Assembly: GCA_017474485.1 (NCBI GenBank) | Contig: JAFVHO010000189.1 | Coordinates: forward strand, 1 to 52,198 | DNA: 52,198 nucleotides | Direction of reading: 5' to 3' | Origin: Prevotella sp. | GTDB lineage: Bacteria > Bacteroidota > Bacteroidia > Bacteroidales > Bacteroidaceae | Part shown: piece by piece, positions 1 to 52,198 of the stretch | How positions within the stretch are numbered: position 1 is the first letter of the stretch | How the letters are laid out: each line of letters starts with the position of its first letter | Translations under genes and position numbers: made by a program | The notes under the pieces: model-generated | Told to the model about the DNA's origin: nothing | Databases searched by the model: none | Seen by the model: the letters and a program-made list of their open reading frames with translations, nothing else

Positions 1-198
1 AACTATCCCGTAGGTCATGGTGGTACGTACCGTCAGCCCAATGGCGGCGAGTTTACCATCCCCGCTCTGGCATGGTTGAAATGGCAACTGAAAGGTGACA
101 AGGAGGCTGCCAAGATGTTCATTGGTAAGAATCCCCAACTGCTAAAGCGTGAGAAATGGACGCTGGAGGCTAATAAGAAGTTCCAGAAACTGAAGTAA
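1..198 (+). CDS. C-terminal end of an alpha/beta-hydrolase-like protein (partial)
   Basis: The first 65 codons of the window are open in frame 1 and end at a TAA at 196-198. The start lies outside the window. The visible tail has NYPVGHGGTY near the beginning, where a catalytic histidine of an alpha/beta hydrolase would fit, then ALAWLKWQLKGDKEAAKMF, a C-terminal helix pattern I associate with secreted Bacteroidota esterases. The next gene starts 3 bases later, so the two are probably cotranscribed with the CE15-like and GH31 genes. A role as an esterase acting on xylan decorations is inference from context; the fragment is too short to assign a family. Confidence 0.6.
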   Translation, partial: NYPVGHGGTYRQPNGGEFTIPALAWLKWQLKGDKEAAKMFIGKNPQLLKREKWTLEANKKFQKLK

Positions 199-201
199 AA
201 C

Positions 202-1404
202 ATGATGAAGACAAATTATCTGATAGGTTTATCACTTATCACTTTTTACTTGTCACTTTTCACTAGCCCCGTTAGGGCGCAAAATGTGCCATTAGTATAT
301 GGTGTCGAGAATACGGGCTTCCATTTGAAGAAGCCGAAGATGACTGCACCAGACAAGTTACCTGTCATCCGTGATTTGCCTAATGCTTTGGAAGGTGTCA
401 AGAAATTTTCCGATTGGACGAAACGTCGTAACACTATCAGTCACATGATTCAACACTATGGCATTGGCGAGAAGCCTGCCGTAGCTTCTGAACAGGTAAA
501 ATCCCGTATGGATGGTGATACGCTGATAGTAGATATTACCGTAGGCAAGGAGACACTTACGTTGAAATCACAGATACGCTATCCGAAGACGGGTCAGGCT
601 CCTTACGCGCTGATGATTGGTACGGACATGATAGCTCTGCCCCGTAAGTTATTTGATGACAGACCTATAGCCACCATGACATTTACATCGGCACAGGTCA
701 ACGACTACAAACAGTTTGGCAGACACCATGACCGTGGAGAGCATAACTTTGACCGCCTCTATCCAGAGCTGAAGGCCAACGGTGCCTATAGTGAGTGGGC
801 ATGGGGTATGAGCCGTCTCATTGATGGCTTGCAACAGTTAGGTCCCGAGGTCACTAAGATAGATACGAAACGTATTGGTGTGACGGGATGTTCGTATGCT
901 GGCAAGATGGCCCTCTACTGTGGTGCTTTCGACGAGCGTATCGCCCTTGTTATCGCACAGGAACCTGGTGGCGGTGGTGCTGCCTCTTGGCGCAAGTCGC
1001 ATGAGCTGACGTTAGCGGGAAAGAATTTGGAGGATATTGACAAGACCGACTATCACTGGTTCTTGGAGAGTCAGAAGGAGAACTTCCGCGGCGACAGCGT
1101 CTATCGTTTGCCTTACGACCAGCACGAGCTCTGCGCGATGGTCTGCCCACGTGCCTTGTTGTTGTTAGGCAATCCTGACTACGAATGGTTGGCCGATGGT
1201 TCTATGCTTGTCTCAGCAAAGGCTGCCAAGGAGGTTTGGAAGAAATTCGGCATTGGCGATCGTATGGGATGGAGTATCGTTAGCGGCCACGGCCACTGTC
1301 AGTTGCCCCAGAGTCAGTACCCCGAGGTACAGGCCTTTATTGACAAGTTCCTGTTAGGTAAGGATACTGATACCCGAGACATTCAAATCTCAGACTTAAA
1401 ATAG
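202..1404 (+). CDS. CE15-like glucuronoyl esterase, secreted
   Basis: CE15 enzymes cleave the ester between 4-O-methyl-glucuronic acid of xylan and lignin alcohols. The 400-residue product has a signal peptide ending near PVRA. The nucleophile elbow is GVTGCSYAGK with Ser231. It is followed by AQEPGGGGAASWR, close to the CE15 QE-x-G-x-GG-x-x-x-WR block. The SGHGHCQLP motif near the C-terminus supplies the histidine, most likely His365. The usual CE15 elbow is GCSRxGK; here Tyr232 replaces the arginine, so activity may differ. ATG codons at 202 and 205 are both possible. The gene sits 3 bases after the preceding esterase-like gene and 4 bases before the GH31 gene, consistent with one operon. 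Part of the signal peptide is encoded by a short cacttatcactt-type repeat. Confidence 0.82.
   Translation: MMKTNYLIGLSLITFYLSLFTSPVRAQNVPLVYGVENTGFHLKKPKMTAPDKLPVIRDLPNALEGVKKFSDWTKRRNTISHMIQHYGIGEKPAVASEQVKSRMDGDTLIVDITVGKETLTLKSQIRYPKTGQAPYALMIGTDMIALPRKLFDDRPIATMTFTSAQVNDYKQFGRHHDRGEHNFDRLYPELKANGAYSEWAWGMSRLIDGLQQLGPEVTKIDTKRIGVTGCSYAGKMALYCGAFDERIALVIAQEPGGGGAASWRKSHELTLAGKNLEDIDKTDYHWFLESQKENFRGDSVYRLPYDQHELCAMVCPRALLLLGNPDYEWLADGSMLVSAKAAKEVWKKFGIGDRMGWSIVSGHGHCQLPQSQYPEVQAFIDKFLLGKDTDTRDIQISDLK
227..264 (+). repeat. Word-like short repeat inside a signal-peptide coding region
   Basis: The stretch is built from variants of TTATCACTT, ACTTTTTACTTG and TCACTTTTCAC and encodes the hydrophobic part of the signal peptide (SLITFYLSLFTSP). 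Similar word repeats occur elsewhere in this window. Confidence 0.55.
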
Positions 1405-1408
1405 ACAA

Positions 1409-3787
1409 ATGGATAAGAAGGCGTATTTTTTGGCAGTGTTTCTCGTATGGGCACTTGCTGTAGCAGGACAGACGGCGGTTAAGGTTGAATTCGTGACTCC
1501 AAGTATTGTACATGTCGTGAAAGGACAGCCCACCAAGACGCTGGTGGTTACGTTGAAGCCCCAGCAGGTGGCGATGACGCAGAAAGGCAATACATGGAAG
1601 AGCAGCGAGCTGACTGTTAAACTGGATCCAGGGAGCCAAAGTCTGACGTTTATGACGAGCAAGGGTAAGGTGCTCCTCAGGGAGCAGGGCTGGAGTCTTA
1701 TCCGGAAGAATATAGATGAGTTTGAAGTCAGTCAGACCTTTACCCTCGACAAGGACGAGGCCATCTACGGTCTGGGTACTGTACAAGACGGCAAGTTGAA
1801 CCGTCGCGGACTGAAGAAACGCATGGAGCAGTCGAACTTGGAAGACTTCCAGAACGTGCTACAGTCAATCAAGGGCTGGAGCATCTATTGGGAGAACTAC
1901 TCACCGACGCTGTTTGAGGATAATGCCCAGGGAATGACGTTTACCTCTGAGGCAGGTCAGGGTGTGGACTACTACTTTATGTATGGCGGCACAGCCGATG
2001 GTAATATTGCCTTAATGCGCCAGCTGACGGGCGATGTGCCGATGTTCCCGTTGTGGACGTACGGCTTCTGGCAGTCGAAAGAGCGCTACAAGACGGCTCA
2101 GGAAACGGAGTCGATAGTCGATCAGTATCGTGCGCTGAATGTACCTCTTGATGGTATCATCCAGGATTGGCAATACTGGGGATCGAACTACCTATGGAAC
2201 GCGATGGACTTCCTGTCGGAGGACTTTTCCTATGGCAAGCAGATGATACAGAATGTTCACAAGAAGCACGCCCATTTTATGATTAGTATTTGGGCCAGCT
2301 TTGGACCGATGACCCAACAATATCGTGAACTGAACGAAAAGGGACTGTTGATGCCTTTCGAGACATGGCCCCAGAGCGGTATATCGCATGTATGGCCGCC
2401 CATCATGAAATATCCGTCGGGTGTGAAGGTGTATGATGCTTTCCATCCCGAGGCTCGCGCCATCTACTGGAAGTACTTGAAGACGCTGTACGACTATGGT
2501 ACGGATGCGTGGTGGATGGACTCTACCGACCCCGACTTCTTCAATCCCAAAGAGAGTGACTATGCCCACAAGGTGTATGGTGGTACGTGGCGTTCGCAGC
2601 GCAATGCGTTCCCGTTGGAGACCGTTCGCGGCATCTATCAGGCGCAGCGTAAGGAAGCGGATAGCCAAAAGCCAACTGCTAACAGCCAGAAGCGTGTTTT
2701 CATCATGACACGTTCGTCGTATGCCGGTCAGCAACATTATGGCTCGAACATGTGGAGTGGTGATGTAAATTCATCGTGGGACATGCTTCGCAAGCAAGTT
2801 CCTGCCGGACTTAGCTTCACACTGACAGGCAATCCCAATTTCAATACCGACATCGGTGGCTTCTTCTGCAATTCGTATAATACCAAGGGCAAAGGCTCTG
2901 CTCCCAAGAACCCACAGTTCCAGGAACTATATGTCCGTTGGATGCAGTATGGTCTGTTCTGTCCTGTCTTCCGTAGTCATGGTGCCGATGCCCCTCGTGA
3001 GATTTGGCAATTTGGTAAAAAGGGCGAACCCGTCTATGATGCCATTGAGAAGCAGATTCGTCTGCGTTATCGTCTTATACCTTATTTATATAGTACGGCT
3101 TGGCAGGTGACTTCGAATAATGACAGCTACATGCGTCCGCTGCTTGCCGATTTCGCCAGCGATAAGAAGGTTTGGGACATAGCCGACGAGTTTATGTTTG
3201 GACGTAGCATCCTTGCTGCCCCCATCGTCAACCCTCAGTATACTGAAGAAAAAGTAATCCGTACCAATGCTATGACGGGATGGGACCGCCAGTCTGTATC
3301 CGATGGTTCTGCCGTTGGAATCGCAGATTTTTCCACAACGAAGATTGCTACTAAGTACTTGCCTAAAGGAACCGTTTGGTATGATTTCTGGACTGGTAAA
3401 CAGTTTAAAGGTGGGCAGAACGTGACGTTTGAGACCGCGTTCGACCGTGTGCCGATGTTCGTCCGTGCCGGCAGCATTGTTCCATTGGGTCCTGAGATGC
3501 AGTATGTCGGCGAAAAGTCATGGGACAATTTGGAACTGCGTATCTATCCTGGTGCTGATGGTCAGTTTGTACTTTACGAGGACGAAGGAGACAACTATAA
3601 TTACGAAAAGGGTGCTTATAGTATTATAAATATAAAATGGAACGAGCGCGCGCGAACTCTGACGATTGGAGCACGTCAAGGTACTTTTAATGGCATGTTA
3701 CAGAAGCGACGCTTCACGATTTTAACACCTGATGGCAAACAGCAGACAATAAACTATGACGGTAAAGAGCAGGTAATTTCGTTATAA
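1409..3787 (+). CDS. GH31 alpha-xylosidase/alpha-glucosidase family enzyme
   Basis: This 792-residue protein is a GH31 retaining enzyme. It has a short signal peptide (ending AVAGQ), an N-terminal sandwich domain with IYGLGTVQDG, and a TIM barrel. The barrel contains the nucleophile motif DAWWMDSTDPDF (Asp371) and the acid/base motif MWSGDVNSSW (Asp452), followed by TGNPNFNTDIGGFF. C-terminal sandwich domains include FDRVPMFVRAGSIVPLGP. The WWMDSTDPD form and the xylan context favour an alpha-xylosidase, but alpha-glucosidase activity cannot be excluded. Xyloglucan or alpha-xylosyl side chains are possible substrates. It is the last gene before a strong terminator. A short insertion (ADSQKPTANSQKR, residues about 417-430) comes from a repeat like one found at 46091. 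Confidence 0.88.
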   Translation: MDKKAYFLAVFLVWALAVAGQTAVKVEFVTPSIVHVVKGQPTKTLVVTLKPQQVAMTQKGNTWKSSELTVKLDPGSQSLTFMTSKGKVLLREQGWSLIRKNIDEFEVSQTFTLDKDEAIYGLGTVQDGKLNRRGLKKRMEQSNLEDFQNVLQSIKGWSIYWENYSPTLFEDNAQGMTFTSEAGQGVDYYFMYGGTADGNIALMRQLTGDVPMFPLWTYGFWQSKERYKTAQETESIVDQYRALNVPLDGIIQDWQYWGSNYLWNAMDFLSEDFSYGKQMIQNVHKKHAHFMISIWASFGPMTQQYRELNEKGLLMPFETWPQSGISHVWPPIMKYPSGVKVYDAFHPEARAIYWKYLKTLYDYGTDAWWMDSTDPDFFNPKESDYAHKVYGGTWRSQRNAFPLETVRGIYQAQRKEADSQKPTANSQKRVFIMTRSSYAGQQHYGSNMWSGDVNSSWDMLRKQVPAGLSFTLTGNPNFNTDIGGFFCNSYNTKGKGSAPKNPQFQELYVRWMQYGLFCPVFRSHGADAPREIWQFGKKGEPVYDAIEKQIRLRYRLIPYLYSTAWQVTSNNDSYMRPLLADFASDKKVWDIADEFMFGRSILAAPIVNPQYTEEKVIRTNAMTGWDRQSVSDGSAVGIADFSTTKIATKYLPKGTVWYDFWTGKQFKGGQNVTFETAFDRVPMFVRAGSIVPLGPEMQYVGEKSWDNLELRIYPGADGQFVLYEDEGDNYNYEKGAYSIINIKWNERARTLTIGARQGTFNGMLQKRRFTILTPDGKQQTINYDGKEQVISL
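2661..2691 (+). repeat. AGCCAAC-type word repeat inside the GH31 gene
   Basis: Imperfect repeats of agccaaaagccaactgct and aacagccag encode a polar linker of about 10 residues. The same words reappear in the signal-peptide region of the esterase gene at 46091-46132. Confidence 0.55.
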
Positions 3788-3813
3788 GAAACAAATCTTA
3801 ATAAATATTATAC

Positions 3814-3846
3814 AAAACCCCTTGATAGGAAAAATCAAGGGGTTTG
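3814..3846 (+). terminator. Intrinsic terminator after the GH31 gene
   Basis: An exact 11-bp stem (AAACCCCTTGA at 3815-3825 with its complement at 3835-3845) encloses a 9-base loop, 27 bases after the GH31 stop. The right arm ends in TTT. It separates the esterase/GH31 operon from the SusC operon. Confidence 0.85.
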
Positions 3847-3894
3847 TGTATCTAAAACCCTTTAAACAAAGGCGATAGTACAATTTATAAAGTT

Positions 3895-3941
3895 TTTGTT
3901 ACAAATGACAAAAGGTATTTTCTTAAAAACATCTAATTTTG
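3895..3941 (+). promoter_or_regulatory. Promoter region of the SusC operon
   Basis: TAATTTTG at 3934-3941, followed by C, matches the Bacteroidota -7 box TAnnTTTGC. No clear -33 TTTG is seen. TTTGTTACAAATG at 3895-3907 lies about 27 bases upstream and resembles sequences upstream of other xylan genes here, so it is a candidate activator site (inference). The leader to the SusC start would be about 80 bases. Confidence 0.6.
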
Positions 3942-4026
3942 CAGCGTCAAAAATATATATATTAACGAAATTAGCTTAAATTCAACTTAATTCAACATTA
4001 TTATTTTATTAACTAAATCTAAATTT

Positions 4027-7000
4027 ATGTGGAACTTTAAAAAGTTACAGAAAACTTTGGCAGTGCTGTTCCTGCTCTGCATGATTCCTCTTGGGATGAA
4101 TGCTCAGATAGTCAAGGGAACAGTCAATGACGAGGCTGGAGAACCGATTATTGGTGCAACAGTCAAAGTACAGGGTAGCAATGAAGGCACGGTTACCGAT
4201 TTCGACGGTAATTTCAGCGTCAAAGCTTCCTCTAACGCCACACTGGTCATTTCCTACGTGGGTTACACAACCCAACAGGTGAAGGTTGGTGGCAAGAGTA
4301 ACATCACCGTTACCTTAGTTGAGGACAACACCACGTTGAACGATGTGGTCGTTATCGGTTATGGTGTTCAGAAGAAAAAGCTGGTGACGGGTGCCACTGT
4401 TCAGGTAAAGGGTGATGACATCGCCAAGCTGAACACCACCAATGCACTCGAGGCTATGCAGTCAAGCACGCCTGGTGTACAGATTACCCAGTCATCTTCA
4501 CAGCCTGGTAAGGGATACAAGGTTTACATCCGTGGTATCGGTACTACTGGTAATTCCAAACCTCTTTATGTGATTGATGGTGTTGCTGGTGGTGATCTTG
4601 ACGGTATCAACCCCAACGACATTGAAAGCATCGACATTTTGAAGGATGCTGCATCATCTGCTATCTATGGTGCCCGTGCTGCTAACGGTGTCATCCTGGT
4701 TACTACCAAGCAGGGTAAGGCAGGTAAAATTGAAGTTACCTATAATGGTTCTGTAGGTTGGTCGAACGCCTATAAGCGTCCTCAGCTCCTCAATGCACAG
4801 CAGTACATGACTATCATTGATGAGTATAGCTTCAATACTTCTGGTCAAAAGATGGATTGGGCTGGCTTCGTTCCTGCTGACATCCTTACCAAGGTTAATA
4901 GTGGTTGGGAAGGTACTGACTGGTGGGGCGCATTCGAAAACAAGAATGCTCTTCAGCAGAATCATTCTGTAACCTTAACTGGTGGTACAGACCGTTCTAA
5001 GTTTGCCATGTCTTACACCTATACTGGTAACGAAGGTATTATGGGTGCTGATATGGCTTCTTTCTACAAGCGCCACACCGTTCGTATCAACAGCGAGCAT
5101 GTGCTCTTGAAAGCAAAGGACTTCGATGCTATTACCATCGGTGAAAATATCTCTATCGGCTATAACAAGAGTCACGACTTGGCTGAGGATGGTATGTACT
5201 GGAGCTATATTCATAGCTTGCTCCAAACTTGTCCTCTCATGCCACAGTATGCTGAAAATGGTGACATCTATTATTATCAGACTCCTGACGCTGTAGGTAA
5301 TGTTGTTTATGGTCAAGGCTGGAACTCTTCATTGTTCAGCAACCCATGGGAGAACCTTTCAAAGGGTGGCTTCAACTCTAAGGCGGAGAGCCGTAACGTT
5401 AATACCAGTGCTACTGCTTTCATTACCATCCAGCCTATTAAGGGTCTGAGATTCCGTTCTCAGTTCAACTATAGCTGGGGTTCAGGTGCATATCGTAACT
5501 ATAATGAGCCACGTTCTACTGGTTATGGTAATGCTACATCAATTATTTATAGTGTTAACCAGAGTGCTTGGTTGAATACTAATTTCTCTATTGAAAACAC
5601 CCTCACATACGATCTTCCTATTATTGCTGGTCATAAGATCAGTGCCATGGTTGGTCAGAGCTTCCAGAGCACCGCTTGGAGCACAAATGTAGGTGGTTCT
5701 AACAAGGTTAATAACGGTGAGCAGCTTGCAACACTGAAGGGTTGGGATTCTGCATACCTGACTAACGTCAAACTGGTTAATGCTACCGATGCTACTCTGA
5801 CTGGCAAGCCCAATGATGAAGAGTATCTGGCTTCTTGGTTCGGTCGTTTGACATGGGACTGGAATGAGACCTACATGGCTACCTTTACCTTACGTCATGA
5901 TGGTTCAAGTATCTTCACAGACGGCAAGCGCTGGGGCACCTTCCCCTCTGCATCTGTAGGTTGGGTAGTTACCAATGAGAAGTTTATGGAGAGCACAAAG
6001 AGTTGGCTTGACTTCTTCAAGATTCGTGCATCTTGGGGTCAGAACGGTAACTGTTCTATCGATAAGTACCAGTATTTGGCAACCATCGCTCTGTCTGGTG
6101 AGGCTTACGACAGCGGTTACAAGTTTGCTTCTGATATGGCTACATCTGTTGCTGGTAGTCCTAATGTTGGTGCTTACGCTAACATCGTACCTAACCCCGA
6201 CCTGACTTGGGAAACTTCTGAGCAGCTTGACTTCGGTTTCGATGCTCGTTTCCTGAATAGCCGTTTAGGTTTAACCTTCGACTGGTATAAGAAGACTACT
6301 AAGGACTGGCTGATTACAGGTCCTCAGATTGCTATCAATGGTACCAATCCTGCAGCCATCAATGGTGGTGACGTAAAGAATACAGGTATTGAGATTGCTC
6401 TCTCATGGAATGACAGAGTTAATAAGGACTTCAGCTACAATGCAAGTGTAAACTTGGCTACCAATAAGAACGAAGTAACCCGTATCGCTAATGAGAATCA
6501 TTATATCAATGGTCCTAGTGGTGTGCTTTCACAGGGTACAGAATACTGCTACCGTGCTGAGGAAGGCAAGCCCATCGGTTATTTCTATGGCATGTCATAT
6601 AGCGGTATCTGGCAGAATCAGGCACAGATTGATGCTGCTAACGCAGAGTCACTGAAGCGTCATCCTGGACTTGAGAAAGCTACATGGGACGGTGCACAGC
6701 CTGGTGACTGCATCTGGGATGACTGGAACGATGATGGTGTAATTACCTATGCAGAGGGTTCTACATGTGACCGTCATGAGATTGGTAATCCTAACCCCGA
6801 CGTGATGCTGGGTATCAACCTTGGTTTGAACTGGAAGGGTATTGACTTCTCTGTAAACGGTGCTGGTGCATTTGGTCATCAGATCATGCGTTCTTACCGT
6901 TCATTCAGTGATGCACCCTATCAGAACTATGATACTTCGATTCTGGATCGTTGGTATGGTGAAGGCACCTCAAACGATCAGCCTCGTATCTCAAGTACAG

Positions 7001-7290
7001 GTCACCAGAACACGAACTGGGTATCAACTCGTTACATGGAAGATGCTGACTACTTCAAGATTAAGACTATTACGCTGGGTTACGACTTTAAGAATCTTTG
7101 GAAGTCTTGCCCATTCCAGCAGCTTCGTCTCTATGTTCAGGCACAAAACCTCCATACATTCACCAAGTACAAGGGCCTCGATCCTGAGGTAGGTAACAAT
7201 GCTGGTGGTAGTGGCTGGGCATCTGGTATTGACCTGGGTCTTTACCCAAGCGCTCGTACTTATCTGATTGGTGCAAGTATTAAATTCTAA
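4027..7290 (+). CDS. SusC-like TonB-dependent outer-membrane transporter
   Basis: SusC proteins import oligosaccharides across the outer membrane using TonB energy. The 1087-residue protein has a signal peptide ending GMNAQ. A carboxypeptidase-regulatory-like domain follows (residues about 28-105, VKGTVNDEAGEPIIGATV to VGYTTQQV). A TonB-box-like stretch (LNDVVVIGYGVQ) comes next. The plug domain includes the SusC-typical VYIRGIGTTGNSKPLYVIDG and SAIYGARAANGVILVTTK. The rest is a long beta-barrel ending in an outer-membrane-type phenylalanine (GASIKF). Length is usual for SusC. The SusD gene follows after 15 bases. Xylan fragments as substrate are inferred from the surrounding enzymes. Confidence 0.96.
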   Translation: MWNFKKLQKTLAVLFLLCMIPLGMNAQIVKGTVNDEAGEPIIGATVKVQGSNEGTVTDFDGNFSVKASSNATLVISYVGYTTQQVKVGGKSNITVTLVEDNTTLNDVVVIGYGVQKKKLVTGATVQVKGDDIAKLNTTNALEAMQSSTPGVQITQSSSQPGKGYKVYIRGIGTTGNSKPLYVIDGVAGGDLDGINPNDIESIDILKDAASSAIYGARAANGVILVTTKQGKAGKIEVTYNGSVGWSNAYKRPQLLNAQQYMTIIDEYSFNTSGQKMDWAGFVPADILTKVNSGWEGTDWWGAFENKNALQQNHSVTLTGGTDRSKFAMSYTYTGNEGIMGADMASFYKRHTVRINSEHVLLKAKDFDAITIGENISIGYNKSHDLAEDGMYWSYIHSLLQTCPLMPQYAENGDIYYYQTPDAVGNVVYGQGWNSSLFSNPWENLSKGGFNSKAESRNVNTSATAFITIQPIKGLRFRSQFNYSWGSGAYRNYNEPRSTGYGNATSIIYSVNQSAWLNTNFSIENTLTYDLPIIAGHKISAMVGQSFQSTAWSTNVGGSNKVNNGEQLATLKGWDSAYLTNVKLVNATDATLTGKPNDEEYLASWFGRLTWDWNETYMATFTLRHDGSSIFTDGKRWGTFPSASVGWVVTNEKFMESTKSWLDFFKIRASWGQNGNCSIDKYQYLATIALSGEAYDSGYKFASDMATSVAGSPNVGAYANIVPNPDLTWETSEQLDFGFDARFLNSRLGLTFDWYKKTTKDWLITGPQIAINGTNPAAINGGDVKNTGIEIALSWNDRVNKDFSYNASVNLATNKNEVTRIANENHYINGPSGVLSQGTEYCYRAEEGKPIGYFYGMSYSGIWQNQAQIDAANAESLKRHPGLEKATWDGAQPGDCIWDDWNDDGVITYAEGSTCDRHEIGNPNPDVMLGINLGLNWKGIDFSVNGAGAFGHQIMRSYRSFSDAPYQNYDTSILDRWYGEGTSNDQPRISSTGHQNTNWVSTRYMEDADYFKIKTITLGYDFKNLWKSCPFQQLRLYVQAQNLHTFTKYKGLDPEVGNNAGGSGWASGIDLGLYPSARTYLIGASIKF

Positions 7291-7305
7291 TTCGACAATT
7301 AAGTT

Positions 7306-9213
7306 ATGAAGAAATATATTTTATCAGCATTAGTTGTTTCGTCAGCAACTTTGTTTACAGCTTGTAACGACATGCTGGATACAGATCCGCGTGTGACTGA
7401 TCTGACCGCAGCTACTTTCCCTGGTAAGCCTGCCGATGTTGAGGCACTGAATGCGGGTACCTATAGTATTATGAATACGTTAGGTGGCGGAGATCAAAGT
7501 GGTATATTAAATAATCCTTTCTACTGGTGGTCGCTCATGTCAGATGACTGCTTCGGTAGTGGTGGTTTGCAAGACAATGTCGCAAAGTCACTGCATCATT
7601 TTACAACGGCAAGTGCTAACCAGTACGAGCAGGATTTCATCCTTCTGTATGGTGGTATCTCACGTGCCAACAACCAGATTGAGACCATCGACAATGTGAA
7701 ATGGACTGACGCTCAGAAGGCTCAGCGTAATCAGCTTCTTGGTGAGGGCTACTTTATGCGTGGTTTCTACACCCTCTTGCTTACCCAGATGTATGGCGAT
7801 GTACCTCTGATTACTTCTACTACTATTACTGATGCGATGCAGGAAGAGAAAAGTGCAGAGACGGATGTATATCCACAGATCCTCTCTGACTTTGTTTCTG
7901 CCAAGAATCTTATGAAGGCAGAACGTGCTAATGGTTCAGGCCATGCTGACAAGTACACTGCTGAAGCATTTATTGCACGTGCATGGATGTTCTGGGCAGG
8001 TTTCTATAAAGGAGTTCGTGAGCTTGCTTCTGGAGATGCTTCTATGGATCTTGTAGCTCAGGAGGGTTGCGCAGAAGGTACAAAATTGGCAAAGGCTGAT
8101 GTCGTTGCCGCACTGAAGGATGTCATTAACAATGGTGGTTACAAGCTTTGCGAGGACTTCCGTTCACTCTGGCAGTATTCTAACAGTTTGCTTTGGGATG
8201 AGGCACACGACGGTAAAGGTCATGCATATGAATTCATTGCAGACATGAAACGTGAAAACTGCTTCGACCAGCCTGGTATGGGTAATGGTAACACTGAGGA
8301 GATTTTCCAGATTCAGTTTATGAATGCTTCTAAGTGGGCTATCGGTGGTACTTATAACAACCCACGTATGTATTCAAACTATCTATCTTGCTTCTGGGGA
8401 CTTCGTAATGGTGCTACCAATGATAATGGTAAGCGTGACAAGACATATCCATTCAACCAAGGTTGGGGTCAGGGTACTCCTTCAAACAACCTGTGGGATG
8501 ACTGGACAGATGCTGAAAGAACAGGCGGCTATACCGACATTCGTAAACTTGGTACTTTGATTGACCTCGAAAATGAGCTTGCAGCTTATACTTACGAGAA
8601 AGACGACTGTGAGGAGTCTGGCTATGGTGTTAAGAAGTATGCCGATGTAAACCTCGATGCTTGTGCTGCAGATAACGATTCTTGGTGGAGTAAGGCTCCT
8701 GGTTATACCAGCAGCTCGCTTGACAATAAGCAGCAGGGTGACCACTTCGAGGACTACTACCTGATGCGTTATGCTGACGTTCTTCTGATGATGACCGAGC
8801 TCACTGGTGATCCTCAGTACATGAACCAAGTGCAGAAGCGTGCTGGTGTTCCTCAGACAGGATACTCTTTGACAGCCGTTCAGAACGAGCGTCGTTGGGA
8901 GTTTGCATTAGAAGGTCTTCGTTTCAACGATATGCGTCGTTGGTCTGGAGCAGATGGCCACAGCGAGAGCTCATACGCTGCTAAGGCTCTCCAAGCTCAG
9001 AAGGGTAAGCAGATTGTATGCCTTGGTCAGAAGGGAGCTAAGCGCAGTATGGAGCACATGACATGTTCTTGGTCTAAGCGTTATGCCGATACCAAGGGCT
9101 TCTTGCCGAAGCCTCAGGCTCAGATTACTCTGATGAACAATAAGATGAAGCAAAACGCAGGCTGGGATGAAAATGCATCTGCGACAGAGTACACATATAA
9201 AGTTCTTTATTAA
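7306..9213 (+). CDS. SusD-like glycan-binding outer-membrane lipoprotein
   Basis: SusD proteins form a lid over SusC and bind the incoming glycan. The 635-residue product begins with a lipoprotein signal peptide whose lipobox cysteine is in LFTACND. The SusD N-terminal region includes FYWWSLMSDDCF and the TPR-like LLGEGYFMRGFYTLLLTQMYGDVPLI. The C-terminal RagB/SusD region contains YYLMRYADVLLMMTEL and NERRWEFALEGLRFNDMRRW, a hallmark of the family. It is somewhat longer than many SusD proteins. It pairs with the SusC gene 15 bases upstream and is followed 19 bases later by another lipoprotein gene. Confidence 0.96.
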   Translation: MKKYILSALVVSSATLFTACNDMLDTDPRVTDLTAATFPGKPADVEALNAGTYSIMNTLGGGDQSGILNNPFYWWSLMSDDCFGSGGLQDNVAKSLHHFTTASANQYEQDFILLYGGISRANNQIETIDNVKWTDAQKAQRNQLLGEGYFMRGFYTLLLTQMYGDVPLITSTTITDAMQEEKSAETDVYPQILSDFVSAKNLMKAERANGSGHADKYTAEAFIARAWMFWAGFYKGVRELASGDASMDLVAQEGCAEGTKLAKADVVAALKDVINNGGYKLCEDFRSLWQYSNSLLWDEAHDGKGHAYEFIADMKRENCFDQPGMGNGNTEEIFQIQFMNASKWAIGGTYNNPRMYSNYLSCFWGLRNGATNDNGKRDKTYPFNQGWGQGTPSNNLWDDWTDAERTGGYTDIRKLGTLIDLENELAAYTYEKDDCEESGYGVKKYADVNLDACAADNDSWWSKAPGYTSSSLDNKQQGDHFEDYYLMRYADVLLMMTELTGDPQYMNQVQKRAGVPQTGYSLTAVQNERRWEFALEGLRFNDMRRWSGADGHSESSYAAKALQAQKGKQIVCLGQKGAKRSMEHMTCSWSKRYADTKGFLPKPQAQITLMNNKMKQNAGWDENASATEYTYKVLY

Positions 9214-9232
9214 ATTTAATTAAGTAAACAAT

Positions 9233-9997
9233 ATGAAAAAGATATTATTTTTGCTCGTTGCCGCAGTATGTTCTTTTGCAGCTTGCAATCCTACTCATGA
9301 GGATATTGGCAATGCTGGACACATCTCTATCGACGAGCTCATAGCAAAGACAACTGTCACTGTTGACAAGACAGCAGACGGTACGAAGAATGGTAACGTC
9401 GTTTACTGCCAGACCTCAGCTCCGGTCAATGCTAAGTGGAATATCGGTGGTAAGGAGTTTATTGGTAACTATGCATGGAAGAAGATGAAGGTTAATTGGA
9501 ATCAGAATGGTGATTACGTTAAGACTCCATATACCATTGTTCTCACTGCTCTTTGCCCAGACGGAACCCAGCTTAAAGCTGAATTCCCTATCGAATGTGA
9601 CGATGTCACTAATCCTCTTACAAAGTACTATATCTATGGTGATCCTTCAAAGCCAGAAGAAGCACCATTCAAGCCCGGTGCTTGGGATGCAGCAGCTATG
9701 CGTTTCAGCTCTACTGAAGGTGCACACCTGCCCACGATCTCCGATGATATCTACTATGGTCTCAAGACCTTGATTTTTGACGTGTCAGATGTTACTGCTG
9801 ATTTCGATTTGAAGGTCATGAACGGTTGGTGGAGTAACACCTATTACGATCATGTGAAGTGGACGTCAGGTTTGAATGAACTTCAGATTACTGAGACTAT
9901 GGCTAAGGAGTGCGCAAAGGGTGGTGAAGGCCGTGACCTCGACCTCATGCTTTACAGCGGTTCTATGACTCTCAACGCTGTTTACTATGAAGAATAG
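9233..9997 (+). CDS. Lipoprotein at the SusE position, probable surface glycan-binding protein
   Basis: The 254-residue product starts with a lipoprotein signal (MKKILFLLVAAVCSFAAC, Cys18). I recognise no catalytic motif. The mature part is rich in aromatic residues (AWKKMKVNWNQNG, NGWWSNTYYDHVKW) and looks like two beta-sandwich-like segments: one before about residue 130 resembling a PKD/Ig-type domain, and one after it. Its place directly after susD, in the same direction and 19 bases downstream, is where SusE/SusF-type surface glycan-binding proteins are usually encoded. Binding of xylan or arabinoxylan is therefore inference from position and composition. Confidence 0.7.
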   Translation: MKKILFLLVAAVCSFAACNPTHEDIGNAGHISIDELIAKTTVTVDKTADGTKNGNVVYCQTSAPVNAKWNIGGKEFIGNYAWKKMKVNWNQNGDYVKTPYTIVLTALCPDGTQLKAEFPIECDDVTNPLTKYYIYGDPSKPEEAPFKPGAWDAAAMRFSSTEGAHLPTISDDIYYGLKTLIFDVSDVTADFDLKVMNGWWSNTYYDHVKWTSGLNELQITETMAKECAKGGEGRDLDLMLYSGSMTLNAVYYEE

Positions 9998-10044
9998 TAG
10001 TTTCTGATATGTATAATATGTATAATATTAAAACATCTGTTATA

Positions 10045-11313
10045 ATGAAAAGTTTTTTGAATTATAGTAAGCTCGCAATCGCCATGCTTATTACATCAAG
10101 TGTATTTGTGGCTTGTAGCGATGAGATTACCGAAAATTCTGTCGATATCCAATACACAGCGAATACAAGCAATATCAAAAGTGCAGGACAAGCTGTGGAT
10201 TTAGGCCTCCCAAGTGGAACAAAGTGGGCCAATATGAATGTTGGAGCAACTTCAGAATCTGACAATGGTATTCTCTTCGTTTGGGGTGATATCACTGGAA
10301 CTCAGCTTCTGGCATCTACACCTACATCATATTTGGATGTGACTTCAGCTACATCTGTATCTGATTTGTTTGATTTGTACAAAGGAGCAGAAGTGAAGGT
10401 TGGAACGATTTGTGATACAACAAATATTACTAAGATTGTTGAACCTAAGCTTATTGACTTAACGTTTATAGGTGATACGACTCAATTGGATTCTGCATCA
10501 CGAGCTGCGATTGATTATCTGAAGATGACAGCCATTAATGCTTTCGTATTGGCTAAGTTGACTGATGCCGTTGATAAGGGCAATACAGGTTTCCTTGAGG
10601 CAACACTTACCAATGAAGACTTTACTCTCATTATTGATTGGGATGGTTCTCAGTTTATTGAGAGATTCCCCAAGCAGAACTCAGCTAAGGATACATTAGA
10701 CTATTTCAAGAAGTTTGAATACGCAAGTGTTTCAACTTTCGTTTTAGACAAGATGGGTTCTACTGATGTCAATTATTATGAAGCTCCTAAAGCTAATAAT
10801 TATGATGAAATTAAAGATCAGTTAGGTGTTGTAATGCGTAAAGACTATAAGGGTGGTGATATTGCTGGATCTCCTATTTATAGTATTATTGCAGACGCAA
10901 ACCATGATCCTGCTACTGCAAATTGGGGCAACAACTGGGTAATGCCAACAACTGCACAAGTCCAGGAGCTGATTGATAACTGCAAGTGGGAGTTTACTGG
11001 TAATGGCTATAGAGTGACTTCTAAAAAGGAAGGAAACAATAACAGTATCTTCTTGCCTGCTGCTGGTTATCGCTTCGGAGATAAGTGGTACGGAAACGGA
11101 AATGCTGGCTATTATGCTACAGGAGAGATCTTAGGAACTTATCATTTCCCCTCAATGTTAGAGCAGAAGAATGAATCAAAGGGAAGTGTTAGCGGTAATG
11201 ATAACATGCCAAACATATTGGTTTTCCAGAATGGTAAGTTTGATAATTCTATGGGTATCTACAACAACTTGAGTTCTAGTTTCGGTGTTTCTATCAGACC
11301 CGTTGCTAAGTAA
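10045..11313 (+). CDS. Lipoprotein with a split FISUMP-type domain
   Basis: ATG codons occur at 10009, 10018 and 10045. The last gives a proper lipoprotein signal (MKSFLNYSKLAIAMLITSSV, then FVACSDE), so I choose it (422 residues). Residues about 50-85 contain DLGLPSGTKWANMNVGAT and WGDI. Residues about 285-420 contain ANWGNNWVMPTTAQVQELI, FLPAAGYRFGDKWYGNG and a terminal VSIRPV. These are the two halves of the Fibrobacter-succinogenes-major-paralog-like (FISUMP) domain, common in Bacteroidota surface proteins. Between them is an insertion of roughly 170-200 residues with no recognised fold. It is the fourth gene of the SusC operon, directly before a terminator, so a surface substrate-binding role is plausible but unproven. 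Confidence 0.72.
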   Translation: MKSFLNYSKLAIAMLITSSVFVACSDEITENSVDIQYTANTSNIKSAGQAVDLGLPSGTKWANMNVGATSESDNGILFVWGDITGTQLLASTPTSYLDVTSATSVSDLFDLYKGAEVKVGTICDTTNITKIVEPKLIDLTFIGDTTQLDSASRAAIDYLKMTAINAFVLAKLTDAVDKGNTGFLEATLTNEDFTLIIDWDGSQFIERFPKQNSAKDTLDYFKKFEYASVSTFVLDKMGSTDVNYYEAPKANNYDEIKDQLGVVMRKDYKGGDIAGSPIYSIIADANHDPATANWGNNWVMPTTAQVQELIDNCKWEFTGNGYRVTSKKEGNNNSIFLPAAGYRFGDKWYGNGNAGYYATGEILGTYHFPSMLEQKNESKGSVSGNDNMPNILVFQNGKFDNSMGIYNNLSSSFGVSIRPVAK

Positions 11314-11337
11314 TGAGACATAGATAATTAATATAAG

Positions 11338-11380
11338 ATGAGGGTGTGTCAAAAAGGAATAGGCACACCCTTATCTTTTT
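11338..11380 (+). terminator. Intrinsic terminator of the SusC operon
   Basis: GATGAGGGTGTGTC at 11338-11351 pairs with GGCACACCCTTATC at 11362-11375 with wobble pairs, followed by TTTTT. It lies 24 bases after the last gene of the operon. Its left arm shares the GAGGGTGTGTCA core with terminators near 36143 and 50470. Confidence 0.85.
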
Positions 11381-11485
11381 CTATAATACGCCATGTGCAC
11401 ATGAGTTGAAACAAATAATTATGATTAAGGGAATTCTGCAAGGGACATGGGTGACGCAGAAAGCTGGCACTACATTAATAGGGAT

Positions 11486-11542
11486 AACAAAAACATGCTG
11501 CACCTTCTGCACCCTATGCACCTGAAAATGTTTCAACAAACA
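11486..11542 (+). repeat. Left arm of a 57-bp inverted repeat
   Basis: This arm includes CATGCTGCACCTTCTGCACC and matches the reverse complement of 11963-12019 at 54 of 57 positions; the three mismatches are adjacent, in the inner third of the arm. Confidence 0.9.
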
Positions 11543-11692
11543 TTATATAAAATTCTACATGACTGAGGTTTACATTTCTAATGGCTCCATTTTCATAAAC
11601 GGAAAAGCTACTCGAAAATGCGCAACTGCCATACAATTTTCTGGTACCGCTACGGCTCTGAATTCTCGAGAAAATTCAACCAAACGGTGGCC

Positions 11693-11755
11693 CCGTTTGA
11701 AAAAATAGAGGCTCCGTTTGGAAAAATAGCGGCCCCGTTTGAAAAAATAGCGCCT
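11693..11755 (+). repeat. Three 21-bp tandem repeats
   Basis: Units at 11693-11713, 11714-11734 and 11735-11755 each begin CCGTTTG(A/G)AAAAATAG and differ mainly in the last bases. Read in one frame they give a seven-residue repeat APFEKIA. The first unit can also pair with GCCTCTATTTTTT at 11752-11764, forming a hairpin. Confidence 0.85.
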
Positions 11756-11962
11756 CTATTTTTTCGTAAAGTGCCTCTAAATTTTGCAAAACAAGTTGTT
11801 TTACTACAAACGGTAGCCTTTATGTTGGTATGTTGCACCGTTATGTGAAGTAACAGCGGCGCTTTTATGCAAGATGGGGAGTGCGCATTTTTGAATGATA
11901 ATTCGTGCTCCGAAATACATGTAACATCTATATAACAAGCTGTAAACAAGTACAATGTGTCT

Positions 11963-12019
11963 TGTTTGTTGAAATTCTTTCAGGTGCATAGGGTGCAGAA
12001 GGTGCAGCATGTTTTTGTT
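11963..12019 (-). repeat. Right arm of the 57-bp inverted repeat
   Basis: Reverse-complement partner of 11486-11542. A weaker match (ACTACA followed by about 13 bases) continues beyond the arm on both sides. Confidence 0.9.
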
Positions 12020-12101
12020 GACGTAGCATTGTAGTTAATGGTGACTCATCGCCGAACTCAGGAAATAATTATGAAATAATAATGATTAAACGCATGTATT
12101 A

Positions 12102-12133
12102 TTTGGCTGTTTGGGAGAAAATGCTTAACTTTG
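12102..12133 (+). promoter_or_regulatory. Promoter of the membrane-protein/propeller module
   Basis: TTTG at 12102-12105 and TAACTTTG at 12126-12133 are separated by 20 bases, a full match to the Bacteroidota -33/-7 promoter. It lies 30 bases upstream of the ATG at 12164, outside the foldback element. Confidence 0.75.
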
Positions 12134-12163
12134 TCGCCAATAATTTGATGACTGGATAATAGA

Positions 12164-13939
12164 ATGAATAACAAGAGTAAAGTATCTGGTGCAATCCTCT
12201 GTGTAAGTCTGTTGGCTTTCATAGTGTTTGTCGTATATTTGTTATACATCAACCAAGAAGTGTTCTATACTGCACATGACCGTTCTGAATTCGTCTTCGG
12301 AGCGCCCTTCTTTCATACGCTGATGTCGAAACCCTTTGGCCTGATGCAGTATGTGGGGGCCTGGCTGACGCAGCTTTTTGTTGAGCCGACTGTAGGTTCA
12401 GTTGTGTTAGTGGCCATCTGGACACTGATCTTCTATGTAGGTACCAAAGCGTTCAAGTTACAGGGTAGTGCTTCAGCCTTGATGCTCTTGCCTGTTGCCT
12501 GTCTGCTTACATCGGTGACCGATTTGGGTTACTGGATTTATATCTCCACCATCAGAGGTTATTGGTTCTCGCAGTCGGTAGGTTATCTGATTATGTTGTT
12601 GCTCTTGTGGGCTGCACGCCAGACACCTCGCAAATGGCATCTGGCTTGGTATCTGTTTGGCGTTTGTATCTATCCGGTTCTTGGATGGTTTGCTTTACTT
12701 TTCGTTATATGTCTTGCACTGGTTGAGAAACCCACATGGCGTGAGCTCCTAGGGTTAGTTCTACTCATCTTTACCGCCAGCATCTGGCATACGCAGTTCT
12801 ATTCGAATTTGAAAGCTGACGATGTCGTGATGGCGGGCTTTCCGCGTTTCGAAACACCCAGCGACAGTAGCCCGCATCTTTCTATCCCGTTCTGGGTACT
12901 TGGTGCCGTCTCTGTACTTATTCCGGTGTGCGGTCGTTATCTTGCTAAGGCATTTGTACCCATTATTTGTGTCGTTGCAGGTGTTGCTTTTACTTGGTCG
13001 TTGATGTACCAAGACAAGAACTATGTCGACGAAATGCGTATGGTGCGTTATGCTGAAAACGACAACTGGAAGGAAGTTCTGGCTATAGCTGAAGACAATA
13101 AGGCGCCAACCAGTACGATGGTATTTCTTAAGAATATAGCCTTGATGAACGAAGGAGGTCTGTTCGAGCGTTCGTTCAAATTGCGCAACGACGCTGTCAG
13201 TATTAACAACCCTGATACGCTTCATGTTACCCTTTTGGATATAGCATCACCTCTCGTATATTACAACTATGGTATGATGAATGAAGCTATCCGCCTGAAT
13301 TTTGAAAATGCCATACAAGCAGGCTTCTCACCGTTCTATCTGAAGATGCTTTCCCGTTGCGCCTTAGCTGTAGGGGATAAAAAACTGGTAGAACGATATA
13401 CTACGATATTGCATCATAGCCCGTTTTATGGCGATTGGCAACCTGCTCCAGTTACAGCGAAGATCAAGGAACTACAAAAATGCTATCCCGATGAGATTAC
13501 TGGTGTTGAGAACAGCGACAGTTATATTGTCAATGGCATCAGCCTCTGGTACGAATCTGATAGTAAAGTGGCTTCAGAACAGGCATTGTTCTATGCCATG
13601 ATGCGTTGTGATTCACGTCGATTCTGGCCAGCATTGCGTAACTATGTTAAACTTCACCTTGAAGAGCAATTCCCATTGCATGCTATGGAGGCATATATTC
13701 TGTACGTAGATAAGGCTCCTGAAGAAAAACGTATGATGCTCCCTGTTGAACAGTCTGTATACGAGCGTTACAAAAAGTTCTGGGCAACTCTGGAAAGTAA
13801 GGCAAAGCCTGGTATGACAATTGAAAAGGTTGGTGAAGAAATGCGTGAAGAATTTGGAGACACCTATTGGTGGTACAACATATTTGGAAGAAAACCTATT
13901 TATGTAAATGCTGGAATTGGTCACGAAGTAGCATCATAA
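12164..13939 (+). CDS. Multi-spanning membrane protein, probable DUF6057 family, copy 1
   Basis: The 591-residue product has an N-terminal half with many hydrophobic segments (for example SGAILCVSLLAFIVFVVYLL, TVGSVVLVAIWTLIFYV, LLGLVLLIFTASIW and FVPIICVVAGVAFTWSLMY). It then has a soluble C-terminal half of about 300 residues with helical, TPR-like pairs (WKEVLAIAEDN, NEAIRLNFENAIQAGFSPFYLKMLSRCAL). I believe this is the DUF6057 family, from memory. No enzymatic motif is visible. It starts a module: the propeller lipoprotein gene follows after 6 bases, and the same pair is repeated at 15480-18373. A strong promoter lies just upstream. The function is unknown. The tail probably faces the cytoplasm or periplasm as a protein-interaction platform. 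Confidence 0.72.
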   Translation: MNNKSKVSGAILCVSLLAFIVFVVYLLYINQEVFYTAHDRSEFVFGAPFFHTLMSKPFGLMQYVGAWLTQLFVEPTVGSVVLVAIWTLIFYVGTKAFKLQGSASALMLLPVACLLTSVTDLGYWIYISTIRGYWFSQSVGYLIMLLLLWAARQTPRKWHLAWYLFGVCIYPVLGWFALLFVICLALVEKPTWRELLGLVLLIFTASIWHTQFYSNLKADDVVMAGFPRFETPSDSSPHLSIPFWVLGAVSVLIPVCGRYLAKAFVPIICVVAGVAFTWSLMYQDKNYVDEMRMVRYAENDNWKEVLAIAEDNKAPTSTMVFLKNIALMNEGGLFERSFKLRNDAVSINNPDTLHVTLLDIASPLVYYNYGMMNEAIRLNFENAIQAGFSPFYLKMLSRCALAVGDKKLVERYTTILHHSPFYGDWQPAPVTAKIKELQKCYPDEITGVENSDSYIVNGISLWYESDSKVASEQALFYAMMRCDSRRFWPALRNYVKLHLEEQFPLHAMEAYILYVDKAPEEKRMMLPVEQSVYERYKKFWATLESKAKPGMTIEKVGEEMREEFGDTYWWYNIFGRKPIYVNAGIGHEVAS

Positions 13940-13945
13940 GTAAAA

Positions 13946-15460
13946 ATGAAAAGATATATCCATTATTATTTACAGCTTTGGGCTGTTGCGACGATGCTAT
14001 TGTCATCGTGTGTGAGTCATCCTGATGTGCCTTCTTCGTCCAAAGAGGCCAAGTGCTTGCCTGCCATCTTCCCCGATTATTGCGATGTTACAGTGCCTTG
14101 TAATATTGCACCACTAAACTTCATGCTTCCTGCTGACCAGTACGAAACGTGTGTAGCACGTTTTACCACGCCTGATGGCCTGCAGCAGACTTACGGCCAT
14201 GGTGTGAAGGTGCAGATACCCGAGGAAGAATGGAATACCATGCTTGATGCCTCAAAAGGTAAGAGCATCAAGGTTGAGGTTTGGGGACAAAAGGACGACG
14301 AGTGGTTGTCGTTCACCCCGTTTGAGATACATATAGCTCCGGACCGCATTGATGAATACCTGTCATATCGCCTCATCGAGCCATCGTATGTGGCATGGAC
14401 CTTCATGGAGATTGCCCAGCGTAACCTCACCACATTCGAAGAGACTCAGATTTTCAACAACGAGATTACGATGAACGACAGGGCGAAAGGCCAGTGTATC
14501 AACTGTCACAGTTATCAGAACTATAAGACCGACAATATGCTTTTTCATGTGCGTCTCTCCAATGCCGGTACCGTGATTGTAAACGATGGTAAGGTTTCGA
14601 GAGTCAATATGAAGCGCGACTATACCATCTCTGGAGGTGTTTATCCGGCATGGCATCCAACCGCCAAGCTGATAGCCTTCTCGACAAACAAGACGCGTCA
14701 GGCATTCCATACGCAAAATCCTAACAAGATTGAGGTTTACGATCTGGCCAGTGACATGATTCTCTATGATGTGGAGACTGACTCGGTGAGCATCGTTAGC
14801 AATGATTCCACGCTGTTGGAGGTGTATCCAACCTGGTCGCCCGATGGCAAATACCTCTATTACTGTAAGTCTGTGCCACTTCCCGAGGAGATGCGCGACA
14901 AGGATATCAGAACAACGTACCCGAAAATACAATACAACCTCTATCGTCGTTCATTTGACGTGGCTACGCATAACTTCGGTGACGAGGAACTCGTCTATGA
15001 TGCCGCTTCATCCGATAAAAGCGTCACTTTGCCACGCATCAGCCCCGATGGGCGTTATCTGCTGTTTGCCTTGGGCCAGTACGGTTGTTTCCATAGCAGG
15101 CACCACGATGCTGACATTGTTTGTATTCCGATGGAACAATACACGGGAACTGCCCTTACTGCGGAAACAGTTTCTGCCGTCGACCTGAGGCTTGTCAACA
15201 GCAAGGACTATTCCGACAGCTATCCTTCTTGGTCGAGCAACGGTCATTGGATCATGCTTGCCAGCCGTCGTGACGATGATAACTACAGTCGTGTCTATTT
15301 CGCTTATTTCAACAACGGAAAAGTGGAAAAGGCCTTTATGCTGCCGCAGGAAGACCCGGAATACAACACCTTCCTGCTGAAGAGCTATAACCGACCGGAG
15401 TTCATGATTGAGCCTGTTAAGATTAGTGTCGATGAGTTCAGCAAGGTGTTTGACAAATAA
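13946..15460 (+). CDS. TolB-like (PD40) beta-propeller lipoprotein with CxxCH motif, copy 1
   Basis: The 504-residue protein has a lipoprotein signal ending LLSSC. A conserved N-terminal region follows (FPDYCDVTVPCNIAPLNFML). Residues 184-188 read CINCH, a haem-c attachment motif, followed by a downstream Met and His (NMLFHVR) also conserved in the second copy. PD40/WD40-like propeller blades follow: YPAWHPTAKLIAFSTNK, YPTWSPDGKYLYYCKS, LPRISPDGRYLLFALG and YPSWSSNGHWIMLASRRDD. Such proteins are often annotated as TolB-like or as cytochrome c biogenesis proteins. Whether haem is really bound is not shown. The gene starts 6 bases after the membrane-protein gene, implying a joint function at the cell envelope. 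Confidence 0.78.
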   Translation: MKRYIHYYLQLWAVATMLLSSCVSHPDVPSSSKEAKCLPAIFPDYCDVTVPCNIAPLNFMLPADQYETCVARFTTPDGLQQTYGHGVKVQIPEEEWNTMLDASKGKSIKVEVWGQKDDEWLSFTPFEIHIAPDRIDEYLSYRLIEPSYVAWTFMEIAQRNLTTFEETQIFNNEITMNDRAKGQCINCHSYQNYKTDNMLFHVRLSNAGTVIVNDGKVSRVNMKRDYTISGGVYPAWHPTAKLIAFSTNKTRQAFHTQNPNKIEVYDLASDMILYDVETDSVSIVSNDSTLLEVYPTWSPDGKYLYYCKSVPLPEEMRDKDIRTTYPKIQYNLYRRSFDVATHNFGDEELVYDAASSDKSVTLPRISPDGRYLLFALGQYGCFHSRHHDADIVCIPMEQYTGTALTAETVSAVDLRLVNSKDYSDSYPSWSSNGHWIMLASRRDDDNYSRVYFAYFNNGKVEKAFMLPQEDPEYNTFLLKSYNRPEFMIEPVKISVDEFSKVFDK

Positions 15461-15479
15461 AAGAAGATAAAAGTAAAAA

Positions 15480-16868
15480 ATGAAAGCTGGCAATAGTAAT
15501 AAGGAACAAGGGGTGAAAAAAGTTTTTTTACCTTTTTACCTCCTTACTTTTTTTTGTGGCTGTCCTCCTCTTCTTCGGATTAGCCTATCCGCATCATCTG
15601 CATTATCAAGAGCAGTATCAACTGTTTCTCTTTGATAGCACTTATGTGTTGGAGATTGTGAAGCTGCCAGGTGGCATAGCCGACCTGTTGGGACGCTTCT
15701 GTACCCAGTTTTTCCTATATGCATGGGTGGGAGCGTTGATGATTGCAATCCTACTTTCGTTGGTGCAATTGCTGATGCTCAGATTGGTAAAGTGGGGGTG
15801 GCTATATGGTCTGAGTTTTGTACCTTCGTTCCTGCTCTGGTTATTCCTGCTCGATGAGAATGCGCTGTTAGGTGGCGTCTGGGCAGTCCTGCTTACGCTT
15901 CTCGCCATTTGTGGCTTTATGCTGGTGCCAAAAGGGTGGGGACGACGTATCGCAATTCTGGTCATCATTCCTATTCTATACTGGATGGTGGGGCCCGCAT
16001 GGAGTGGAAGCCATTACCATCGCTACCCGACGGTAACACCTTATCTGCTATATGTTGCATGGCTGTCTGCCGTCATCCTCCCACTTATGGTCCATTTTAT
16101 CAAGGTTCAAGATTTGAAGTTTAAGGTTCAAGGTTTAACCTTCCTATTGGTGGCAGTTGTCATGGGTACGATAGTCTGGAAGAACGCCAATTTAAGGCAG
16201 AAAAGGTCATGCAGTATGACTTTATGGCGCGCCACCAGCAGTGGAATCGCATCCTTCAGGTCATCAATGCAGAGAAACCCAACAACCAGATTGGCGTGAC
16301 CGTCCAGAATCTGGCCTTGGCGATGCACGGCATGCTCCTGGAGCATATGTCCGACTATCACCAGAACGACATCGCGGGTCTGCTGCCTGATGTCAAGGAA
16401 GATGCCACCAGTCCATTGCCTACAGCCGAGGCGTTCTATTATCTAGGCATGATCAATGTCGCCCAGCGCACAGTTTTCGAGGCCCAGGAGGCCATCCTCG
16501 ACTTCCAGAAGAGTGGCCGATGCTATAAACGACTGGCACAGACAAACCTCATCAATGGTAACTACGAAGTGGCACGTAAATACCTCACGGCCTTACAAAA
16601 GACCCTCTTTTATCGCGGCTGGGCCAATGAGACACTACCACTGCTCGGCAATGAGAAGGCCATAGCAGCTCATCCCGAGTATGGGCACCTGCGCCAAAGC
16701 GCTTACAACGAGGATTTCTACTTCAGCGACCATGTGACGCCAGAAATGCTCGAGAGTCTCTACTTCAGAAATACTGATAATCGCCTGGCCTATCAATATC
16801 TCTTGGCCTACTATATGTTGACGGGTGACCGCGAAAGATTTAATCAATTCATGTCTGCTAAGCAATGA
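15480..16868 (+). pseudogene. Frameshifted second copy of the DUF6057-like membrane protein
   Basis: The reading frame that starts at ATG 15480 (MKAGNSNKEQGVKKVFLPFYLL) continues sensibly only after a +1 shift, probably in the T8 run at 15548-15555. The frame from 15556 then carries the membrane segments (VAVLLFFGLAYPHHLHY and onwards). A second shift between about 16165 and 16185 moves to the frame encoding EERQFKAEKVMQYDFMARHQ, which corresponds to the soluble half of copy 1 (VRYAENDNWKEVLAIAE). The end overlaps the next start by ATGA at 16865-16868. Either this copy is decayed or the sequence has two indel errors. A short word repeat at 16101-16141 inserts KVQDLKFKVQGL just before the second break. 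Confidence 0.75.
16101..16141 (+). repeat. AAGGTTCAAG-type word repeat
   Basis: Variants of AAGGTTCAAG and TTTGAAGTTT are strung together within the broken membrane-protein gene, encoding KVQDLKFKVQGLT. Its proximity to a frameshift suggests slippage-prone DNA. Confidence 0.6.
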
Positions 16869-18373
16869 GAAAAATCGTTTATTGTTTATTGTTTATTGTT
16901 TATTGTTTTGCCGCTTGTACCGAGACCGTCAGTGATGCCAAGCAGGAGACAGGTCAGCCCCAGATATACCCCGACTACATCGGTGTTACCATACCCGTGA
17001 ATATTGCTCCTCTGAACTTTAGTATGGCCGACGAGACGGTAGTTAATGGTCAATGGTCAATGGTCAATGGTCAATGTCAGTGCATCGATGCGGTTGTCAC
17101 TGACCGCCACGGAAACAGCCTGCATAGCCAGGGTGAGGAATCCGTCGACTTCGACATTGACGATTGGCATCAGATGCTGGCCCAGAACGCTGGCGACTCG
17201 CTTAGTGTGACCGTTTCGGCCAAGTATGACGACGGGTGGCATACCTATAGTCCCTTTTCCATCTATGTCAGTCCCGACAGTATCGACTACGGTCTCTGCT
17301 ACCGCCTGATAGCGCCGGGCTATGAGGTGTGGAGCAAGATGGGCATCTACGAGCGCGACCTCTCCTCGTTCGATGAGCGTGCGCTGATTGAGAACACACA
17401 GTTTGAGGGTTGTGTCAACTGCCATAGCTTCAATCGTGGTAACTCTGTCGATATGAGTTTGCATATCCGTGGCCCGCACGGAGCCACACTGTTGCGTCAC
17501 GGCGACAGACCGCTTACCGCCTATAACACCAAGACCCCACAGACCCTTGGCCTCTGTGTCTATCCCTACTGGCATCCCTCGGGTCGCTATATCGCCTATT
17601 CCACCAACAGCACGAGACAGTTGTTCCATAGTGCTCATGGTAACCGTATCGAGGTCTTCGACGAAGCCTCCGACCTTCAGGTCTATGATGTCGAGAAAAA
17701 TGAGTTGATTCTTTCGCCTATTTTGAAGCAGGACTCCATCTACGAGACCTACCCAGTCTTTTCAGCCGATGGCCGTTCGCTCTATTTCTGTGCTGCAGAG
17801 GCCCTTCCAGAGGGTAGTCATGCGCTGGACTCCATCCGCTATAATCTCTACCGCATTGATTTCAATCCTGCAACGGGCACTTTTGGCAACCGCATAGACA
17901 TCATTGTTGATGCCGCAACCCTGCACAAGTCGGTGTCTTTCCCTCGTCCTTCCTACGATGGCCGTTTCCTTTGTTATACACTGTCTGATTACGGCCAGTT
18001 CAGCATCTGGCACCATGAGGCCGACCTTTATCTGTTAGACCTCGCTACAGGTGAGAGCCGACCTATGGATGGAGCTAACTCTGATGATACAGAATCGTTC
18101 CATAACTGGAGCACCAACTCCCGTTGGCTCGTACTGAGCTCACGTCGTGACGATGGACTCTATACACGTCCTTATTTCTGTCATGTCGATGCTGATGGTC
18201 GGGTCAGCAAGGCCTTTATGCTGCCTCAGCGCAATCCACGCCGTTTCTATCGTGACCGTTTCCTGTCTTTCAACGTGCCCGATTTCATCATTGCCCCGAC
18301 TCGTTTTGATGGTCGTGATGCCAGCCGCATCATCAACGATGCCTCACGCAAAGACTTTGGCGTGCGCAAATAA
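16865..18373 (+). CDS. TolB-like (PD40) beta-propeller lipoprotein with CxxCH motif, copy 2
   Basis: The 502-residue paralogue of the 13946 gene has a lipoprotein signal (MRKIVYCLLFIVYCFAAC). It keeps the same N-terminal signature (IYPDYIGVTIPVNIAPLNF). The haem-type motif CVNCH is at residues 183-187, followed by a conserved Met and His (DMSLHIRG). Propeller blades include YPYWHPSGRYIAYSTNS, YPVFSADGRSLYFC, FPRPSYDGRFLCYTLS and WSTNSRWLVLSSRRDDG. The start overlaps the preceding stop by ATGA, implying translational coupling to the broken membrane-protein copy. Two short repeats enter the coding region: TTTATTG units in the signal peptide and TCAATGG units near residues 60-72. It is the last + strand gene before a convergent operon. 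Confidence 0.78.
   Translation: MRKIVYCLLFIVYCFAACTETVSDAKQETGQPQIYPDYIGVTIPVNIAPLNFSMADETVVNGQWSMVNGQCQCIDAVVTDRHGNSLHSQGEESVDFDIDDWHQMLAQNAGDSLSVTVSAKYDDGWHTYSPFSIYVSPDSIDYGLCYRLIAPGYEVWSKMGIYERDLSSFDERALIENTQFEGCVNCHSFNRGNSVDMSLHIRGPHGATLLRHGDRPLTAYNTKTPQTLGLCVYPYWHPSGRYIAYSTNSTRQLFHSAHGNRIEVFDEASDLQVYDVEKNELILSPILKQDSIYETYPVFSADGRSLYFCAAEALPEGSHALDSIRYNLYRIDFNPATGTFGNRIDIIVDAATLHKSVSFPRPSYDGRFLCYTLSDYGQFSIWHHEADLYLLDLATGESRPMDGANSDDTESFHNWSTNSRWLVLSSRRDDGLYTRPYFCHVDADGRVSKAFMLPQRNPRRFYRDRFLSFNVPDFIIAPTRFDGRDASRIINDASRKDFGVRK
16876..16909 (+). repeat. TTTATTG tandem repeat in a signal-peptide coding region
   Basis: About four GTTTATT units code for the hydrophobic core (IVYCLLFIVYCF) of the lipoprotein signal peptide. 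Confidence 0.75.
17042..17078 (+). repeat. TCAATGG 7-bp tandem repeat inside a coding region
   Basis: About four and a half copies of GGTCAAT encode VNGQWSMVNGQ in the copy-2 propeller protein; copy 1 lacks this segment. A 7-bp unit would shift the frame if the copy number changed. Confidence 0.8.
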
Positions 18374-18402
18374 CGAAAAATGAATGTGATTTAGAACAAT
18401 AA

Positions 18403-19647
<1,245 letters not shown>

Positions 19648-19663
19648 TTACCTTTTTCATTTT

Positions 19664-22018
19664 TTACCTTTTCAACAGGTTCAGTTTCACATTGGGTTTC
19701 ATCACATTGTTCACCTTCTTGGTCCAGGCTTTCACTTTGGCAGTAGCTTGTGCCTCGATGTCGTTGGCAGAAGAACAAATCAGGAAGGTATAGACACCTG
19801 CGTCGGTTTTCCAAGCAGACGCCTTTTCATTGAACGAGGCGAGGTCTTCAGCCTTTACCGTCATCGTAATGGTCTCTGTCTGTCCAGTTCTCAGCAGACG
19901 GGTCTTGGCATAGTTGCGCAGTTCCTTCTCAGGCTTGTTCAGCTTCTTACTGTTGGGCGCTGCCACGAAGAGCTCTACCACATTACGACCAGGACGATGA
20001 CCGGTATTCTTCACGTCCACCTTCACGGTATATATGCCGTCAGCCTCTGTGACGTTCATGTTCTCATAGGCGAAAGTGGTGTAGCTGAGTCCATAGCCGA
20101 AGGGATAGGCCACTGGTTTGCCGAACGAGTCGAAGTAACGGTAACCAACGTAGATATCCTCTTCGTAGTTGGTGAAATCGATGTTGGCCTCAGGCTTACG
20201 CTCCTTAGGAGCCTTGTCCTTGTCATAGCCCCACATAAACATCGCGCCAAGGGTCTTGTCGTCGACGTTGGCGGGGAAGTTCTTGTCGGCATAGGCATCA
20301 CCGTATTTGATTTGGAAGGTCATCGGCAGTTTGCCAGAAGGATTTACACGTCCGCTGAGCACGTCGGCCACAGAAAAACCACTCTCCTGACCGCCCTGCC
20401 ACGTGCAGACGAGAGCGTCAATCTGATTCTGCCACGAAGCCACGTCGATAGGACTGCAGATGTCGAGCAGCATCACGACCTTCTTGCCCTTGGCATGATA
20501 AGCTTCGCTGACGGCTTTGATGAGCTGTTTTTCGCTGTCCTTCAGGTAGAAGTCGGCCTCGCTGCGGTCGGCAGCCTCACCACTCTTACGACCTAATGAG
20601 ATGATGGCAACATCACTTTCATTGACGGCAGCATTGAGCTCGTCAGCCGTAAACTGCTTCTCGTCAGCGCGGGCTGGAGGCAGCAGTGAGAAGAGCGGAC
20701 GACCATCAGGGAACAGACGCTTTTCCTCGGCAGCGAGGTGCTGCGTGTATGTAGCAATTAGCGGCTTGTACACCTCGTAACCTACACTGCGCAATCCTTC
20801 AACCAACGACACGGTATAGTGACCTATGCTAGTACCACCGAAGCCGGAACCACCGGAAATCCAGTCGTAACTGGTGCATCCGAACAACGCTACGCGCTTG
20901 CCCGTCAGAGGTAAAGTGCCGCTGTTCTTCAATAGCACGATACCATCGGCACCAACCTCGCGAACCACCTGTGCGTGCACTTTCAGGTTTGGCTCGCTGT
21001 TATATTTGTAGCCTTTGAATGTGTTGGTCTTGACCACATATTCCAATATGCGCTTGACGTTGGCGTCGAGCACCTCCATCGGCAGCGTGCCGCTCTTGGC
21101 AGCAGTCAGGATGGCCTCATATTGCTTGGGTTGTCCGGGCTGCAGCATGTCATTGCCAGCCAGCATCGCCGCCACAGCATCGTCCCCAGCATTCCAGTCG
21201 CTGACATACATACCCTTCCAACCCCACTCATCGCGAACGATGGTAGTCAGCAGTTCGTAGTTCTGCACGGCATAAGGACCGTTCAGTTTGTTATATGATG
21301 TCATGATGGTCCACGGGTCGCTCTCCTTCACCATAATCTCAAAGGCCTTCAGGTATATCTCACGCAGTGCACGCTGTGACACCTGTGAGATGTTTTTATT
21401 GCGGTTCGTCTCTTGGTTGTTTGCCACGAAATGTTTGGGACAAGCCGCCGTGCCCTCGCTCTGCACACCTTTTACATAGCCAGCAGCGATGGTGCCAGAG
21501 AGGTATGGGTCCTCTGAGTAGTATTCATGGTTACGTCCGCACAACGGATTGCGGATGAGGTTCATTGCCGGAGAGAGAATCCAGTCGAGTCCGAACTCAC
21601 GAACCTCGTTGCCGATGCCTTGTCCAATTTTGAACGCAGCTTCTCGGTCCCAGGTAGAAGCCAGCGTCGGCGAGGCCACGAAATCGGTGGGATAATAGTC
21701 ACGATGGTCCCATACGCGCTTGGCATTCATGCGCAATCCCTGTTGCGAATCAGCACAATAGGTCTCAGGGATGCCCAATCGCTCCACGCCGAACGAGCTG
21801 CCCGCTGTACCAGGGAATTTGTCATCATCATTATAGTGCATGCCGGTTCCTAATACGAAGTGGCACTTCTCCTCCAGCGTCATCGCCTTGACAATTTCGT
21901 CGATGTTGCCAGCCGTGAGCTTTTGGGCCGAAGCAGATAAAGGTAAAAGGGTTAAAAGGTAAAAAGGTAAAACACCTTTTCCCCACCCCCAAACCTTTAA
22001 TAATAATTCTTTCTTCAT
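19664..22018 (-). CDS. GH3 beta-glucosidase/beta-xylosidase family enzyme
   Basis: The 784-residue GH3 protein has a signal peptide (ending LPLSASAQ). Its N-terminal barrel domain contains NLIRNPLCGRNHEYYSEDP, CPKHFVANNQETNR and the nucleophile motif MYVSDWNAGDD (Asp about 274). The second alpha/beta domain contains VALFGCTSYDW, and a C-terminal fibronectin-III-like domain contains YPFGYGLSYTTF. Removal of xylose or glucose from non-reducing ends is the family role. The adjacent GH3 at 22059 has exactly the same length and the same module order, so the pair arose by duplication. Their differences suggest distinct linkages or locations. Part of the signal peptide comes from GGTAAAA-type repeats. 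Confidence 0.9.
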   Translation of the reverse strand: MKKELLLKVWGWGKGVLPFYLLTLLPLSASAQKLTAGNIDEIVKAMTLEEKCHFVLGTGMHYNDDDKFPGTAGSSFGVERLGIPETYCADSQQGLRMNAKRVWDHRDYYPTDFVASPTLASTWDREAAFKIGQGIGNEVREFGLDWILSPAMNLIRNPLCGRNHEYYSEDPYLSGTIAAGYVKGVQSEGTAACPKHFVANNQETNRNKNISQVSQRALREIYLKAFEIMVKESDPWTIMTSYNKLNGPYAVQNYELLTTIVRDEWGWKGMYVSDWNAGDDAVAAMLAGNDMLQPGQPKQYEAILTAAKSGTLPMEVLDANVKRILEYVVKTNTFKGYKYNSEPNLKVHAQVVREVGADGIVLLKNSGTLPLTGKRVALFGCTSYDWISGGSGFGGTSIGHYTVSLVEGLRSVGYEVYKPLIATYTQHLAAEEKRLFPDGRPLFSLLPPARADEKQFTADELNAAVNESDVAIISLGRKSGEAADRSEADFYLKDSEKQLIKAVSEAYHAKGKKVVMLLDICSPIDVASWQNQIDALVCTWQGGQESGFSVADVLSGRVNPSGKLPMTFQIKYGDAYADKNFPANVDDKTLGAMFMWGYDKDKAPKERKPEANIDFTNYEEDIYVGYRYFDSFGKPVAYPFGYGLSYTTFAYENMNVTEADGIYTVKVDVKNTGHRPGRNVVELFVAAPNSKKLNKPEKELRNYAKTRLLRTGQTETITMTVKAEDLASFNEKASAWKTDAGVYTFLICSSANDIEAQATAKVKAWTKKVNNVMKPNVKLNLLKR
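21940..21980 (-). repeat. GGTAAAA word repeat at the start of the GH3 gene
   Basis: Repeated AGGTAAAA units encode part of the signal peptide (VLPFYLLTLLPL on the minus strand). Related runs of TTTTTACC lie at 19640-19672 and 22030-22070, in the two gaps of the same operon, and near 15520-15556. Confidence 0.65.
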
Positions 22019-22058
22019 AAATGCTTTTGCTTTTTTACCTTTTTACTTCTTTACCTTT

Positions 22059-24413
22059 TTACCTTTTCAACAGATTCATCTTCGTTTGGGGTTTCAGCAC
22101 GTCGTGAGCCTTCACCTGCTGGTTCTTGACTGGAGCAGTGAGGGTGGCCTTGACATCGGCAGCGGAAGCGGCGACAAGGAACTGGTATTCACCCTCAGCA
22201 ACCACCCATGCAGAGGCAGCCTCGTCGAAGGAAGCCAGCTGGTCAGCGGTGATGCTCAACGTGAGAGTCTCGTTCTCGCCAGGCTTCAGACTCTTTGTCT
22301 TGGCGAAAGCCTTCAACTCCTTAGCGGGCTTGTTGGCAGCCTTCGAGTCGGGAGCAGCAACGTAAAGTTCTACGACCTCCTTGCCCTCGCGGTCACCCGT
22401 ATTCTTAATGGTGACAGTCACGTCGTAGATGTCGTTCTTCTGTTCAATCTTGGCATCGCTATACTCGAAAGTGGTGTAGCTCAGACCATAGCCGAAGGGA
22501 TAAGAAACGGGAACGTCGAACGAGTCGAAATAACGATAGCCCACGTAGACGTCCTCCTCATATTCGGTATAGTCGACGTTGCGCACATTACCTTTCTTGC
22601 CTTGGTTGAGCATGTCGATGCGCGGATCCTCATCGATGGGGAAGTTCTTAGATGAGTAGGCGTCGGTGAACTTGATAGGCCAAGTCATCGTAAACTTGCC
22701 ACTAGGTGACTGCTTGCCACTGAGCACGTCGACAACGCTGTTGCCACCCTCCTGTCCAGCCTGCCAAGCGCAGAGGATGGCATCGGGCATATCTTTCCAT
22801 GAGGCTGTCTCAATGACACCGCCGATGTTCAGCAACACGACAACTTGCTTGTTGGCCTTGTGATAAACGTCGCAGACCTGCTGAAGCAGTTGGCGCTCAG
22901 AATCGCTCAGGTTGAAGTCAGCTACCTTTCTGTCGAGGAACTCACCTGAAAGACGACCCAACGTGATGACTGCGATATCTGCAGTTTCGGCCTGCTTAGC
23001 CAGTTCGTCGGCAGAGAAAAGTTTCTCTGCGGGCAGCGGCTGGGGCAGGAACTTCACAAGCATGGCGTTCTTCGGGTCCTTCTTGGCTTGCTCTTCAAGG
23101 GCGGCCTCAGTCTTCTTCTTGGCGTCAGCGAGGTAAGACTCGTAAGCGGTCTTCAATTCCTCAGAAACGGTATAGCCACCGTTCTTCATACCATCGAGCA
23201 ACGAGACAACATAAGCGTGGTTGACGTTACCTGAACCAGTACCGCCAGCCATGAAGTCGTAAGAAGTAATGCCATAGAGGGCGACGTTCTTAATATTCTC
23301 TGCGAATGGCAGGGCCTTCTCGTTTTTCATGAGCACCATACCCTCAGCGGCACTTTGGCGCGTAACGGCAGCGTGAGCCTTGAGGTCGGGCTTGTTCGAG
23401 TACTTGTAGCCTTGGAATCGCGGGCTCTTCTCCACAAGGTTCAAGATGCGGGCAATGTTACGGTCAAGGTCGGCCTCTGCCAGTTTGCCGCTCTTCACAC
23501 CTGCCACGATACTATCGAATTGCTCGGCCTTACCTGGCTGAAGCATGTCGTTGCCTGCCCACATCTGCTTGGCACCATCCTTGCCGCCAAACCAGTCGGT
23601 CATCACAGTGCCCTCGTAACCCCATTCATCGCGAAGGATAGTCTCGACGAGGTCTTTGCTTTCCGAGGCGTATGTGCCGTTGATGTAGTTGTACGAGGTC
23701 ATCACCGTCCAGGGCTTACTTTCCCTGATGGCAATCTCAAACCCCTTGAGGTAGATTTCGCGCAAGGCACGTTGTGAGATGCGAGCATCGGTATTCATGC
23801 GGTTCGTCTCCTGGTTGTTGGCGGCGAAGTGCTTGATGCTCGTACCCACGTCGTTCTTTTGCACGCCCTTGATGTACGCCCCGGCGGTCTTACCAGCCAC
23901 CACGGGGTCCTCCGAGTAGTACTCGAAGTTACGGCCGCAGAGCGGGTTGCGCATGATGTTGAGCGCGGGAGCCAACAGCACGTCGGCACCATACTCTTTC
24001 ACCTCCTCGCCGATGGCCTGACCTACCTCTTCCACCAACTGCGTGTTCCACGTTGAGGCCAACAATGTGCCGATGGGGAAATGGGTGCAATAATACGTAG
24101 CAGAATCACCCTCACGGGTAGCGTCGATACGCAGACCCGCAGGACCGTCGGCAAGTACTACGGCGGGGATACCTAACGAGTCGAGCGGATAGGTAGTTCC
24201 AGCGGCACCTGGCACGAGATTCTTTGTGGCGCCAATGACGGCATTGTCACCGCTGAAACCTTCCATACCAGAACCGATAACAAAGTGCGCCTTGTCCTCG
24301 AGTGACATCTTGCCCAACACCTCTTCTTGATTGATAGTGTTCTTAGTCACTTTGTCAGTACTTGTGCAGCCAACGAGCGAGACTGCAACAACAAATACGA
24401 ATACTTTTTTCAT
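22059..24413 (-). CDS. GH3 glycosidase, lipoprotein
   Basis: The 784-residue GH3 paralogue starts with a lipoprotein signal (MKKVFVFVVAVSLVGC, Cys16), so it is membrane-anchored, unlike the neighbouring copy. Motifs are NIMRNPLCGRNFEYYSEDP, SIKHFAANNQETNR and the nucleophile motif VMTDWFGGKDG (Asp about 273). The second domain has ITSYDFMAGGTGSGN, and the fibronectin-like C-terminus follows YPFGYGLSYTTFEY. Beta-xylosidase or beta-glucosidase activity is the likely role. It is the first gene of a minus-strand operon with a clear promoter box upstream, and is followed by the second GH3 after 40 bases filled with TTTTTACC repeats. Confidence 0.9.
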   Translation of the reverse strand: MKKVFVFVVAVSLVGCTSTDKVTKNTINQEEVLGKMSLEDKAHFVIGSGMEGFSGDNAVIGATKNLVPGAAGTTYPLDSLGIPAVVLADGPAGLRIDATREGDSATYYCTHFPIGTLLASTWNTQLVEEVGQAIGEEVKEYGADVLLAPALNIMRNPLCGRNFEYYSEDPVVAGKTAGAYIKGVQKNDVGTSIKHFAANNQETNRMNTDARISQRALREIYLKGFEIAIRESKPWTVMTSYNYINGTYASESKDLVETILRDEWGYEGTVMTDWFGGKDGAKQMWAGNDMLQPGKAEQFDSIVAGVKSGKLAEADLDRNIARILNLVEKSPRFQGYKYSNKPDLKAHAAVTRQSAAEGMVLMKNEKALPFAENIKNVALYGITSYDFMAGGTGSGNVNHAYVVSLLDGMKNGGYTVSEELKTAYESYLADAKKKTEAALEEQAKKDPKNAMLVKFLPQPLPAEKLFSADELAKQAETADIAVITLGRLSGEFLDRKVADFNLSDSERQLLQQVCDVYHKANKQVVVLLNIGGVIETASWKDMPDAILCAWQAGQEGGNSVVDVLSGKQSPSGKFTMTWPIKFTDAYSSKNFPIDEDPRIDMLNQGKKGNVRNVDYTEYEEDVYVGYRYFDSFDVPVSYPFGYGLSYTTFEYSDAKIEQKNDIYDVTVTIKNTGDREGKEVVELYVAAPDSKAANKPAKELKAFAKTKSLKPGENETLTLSITADQLASFDEAASAWVVAEGEYQFLVAASAADVKATLTAPVKNQQVKAHDVLKPQTKMNLLKR

Positions 24414-24445
24414 AGTTCTATTAGTCTTAGTCGTTAATAATGCTG

Positions 24446-24453
24446 CAAAGATA
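24446..24453 (-). promoter_or_regulatory. -7 box for the GH3-GH3-CE1 operon
   Basis: On the minus strand this reads TATCTTTG followed by C, matching TAnnTTTGC, 33 bases before the GH3 start. A possible -33 TTG lies 23 bases further upstream, slightly longer than ideal. Confidence 0.6.
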
Positions 24454-24610
24454 CATTTTTTTTATAAATAAAAGAACAACGTGACCGTTTTTTTTGTAAT
24501 AATTGTAAATACAACAAGGCGAAAGTAATATGAACTGTGTATCGTAAGGGATATCGTTTTTCCGCGTTTTTGATTCGTTTTGTCGTGCATGATACATCAT
24601 CAAAAGTATG

Positions 24611-24655
24611 TGTTACATTCACAAACTCCTGGGTGCAGAATATTTCGTAACTTTG
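24611..24655 (+). promoter_or_regulatory. Promoter region of the large enzyme operon
   Basis: TAACTTTG at 24648-24655 followed by C is a good -7 box, 25 bases before the GH3 start. TGTTACATTC at 24611-24620 is a TGTTACA-type word shared with other xylan-gene upstream regions here. Confidence 0.6.
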
Positions 24656-24680
24656 CAGAGTTAAAAAATCGGATAACTAT

Positions 24681-27266
24681 ATGAAGTCGAAAACTATCGT
24701 TGCACTATGCCTGTTTGCCCTTACGGCAACAGCACAAACCTTTCCTTATCAAAACCCCAATATGTCGGCATTGGAACGTGCCAAGGATTTGTGTTCGCGC
24801 CTGACGCTGGAAGAGAAAGCCAAACTGATGCTGGACGAGAGTCCGGCTATTCCGCGTTTGGGCATTAAGAAGTTCTTCTGGTGGAGCGAGGCGCTGCATG
24901 GTGCTGCCAACCAAGGTAATGTGACGGTGTTCCCAGAGCCGATTGCTATGGCTTCATCGTTTAATCCTGACCTGCTTTATAAGTGCTTTGATGTGGCTTC
25001 GACGGAGTTCAGAGCCCAATACAACGAGCGCATGCAGCGTGGCAGTGGTGAGGATGAGAAATTCCATAGCCTGTCTGTGTGGACACCTAACGTCAATATT
25101 TTCCGTGACCCGCGATGGGGCAGGGGACAGGAGACTTATGGTGAGGACCCCTACCTGACTTCAGTGATGGGTGTGCAGGTGGTGAAAGGCCTGCAGGGAC
25201 CTGAGACTGCGAAATATCGGAAACTGTGGGCCTGTGCCAAGCACTATGCCGTACATAGTGGTCCGGAATATACACGCCACTCTGCTAATCTGACCAATGT
25301 GTCACCTCGTGATATGTGGGAGACCTATATGCCGGCTTTCAAGACCTTGGTGCAGGATGCCAAGGTTCGTGAGGTGATGTGTGCTTACCAACGTCTGGAC
25401 GATGATCCATGTTGTGGCTCACAGCGCTTGTTGCAGACCATTCTGCGCGATGAATGGGGCTTTAAGTACCTCGTTGTCAGTGACTGTGGTGCCGTCTCAG
25501 ATTTTTATGAGTCGCACAAGTCATCGTCATCGCCTGTCCATGCAACAGCCAAGGCAACGATTGCCGGTACCGATGTGGAGTGTGGCTACGGCTATGCCTA
25601 CCGTAGCATTCCCGAGGCTGTGAAACGTGGCTTTATTACTGAGGCTGAGGTTGACAAGCACGTCATCCGACTGTTGGAAGGTCGTTTTGATTTGGGCGAA
25701 ATGGATGATCCTTCGTTGGTAGAGTGGTCTAAGATTCCTTATTCTGCTATGTCTACCAAAGCGTCAGCCAATATCTCACTGGATATGGCGCGTCAGACGA
25801 TGGTGTTGTTGCAGAACAATAACAATATCCTTCCCCTGAATAAGAAGGAAAAGATTGCCGTCATTGGTCCCAATGCCGACAATACACCTATGATGTGGGG
25901 TAACTATAACGGTCAGCCCAACCATACGATTACTATCCTTGATGGTATTAAGGGCAAGACAAAGAAATTGTTCTACGCTGCTGGTTGCGACCTGACCTAC
26001 GACAAGGTGATGGAGTGCCTGATGGCTTCGCAGTGCAGCTTCGAGGGTAAGAAGGGCATGAAGGGCACTTTCTGGAACAATCGCAGAATGGAGGGCAAGC
26101 CCGTCACGACACAATATTATACCACACCATTGGCTGTTACCACCTTTGGTATGCACAACTTCGCCCCTGGTGTTCAACTTGAAGACTTCTCGGCCAAGTA
26201 CGAGACCGTCTTCACTCCTCAGGAGGCTGGCGAATACGTGGTGAATGTGGATGGCTGCGGTCACTTTGAACTCTATATCGACGGTGTTCAGAAGTTCCGT
26301 CACCACATCTGGCGTACCACGCCCAACCGTGTGGCTATTCAGGCTGAGAAGGGCAAGAGCTATCAAATTGAGGTACGCTTCTCGCATATCCATACCTATA
26401 ATGCCAACTTAGCCATCAACATTGCCAAGGAGCATCCCATTGACTATCAAAAGACGATTGCTCAGTTGAAGGGCATCGACAAGGTGATTTTCGTGGGTGG
26501 TATTGCTCCCAGCTTAGAGGGCGAAGAGATGCCGGTGGATATTGAAGGTTTCAAGGGTGGCGACCGTACCAATATCGAACTGCCTAAGGTGCAGCGCGAA
26601 TTCCTGAAGGCACTCAAGGCCGCTGGCAAACAGGTTATCTTTGTCAACTGTTCTGGCTCGTGTATCGCTTTGCAGCCTGAGACGGAGACCTGTGAGGCCA
26701 TCGTGCAGGCTTGGTATGCTGGTCAGGAAGGTGGTACGGCAGTGGCCGACGTACTTTTCGGCGATTGTAACCCATCAGGAAAACTGCCTGTCACCTTCTA
26801 TAAGAACAGCAGTCAGTTGCCCGACTACGAGGACTACTCAATGAAGGGCCGCACCTATCGCTATTTCACCGATGCCCTGTTCCCCTTCGGTTATGGCTTG
26901 AGCTATACGCAGTTCGAAATAGGAGAGCCTCAGGTGATTAATACGTCAGCCCAGAACCCTGGCTTCAATTTTGCTATTGACGTCAAGAACGTTGGCCAGC
27001 GTGACGGCACGGAGATAGTACAACTTTATATCCGCAATCTGCAAGACCCCGATGGCCCGCTGAAGTCGCTTCGAGCTTTCCAGCGTGTCAGTGTGAAAGC
27101 TGGTCAGACAAAGACCGTCAAGCTGACACTTAATCATAAGAGCTTTGAGTTCTGGGATCCTGAGACGAATACTATGCGTGTGAAGCCCGGTCAGTACGAA
27201 ATCCTGATTGGTAATAGTTCGGCAGACAAAGACCTGAAGAAACTGAAGGTGTCGTGGGAAATATGA
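24681..27266 (+). CDS. xyl3A: GH3 beta-xylosidase with inserted PA14 domain
   Basis: The 861-residue GH3 enzyme resembles the beta-xylosidase that precedes the xylanase-esterase gene in P. ruminicola (recalled, not searched). It has a signal peptide ending ATAQ. The barrel domain carries FFWWSEALHGAAN, NIFRDPRWGRGQETYGEDP and CAKHYAVHSGPE, with the nucleophile in VVSDCGAVSDF (Asp268). The second domain is interrupted by a PA14-like insertion at residues about 450-580 (GTFWNNRRMEGKP, GEYVVNVDGCGHFELYIDG). A fibronectin-III-like domain ends the protein. PA14 insertions often shape substrate binding. It heads an operon running to 36117. Release of xylose from xylo-oligosaccharides is the expected activity. 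Confidence 0.9.
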   Translation: MKSKTIVALCLFALTATAQTFPYQNPNMSALERAKDLCSRLTLEEKAKLMLDESPAIPRLGIKKFFWWSEALHGAANQGNVTVFPEPIAMASSFNPDLLYKCFDVASTEFRAQYNERMQRGSGEDEKFHSLSVWTPNVNIFRDPRWGRGQETYGEDPYLTSVMGVQVVKGLQGPETAKYRKLWACAKHYAVHSGPEYTRHSANLTNVSPRDMWETYMPAFKTLVQDAKVREVMCAYQRLDDDPCCGSQRLLQTILRDEWGFKYLVVSDCGAVSDFYESHKSSSSPVHATAKATIAGTDVECGYGYAYRSIPEAVKRGFITEAEVDKHVIRLLEGRFDLGEMDDPSLVEWSKIPYSAMSTKASANISLDMARQTMVLLQNNNNILPLNKKEKIAVIGPNADNTPMMWGNYNGQPNHTITILDGIKGKTKKLFYAAGCDLTYDKVMECLMASQCSFEGKKGMKGTFWNNRRMEGKPVTTQYYTTPLAVTTFGMHNFAPGVQLEDFSAKYETVFTPQEAGEYVVNVDGCGHFELYIDGVQKFRHHIWRTTPNRVAIQAEKGKSYQIEVRFSHIHTYNANLAINIAKEHPIDYQKTIAQLKGIDKVIFVGGIAPSLEGEEMPVDIEGFKGGDRTNIELPKVQREFLKALKAAGKQVIFVNCSGSCIALQPETETCEAIVQAWYAGQEGGTAVADVLFGDCNPSGKLPVTFYKNSSQLPDYEDYSMKGRTYRYFTDALFPFGYGLSYTQFEIGEPQVINTSAQNPGFNFAIDVKNVGQRDGTEIVQLYIRNLQDPDGPLKSLRAFQRVSVKAGQTKTVKLTLNHKSFEFWDPETNTMRVKPGQYEILIGNSSADKDLKKLKVSWEI

Positions 27267-27336
27267 TTTGAACTATCGAAATATCGAAAATCGAGATAAA
27301 CAACATAATTAATTTTTTAATCCTAAAATCAACACA

Positions 27337-29562
27337 ATGAAACAAACATTTAAAACTGCTCTCGCCCTTGTGCTGTCAATGACATGCATGGGTTCTTGGG
27401 CACAGTTTGGAGCTCCTGCAGATCCAAACCCCAGTGTCAAATTGAAGGACGCTTACAAAGACTACTTCATGATTGGTGTAGCTCTTAATCAGCGTAACGT
27501 GAGTACGCCCGACCAGATTAATCTGGTGAAGGCTGAATTCAACAGCATCACTGCTGAGAACGACATGAAACCCGGTGAACTGCATCCCAAGGAGGGTGTA
27601 TGGAACTGGGAGAAAGCCGACAAGATTGCCAATTTCTGTCGTCAGAACGGCATCAAACTGCGTGGTCACTGCCTCTGCTGGCACTCACAGTTTGCTGACT
27701 GGATGTTTACCGACAAGAAAGGCAAGGAAGTGAAGAAGGAAGTCTTCTATGAGCGCCTGCGCGAGCACATCCACACCGTAGTAAATCGCTATAAGGATGT
27801 TGTTTATGCATGGGACGTGGTAAATGAGGCCATGGCCGACGACAACGGCGGCGGTCCGCGCTGGGGCCGTTTCGGTGGCCAAGAGCCGAGCCCGTATCGT
27901 CAGAGTCGCCACTTTAGGCTCTGCGGTGACGAGTTCATTGCCAAGGCATTCCAGTTCGCACGTGAGGCTGATCCTAACGCCCTGTTGTTCTACAACGACT
28001 ACAGCTGTGTGGACGAAGGCAAGCGCGAGCGTATATATAATATGGTAAAGAAGATGAAGGACGCTGGCGTGCCCATCGATGGTATCGGCATGCAGGGACA
28101 CTATAACATCTACTTCCCCAGTGAGGAACAACTTGAGAAGGCTATTGTGCGTTTCAAGGAGTTAGTGAAGCACATCCACATCACTGAGCTAGACATTCGT
28201 ATGAATCAGGAAATGGGTGGTCAGCTACAGTTCTCGCGTGGTGAGAATAAGCCCGTAGCTGGCTATATGAACACCATGCTGACGGACCAGTATAGTCGTA
28301 TCTTCAAGATTTTCCGCAAACATAAGGATGTCATCGACTGTGTGACCTTCTGGAACCTCGGTGACCGTGACTCTTGGCTGGGTGTCAACAATCATCCGCT
28401 GCCTTTCGACGAGAACTACAAGCCCAAGCAGGCTTACTATGCCATCAAGAACTTTGATGCCAAGCTTGACAAGGCTGTTCCCAAGGAGGACTTCGTGCCC
28501 AACCCAATGAACCAGCCCGGACAGGAGTGGCCAAAGGTAAACAGCGAGGGTTACGCTCGTTTCCGTGTTGAGGCTCCCGAGGCTAAGTCTGTTATCGTCA
28601 GCCTGGGCCTTGGCGGTCGTGGCGGTACGGTGCTGCGTAAGGATAAGGATGGCGTATGGGTAGGTACTACCGAGGGCCCGATGGATCCCGGTTTCCACTA
28701 CTACCACCTGACCATCGACGGTGGCGTGTTCAACGATCCTGGTACTCACAACTACTTCGGTTCTTGCCGCTGGGAGAGTGGTATCGAGATTCCCGCTCGC
28801 GATCAGGACTTCTACGCTTATCGCAAGGATATTCCTCATGGCAACATCCAGCAGGTAATCTTCTGGTCTGAGAGTACTGGCAAAATGCAGACTGCCAATG
28901 TATATCTGCCACCTACATACGGTAAGCTCGTAGATAAGAAAGGCAATCCCGTCAAGGAAGGTCAGAAGGGTATTCAGGAGCGCTATCCTGTGCTGTATCT
29001 CCAGCATGGTTGGGGTGAGAACGAGACTAGCTGGCCCGTACAGGGTAAGGCAGGTCTCATCATGGATAACCTGATTGCTGACGGCAAAATCAAGCCCTTC
29101 ATTGTTGTTATGGCTTATGGTCTGACCAACGACTTCAAGTTCGGTTCTATCGGCAGATTTACTGCTGAGGAGTTTGAGAAGGTGCTCATCGACGAGCTCA
29201 TTCCTCATATCGATGCCAATTTCCTGACCAAGGCCGACAAGTGGAACCGTGCTATGGCTGGTCTCTCAATGGGTGGCATGGAGACGAAGCTCATCACTCT
29301 GCGTCGTCCTGAGGTATTCGGCTACTGGGGACTGCTCAGCGGTGGTCAGTATGCTCCCGATGAAATCAAGGATCCAACTGCTGTGAAATATATCTTTGAG
29401 GGTTGCGGCTCTAAGGAGAATCCTGATGGCATCAACAAGAGTGTCGAGTCTCTGAAGGCTGCTGGCTTCAATGCCGAGGGCCTGATCTCTGAGGGTACTG
29501 CCCATGAATTCCTGACCTGGCGTCGCTGTCTCTACAAGATGGCTCAGGGCCTGTTCAAGTAA
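27337..29562 (+). CDS. xyn10D-fae1A: Bifunctional GH10 endoxylanase and CE1 feruloyl esterase
   Basis: The 741-residue protein has a Sec signal peptide (ending GSWAQ). A GH10 barrel covers residues about 30-385 and an esterase about 410-741. GH10 motifs are ENDMKPGELHP, the acid/base WDVVNEA (Glu164) and the nucleophile HITELDIRM (Glu284). The C-terminal part has a short sandwich linker (ARFRVEAPEAKSVIVSLG). The CE1 catalytic core follows, with YPVLYLQHGWGENETSW, GLSMGGMETK (Ser644) and a histidine in EGTAHEFLTW. The architecture matches Xyn10D-Fae1A of P. ruminicola, which cuts xylan and releases ferulate. It lies 70 bases after the GH3 gene. Confidence 0.93.
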   Translation: MKQTFKTALALVLSMTCMGSWAQFGAPADPNPSVKLKDAYKDYFMIGVALNQRNVSTPDQINLVKAEFNSITAENDMKPGELHPKEGVWNWEKADKIANFCRQNGIKLRGHCLCWHSQFADWMFTDKKGKEVKKEVFYERLREHIHTVVNRYKDVVYAWDVVNEAMADDNGGGPRWGRFGGQEPSPYRQSRHFRLCGDEFIAKAFQFAREADPNALLFYNDYSCVDEGKRERIYNMVKKMKDAGVPIDGIGMQGHYNIYFPSEEQLEKAIVRFKELVKHIHITELDIRMNQEMGGQLQFSRGENKPVAGYMNTMLTDQYSRIFKIFRKHKDVIDCVTFWNLGDRDSWLGVNNHPLPFDENYKPKQAYYAIKNFDAKLDKAVPKEDFVPNPMNQPGQEWPKVNSEGYARFRVEAPEAKSVIVSLGLGGRGGTVLRKDKDGVWVGTTEGPMDPGFHYYHLTIDGGVFNDPGTHNYFGSCRWESGIEIPARDQDFYAYRKDIPHGNIQQVIFWSESTGKMQTANVYLPPTYGKLVDKKGNPVKEGQKGIQERYPVLYLQHGWGENETSWPVQGKAGLIMDNLIADGKIKPFIVVMAYGLTNDFKFGSIGRFTAEEFEKVLIDELIPHIDANFLTKADKWNRAMAGLSMGGMETKLITLRRPEVFGYWGLLSGGQYAPDEIKDPTAVKYIFEGCGSKENPDGINKSVESLKAAGFNAEGLISEGTAHEFLTWRRCLYKMAQGLFK

Positions 29563-29566
29563 AATT

Positions 29567-29636
29567 TAGCAAGGACTACAGGACTAATAGGACTCTCCGC
29601 ACTGAAAATTGTCCTTCAGTCCTGTAGTCCGTTGCA
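29567..29636 (+). promoter_or_regulatory. Intercistronic stem-loop between GH10-CE1 and GH43 genes
   Basis: TAGCAAGGACTACAGGACT pairs with AGTCCTGTAGTCCGTTGCA, extended by AGGAC with GTCCT, giving a long imperfect stem. There is no T-run, so RNA processing or partial termination within the operon is more likely than a full stop. A related structure lies at 47738-47797. Confidence 0.6.
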
Positions 29637-29650
29637 AATAAATTAAATAA

Positions 29651-32530
29651 ATGACGAAGAAATTATTATCAACGATAGGTTTGTGCCTGGCTGCTATGGC
29701 GGCCATGGCACAAAACCCTTTTGTTCAGACATGGTTTACCAGTGACCCTGCACCGTTGGTTCATGACGGTACGATGTACGTCTATACCGGTCATGATGAG
29801 GACAATGCCGACTTCTTCTGGATGCAAGAGTGGCGCGTGTACTCTACCAAGGACATGGTAAACTGGCAGGACCATGGCTCGCCTTTGGCTTTGGAGAGTT
29901 TTTCATGGGCCGACGACCGTGCTTGGGCAGGACAGACCATCGAACGTGATGGTAAGTTCTACTGGTACATCTGCGCCCACTCGAAGATATCGAAGGGTAT
30001 GGCTATCGGTGTGGCAGTGAGTGATTCGCCTACAGGTCCCTTCCGTGATGCCATTGGTAAGCCATTGTTCGAGAACGGTTCATGGGACCATATCGATCCC
30101 ACCGTCATGATTGACGACGATGGTCAGGCTTGGCTCATGTGGGGTAATCCGCAATGCTATTACCTGAAGCTTAACCGCGACATGATATCGTATAGCGGCG
30201 AGTTAGGTCGTCTTGACATGACCGAGGAGGCTTTTGGCAGCCCTGCCATGAACAAGCGTGAAAAGGGTAAGAAATATAAGGATAGCTATACGGAAGGCCC
30301 TTGGATTAGGAAGGTGGACAGCTCGAAGTATAAGGTAGAGCCATCAAAGGCTTATCAGTTGCTCTATGCTGCAGGTGGTGTACCTGAGCATATCTCTTAC
30401 AGTACGGCTTCTTCGCCTACAGGTCCTTGGAAGTATGCCGGTGAGATTATGCCTTTGAGCGAAACCAAGTCGTTTACCAACCACTGCGGTGTTGCCGACT
30501 TCAACGGACACAGCTATTTCTTCTATCATACGGGTAAGTTGCCTAAGGGTGGTGGCTTTGGCCGTAGCGTAGCTGTCGAGGAGTTCAAGTATAATGCTGA
30601 TGGTAGCTTCCCCACCATTCTGCCTACGGATGAAGGTGTGAAGCCCATTGCAACGTTCGACCCCTTCCGCAAGGTGGAGGCCGAGACGATGGCTTTCTCG
30701 AGTGGTCTGAAGACTGAGCAGAATAACGAGGTGGGTGTCTACGTGACCGATATCCACAATGGCGACTATATCAAGTTGCAGAACGTGGCCTTTGGCAAGA
30801 AATACCCACGTACATTCAAGGCCCGTGTGGCCAGTGGCCTGCGTGGCGGACAGATAGAGATTCGCCTCGACAGCCTGAAGGGTCGTCTTTTAGGTACGGT
30901 GAACGTGCCTGGCACAGGCGGTTGGGAGAAGTGGCAGACTATCAATCTCGATCTGGACTACTCTACGATTAAAGACCTGAACGCGCCTTCACGCACCATT
31001 TCTGGTCTTGACTTGCCTGCCACTACCGACCTCTATTTCGTATTTACTGGTCGTAAGGGACCGAAGCTCTTCAATTTCGACTGGTGGGAAATGCAGGGAC
31101 TGGAGCAGGTAAACATGCCGTTGTTCCAGACTAAGTACACTGCCGACCCCTCACCGATGGTTGTGGGTGACACCTTGTTCTTATATACGTCGCACGATGC
31201 CTCGCCCGAGGATATCCCTGACTTGAACGAGAAGAACTCTGCAGGTTTCTTTATGTACGACTGGCTGTTGTGGTCTACCACCGATATGGTGAACTGGACC
31301 GAACACGGTGCAGTGGCTTCGCTGAAAGACTTCTCTTGGCGTTCGCGTGAAAATGGTGCTTGGGCCATCCAGACAGTTGAACGTAATGGAAAGTACTATC
31401 TCTATGCACCTCTGCATGGTCATGGTATTGGTGTGTTGGTAGCTGACTCGCCCTACGGACCTTTCAAAGATCCCCTTGGCGAACCCCTTGTATGGCAGAA
31501 AGAGCACTGGGAGGACATCGATCCCTCTGTGTTTATCGACGATGATGGTCAGGCCTATATGTATTGGGGCAATCCCTATGTCTATTACATCAAGCTTAAC
31601 GAGGATATGATCTCGACCAGTGGCGACATCAATGTGCTTAATCCCCAGAATGGTGTGATGCGTCCCGTCAAGGAGAATGGTGCTAAGATTAATCTTCGTG
31701 CCCCCTGGAGCCAGAAAGCCAATTGGGCTATTCAGCACTATCAGGAAGGACCATGGTTCTACAAGCGCAATGGCCACTACTACCTTGGCTTTGCCAGCAC
31801 CTGTTGTCCTGAGGCTTTGGGCTATGCTATGAGTGACTCGCCTACGGGTCCATGGGTAGAGAAAGGTTACATCATGCGTCCTACTGAGCGCGATCGCGGT
31901 AACCATCCGGGCATCTGCGACTTCAAAGGTCATAGCTACGTTTTCGGACAGAATTACGACTTGATGCATCTCGAGACTTTCCAGCACCATGAGCGCCGCT
32001 CAGTGTCTGCACAGGAGATAACCTACAATGCCGATGGTACTATTCAGGAGATTCCTTACTGGCTTGACCAACAGCCGATGAAACAGCTTCAGTGGCTCAA
32101 CCCTTACCGTCGTGTGGAGGCTGAGACTATGGCCTGGGGCTTTGGCTTGAAGTCGGCCAAGATGGGCATCGAGAATACGGGTGTCGTCAAAGATATGCCT
32201 GAGTCTGTTGGTAAGAAGAATATGTATATTTTCGATATCAATGATGGTGAGTATATCCGTCTACGTGGTGTCGACTTCGGCAGCAAGGGTGCCAAGCAGT
32301 TCAGTATCATTGCCGCAGCCGCTGCTAAGGCAGGTTGCACTGTGACGTTGCGCCTGAACAGCCAGGATGGTCCCGTCATTGGTACGGCCACCGTCAAGAG
32401 CACAGGTTCTGTCGACAAGTACAAGTCCTTCAGCACGAAGGTTGCTGGTGCCACTGGTGTCCACGATCTCTATATTTGTTTCAGCAATGCCCAGGGGGAC
32501 GTTCGTCTCGACTGGTGGCAGTTTAAGTGA
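29651..32530 (+). CDS. Two-catalytic-domain GH43 with two CBM6-like modules
   Basis: The 959-residue protein repeats a GH43-CBM6 unit twice. After a signal peptide ending AAMAQ, the first GH43 (residues about 25-335) carries Asp32 in TSDPAPL, a second Asp in HIDPTVMIDDDGQ and Glu in YTEGPWIRK. A CBM6-like module follows (about 339-485, KVEAETMAFSSG to FNFDWWEM). The second GH43 (about 490-815) has TADPSPMV, DIDPSVFIDDDGQ and YQEGPWFYK, and is followed by a second CBM6-like module (about 817-959, RVEAETMAWGFG to LDWWQFK). All three catalytic acids are visible in both domains. GH43s release arabinofuranose or xylose; different specificities of the two domains are possible. Its signal peptide nearly equals that of the next gene. 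Confidence 0.88.
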   Translation: MTKKLLSTIGLCLAAMAAMAQNPFVQTWFTSDPAPLVHDGTMYVYTGHDEDNADFFWMQEWRVYSTKDMVNWQDHGSPLALESFSWADDRAWAGQTIERDGKFYWYICAHSKISKGMAIGVAVSDSPTGPFRDAIGKPLFENGSWDHIDPTVMIDDDGQAWLMWGNPQCYYLKLNRDMISYSGELGRLDMTEEAFGSPAMNKREKGKKYKDSYTEGPWIRKVDSSKYKVEPSKAYQLLYAAGGVPEHISYSTASSPTGPWKYAGEIMPLSETKSFTNHCGVADFNGHSYFFYHTGKLPKGGGFGRSVAVEEFKYNADGSFPTILPTDEGVKPIATFDPFRKVEAETMAFSSGLKTEQNNEVGVYVTDIHNGDYIKLQNVAFGKKYPRTFKARVASGLRGGQIEIRLDSLKGRLLGTVNVPGTGGWEKWQTINLDLDYSTIKDLNAPSRTISGLDLPATTDLYFVFTGRKGPKLFNFDWWEMQGLEQVNMPLFQTKYTADPSPMVVGDTLFLYTSHDASPEDIPDLNEKNSAGFFMYDWLLWSTTDMVNWTEHGAVASLKDFSWRSRENGAWAIQTVERNGKYYLYAPLHGHGIGVLVADSPYGPFKDPLGEPLVWQKEHWEDIDPSVFIDDDGQAYMYWGNPYVYYIKLNEDMISTSGDINVLNPQNGVMRPVKENGAKINLRAPWSQKANWAIQHYQEGPWFYKRNGHYYLGFASTCCPEALGYAMSDSPTGPWVEKGYIMRPTERDRGNHPGICDFKGHSYVFGQNYDLMHLETFQHHERRSVSAQEITYNADGTIQEIPYWLDQQPMKQLQWLNPYRRVEAETMAWGFGLKSAKMGIENTGVVKDMPESVGKKNMYIFDINDGEYIRLRGVDFGSKGAKQFSIIAAAAAKAGCTVTLRLNSQDGPVIGTATVKSTGSVDKYKSFSTKVAGATGVHDLYICFSNAQGDVRLDWWQFK

Positions 32531-32553
32531 AAAATGAAAAGTGAAAATCAACT

Positions 32554-34668
32554 ATGAAGAAAACATTATTATCAATTATTGGACTGTGTCTGGCTGCTAC
32601 GGCAGCCATGGCGCAGAATCCCGTCATCCGCGACCTATTCTCGGCTGACCCTACCGCGCGTGTATTTAATAATAAGGTGTACCTGTATCCTTCGCATGAC
32701 ATTGTGCCACCTGCCGGACAGCGTCAGGATTGGTTCTGCATGGAAGACTACCATGTCTTCTCGTCAGAGAATTTGACCGATTGGACAGACCACGGTGTCA
32801 TCGTGACCCAGAACAAGGTGCCTTGGGTGCGCCCAGACTCTTATTCCATGTGGGCTCCCGACTGTGTCGAGCGCAATGGCAAGTACTATTTCTATTTCCC
32901 CTCATCACCTAAGGGGGGAATGCGAGGCTTCGGTGTCGGTGTGGCTGTAGCCGACCGTCCTGAGGGACCGTTCGTCTGTGAGCCCGAGGCTATCAAGGGT
33001 GTTAACGGTATCGACCCCTGTGTACTGCTGGCTTCCGATGGTAACGCCTACCTTTTTTGGGGCAATGGCCGCTGTGCCAAGTTGAAGCCCAATATGAAGG
33101 AACTGGCTGACGACAATCCCAAGTCAACAGTTAAGTTTGGCAATCGTGAAATGGAAATGATTGGCGTCAACTGTCTTGAAGGTCTGCCCAGCCGTCAGGC
33201 TGAGGGTCCCTTCGCTTTTGAGGCTAACGGCTGGTATTACCTCACATATCCTTATGTGCGCGAGAATACTGAAGTCCTCGGCTACGCTATGAGTAAGAAC
33301 CCCATGGGTCCCTACGAGTATAAGGGCCTTATTATGGCCGAGCATCCCAATGGCTGCTGGACGAATCATCACAGTATTATCAACTACAAGGGTCAGTGGT
33401 ACCTGTTCTATCACACCAATTTCTTCTCACCTCGTGACGATAAGCGTCGTTCCGTATGTATCGAGAAGCTGGCCTTCAATGCTGACGGTACTATCAAGGA
33501 GGTCAAGGAGACCATGCGTGGTGTAGGTATTAATCAGGCTACTGAGAAAATTGAGATTGACCGCTACAGCAACGCTTCCGATGGCGTGACTACCGCACAT
33601 GTTGACACCACCCGTGCTTTTAGCGGTGATTATGCCTCTATTCCTGCCAAGGGTTGGATGCGTTATGCTGACGTGGACTTCAGCTGTCTCTATGATGGCT
33701 ATATGATGATCAGTGCCAAGGCCAGTGGCGACACCGAGTTCTGCCTCCGCGAGGGTAGTGCTAAGGGCAAGGTCATTGCTCGTGTCAAAATGGCTGTCAC
33801 GCCTCCTGAGCAGCCTGCCGGAGGTCAAGGTGGTGGCATGATGATGCGTTTCCGTCGCGACATGCGCAATCAGTGGCTCACCCAGACCGTTACTTTGGAC
33901 TACGTGCCCAAAGGTGTGGCTGACATCGTTGTTACCAACGAAGGTCCTGGCGAACTGGGTGTTGACTGGGTACAGTTCAAGAACCGTCCTAAGTACTTCA
34001 AGGCGGCTACTGCTACGCCTGCTACACCTGACAGTGAAGGCTTCATCCGTCGCTGGACATTGCTCGAGCCTATCGACAAGCCCAACAGCGGCAATACCGT
34101 ATTCACCGACTCTTACCTACGCGAGCATTTCAACCGCGAATACTTCAAGGGTCAGCAGACCATTCTGCCTAAGGACGGTCAGAAGGTGAAGGCTGAGTTC
34201 AAACAGGAGCAGGCTCCCGCAGGCTTCGGTCGTGGCATGCAGCAGGCTCCCGCACAGCCCGAGGTGAAGACCGTTAAGCAGACACTGACCTGGCATGCAC
34301 TGGATAGCGAGAACTTCAATGTCAAGCTGTTCCGCTTTGCTGAGAAGTATGGCTCTAAGGTCTATGGCGTACTCTTCTGGGGTGTCACCATCATCGACTG
34401 CCCTGAGGATATCGAGAACGTCCGTTTGGCCGTTGGTTCTAATTCAGCCTCTATGTGGTGGCTCAATGGCGAGGAGGTACTGCTGATGAGTGGTGACCGC
34501 CGTATGGTAAAGGATGACTGCATGTCGCGTCGTCTCACCCTGAAGAAGGGCCGTAACGTTCTGCGTGGTGCCGTCATCAATGGCCCTGGCATGAGCGACT
34601 TTTGTGTTCGCTTCCTCGACGAGAAAGGTAACCCTGTAACTAACTATACCATTATAAACAGCAAATAA
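32554..34668 (+). CDS. GH43 glycosidase with CBM6-like module and unassigned C-terminal domain
   Basis: The 704-residue protein has a signal peptide (ending ATAAMAQ). A GH43 domain follows (residues about 25-325) with FSADPTARVF, GIDPCVLLASDG and AEGPFAFEANG supplying the three acids. A CBM6-like module covers about 330-475 (ending GVDWVQFK). The last 220 residues contain HALDSENFNVKLFRFAEKYG, GVLFWGVTIIDCPEDIENVR and MWWLNGEEVLLMSGDRRM. These suggest a jelly-roll fold of the kind found in some sialidase- or galactosidase-linked modules, but I cannot name a family. The catalytic part resembles the cytoplasmic GH43 at 48923, so a beta-xylosidase or arabinofuranosidase role is likely. It starts 23 bases after the preceding GH43 gene. 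Confidence 0.84.
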   Translation: MKKTLLSIIGLCLAATAAMAQNPVIRDLFSADPTARVFNNKVYLYPSHDIVPPAGQRQDWFCMEDYHVFSSENLTDWTDHGVIVTQNKVPWVRPDSYSMWAPDCVERNGKYYFYFPSSPKGGMRGFGVGVAVADRPEGPFVCEPEAIKGVNGIDPCVLLASDGNAYLFWGNGRCAKLKPNMKELADDNPKSTVKFGNREMEMIGVNCLEGLPSRQAEGPFAFEANGWYYLTYPYVRENTEVLGYAMSKNPMGPYEYKGLIMAEHPNGCWTNHHSIINYKGQWYLFYHTNFFSPRDDKRRSVCIEKLAFNADGTIKEVKETMRGVGINQATEKIEIDRYSNASDGVTTAHVDTTRAFSGDYASIPAKGWMRYADVDFSCLYDGYMMISAKASGDTEFCLREGSAKGKVIARVKMAVTPPEQPAGGQGGGMMMRFRRDMRNQWLTQTVTLDYVPKGVADIVVTNEGPGELGVDWVQFKNRPKYFKAATATPATPDSEGFIRRWTLLEPIDKPNSGNTVFTDSYLREHFNREYFKGQQTILPKDGQKVKAEFKQEQAPAGFGRGMQQAPAQPEVKTVKQTLTWHALDSENFNVKLFRFAEKYGSKVYGVLFWGVTIIDCPEDIENVRLAVGSNSASMWWLNGEEVLLMSGDRRMVKDDCMSRRLTLKKGRNVLRGAVINGPGMSDFCVRFLDEKGNPVTNYTIINSK

Positions 34669-34671
34669 ACT

Positions 34672-36117
34672 ATGCAACGTCTACATACAATCCTTGCGGC
34701 ACTGGCTATAGCTACAGCCGCAAATGCACAAATCGGACAACCGTTTATTCACGATCCATCAACTATCGCTGAGTGCGAAGGCAAGTATTATACCTTTGGC
34801 ACAGGTGGTGGCGGCCTTATCTCTGAGGATGGCTGGAGCTGGCACAGTGGCGCCGAGCGCCCTGGTGGCGGTGCAGCTCCCGACGTCATTAAGGTTGGCG
34901 ACCGTTACCTCTGCATCTATGGTGCCACTGGTGGTGGCCTGGGTGGTGGCCATAGTGGCCGCATTCTTACCATGTGGAACAAGACTCTTGACCCCAAGTC
35001 GCCCGACTTTAAGTGGTCTACTGCTGTCGAGGTCTGCGCCAGCGACGGTATGGAGGATCAGGATGCCATCGACCCAGGTGTATTGCTAGATCCCACGACA
35101 GGTCGTATGTGGGTCAGCTACGGTACCTATTTCGGCACCATTCGTCTTATCGAGCTCGATCCCAAGACAGGTTTCCGTGTCAAGGGTAACAAGGAGAAGG
35201 ACATCGCTATTGACTGTGAGGCTACTGACCTCATCTACAAGGATGGCTGGTATTATCTGTTGGGCACCCACGGCACCTGTTGCGACGGTGTGAACTCTAC
35301 CTATAACATCGTGGTAGGCCGTTCGCGCTCTGTTGAAGGTCCCTATATCGATAACGTAGGTCGCGACATGTTCCACGGTGGTGGTCGTATGGTCATCGCT
35401 GCAGGCAACCGTAAGACTGGTGCTGGACACTTTGGACGCACCATCCTTGACGAGGGTGTTGAAATTATGTCGTTCCACTGGGAGGCTGACTTCGACCAGG
35501 GTGGTCGTTCCACATTGGCCATCCATCCCCTGCTGTGGAAGAACGGCTGGCCCTACGCTGGCGAGCAGGTGAAAGCTGGCATGTATGCCATACTGAGCGA
35601 GCGCCGCGGCTATTCACTCGAATTGGGTGTTGACTTCGTTCGCATGAATGTGGCCCGTGCTGGCGGCTTTGGTCGTCCTCAGGCCAATGCAGCGCCTCCT
35701 CAGCCCGTTGCTGAACAGACACTGGCCCAGGTACAGGGCTCATGGCCCGCTGGCGATATTGCCGTTCGTTGCAGCGACTACATGTTCCGTCCTTGGCAGA
35801 AGTGGGAGCTGGCAACCACGGGTAAGGGCACTATTGCCGGACCACTCTTCGTTATCCGTATCGCAGGCACAAATCGTGCTCTGACGGCTACTGCCGACCT
35901 CGAACTGACCACTAAGGAGTTTGCTAATCTTGACGAGCAGCTCTGGCGCGTCGAGCAGCTTACCGACGGTACTTACCGCATCATGCCTTACGCCATTCCT
36001 GGTCAGGGTAAGAACCAGAAGTACTGCATCTACTCAGCAGGCGACTCAACACCTACACTGGCCGAATACGACTTCAAGAGCGACAATTCCAAGTGGAACC
36101 TGCGCCTTGAGAAGTAA
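34672..36117 (+). CDS. GH43-family arabinanase-like enzyme with C-terminal binding region
   Basis: The 481-residue product starts 3 bases after the preceding stop. A signal peptide (ending TAANAQ) precedes a five-bladed-propeller GH43 domain with FIHDPSTIAECEGKYYTF, QDAIDPGVLLDPTTGRMW and CEATDLIYKDGWYYLLGTHG, which provide the expected Asp, Asp and Glu. GTHGTCCDGVNSTYNIVVGRS is typical of arabinan endo-1,5-arabinosidase-like GH43 proteins. After residue about 345 a Pro/Ala/Gln-rich linker leads to a C-terminal region (ALTATADLELTTKEF, QLWRVEQLTDGTYRI) that resembles a ricin-type trefoil. It ends the operon before a terminator. Removal of arabinose side chains is the probable task. Confidence 0.84.
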   Translation: MQRLHTILAALAIATAANAQIGQPFIHDPSTIAECEGKYYTFGTGGGGLISEDGWSWHSGAERPGGGAAPDVIKVGDRYLCIYGATGGGLGGGHSGRILTMWNKTLDPKSPDFKWSTAVEVCASDGMEDQDAIDPGVLLDPTTGRMWVSYGTYFGTIRLIELDPKTGFRVKGNKEKDIAIDCEATDLIYKDGWYYLLGTHGTCCDGVNSTYNIVVGRSRSVEGPYIDNVGRDMFHGGGRMVIAAGNRKTGAGHFGRTILDEGVEIMSFHWEADFDQGGRSTLAIHPLLWKNGWPYAGEQVKAGMYAILSERRGYSLELGVDFVRMNVARAGGFGRPQANAAPPQPVAEQTLAQVQGSWPAGDIAVRCSDYMFRPWQKWELATTGKGTIAGPLFVIRIAGTNRALTATADLELTTKEFANLDEQLWRVEQLTDGTYRIMPYAIPGQGKNQKYCIYSAGDSTPTLAEYDFKSDNSKWNLRLEK

Positions 36118-36142
36118 TCTGAATTCCGATTGAATATAATCA

Positions 36143-36183
36143 ATGAGGGTGTGTCAACATTTGATATGACACGCCCTCATTTC
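36143..36183 (+). terminator. Intrinsic terminator of the large enzyme operon
   Basis: ATGAGGGTGTGTCA at 36143-36156 pairs with TGACACGCCCTCAT at 36167-36180 (one wobble) around a 10-base loop, followed by TTCTGTTT. Same core as the terminator at 11338. Confidence 0.85.
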
Positions 36184-36229
36184 TGTTTGCCAGCTGTCTT
36201 ACGTTCTCTTATCACGAGTCTTTGTTTAT

Positions 36230-36262
36230 AAAAAAATCGGTGCATCCATTGGGTGCACCGAC
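36230..36262 (-). terminator. Intrinsic terminator of the 36286 lipoprotein gene
   Basis: On the minus strand TCGGTGCACCC pairs with GGATGCACCGA around a 3-base loop, followed by TTTTTTTAT. It lies just past the stop of the minus-strand gene and faces the plus-strand terminator at 36143. Confidence 0.85.
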
Positions 36263-36285
36263 TCTTTATAATAGAGTTTTGATAA

Positions 36286-37998
36286 TTAATTCTCAAAAAT
36301 CTCGACCTTCTTGATGTTTACTTTACCAATGAATTTACCACCCTGGAAGAGTACGTGTACATCATTGTTAGAACTTTCGAATGAAGCTGTGCTTTGAACC
36401 TCGTAGGTCTTATAATCTTTGTCTTCAGTAAGTGTCAGAGGAATGTCGTCACCAGCACTCCAGGTTCCCATACGGAGATTGACATTACCTGCTGCAGAAG
36501 ATTTCATCAAGAGACGAATCTTATAAGTTGCTCCTGACTTTACAGAGAACCAGTCGATGATGAATGGCTGGAGATCCCATACGTTGGCCTGCTCTTTTGT
36601 GTTCTCAATAACAAGTTCGCCATTTACAACGTCATATGAGGAACCGTCAGGTGCACCCATCTTGTAATAAGGATAACCTGTTACATCACTTCCGTCCTGA
36701 CCCTTTGGAGCTGAGAAATCAATAGCTTTGATAGGCTCCTCACCTGCTTCGAGATAAACAGTGATGTCATCGAAGTAGTATTTAATAGCTTCTCTCAGAC
36801 CTTCGAGGTTGAGGCAAATAGACTGTACTCCATCACCCTGATCGGGAACTGTAAAGTCTACAGAAATAGTGTTCCATTCTGTTGTAAAGTTGATATCACC
36901 CAAGAATGCCCAGTGCATATATGTGCCAGTATAACCATCCTTGCCTTCAATTGCACCAGGAGCAGGAATTGCCTTATGGCACTGTGTACCAGCCTTAGTA
37001 GCCTTATCAGCCTTAACCTTCATGACCAGCTTACCCTTTGTTCCCTTTGGCAGAGGCTCTGGCAAACCAATCAGGAACTGAGTATCCCAGTCGTTGGTGA
37101 GGACAGCATCAATCTGCTCACCCTGATCGTTGGCCATCCAATACTGATCATTATAGTTCTTACCGGGTTCGAGGCTCTCAACAACGATAGCGCCATCTTC
37201 AGCGGTAGGAGCGACATAGTTCTTGAAGTACTTCACAGAGAGCTGATCCTCTTTTGCTACACCCCAGTTCCAGAAGACAACCTTATAACCCTCAATCTTT
37301 TGAGGCTCTGGGTCTGGAATGAAACGGATGATCTCAACTCTGATGTTGTCAAAGAATACCTTATTGGCAAATCCCTTGGCCAGGTTAAAGGCGATAGAAT
37401 AAGTACCAACCTGGGGATTTCCAGTTGCGGTGATCCAACCGGTATCAAAATTAGCCCATTCTGTGGTGAAGTTCACGTTAACGTTGTTAAATCCGCTCAG
37501 ATAAGCACCAGGAGCAGCATGCGCGCCAGTAGCAGCGGTAAATGCCACGTCAGCCTTAATGTCCATAGTGATACGAATCTGATCCTTATTGTTGAGTGCC
37601 TGATCCGGACCAAATGTAATGAAGAACTGTGTATCATGATCTGCATAGGCATTAGGGTCAGCCCAAGTCTGAGCACCAAAATTGCCAGCTTTTCTTGCCT
37701 CTTCCTCACTACGAACATCAACAACTATACAGCGGTTACCATCCGCACCTTTTTCTCGTTCGATTGTAGCAGGTCCTGCGTACTCGGCACCATCTTGTCC
37801 GATATTTACCCAATAGTTATCAACCAATGAACCTTCGCATGAACCGTTCTGAATTACACTGCCCTCGTCGAAATTGTCAACCAAGTCGGGGGGAGTTACT
37901 CCGTCGTAAATGGGGTTGTCGTCAACCGAACATGACGTGAAACCGGCAGCAATCATTGCTGATGCAGCCAATGTCAATAACACTTTTTTCTGTTTCAT
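36286..37998 (-). CDS. Surface lipoprotein with three CBM4-like sandwich modules
   Basis: The 570-residue protein has a lipoprotein signal ending FTSC and the mature N-terminus CSVDDNP, an acidic start of the type used for surface export in Bacteroidota. Three modules follow: residues about 45-215, 225-410 and 420-570. The first two share DTQF, PGA and NFTTEW elements with long intervening loops and end in FFDNIRVEI and YFDDITVYLE. The third ends KVNIKKVEIFEN. These are carbohydrate-binding-module-like beta-sandwiches (CBM4/9 type), and no catalytic motif is seen. It has its own promoter box and lies downstream of the regulator, away from SusC/SusD. A xylan-capturing surface protein is the most likely role. 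Confidence 0.75.
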   Translation of the reverse strand: MKQKKVLLTLAASAMIAAGFTSCSVDDNPIYDGVTPPDLVDNFDEGSVIQNGSCEGSLVDNYWVNIGQDGAEYAGPATIEREKGADGNRCIVVDVRSEEEARKAGNFGAQTWADPNAYADHDTQFFITFGPDQALNNKDQIRITMDIKADVAFTAATGAHAAPGAYLSGFNNVNVNFTTEWANFDTGWITATGNPQVGTYSIAFNLAKGFANKVFFDNIRVEIIRFIPDPEPQKIEGYKVVFWNWGVAKEDQLSVKYFKNYVAPTAEDGAIVVESLEPGKNYNDQYWMANDQGEQIDAVLTNDWDTQFLIGLPEPLPKGTKGKLVMKVKADKATKAGTQCHKAIPAPGAIEGKDGYTGTYMHWAFLGDINFTTEWNTISVDFTVPDQGDGVQSICLNLEGLREAIKYYFDDITVYLEAGEEPIKAIDFSAPKGQDGSDVTGYPYYKMGAPDGSSYDVVNGELVIENTKEQANVWDLQPFIIDWFSVKSGATYKIRLLMKSSAAGNVNLRMGTWSAGDDIPLTLTEDKDYKTYEVQSTASFESSNNDVHVLFQGGKFIGKVNIKKVEIFEN

Positions 37999-38068
37999 AA
38001 TTGTTATAAGTTAAAGTTAAAAAATAATATGTAAGTTAGATAGTTCTCTTATTGATAGTAAATCGTTG

Positions 38069-38076
38069 CAAAGATA
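38069..38076 (-). promoter_or_regulatory. -7 box of the 36286 lipoprotein gene
   Basis: Minus strand TATCTTTG followed by C, 70 bases upstream of the start. No -33 TTTG at the expected distance. Confidence 0.6.
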
Positions 38077-38099
38077 CACATTTTTTACGAATTATACTC

Positions 38100-38135
38100 T
38101 ATTTTTTGCAACATAATATTTATTATTTGTAACAT
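38100..38135 (-). promoter_or_regulatory. 21-bp-spaced direct repeat upstream of the 36286 gene
   Basis: On the minus strand ATGTTACAAATAATA (38135 to 38121) and ATGTTGCAAAAAATA (38114 to 38100) match at 13 of 15 positions and start 21 bases apart, two helical turns, as expected for an AraC-type activator. Confidence 0.5.
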
Positions 38136-38202
38136 TTTGTTTATATAGTATATAAAAAGTACCATCTGAGAGACAAAATACACCCATAAATAAGCTATTC
38201 CC

Positions 38203-41200
38203 CTATTTATCAGCACGATGAATCTCGTTCATGTAATCGCGCGGTGACATGCCATAGAACTTCTTGAAGATGGTAGAGAAGGAGGCCGCATTATTGAAGC
38301 CGCAGGCATACATGACCTCAGTGATATTCATGTTGCGGGTAGCAAAGAGATGGGCAGCCTGCTTCAGGCGGATATTGCGGATGAAGTCGTGCGGTGTCTG
38401 ACCCGTCAGTTCCTTCATCTTACGATGCAGGTGGACGCGGCTGAGACCTACTTCTTCGGCAATAGCGTCGACGCTAAGGTCGGAGTTGCTGATGTTCTTA
38501 TTGATGACCTTCATGACACGTTCAAGCAGTTGCTCGTCGGGTGACTTCATCTTGATTTGGTCAACCTGTTCTTCAAGCTGATCGTTGCGTCCGTACTTCA
38601 GGCGGAGCATCTGGTGAGTATGGACGAGATTGACGATAGTACGACGCAAGATGTCCATATTGAAGGGCTTCGGGATGTAGGCATCGGCACCCATCTCCAG
38701 ACCTTCAAGCTGGTCTTCGTCGCGGCTCTTGGCTGTGAGCAGGATGACAGGAATGTGGCTGGTGGTGGCGTTGGACTTGATTTTCGAGCACATGGTGTTG
38801 CCGTCCATCTCAGGCATCATCACATCGGAAATCACCAAGTCCGGTACAGTACGGAGCACTTCGGAAAGACCCTCGCGACCATTGATGCAGGCTGCCACGT
38901 CATAGTCGGAAGATAGTTCGCCACGCAGGAATTCGCGGATTTCCTCGTCGTCCTCTACAATGACTATACGCTGTCGGCGGCCAGCCTTAGGCAGCTCGTC
39001 GGTTGTCTCTTTCTGCTGTTCGGGCGTTACTTCTGGCTCGGTATCATCGATAAGACTGGTAGCAGGTGTCGTTTCCGGGACCTCGTCCACTATCTCTTCC
39101 GGCTTCAGGTGTGCGCAGCCCAAAGGTATGGTCACAAAGAACTCGCAACCCTTCTCTCCCTGGTTGTTTTGTACGCGAATGGTACCATGATGCAGCTCGA
39201 CAAGCGAGCGTGTCAGGTCAAGGCCAATGCCCGTACCAAGGTTACGTTCATCGATGCTAACAGGTGCCTGATAGAAGCGCTGGAATATCTGGTCCAGTTT
39301 GTCGGCAGGAATACCAGGACCACTGTCGCGGATGGCAATGGTAACCTGATTGACATCGTGGGTCAGACGTATCATAATCTGTCCACCGACAGGCGTGAAC
39401 TTGAAGGCGTTGGAGAGAAGGTTGACAATAATCTTGTCAAAGTTGTCGCGGTCAATCCAGACAGGTAGTTCCTGCGTGTCACGTTCGTAGAGGAACTTTA
39501 CGTTCTTCGATTTGGCCTGTTGAGTGAATAGGGTATAGATATCGCCGATGAAGCTGACGATCTCAGTCTCACACATATGCATCTGCATCTGTCCCTTGTC
39601 AATTTTACGCAGGTCCATCATCTGGTTGATGAGTCCGAGAATACGCTCGGCGTTACGACGGATAGTCTCATAGATGCTGCGACGGTGCGGATCATCGTCC
39701 TGTTTGATCAACGACAGCAAGGGTGTAACGATAAGCGTCATAGGCGTACGTATCTCGTGCGAGATGTTCATAAAGAACTTCAGCTTGGTATCGGCCATCT
39801 CCTCGGCATGGATATGTTCCTGCAGGCGCAGACGGTCCTGTTCCTTGTGCGCATGCTGCCGACGATAGTAGAGGAAACCTCCCAAAAGTGCCAGCAGATA
39901 GACGGCATAGGCAAAAGGTGTGCGGTACCAGGGTGCATGGATGACCACGCGGAAACAACGCTCGGGTGTGCTGATACCGTTCTGTTCGGCCACCACGCAG
40001 AAATCATAGTCACCAGGTCGCAGATGACTGAGCGTTATCTCGTTGACACCAGGCTGCATACGTACCCACTCCTCGTTGTTGATGCGGTAGCGGTAGACGA
40101 TATGCTCTGGATTGTCGTATGACAGTGTAGACAGTTGGATAGCAAAGGTGTTGTCGCTAGGACTCAGCACGAAGCGGTCGGCAGCAATGACGGTGGTGTC
40201 GACGACATGCCAGAAGCCAGACATGGTTCCTGGGGTGACAGGTTCACCATTGACACTGAAACCAGTTAGCTTGACTTCAGCCTTCCAGTTGCTCTGACGG
40301 ATGTCTGCGGGATTGAACCATGTGATGCCAGCCAATCCGCCAAACATCATACGACCGTCAGGCATGACCCATGAGGCACCATCGCTGAATTCGTTGCCCT
40401 GCAGACCGTTGTCGGCATAATAGTCGTCGGTCTTGCCCGTCTTGGGATTCATGCGGAACAGACCGTGATCGGTGGATATCCAGAGGTGGCCCTGCTTGTC
40501 AGGTTCGATACCGCTGATACCGTTATCGGTTAGTCCGGCTACAAAGACGCGATTCGCCTTGCGCCCCGTCTTCATATTGTAACACTCAAGACCGTTGTTG
40601 GTACCTACATACAGGTCACCGTTGAACTCGCGCAGCACACGTACGGGTGTACCATAGTTCAGACAGTTCACGCCGAACGTGGATAACCAGCTCTCCTTGG
40701 CAATATCGAACGCGCAGACACCCATCGTTGTGCCGAGGTAGATGCGCTTGCCGTCAGGTGAAATGGAAATCTTGGAAATATAATCATTGGTGATGCTGTT
40801 CACCTTGCGGTTAGTGGTTGCCTTCTCAGTCTCCACATATTGCTTGATGTCGTTGGTTTCAGGATTAAAGCGCAACAGACCGTTACCCATCGTACCGAGC
40901 CAAAGATTACCCTGTGGGTCGCAAACCATGCTGAACACGCTGACATTATTCCCCTGAGGCAGACGATATGGATGGTAGCTCATGGTTTTCTGGTCAATCC
41001 ATCCAAACCCTTCCTTATAACTGCCAACCCAGATGCGCTGATGGGTATCTTCACAGATAGAGAGAACGGTGGCAGGGAAATTGTCCTTGAAATGCTTGAT
41101 AGGCAGGTTGTTCTCGTTCTGACAGTAGAGGCCGTCCTTGTCGGTGCCTATCCAATGGTTGCCGTTCGTGCTGCCCATGACACTGGTCACGCAAGCCGTG

Positions 41201-42246
41201 CCGATGGTGTTCTGGGTGCCCAGCTTGTAACCCATATAGCCAAAACCTATGGACTTGCCGGGGTGCATGTAGATACCTTTCTGGAGCAGACCCAGCCATA
41301 CGTTGCTGTTCTCGTCCACGTAGATGCTATATACTTTAGCTGTACTGAGGTCTACATCACGGCTGTAGTAGGGGTTGTCAATGTAGTTGCCATTATCTGG
41401 ATTATAGATACCCAACCCCAAGCCGTCGTAACCTATCATGATATGACCGCGATTATTGGGGTAGAGGGTAGAGACGTGTTTGGTGCCTGTGGCATCAATA
41501 TGGCGTGGCGTGTCGCCAACCAGTTCAAACACACCGGCATGGGCAGTGGCAATGAAGATACGGCCCTCGCCATCCTGACAGATGTCACGCATCATACCTG
41601 CCTCCTGTTCTGACTGGAAATAGCCCTTGACCGTATTGCCGTCATAGCACAGCAGACCCATGTTTTCCGTCACCAGCCACAGACGCTGCTTGTTGTCCTC
41701 CATCATGCGGAGAATAGAAATCACGTTAGACAGCTTACCGCCTACAGGGCGGGCCTCATTCTTATTGTCAAGGCGCAGCAAACCTAAGCCAGACGTACCA
41801 ATGAGGATGTTGCCGTTCTGACGTTCCAATAGACAGGTGACATAAGGGGGCTGAGTATTCCCATCAAGATTATAGGTGGTAATGTTGCGGAAACGATAAC
41901 CGTCGTAGGTCTGCAAGGCGCCATACATACCTATATAATATAGACCATGCTGGTCCTGCATCATACAGTTCACATAGTTACTGGCCAAACCATTCTTCTG
42001 TCGTGAATCGTGCTTCAGAATGCGGAACTGGTAACCGTCATAGCGATTCAAGCCATTACGAGTGGCTATCCAGATAAAGCCATCGCGATCTTGAAATACT
42101 TGTGTCGTGAAACTACTGGACATCTGTTTGTCGGCATCGAACGACTTACCCATCTGGGCATGTATGCTCAGGAAAAGATATGTAAGGAAAAACAGCAACG
42201 CATAACGCTTGCTTATAGTCCTGTATGCAAGAACTGTATGTTTCAT
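38203..42246 (-). CDS. xynR: Hybrid two-component system regulator (HTCS), xylan-type
   Basis: HTCS proteins join sensor kinase and response regulator and control Bacteroidota polysaccharide loci. An ATG at 42351 is possible, but the promoter box at 42292-42299 lies inside that extension and the ATG at 42246 gives a proper signal peptide (MKHTVLAYRTISKRYALLFF), so I use it (1347 residues). Order: periplasmic propeller repeats (such as DGFIWIATRNGLNRYDGYQF), a Y_Y_Y domain (about 690-765), a membrane helix (about 776-796), and a HisKA with FFMNISHEIRTPM (His about 830). An HATPase (NLLSNAFKFTP, GTGIGLDL), a receiver (VISDVMMPEMDG, Asp about 1141) and an AraC HTH at the C-terminus complete it. 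Xylo-oligosaccharide sensing is inferred; the symbol follows P. bryantii. Confidence 0.9.
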   Translation of the reverse strand: MKHTVLAYRTISKRYALLFFLTYLFLSIHAQMGKSFDADKQMSSSFTTQVFQDRDGFIWIATRNGLNRYDGYQFRILKHDSRQKNGLASNYVNCMMQDQHGLYYIGMYGALQTYDGYRFRNITTYNLDGNTQPPYVTCLLERQNGNILIGTSGLGLLRLDNKNEARPVGGKLSNVISILRMMEDNKQRLWLVTENMGLLCYDGNTVKGYFQSEQEAGMMRDICQDGEGRIFIATAHAGVFELVGDTPRHIDATGTKHVSTLYPNNRGHIMIGYDGLGLGIYNPDNGNYIDNPYYSRDVDLSTAKVYSIYVDENSNVWLGLLQKGIYMHPGKSIGFGYMGYKLGTQNTIGTACVTSVMGSTNGNHWIGTDKDGLYCQNENNLPIKHFKDNFPATVLSICEDTHQRIWVGSYKEGFGWIDQKTMSYHPYRLPQGNNVSVFSMVCDPQGNLWLGTMGNGLLRFNPETNDIKQYVETEKATTNRKVNSITNDYISKISISPDGKRIYLGTTMGVCAFDIAKESWLSTFGVNCLNYGTPVRVLREFNGDLYVGTNNGLECYNMKTGRKANRVFVAGLTDNGISGIEPDKQGHLWISTDHGLFRMNPKTGKTDDYYADNGLQGNEFSDGASWVMPDGRMMFGGLAGITWFNPADIRQSNWKAEVKLTGFSVNGEPVTPGTMSGFWHVVDTTVIAADRFVLSPSDNTFAIQLSTLSYDNPEHIVYRYRINNEEWVRMQPGVNEITLSHLRPGDYDFCVVAEQNGISTPERCFRVVIHAPWYRTPFAYAVYLLALLGGFLYYRRQHAHKEQDRLRLQEHIHAEEMADTKLKFFMNISHEIRTPMTLIVTPLLSLIKQDDDPHRRSIYETIRRNAERILGLINQMMDLRKIDKGQMQMHMCETEIVSFIGDIYTLFTQQAKSKNVKFLYERDTQELPVWIDRDNFDKIIVNLLSNAFKFTPVGGQIMIRLTHDVNQVTIAIRDSGPGIPADKLDQIFQRFYQAPVSIDERNLGTGIGLDLTRSLVELHHGTIRVQNNQGEKGCEFFVTIPLGCAHLKPEEIVDEVPETTPATSLIDDTEPEVTPEQQKETTDELPKAGRRQRIVIVEDDEEIREFLRGELSSDYDVAACINGREGLSEVLRTVPDLVISDVMMPEMDGNTMCSKIKSNATTSHIPVILLTAKSRDEDQLEGLEMGADAYIPKPFNMDILRRTIVNLVHTHQMLRLKYGRNDQLEEQVDQIKMKSPDEQLLERVMKVINKNISNSDLSVDAIAEEVGLSRVHLHRKMKELTGQTPHDFIRNIRLKQAAHLFATRNMNITEVMYACGFNNAASFSTIFKKFYGMSPRDYMNEIHRADK

Positions 42247-42291
42247 GTCTTGTAATATCAATAATAGTTGTTTCGGTTTAGAAAACTTTGG

Positions 42292-42299
42292 CAAAGATA
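42292..42299 (-). promoter_or_regulatory. -7 box of the HTCS gene
   Basis: Minus strand TATCTTTG followed by C, about 45 bases before the ATG at 42246, supporting that start over the upstream one. Confidence 0.6.
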
Positions 42300-42343
42300 A
42301 GAAATTCTTTACAAAGTACCAAAAAAAACTGAACTTTACGTCA

Positions 42344-42365
42344 TGTAACATGCCTTAATGTTACA
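42344..42365. promoter_or_regulatory. TGTAACAT/ATGTTACA palindrome upstream of the HTCS promoter
   Basis: Two perfect 8-bp arms with a 6-base spacer lie between the HTCS promoter and the end of the GH43 gene at 42404. It contains the TGTTACA word seen upstream of other genes. It could be an operator or a weak terminator for the GH43 gene; there is no T-run. Confidence 0.4.
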
Positions 42366-42403
42366 AAACGCAAAGTCCAGTTTGCAAAATAGGGGTAAAA
42401 AAC

Positions 42404-44023
42404 TTATTTCTCTGTTACATCGTAGTCGAAACTATCGACATCAACATAGCCGCCAGCTTTCTTGGTAGCATAGTTGAAAATGGCGAACTTTGACCCCATG
42501 AAGAAACGTCGATAGTCGAAAATCATACGGTAGTTCTTGGTGCCAATCTGTGTCCACTGTTCTCCATCGAGGCTATAGTAGAAGTTGGCGGCATCGTTAT
42601 GGCGGGGTTGGAAATCACCATCCAGGCGCAGCCATATCTTGTTTTGCTTCAGTTCAACGCTTTCTATCACCTTTTCATCAAGATTGGTGACAGCTTTGGT
42701 GCGATTGTCGAGCTGAACCTTCTGCTCACTCATTTCGAGCGTCAGCTTCTTACCCTTCTTCTTGATGGTCAGCACACCGGAATCGCCATTGAAGGCAGCA
42801 AGGCCGGCACAGTCGCCATCCTTCATCTTTGTCAAGTCCATCACAATGGAACCACTGCATGTCGGACCTTCCATGCGCTGTGTCAGCGTGTTGGGAGCCA
42901 GATAGAGATTCTCCACCACACGATTGGTTTTTAGGCGCAAGAACCCTGGGCGTTCAGTCAGACTCCAGGCATTGTCAATGGGATTGTGGTTCCATTGCCA
43001 GTGGAGGCCTAACTTCGACGAAGAGAAATCATCAGCACAGACAATATGAGTCTCGGGCTGACCGCTCTTATAGACACGCATCACGTCGGGCACCTTACCA
43101 TTTTCGTCGCCCAACTGTGGCCAACCGTCAATCCAGCGGACAGGTGATAGTGTGAGCACACGACCTACACCACCACGATCCTGGAACATGATGCCGTACC
43201 AGTCGCCCTCTTCGGTGTCGACGATAGTACCCTGCGCCAAATAAGAAAAACCGCCAAAGTCGCTCTCCAGAATGGTATTCTTTTCCCACGTACCCTTCAA
43301 GTCTTTGGTGCGATAGCATACCTCACGACGATGACGTCCTGGTGCATAGACATGACTGATGAGCAAGGCGTAATAGGTACCGTTATGCTTGATGACGCGT
43401 GTACCCTCAAGGAGACCACGCTCATCAGCCTCACGCTGGAAATAATGGCGATGGCTGCCTTCGACGACACCCTTCAGGTCGCGTGTCAACTGACACATCT
43501 CGCCAGTGCCGAAGAATACGTAGGGCGTGCCGTCGTCATCGAAGAATAGGGTAGCATCGTGGAAATGGCGTAGACGTGAATGGATTGTCCATGGACCTTC
43601 AGCCTTCTCGGCAGTAAAGATATAGGTGTCACCCATGGCACCTGCCTCATTGGGCGCTAACAATGCCCAGAATTTACCATCATGATATTTCAGTGAGGTA
43701 GCCCACTGTCCTCGTCCGTAGACAGTACCTTCCTGAAAGTCATATTTGGGTGAATCGGTTAGTTTGTCAAAGACGTAACCTACTGTTTTCCAGTTCAGGA
43801 AGTCTTTGGAACTCATGATAGGTGCGCCTGGCATCAGGTGCATGGTGGTCGTTACCAAATAAAAGGTATCGCCCACGCGTATAATGTCGGGATCGGGCAC
43901 GTCAGCCCAAAGCATAGGGTTCTTTACAAAGCCATCAGTGCTGCTGGAACGCTTTCCAGCAGCCTCTGTGGTTACAAAACAAACTACTAATGATAATATT
44001 ACTAAAACAAATCTATTTCGCAT
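42404..44023 (-). CDS. GH43 beta-xylosidase/arabinofuranosidase with C-terminal sandwich domain
   Basis: An upstream ATG at 44053 overlaps a promoter box; the ATG at 44023 gives a normal signal peptide (MRNRFVLVILSLVVCFVTTE), so the product is 539 residues. The GH43 domain has NPMLWADVPDPDIIRVGDTF, FHDATLFFDDDGTPYVFFG and LLEGTRVIKHNGTYYAL for the three catalytic acids. A C-terminal beta-sandwich from about residue 320 (ADDFSSSKLGLHWQWNHNP to FAIFNYATKKAGGYVDVD) matches the GH43_C2/DUF1349-type domain common in beta-xylosidases. It has its own promoter and lies between the HTCS and the acetylesterase genes. Activity on xylo-oligosaccharides or arabinose branches is expected. Confidence 0.87.
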   Translation of the reverse strand: MRNRFVLVILSLVVCFVTTEAAGKRSSSTDGFVKNPMLWADVPDPDIIRVGDTFYLVTTTMHLMPGAPIMSSKDFLNWKTVGYVFDKLTDSPKYDFQEGTVYGRGQWATSLKYHDGKFWALLAPNEAGAMGDTYIFTAEKAEGPWTIHSRLRHFHDATLFFDDDGTPYVFFGTGEMCQLTRDLKGVVEGSHRHYFQREADERGLLEGTRVIKHNGTYYALLISHVYAPGRHRREVCYRTKDLKGTWEKNTILESDFGGFSYLAQGTIVDTEEGDWYGIMFQDRGGVGRVLTLSPVRWIDGWPQLGDENGKVPDVMRVYKSGQPETHIVCADDFSSSKLGLHWQWNHNPIDNAWSLTERPGFLRLKTNRVVENLYLAPNTLTQRMEGPTCSGSIVMDLTKMKDGDCAGLAAFNGDSGVLTIKKKGKKLTLEMSEQKVQLDNRTKAVTNLDEKVIESVELKQNKIWLRLDGDFQPRHNDAANFYYSLDGEQWTQIGTKNYRMIFDYRRFFMGSKFAIFNYATKKAGGYVDVDSFDYDVTEK

Positions 44024-44050
44024 TTGGTTGAAAGTTTTAGTTTTCTGGTG

Positions 44051-44058
44051 CAAAGATA
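44051..44058 (-). promoter_or_regulatory. -7 box of the GH43 gene at 42404
   Basis: Minus strand TATCTTTG followed by C. It overlaps the upstream ATG at 44053, so translation should begin at 44023. TTTGTGACAC lies about 35 bases further upstream on the same strand. Confidence 0.6.
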
Positions 44059-44174
44059 GTGCAAAAAATCGATATGGGCATTATCGCAAGTGTCACAAAC
44101 TTTTTTATTTGTATCATTATGCATTTTTTGCCGTTTTTTTGTTCAATTTTACACGTTTTTCACCAGAAAATGAG

Positions 44175-46151
44175 TTAAAAATTCATTTCAAAGGATGACA
44201 TTGGAAGTCCAGAGAGGTTACGAACGTTAGCGCGTGTCGGGTTGTCTTTCCATGCGTAACGTACTTTCTTGGGCATAGTTACCGCTTTACGTAGTATGAT
44301 GGCGGTAGGATTATTAGCCAGGACTTCTGCTTCTGTATTCAAGAAACGTCCGTCTGGACCTGCCAGTTCAAAGTCAAAGAGAGTTCCAGCCTGTACGGGC
44401 TGGTCGAGCGTAAGTACCACACTGTTGTCTTGCACTTCAATAGACACTACTTCGGGCGACAGTTTCACCTTATTGTTATATATAAGGCGGTCGAAACAGA
44501 GACCTACACGTTCGGCAACTTCCTTCTTACGTAAAGGATGGATATCCACCGTCTCACCCAAATCATTGATTACAGCTAGTTCTGCACGGGCGTCAGCCTT
44601 GGCAGTCAGACGTTGAGCTTCACGCAGACGTGCCCAGTTGCTGTTGACAGGATTGTCCTCAGGCGTAATAGGTCGTGGATTGCCTGTCTGCTGACGTCCG
44701 TCATAGTTAGCTAACTGTACAATACAGAAGGGTAACTGCTCTTGCCAACGGTCGCGCCAGCAACCCATCAGTTTCTTCAGATAGTCGGCGTATGGGGTAG
44801 GGTTGCCCGTATTTGACTCGCCCTGATACCAGACGATACCATTGATAGCGTATGGTGCCAAGGGGTAGAGTACGGCATTATAGAGTGTGGTCGGTATGTT
44901 CTGTAGTGAAACGTCGCCACTGGGACATGAAGGCATCTCGGCACCAACATGCATCTTCCATGTCTTGCCAAGGGGAATAACATCCTTCGGCATGGGATTC
45001 TGCGAGAAACGATCGTCACCAAAAGCTATCAGATAGGGTTTCTCGGGAATGAAGTGTACGGCACCGTATTTGTTGATAAAACGCACGGCAATCACATTGT
45101 CACCCTCGCGCAACAGTCCTTCTGGAATGTCATATCGGCGTGGCGGATACTGGTAGTAGGTATGGCCAATCTCCTTGCCGTTCATGTAGGTGATATCTTG
45201 GTCGAAGAGCGTACCCAGCAACAGGCGGGCAGGCTTTCCCGCGTGTTCCTTATCTATATTAACATGCTGACGGAGCCATACTGAACCCGTTCCACGCCAT
45301 GTCCAGTTGTTTTGGTCGATAGTCTTCCAATCATCGTCTTTGTACGTGGAAAGCTGATAAGATGATGCGCCATCTACCTTGTCCAGCAGTTCACTCCAAC
45401 GCTTGTTCGCTTCGTTATTAGCCTGTGCTTGTGCCCTGACATACTGGTCATTCTGGTAGAAAGCTAGTCTCTTAATCAGCATGGGATAGTCTTTCATCAG
45501 CGAGTCGGCACTAATCCATGCCTCGATGGGTGTTCCGCCCCAGCTGTTGACAATAATGCCTTGAGGTACCTTGTTTTTCTCCCACATACGCTTGCCAAGG
45601 AAAGAGCCCACAGCCGAGAAGAGCCAGGCATTCTGCTTGGTCAGTGGCTTCCAATTAATGTTGGTACGACGGATGTCGTCCTGCACACCATGTGTGTTAG
45701 TTTCGTTCTGCACGCGGAACAAACGGACCTGAGGGATGTTGAAGGCTTCGATTTCGTCGACATACTGGGGATAGACGCGCTCAATGGTCACGTCGATGTT
45801 CGATTGGCCGGACAGAAGCCATACATCACCTACCATCACGTCTTCAAACACCAGTTTCTCGCCGTTTTCCCCCTCACTTTTCACTTCTAAAGTGTAAGGA
45901 CCGCCAGCTTTCATCTTAGGCAGGTCGACACGCCAACGGCCTTCAGCATCGGCTGTGGCCGTGTACTGCTTCTTCTGCCAACTGAGCACAATTTGTTCGC
46001 CTGCATTGGCCTTACCCCAAATGGGAACAGGCTTGCCACGCTGTAGCACCATGCCCGACTGGAACAGTTGAGGAAGCGTCATCTTTGCATCAACTGTCAG
46101 ACAACAGCCAACAGCTAACAGCCAACAGCAAATCAATAGTTTTTGTTTCAT
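44175..46151 (-). CDS. xynE: CE20-like acetylesterase (split SGNH domain with jelly-roll insertion)
   Basis: The 658-residue protein belongs to the sialate-O-acetylesterase (SASA) superfamily; members in xylan loci deacetylate xylo-oligosaccharides. A signal peptide (ending LTVDAK) precedes an N-terminal sandwich (MVLQRGKPVPIWGKA). The first SGNH half follows, with LLSGQSNIDV (Ser117). A galactosidase-type jelly-roll insertion spans about 250-400 (WLRQHVNIDKEHAGKPARLL). The second SGNH half has GIVWYQGESNTG and VDIHPLRKKEVAERV (Asp536, His538). GQSN followed by Ile, rather than GQSNM/A, is slightly unusual. P. bryantii has an acetylxylan esterase gene named xynE in its cluster; the symbol is tentative. 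It is divergent from the permease operon. Confidence 0.84.
   Translation of the reverse strand: MKQKLLICCWLLAVGCCLTVDAKMTLPQLFQSGMVLQRGKPVPIWGKANAGEQIVLSWQKKQYTATADAEGRWRVDLPKMKAGGPYTLEVKSEGENGEKLVFEDVMVGDVWLLSGQSNIDVTIERVYPQYVDEIEAFNIPQVRLFRVQNETNTHGVQDDIRRTNINWKPLTKQNAWLFSAVGSFLGKRMWEKNKVPQGIIVNSWGGTPIEAWISADSLMKDYPMLIKRLAFYQNDQYVRAQAQANNEANKRWSELLDKVDGASSYQLSTYKDDDWKTIDQNNWTWRGTGSVWLRQHVNIDKEHAGKPARLLLGTLFDQDITYMNGKEIGHTYYQYPPRRYDIPEGLLREGDNVIAVRFINKYGAVHFIPEKPYLIAFGDDRFSQNPMPKDVIPLGKTWKMHVGAEMPSCPSGDVSLQNIPTTLYNAVLYPLAPYAINGIVWYQGESNTGNPTPYADYLKKLMGCWRDRWQEQLPFCIVQLANYDGRQQTGNPRPITPEDNPVNSNWARLREAQRLTAKADARAELAVINDLGETVDIHPLRKKEVAERVGLCFDRLIYNNKVKLSPEVVSIEVQDNSVVLTLDQPVQAGTLFDFELAGPDGRFLNTEAEVLANNPTAIILRKAVTMPKKVRYAWKDNPTRANVRNLSGLPMSSFEMNF
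46091..46132 (-). repeat. AACAGCC/AACTGTC word repeat in a signal-peptide region
   Basis: Units such as AACAGCCAACAGCTAACAGCC code, on the minus strand, for the cysteine- and leucine-rich signal-peptide core (CCWLLAVGCCLTV). Same word family as 2661-2691. Confidence 0.7.
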
Positions 46152-46175
46152 ATGTTTTTTGTTAGTTCAACTATG

Positions 46176-46183
46176 CAAAATTA
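46176..46183 (-). promoter_or_regulatory. -7 box of the acetylesterase gene
   Basis: Minus strand TAATTTTG followed by C, 25 bases upstream of the start at 46151. Confidence 0.6.
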
Positions 46184-46252
46184 GAAAAATTAATCGAATT
46201 GTCAGTCGAAAAACAGCTCATTCTTACAAAATGAAACAAATCAAGAAGGTAT

Positions 46253-46298
46253 TTGTTACATATCAAAATATCATTGTCATAAAAATGTTGTACCTTTG
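46253..46298 (+). promoter_or_regulatory. Promoter and direct-repeat candidate operator of the permease-xylanase operon
   Basis: TACCTTTG at 46291-46298 followed by C is the -7 box. TTGTTACATATCAA (46253) and TTGTCATAAAAATG (46274) begin 21 bases apart, and the second copy overlaps the -33 region, a layout expected for an AraC-type activator such as the HTCS. Binding is inference. Confidence 0.5.
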
Positions 46299-46333
46299 CG
46301 CTCAGAAATTATAAATAAAAACTATTCATCAAT

Positions 46334-47731
46334 ATGGCATCTACAGAAAACGAAGGAGCTAAAGGCTTCTACAAACTCTCCTGGTTGCAGCGAATCGGTT
46401 TTGGTTCAGGCGACCTGGCACAGAATCTTATTTTCCAGGTAATTTGTACTTACCTGCTATTCTTCTACACCGACATTTACGGACTGACACCATCGGCCGT
46501 GGCCACCATGTTCTTGGTGGGTAATGTGGCCAACGTCATTTGGGACCCCATTGTGGGTGCACTCATTGACAAGAGCAACCCCCGTTACGGTAAATACCGC
46601 TCCTATCTGCTCTATGTGGGCATTCCGCTTTCTGGATTCGCTATTTTGTGTTTTTATAATGGCTTTGCACCGTCATTGATATATGCGTATGTCACATATG
46701 TATCAATGCAACTGCTCTATACATTTATCAATGTACCTTATGGAGCATTGAATTCTTCGCTAACCCGTGACACAGACGAAATTACAGTACTTACTTCAGT
46801 ACGTATGTTTATGGCTAACCTTGGTGGTCTGGCTGTTAACTCTGGTCTGCCATTGTTTATTGCCTTGATTGCTGGTGCACCGTCTGACAGTCTTCCCAAA
46901 GATCCATCAGCATGGTTCACGACGATGACCATTTATGCCATCGTAGGCTTCCTGCTGCTCTTGTTCTGCTTCTCGCAGTGTAAGGAGCGTGTGGTGATGG
47001 ATGCCAAGTCCACAGATGATGTAAAAGTTAGCGACCTTTGGAGAGAGTTTGTAAGCAACCGTCCCTTGCGCGTACTCGCCTTCTTCTTTATCACTGCTTT
47101 TGCCATGATGTCTGTGGGTAATGCTGCCGGAGCATATTTCATTAATAGCAATCTGCATGGCTCTGCTCAGGAGTTGTCTATCTTCATGGCTCTGGGTTCA
47201 ATCCCTGCATTCTTGTTTATGCCGCTGGTTCCCTGGTTCAAGCGTATGGTCGGCAAGAAGAATATGTTCTACCTCTTCCTTGGTGCTGCTATCATCGGTA
47301 TGATTATGCTATACTTCATTTCTAAGATGGAGAGTCCCAGCATGATGATGATTTATGTGGCTCAGTTCATCAAGAGTACGGGTGTGATTGTGGCCACGGG
47401 TTATATGTGGGCACTGGTTCCTGAAGTGATTTCTTATGGCGAGTACACCACTGGCCGTCGTATTTCAGGTATCGTGAACGCCCTGACGGGACTGTTCTTC
47501 AAAGCTGGTATGACTTTTGGTAGTATTGTCGGTCCTGCTGTCTTGGCATACGTTGGCTATAACAGCAATGTGATTGACCAGACTCCTTTTGCCGAGGAAG
47601 GTATCCTGTGGCTTGTCTGTGTCATCCCCGCTATGCTGTTGGCTCTGGCAATGTTCATCATCAGCCGTTATGAGTTGACTGACGAGGTCATCGACGACAT
47701 CAACAAGAAGATTGAGGAACGCAACAAATAA
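46334..47731 (+). CDS. xynD: GPH-family sugar:cation symporter, probable xylo-oligosaccharide permease
   Basis: The 465-residue inner-membrane protein has about 12 hydrophobic segments and the glycoside-pentoside-hexuronide (MelB-type, TC 2.A.2) signatures GFGSGDLAQNLIFQ near the N-terminus, WDPIVGALIDKSNPRYGKYR, and VPYGALNSSLTRDTDEITVL in the middle. No signal peptide is expected. It is the first gene of an operon with GH10, a cytoplasmic GH43 and an ECF sigma factor. The order equals xynD-xynA-xynB of P. bryantii as I recall it. Import of xylobiose or short xylo-oligosaccharides with sodium or protons is the likely function, feeding the signal-less GH43 at 48923. Confidence 0.88.
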   Translation: MASTENEGAKGFYKLSWLQRIGFGSGDLAQNLIFQVICTYLLFFYTDIYGLTPSAVATMFLVGNVANVIWDPIVGALIDKSNPRYGKYRSYLLYVGIPLSGFAILCFYNGFAPSLIYAYVTYVSMQLLYTFINVPYGALNSSLTRDTDEITVLTSVRMFMANLGGLAVNSGLPLFIALIAGAPSDSLPKDPSAWFTTMTIYAIVGFLLLLFCFSQCKERVVMDAKSTDDVKVSDLWREFVSNRPLRVLAFFFITAFAMMSVGNAAGAYFINSNLHGSAQELSIFMALGSIPAFLFMPLVPWFKRMVGKKNMFYLFLGAAIIGMIMLYFISKMESPSMMMIYVAQFIKSTGVIVATGYMWALVPEVISYGEYTTGRRISGIVNALTGLFFKAGMTFGSIVGPAVLAYVGYNSNVIDQTPFAEEGILWLVCVIPAMLLALAMFIISRYELTDEVIDDINKKIEERNK

Positions 47732-47737
47732 TATTTA

Positions 47738-47797
47738 GCAGCGGATGACAACAGACTTTATCGGACTATCTGCGTAAGTCCGTTGTTGTCCTCTGCA
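47738..47797 (+). promoter_or_regulatory. Intercistronic stem-loop between permease and GH10 genes
   Basis: GCAGCGGATGACAACAGACTT pairs imperfectly with AAGTCCGTTGTTGTCCTCTGC. No T-run follows. Similar in position and words to the hairpin at 29567, so a processing or attenuation role is possible. Confidence 0.5.
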
Positions 47798-47809
47798 AAA
47801 ACTGAAAAA

Positions 47810-48910
47810 ATGAAAGAAACGTTATTATTTATTATTTGTTCTTTATTATTTAGTCCTGCAGGGGCGCAAGGACTGAAGGACGCTATTGGGAAGTACTGCC
47901 TGATTGGTGCTGCTGTCAACCAGTGGCAGAGCGACGGACAGGTACCTGAAGCCGATGCCGTACTTGACAAGCATTTTAATTGTGCTGTGGCTGAGAATTG
48001 CATGAAGCCCGAGTCGCTGGCGCCTGCCGAGGGCATCTTCGACTTCCGTGTGGCCGACAAGTTCGTCAGCTATTGCGAACAGCACAACCTGAAAGTCATT
48101 GGTCACTGTCTGGTGTGGCATTCGCAGGCTCCCGACTGGTGGTTTACTAATGGCTACACGGCTTCACCCGCCTCAAAGGAAGTACTGAAAGCACGCATCA
48201 TCAAGCACATCAAGACCGTTGTAGGCCACTTCAAGGGCCAGGTTCATGGTTGGGATGTCGTGAATGAGGCTATCAATGATGACGGATCGTTCCGCAACTC
48301 CCCATACTACCGTCTGCTGGGCGAGGAGTTCATCGAGATAGCTTTCCGTACAGCCCACGAGGCCGACCCCGACGCTGAGCTCTACTATAATGACTACTCG
48401 ATGGCTGGCGAAAAAAAGCGTGAGGCCGTGTGCCGTCTTGTCAGGAACCTGAAGGCTAAGGGACTTCGCATCGATGGAGTAGGCATGCAGAGTCACAATG
48501 GTCTCGACTATCCTAACCTTGACGAGTACGAAAAGAGTATTGATGCTTTTGCCGCGTGCGGTGTGAAAGTGATGATGACTGAGCTCGACATCAACGTGCT
48601 GCCCAACCCGGAGGGCTTTGGTGGTGCTGATATCGCCCAGAATTTCCAGTTGCAACAGAAATATAACCCATACGTTGACGGACTGACTAAAGACAAGCAG
48701 AAGGAACTTGATGCACGTTGGCTGGCACTATTCAAAATCTATTATAAGCATCGTGCACAAATCAGTCGTATCAATCTGTGGGGCGTCAGCGACGCAGGTT
48801 CGTGGCTTAATGGCTGGCCTGTCAAGGGGCGCACCAACTATCCGTTGCTCTTCGACCGTCAGTACAAGGAGAAACCCGTGATTAACGAAATTATCAAACT
48901 TTATAAATAA
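47810..48910 (+). CDS. xynA: GH10 endo-1,4-beta-xylanase
   Basis: An in-frame TTG start at 47783 is possible, but the ATG at 47810 gives a clean signal peptide (MKETLLFIICSLLFSPAGAQ), so the product is 366 residues. The single GH10 barrel shows CAVAENCMKPESLAP, HCLVWHSQAPDWWF, the acid/base WDVVNEAIND (Glu153) and the nucleophile MTELDINVL (Glu258), then INLWGVSDAGSWLNGWP. Length is usual for a GH10 catalytic domain with no binding module. It lies 78 bases after the permease gene with a stem-loop between. Periplasmic cleavage of imported xylan fragments is expected, complementing the GH10-CE1 protein. Confidence 0.93.
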   Translation: MKETLLFIICSLLFSPAGAQGLKDAIGKYCLIGAAVNQWQSDGQVPEADAVLDKHFNCAVAENCMKPESLAPAEGIFDFRVADKFVSYCEQHNLKVIGHCLVWHSQAPDWWFTNGYTASPASKEVLKARIIKHIKTVVGHFKGQVHGWDVVNEAINDDGSFRNSPYYRLLGEEFIEIAFRTAHEADPDAELYYNDYSMAGEKKREAVCRLVRNLKAKGLRIDGVGMQSHNGLDYPNLDEYEKSIDAFAACGVKVMMTELDINVLPNPEGFGGADIAQNFQLQQKYNPYVDGLTKDKQKELDARWLALFKIYYKHRAQISRINLWGVSDAGSWLNGWPVKGRTNYPLLFDRQYKEKPVINEIIKLYK

Positions 48911-48922
48911 AAACAAACGACT

Positions 48923-49954
48923 ATGAAACCAAAGTATCTTTTTCCAAGTGACTATATGGCTGACCCCTCAGCCAATGTGTTTAACGGCCGACTCTACATC
49001 TATCCCTCTCACGACTGGGAGGCTGGAGCAGCATTTGATGATGATGGTGGCCACTTCCAGATGAAGGACTACCATGTGCTCTCATGGGATGATGTTGAGA
49101 ACGACGATGCCACTGACCATGGTGTCATTCTCGACGTGAAAGATGTGCCCTGGGCTGAGAAGCAAATGTGGGATAATGACTGCGTTGAGAAGGATGGCAA
49201 ATACTACCTGATTTTCTCTGCTAAGGCCTACGACGGTGTATTCCGCCTGGGTGTTGCTGTAGCCGACAAGCCCGAAGGTCCGTTCAAGCCTATGGAGAAG
49301 CCTATCCGTGGCTCGTTCTCTATCGATCCTTGCGTGTTTAAGGACGACGATGGTCAGATATACTGCTACTTTGGTGGCCTCTGGGGCGGACAACTCCAGT
49401 GGTGGCGTCCACTGCCCAATGGTCTAGCTCCTGTCTTCGGTAAATATGGCGAAGAGAACGGACTCATTGATCTGGGTGCCGCTCCCGACCATAAGGGTGA
49501 ACTCTTCACGCAGGCCGACAGTCCTGCCATCAATAGTGCCGTTGTTCGCATGAGTGACGATGTCCAGCAGTTTGCCGAGGCACCTCGTGCTGTTGTCGTG
49601 CTCGACGAGAACGGTGAGCCCATGAAGGCTGGTAACCCGCATCGTTTCTTCGAGGCTTCATGGATGCACAAGTATAATGGTAAGTACTATTTCTCTTATT
49701 CTACTGGTGACAGTCACTTCCTCTGCTATGCTATTGGCGATAACCCCTACGGACCATTCCGTTATCAGGGCATTATCCTCGATCCCGTCGTAGGTTGGAC
49801 TACCCATCACTCTATTGTAGAGTACAAAGGACAATGGTACCTGTGCTACCACGACTGTGTTCCCTCAAATGATATCACCCATCTGCGTTCGCTGAAGATT
49901 CAGCGCCTGTTCTACAACGAGGACGGAACGATACAACGCGTGATAAATGAATAA
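48923..49954 (+). CDS. xynB: Signal-less GH43 beta-xylosidase/exoxylanase
   Basis: The 343-residue GH43 enzyme begins MKPKYLFPSDYMADPSANVF without a signal peptide, so it should act in the cytoplasm. Catalytic acids are visible in YMADPSANVFNGRL (Asp), FSIDPCVFKDDDGQIY (Asp) and a Glu in FFEASWMHKYNGKYY. A conserved histidine region, TTHHSIVEYKGQWYLCYHD, follows. The family and position match XynB of P. bryantii, an exo-acting xylosidase, as recalled. It follows the GH10 gene by 12 bases, and its last 8 bases overlap the start of the sigma-factor gene. It probably hydrolyses xylobiose and xylotriose taken up by the permease. Confidence 0.88.
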   Translation: MKPKYLFPSDYMADPSANVFNGRLYIYPSHDWEAGAAFDDDGGHFQMKDYHVLSWDDVENDDATDHGVILDVKDVPWAEKQMWDNDCVEKDGKYYLIFSAKAYDGVFRLGVAVADKPEGPFKPMEKPIRGSFSIDPCVFKDDDGQIYCYFGGLWGGQLQWWRPLPNGLAPVFGKYGEENGLIDLGAAPDHKGELFTQADSPAINSAVVRMSDDVQQFAEAPRAVVVLDENGEPMKAGNPHRFFEASWMHKYNGKYYFSYSTGDSHFLCYAIGDNPYGPFRYQGIILDPVVGWTTHHSIVEYKGQWYLCYHDCVPSNDITHLRSLKIQRLFYNEDGTIQRVINE

Positions 49955-50456
49955 CAACCAACTTTTATCCAACTATTATCTGATGCATCGCGATGAACTG
50001 GTAAGTTTCATCGCGGTGCGTACTCTTGACGCCATCGAAGCAGAAGATATTGTGCAGGATATTTTCCTGCGCCTGCTTCGTGGCCAGCACCTCATTACTC
50101 CCCAAACCTTACCAAGCCTCCTCCATACTATGGCTCGCCATGCCGTGAGCGACTACTATCGCCGTCGCCATGTCTATGAAGTCTACGAGCACTATATTCA
50201 GACATCAGACTTTAGACCTCAGACCTCAGACGACGACACGGAGTCCATCTTCTCTGCCCAACAACTCATGGAGCGTATGGAGCGCTCTTTGGCCCGCCTG
50301 CCCAAGGCCTGTTGTGAGATATACCGCTTGCATATCTACGACGGCATGAAGGTCAGCGATATTGCCCAAGAGTTGTCACTCCCCTACAAACAAGTAGAAA
50401 ACCGCCTTGGCCAGGCTCGCAAGGCGGTTCGTCAGCAGTTACGCGAGTGCGTATAA
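49947..50456 (+). CDS. ECF-type RNA polymerase sigma factor
   Basis: The 169-residue protein has a sigma-70 region 2 (residues about 10-75; TLDAIEAEDIVQDIFLRLLRG, then HTMARHAVSDYYRRR). The region 4 helix-turn-helix lies at about 110-165 (LPKACCEIYRLHIYDGMKVSDIAQELSLPYKQVENRLGQA). The linker (residues about 85-97, QTSDFRPQTSDD) is made of TCAGACC word repeats. Its ATG overlaps the stop of the GH43 gene by 8 bases, so translation is coupled to xylan degradation genes. No anti-sigma FecR-type gene follows; the next gene is convergent. Its targets are unknown. A link between xylan use and another regulon is an inference from the coupling. Confidence 0.85.
   Translation: MNNNQLLSNYYLMHRDELVSFIAVRTLDAIEAEDIVQDIFLRLLRGQHLITPQTLPSLLHTMARHAVSDYYRRRHVYEVYEHYIQTSDFRPQTSDDDTESIFSAQQLMERMERSLARLPKACCEIYRLHIYDGMKVSDIAQELSLPYKQVENRLGQARKAVRQQLRECV
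50198..50233 (+). repeat. TCAGACC word repeat in the sigma-factor linker
   Basis: Variants of TCAGACCTCAGAC code for QTSDFRPQTSDD between sigma regions 2 and 4. Confidence 0.65.
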
Positions 50457-50461
50457 AACAG

Positions 50462-50497
50462 AAAGAGGATATGCCTATTTTGACACACCCTCCTCAT
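50462..50497 (-). terminator. Probable terminator of the NagZ-like GH3 gene
   Basis: On the minus strand GAGGGTGTGT pairs with GCATATCCTC with wobble pairs, followed by TTTC. It shares the GAGGGTGTGTCA core and the following AAAATAGGCA with the terminator at 11338. It sits between convergent genes. Confidence 0.6.
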
Positions 50498-50501
50498 TAT
50501 T

Positions 50502-51683
50502 TTACCTTTGCTTTTTGAGCATCAAGATGCGACGCACGCTTTGGTTGAGCCGCTCCTCAGTGATGACACCTTTCTCCACAGCATCGATGACGGCATCAAA
50601 GGCCTGGACGAAGTTCTGCGGACCAAGCACGATGTCAACGCCTGCCAAAATACAGCCCACGGTGGCCTCGGCACAAGTGTACTGCTGGGTGATGGCTCCC
50701 ATCTCCATGGCATCGGTGATAATGATGTTCCGATAGCCTAACTCACCACGCAATTTATCCTGCAGGATGAGACTCGACATGGTGCTGGGTATTTCCGAGC
50801 CCGTCACGTTGGGCGTGCCGATATGGGCCGTCATGATGAGCTGACAACCCCACTGGATACCTGCCTTGAAGGTAATCATCTCGCAAGACAGCATCTCATC
50901 CCATGTCTTCTGACTCTGGGCATAGCCATAGTGCGTATCGGCCTTGGTGTCGCCATGCCCGGGGAAGTGCTTGATACAGCCCGTCACACCGGCATCCTTC
51001 AGTCCCTGCAGGTAGCTGGTCACCATCGGAGCAGCCACAGCAGGATCGCTGGAGAAGGCTCGTGCGCCAATGACGATATTCTCGGGGTTGGTGTTCACGT
51101 CGGCCACGGGGGCGAAGTCGATGTCGAAGCCGTACTTCCTCAAATACGTGCCGATGGTGTTGCCGCAGTAGTAGGCATTCTGTGGGTCACCCGTCTTGCC
51201 GATGGAATCCATCGACACAAAGGTCTCCACATTGAAGTTCGGGTTTCTACCGATGCGAGCCACACGACCACCCTCCTCATCGATACAGAGCAGTGGCGAA
51301 CCGTTCAAGGCACGTATCTGTGGGATGAATGCGGCCAGTTGTGCCTCGTCCTCGATGTTGTGCGCATAGAGAATGACACCACCCACAGGGTATTTCTCGT
51401 TCACACCCTTCATCGTTTCGTTGACGGCCTGCAACTTGATTTCCTTGATGTCGTCAGCAGCGCTGTCTACACCACTGGGCAGATTGAAATGAATAGTAGT
51501 GTCCAGGCACTCGGGGCGCACATAGAACATCTGTCCTATCTTCTCGCGCAGGGTCATCTTCTGGAGTTGTTCCTCCACATCGTCGGTCGGCACGACAGGA
51601 TTATCATCAACCGAACACGACGCCAATAAACTGATGCCGCAAGTCAGGATGGCGGCCCATATCCATAGTCTCATTTGTTTCAT
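50502..51683 (-). CDS. NagZ-like GH3 beta-N-acetylhexosaminidase, lipoprotein
   Basis: An ATG at 51716 overlaps the promoter box, so I use the ATG at 51683 (393 residues), which begins a lipoprotein signal ending SLLASC. The mature N-terminus CSVDDNPVVPTDD equals that of the 36286 lipoprotein in its first residues and suggests surface export. The GH3 domain has LREKIGQMFYV, PLLCIDEEGGRVARI and GCIKHFPGHGDTKADTHYG, the NagZ-type loop with catalytic His and Asp. The nucleophile is in IIITDAMEMGAI (Asp324). Release of N-acetylglucosamine from muropeptides or glycans is the usual activity. It is not obviously tied to xylan, and marks the end of the locus. Confidence 0.86.
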   Translation of the reverse strand: MKQMRLWIWAAILTCGISLLASCSVDDNPVVPTDDVEEQLQKMTLREKIGQMFYVRPECLDTTIHFNLPSGVDSAADDIKEIKLQAVNETMKGVNEKYPVGGVILYAHNIEDEAQLAAFIPQIRALNGSPLLCIDEEGGRVARIGRNPNFNVETFVSMDSIGKTGDPQNAYYCGNTIGTYLRKYGFDIDFAPVADVNTNPENIVIGARAFSSDPAVAAPMVTSYLQGLKDAGVTGCIKHFPGHGDTKADTHYGYAQSQKTWDEMLSCEMITFKAGIQWGCQLIMTAHIGTPNVTGSEIPSTMSSLILQDKLRGELGYRNIIITDAMEMGAITQQYTCAEATVGCILAGVDIVLGPQNFVQAFDAVIDAVEKGVITEERLNQSVRRILMLKKQR

Positions 51684-51713
51684 TTTCTCTTCTATGTTTT
51701 GGATATTTGATTG

Positions 51714-51721
51714 CAAAGTTA
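51714..51721 (-). promoter_or_regulatory. -7 box of the NagZ-like gene
   Basis: Minus strand TAACTTTG followed by C, with TTG 20 bases upstream as -33. It overlaps the ATG at 51716, arguing for the start at 51683. Confidence 0.65.
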
Positions 51722-51853
51722 CGAAAAAAGCTTGTAAAGAACAACGGATTTGGGAAGATTAACGCAATTCGACCGAAAATAAAGGCAAAACTGGGAAGAA
51801 CGAGGAAGTACGAAAATGAGGGAAACGCAAAATTCGGAGGATTGGTGAAGGAG

Positions 51854-52057
51854 TTAGGTTTCTAAATCGTAACCCGAATTGGTATTGAAAAAATGATTAA
51901 ACCACCAAGCTTTTTTGGCTGCTGGAGTGGTATAGACGTGTGCGGGCATAGTGGGCGTGGATCGCGCAAAGGTTACATCCCCACGAGTTACATACGTGAT
52001 GCCATCGATTGTTCCTGATGCCATTCGGCCGATGCCGACTTGTTTGATTTTTACCAA
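51854..52057 (-). CDS. Small hypothetical protein, possibly a truncated Bacteroidota family member
   Basis: The 67-residue open frame starts MVKIKQVGIGRMASGTIDGITYVTRGDV and continues with FARSTPTMPAHVYTTPAAKKA. The pattern of a short lysine-rich start, a G-x-I-DG-x-xYV segment and an R-x-x-P-T-x-P region recalls the N-terminus of small Bacteroidota proteins of unknown function found near mobile elements, where the family is usually longer. No membrane segment or catalytic motif is visible. It ends in a stop at 51854. It could be a complete small gene or a truncated remnant. Nothing upstream gives a convincing promoter. Confidence 0.45.
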   Translation of the reverse strand: MVKIKQVGIGRMASGTIDGITYVTRGDVTFARSTPTMPAHVYTTPAAKKAWWFNHFFNTNSGYDLET

Positions 52058-52171
52058 AACTGTTATATGATTAGTTTCTACAATATTTAATTATTACTAA
52101 CAAACTTGTTCCTTCACTCTATCCATACACTACTCAAGCAGTACTCTGGTTCTATCCAAGGTAATGCTAGT

Positions 52172-52198
52172 CTTTTGACCTTGGGTACACCTTGGGTA
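52172..52198. repeat. CCTTGGGTA direct repeat at the window end
   Basis: GACCTTGGGTA is followed at once by CACCTTGGGTA, and a related TCCAAGG lies 15 bases before. The repeat may continue beyond the window. The rest of 52058-52198 shows no gene. Confidence 0.5.

Follow-up and report, generated by a model that had tools for sequence, protein, structure and literature searches.

What is encoded by the tandem genes that separate a SusC/SusD-type cluster from an esterase gene in this Prevotella genome? The window, meaning the whole 52,198-nucleotide stretch analysed here, is one contig (C56) of a metagenome-assembled genome of 2.98 Mb (236 contigs, 73% complete). Genes for SusC-like, SusD-like and third (254-aa) lipoproteins (4027..9997, + strand) lie upstream, with Pfam labels taken from cluster representatives and not from the window genes themselves. 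The SusC/SusD-like genes span 4027-9213, and the 254-aa gene and then a 434-aa gene come next. The latter (10009-11313), between the SusC/D genes and the genes of interest, has no trusted Pfam match, and its only relative among the fetched loci is in L109. The order then runs DUF6057 membrane protein A, propeller lipoprotein A, DUF6057 B, propeller B and a convergent esterase gene that matches PF00756, beyond which are genes called GH3 in an earlier, sequence-only reading of this DNA.

Copy A is intact. Its DUF6057 gene (12164..13939, + strand, 591 aa) matches PF19529 at 244.5 bits; the curated cut-off of 29.8 bits is exceeded by this gene and by each of the two copy B pieces described below. 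The propeller gene (13946..15460, + strand, 504 aa; PF07676 PD40 match) follows after the six-base gap that had been reported. The promoter claimed to precede this copy was also recovered by pattern search, as a Bacteroidota-type promoter-like site, TTTG-N20-TAACTTTG, at 12102..12133 (+ strand). The looser pattern TTTG-N19..21-TANNTTTG occurs three times in the window with both strands counted, and the mean was 0.2 in 100 mononucleotide shuffles counted on the + strand only. Comparable sites precede the DUF6057 A orthologue in L111, L113 and L114; none of the same pattern was found before it in L107, L109, L110, L112 or L118.

Copy B combines an intact propeller gene with a broken membrane-protein gene. 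Propeller B (16865..18373, + strand, 502 aa; PD40 match) overlaps the upstream frame by ATGA, as previously noted. DUF6057 B is split into an N-terminal piece (15517..16299, + strand; 152.4 bits to PF19529; first usable start listed at 15556) and a C-terminal piece in another frame (16125..16868, + strand; 254.8 bits, 2.8e-75). Against the orthologous regions of eight relatives, the frame changes just 5' of 15556, at a T-run and TTTTTACC octamer array (15525..15553, + strand) that replaces the start found in relatives, so that an ATG and a GTG further 5' are no longer in frame. One further base is absent between 16193 and 16194 by comparison with the seven relatives that cover this position. 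These two breaks of the reading frame rule out DUF6057 B as an intact gene in this assembly. The region is open in five relatives (L107-L110 and L112) and split in L111; it contains a run of N in L114 and is cut off by the contig end in L113. Because dN/dS values of the two pieces are 0.14 and 0.09 (versus L109), the damage appears to be either recent or an assembly error, and because the source is an incomplete genome in many contigs the breaks may be genuine or artefactual. The two tandem pairs of the sequence-only reading are thus upheld for copy A and propeller B, with the membrane protein of copy B lying in two frames.

Describing the module as duplicated is correct in that there are two related pairs, and misleading as to their history. 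The two propellers share 37% identity, and in three other genomes each has its own orthologues, 72-87% identical for A and 73-82% for B. This rules out a recent tandem duplication, and by sequence the copies appear to be old paralogues. A third module, also in this genome (G000), is apparently divided between contigs: C135 (L087) carries SusC, SusD and lipoprotein genes and the start of DUF6057, and C68 (L126) the rest of DUF6057 and a propeller. We infer that the two join into one module.

Tandem arrays with periods of 7 or 8 (or 16) are located at gene starts and among signal-peptide codons, so placed that slippage would change the reading frame. In the window they lie at 229-264, 15525-15553, 16877-16908, 19636-19672, 21939-21972, 46098-46129 and 47822-47852, and the repeat scan places the third of these, a GTTTATT array, in the signal peptide of propeller B. 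Across 34 same-genus loci (636 kb) we counted 87 arrays of period 7, 8, 14 or 16; within -30..+80 of an ORF start there were 28, compared to 6.1 expected by coverage. The corresponding values for 27 other loci (515 kb) were 21 arrays, with 3 near ORF starts and 1.3 expected. Phase variation is a possible role for the arrays at gene starts, and related heptamers near gene starts are described in passages of PMC4679880; a look through open-licence PMC literature for phase-variable repeats in Prevotella gave nothing relevant. Seven-base repeats are also present inside coding sequence, at 16100-16138 (a variable stretch of DUF6057 B) and 17045-17076 (propeller B), and likewise in the copy B regions of L109, L111 and L112.

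Do the two genes belong together? We examined 60 genomes of the genus and 149 of the order, leaving the window's own genome out of the order pairing counts and scoring at most 10 (order) or 26 (genus) propeller candidates per genome. The propeller was found in 34 of the 60 genus genomes, in up to seven places per genome and usually with DUF6057 adjoining. For at least 105 of 116 genus propeller matches, DUF6057 lies on the same strand no more than 400 bases away, a count that sets all 116 against 113 DUF6057 matches among those listed, without second pieces of split matches or C-terminal-only matches. Several of the other 11 are at contig ends, fragmentary or slightly past 400 bases. By hand count in the order sample, 29 of 34 strong DUF6057 matches adjoin a propeller, and 29 of 36 propeller matches adjoin DUF6057. 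The five unpaired DUF6057 genes are G114:C88, G089:C97, G167:C7, one in G070 near a contig end and a partial one, G164:C79. Since G114, G089 and G167 each also hold one unpaired propeller, both partners are retained even if separated. Gene order is reversed in four loci (L092, L095, L106 and L141). Outside the class, G285 and G246 carry the pair as well. Plasmid records searched with tblastn gave matches in Parabacteroides distasonis (3), Phocaeicola massiliensis (2) and Bacteroides fragilis (1). DUF6057 adjoins the propeller in all three from P. distasonis, and the B. fragilis record shows the two side by side as open frames. Random association of the two genes across genomes, the outcome that the sequence-only reading had named as counting against a module, was therefore not seen. 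Compared with L109, dN/dS is 0.115 for DUF6057 A, 0.090 for propeller A and 0.072 for propeller B (a range of 0.07-0.12). Taken together, the sequences indicate that DUF6057 and the propeller lipoprotein are kept adjacent under purifying selection.

Matches to PF19529 under the cut-off in order and phylum genomes were taken as chance: among ten inspected, the long frames resemble mixed membrane proteins and four had a wrong or short frame. Frames of about 360-460 aa whose match to the DUF6057 profile is confined to its final 100-120 positions are found in many genus genomes, including genomes without the module (for example, G004:C1:379098-379415 and G016:C1:1634632-1634964), and by sequence they appear to be a separate family.

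PF07676 matches both window propellers, and the model of propeller A (pLDDT 94.1) is TolB-like. On which side of the membrane would such a lipoprotein lie? Surface lipoproteins of this phylum bear an acidic export signal after the lipid Cys, as set out in excerpts of PMC5080379. The lipid Cys is invariant in 59/59 propellers, yet positions +2 to +7 after it hold a mean of 0.93 D/E, with two or more in 10/59, and the K/Q-(D/E)2 form in 0/59. Under a looser rule a lipobox was recognised in 56 of 80 propellers, with a mean of 0.66 acidic residues. Neighbouring SusD proteins have the signal (mean 2.1 acidic residues; two or more in 26/30, from 34 looked at). Because the signal is missing, the propeller probably faces the periplasm. 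Of the envelope complex with a surface or periplasmic sensor that had been envisaged, the complex is still the natural reading and the surface option is not supported.

The model of DUF6057 A (pLDDT 86.6, pTM 0.87) divides into a membrane half, to about residue 281, and a helical solenoid at 285-575. We tentatively interpret the membrane half as GT-C-like in fold and the soluble half as TPR-like. Enzymes with the GT-C fold act at the outer side of the membrane, where they receive a group from a polyprenyl-phosphate carrier, and in GT-C glycosyltransferases an acidic residue of the first outer loop is conserved. In DUF6057, residues 36-42 include at least one D/E in 45/48 proteins, with no invariant acidic column. 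DUF6057 differs from the GT-C glycosyltransferases (Pmt1/2/4, STT3, ArnT, AftD and EmbB) in having no invariant acidic residue and in its C-terminal helical solenoid. A sequence-profile link to them was not found: hhalign against ten PMT_2-type proteins (those usable by a simple frame rule from 24 fetched PMT_2 loci) gave 10% probability, compared to 1% for a control family. The best match of the DUF6057 profile to solved structures had an E-value of 0.016. The window proteins themselves show no noted difference from PF19529, a family whose entry gives no function and whose name was found in no paper of the open-licence PMC literature.

Both PD40 propeller lipoproteins carry the CxNCH motif ascribed to them, as CINCH at 14495..14509 (+ strand; residues 184-188) in copy A and CVNCH at 17411..17425 (+ strand) in copy B. 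The motif is invariant in the 64/64 propellers checked, all from the first locus set, and the same proteins have the lipid Cys. A c-type cytochrome has a recognisable domain and carries its haem-binding motif on a helix. All 64 propellers have CxxCH in an exported protein; the domain and the helical placement were not found, as no cytochrome family matched at E up to 1 and the motif in the propeller A model is within beta strand 183-191. Strand placement and the missing cytochrome domain speak against an ordinary haem site. PF01578 (cytochrome c maturation) was found in 19/19 near-complete genus genomes with the module versus 11/13 without (p 0.16), in 29/34 versus 18/26 genus genomes of any completeness (p 0.21; five module genomes lack it, and these are 56-85% complete) and in 15/15 versus 104/134 order genomes (p 0.04). 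This distribution could have argued against haem c and did not, with a weak contrast. Haem at CxNCH is plausible, at about even odds, and no report of CXXCH in a beta-propeller lipoprotein of Bacteroidetes was found in open-licence PMC literature. If the motif does bind haem in the propeller strand, such a site would be unusual.

Of the new leads, the tightest is a chorismatase-like gene, located outside the window, that recurs near the module. Its C-terminal part matches PF01042, and a ten-member profile matches the FkbO/Hyg5 chorismatases (5ag3 at 1.5e-39; FkbO, 4bps, at 1.9e-27) in an alignment that takes in the C-terminal VCR..L.EIEG stretch. The family members differ from those enzymes in scoring far under the TIGR04444 cut-off (40-49 bits versus 325 in three members scanned). 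The gene is present in 28/34 genus genomes with the module versus 2/26 others (p 7.5e-9), in 18/19 versus 2/13 near-complete ones (p 6.6e-6) and in 14/15 versus 5/134 genomes of the order sample, whose family labels run to f119 (p 1.0e-14); co-occurrence p values here ignore relatedness. We counted G001 (a stop-holding fragment), G131 (a weak match) and G190 (a fragment) as lacking the module, and G118, G081 and G011 as having the chorismatase-like gene, though broken or partial. The single order-sample module genome without the gene is the window's own. It adjoins the module in L103, L104, L105 and L165, and is one small gene away in L166.

In other loci (L154-L158 and L173) the chorismatase-like gene is directly 3' of a gene of the CcsBA cluster, in an operon whose scanned cluster members were imelysin, a di-haem oxidoreductase and ResB/CcsA. 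In L154-L158, L173, L176, L177 and G000:C24, imelysin and di-haem oxidoreductase genes form an operon with an unnamed 450-aa gene, mostly joined by CcsBA and often with the chorismatase-like gene last; in C24, the copy in the window's genome, the chorismatase-like gene was not detectable. The di-haem oxidoreductase family occurs in 17/149 order genomes, 6/15 with the module versus 11/134 without (p 0.002). This overlap is above chance, but the 14/15 of the chorismatase-like gene rules out a module tied to just any patchy redox gene. Nothing relevant on chorismatase with cytochrome in Bacteroidetes was found in open-licence PMC literature.

Several functions can be weighed against this evidence. 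The pair might be an accessory of glycan uptake, with a periplasmic receptor and a membrane platform serving SusC/D loci, here one of xylan type. The sequence-only reading had proposed counting how often the pair lies in polysaccharide loci: SusC/D genes, on the same strand and within four genes, are 5' of 20/64 modules (15/41 in the genus and 5/23 outside) and 3' of 7, in loci chosen for carrying DUF6057 and not drawn at random. The order SusC-SusD-lipoprotein-DUF6057-propeller also recurs in L107 and L109-L114. The module is therefore often but not mainly linked to SusC/D loci, and the 20/64 rules out a part specific to the xylan locus. The other 44 modules have no SusC/D genes before them (some possibly hidden by locus or contig edges), other modules sit among housekeeping genes, and several orthologues have, by eye, their own promoter-like site or terminator-like hairpin before DUF6057. 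No PD40 membrane-protein pair in Prevotella polysaccharide utilization was found in open-licence PMC literature, and we consider this function improbable. We would give equally little credence to a TolB-like device for envelope integrity, in which the propeller bridges the membranes and DUF6057 is its inner-membrane partner. The propeller shares the modelled TolB-like fold, but differs in its lipid anchor, CxNCH and DUF6057 partner, and the window propellers score 30.9 and 20.7 bits on the TolB equivalog model, far under the cut-off of 343.15.

Less improbable, though still rather unlikely, is that the propeller is a c-type cytochrome in an envelope electron-transfer or iron-handling chain. 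DUF6057 would then be only an anchor and assembly scaffold, and the pair would act together with the operon of imelysin, di-haem oxidoreductase and CcsBA in which the chorismatase-like gene is often found. Counter to this, the motif is in a strand and outside any cytochrome domain, the di-haem oxidoreductase was not seen in 9/15 order-sample module genomes, and no conserved His or Cys was found in the DUF6057 membrane half.

We tentatively favour, as a possible rather than a probable mechanism, a conserved two-protein envelope module that pairs a putative transferase with a CxNCH protein. DUF6057 may be a transferase of the inner membrane or a scaffold that derives from such an enzyme. Models and loop charges suggest that its solenoid would lie in the periplasm and hold the lipoprotein, which would also face the periplasm. 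The transferase's partner might be recognised or switched via the CxNCH centre, for which a c-type haem attached by CcsA/CcsBA would be the simplest form, and the chorismatase-like enzyme may be the source of an aromatic compound used or handled by the system. A fuller and unlikely version is an undescribed three-part Bacteroidota envelope pathway. Here the chorismatase-like enzyme would make an aromatic compound inside the cell. A membrane transferase of GT-C type, its TPR-like arm in the periplasm, would carry outward either this compound or a group linked to a carrier, to be received or controlled by a TolB-like lipoprotein whose CxNCH centre (an unusual haem c or a metal site) lies on a strand.

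Because its genes stay together in many Bacteroidales and co-occur with a chorismatase-type enzyme, the pair looks like a real cell-envelope system. The earlier view of it as undescribed holds in that no described function was found in open-licence PMC literature, and not for its components, as DUF6057 and PD40 are known families: the module is real, widely kept and built from known folds. In other words, two families without known function are now linked, and with them go predicted folds, a likely cell side, an invariant motif and an enzyme that co-occurs, which makes them one testable system.
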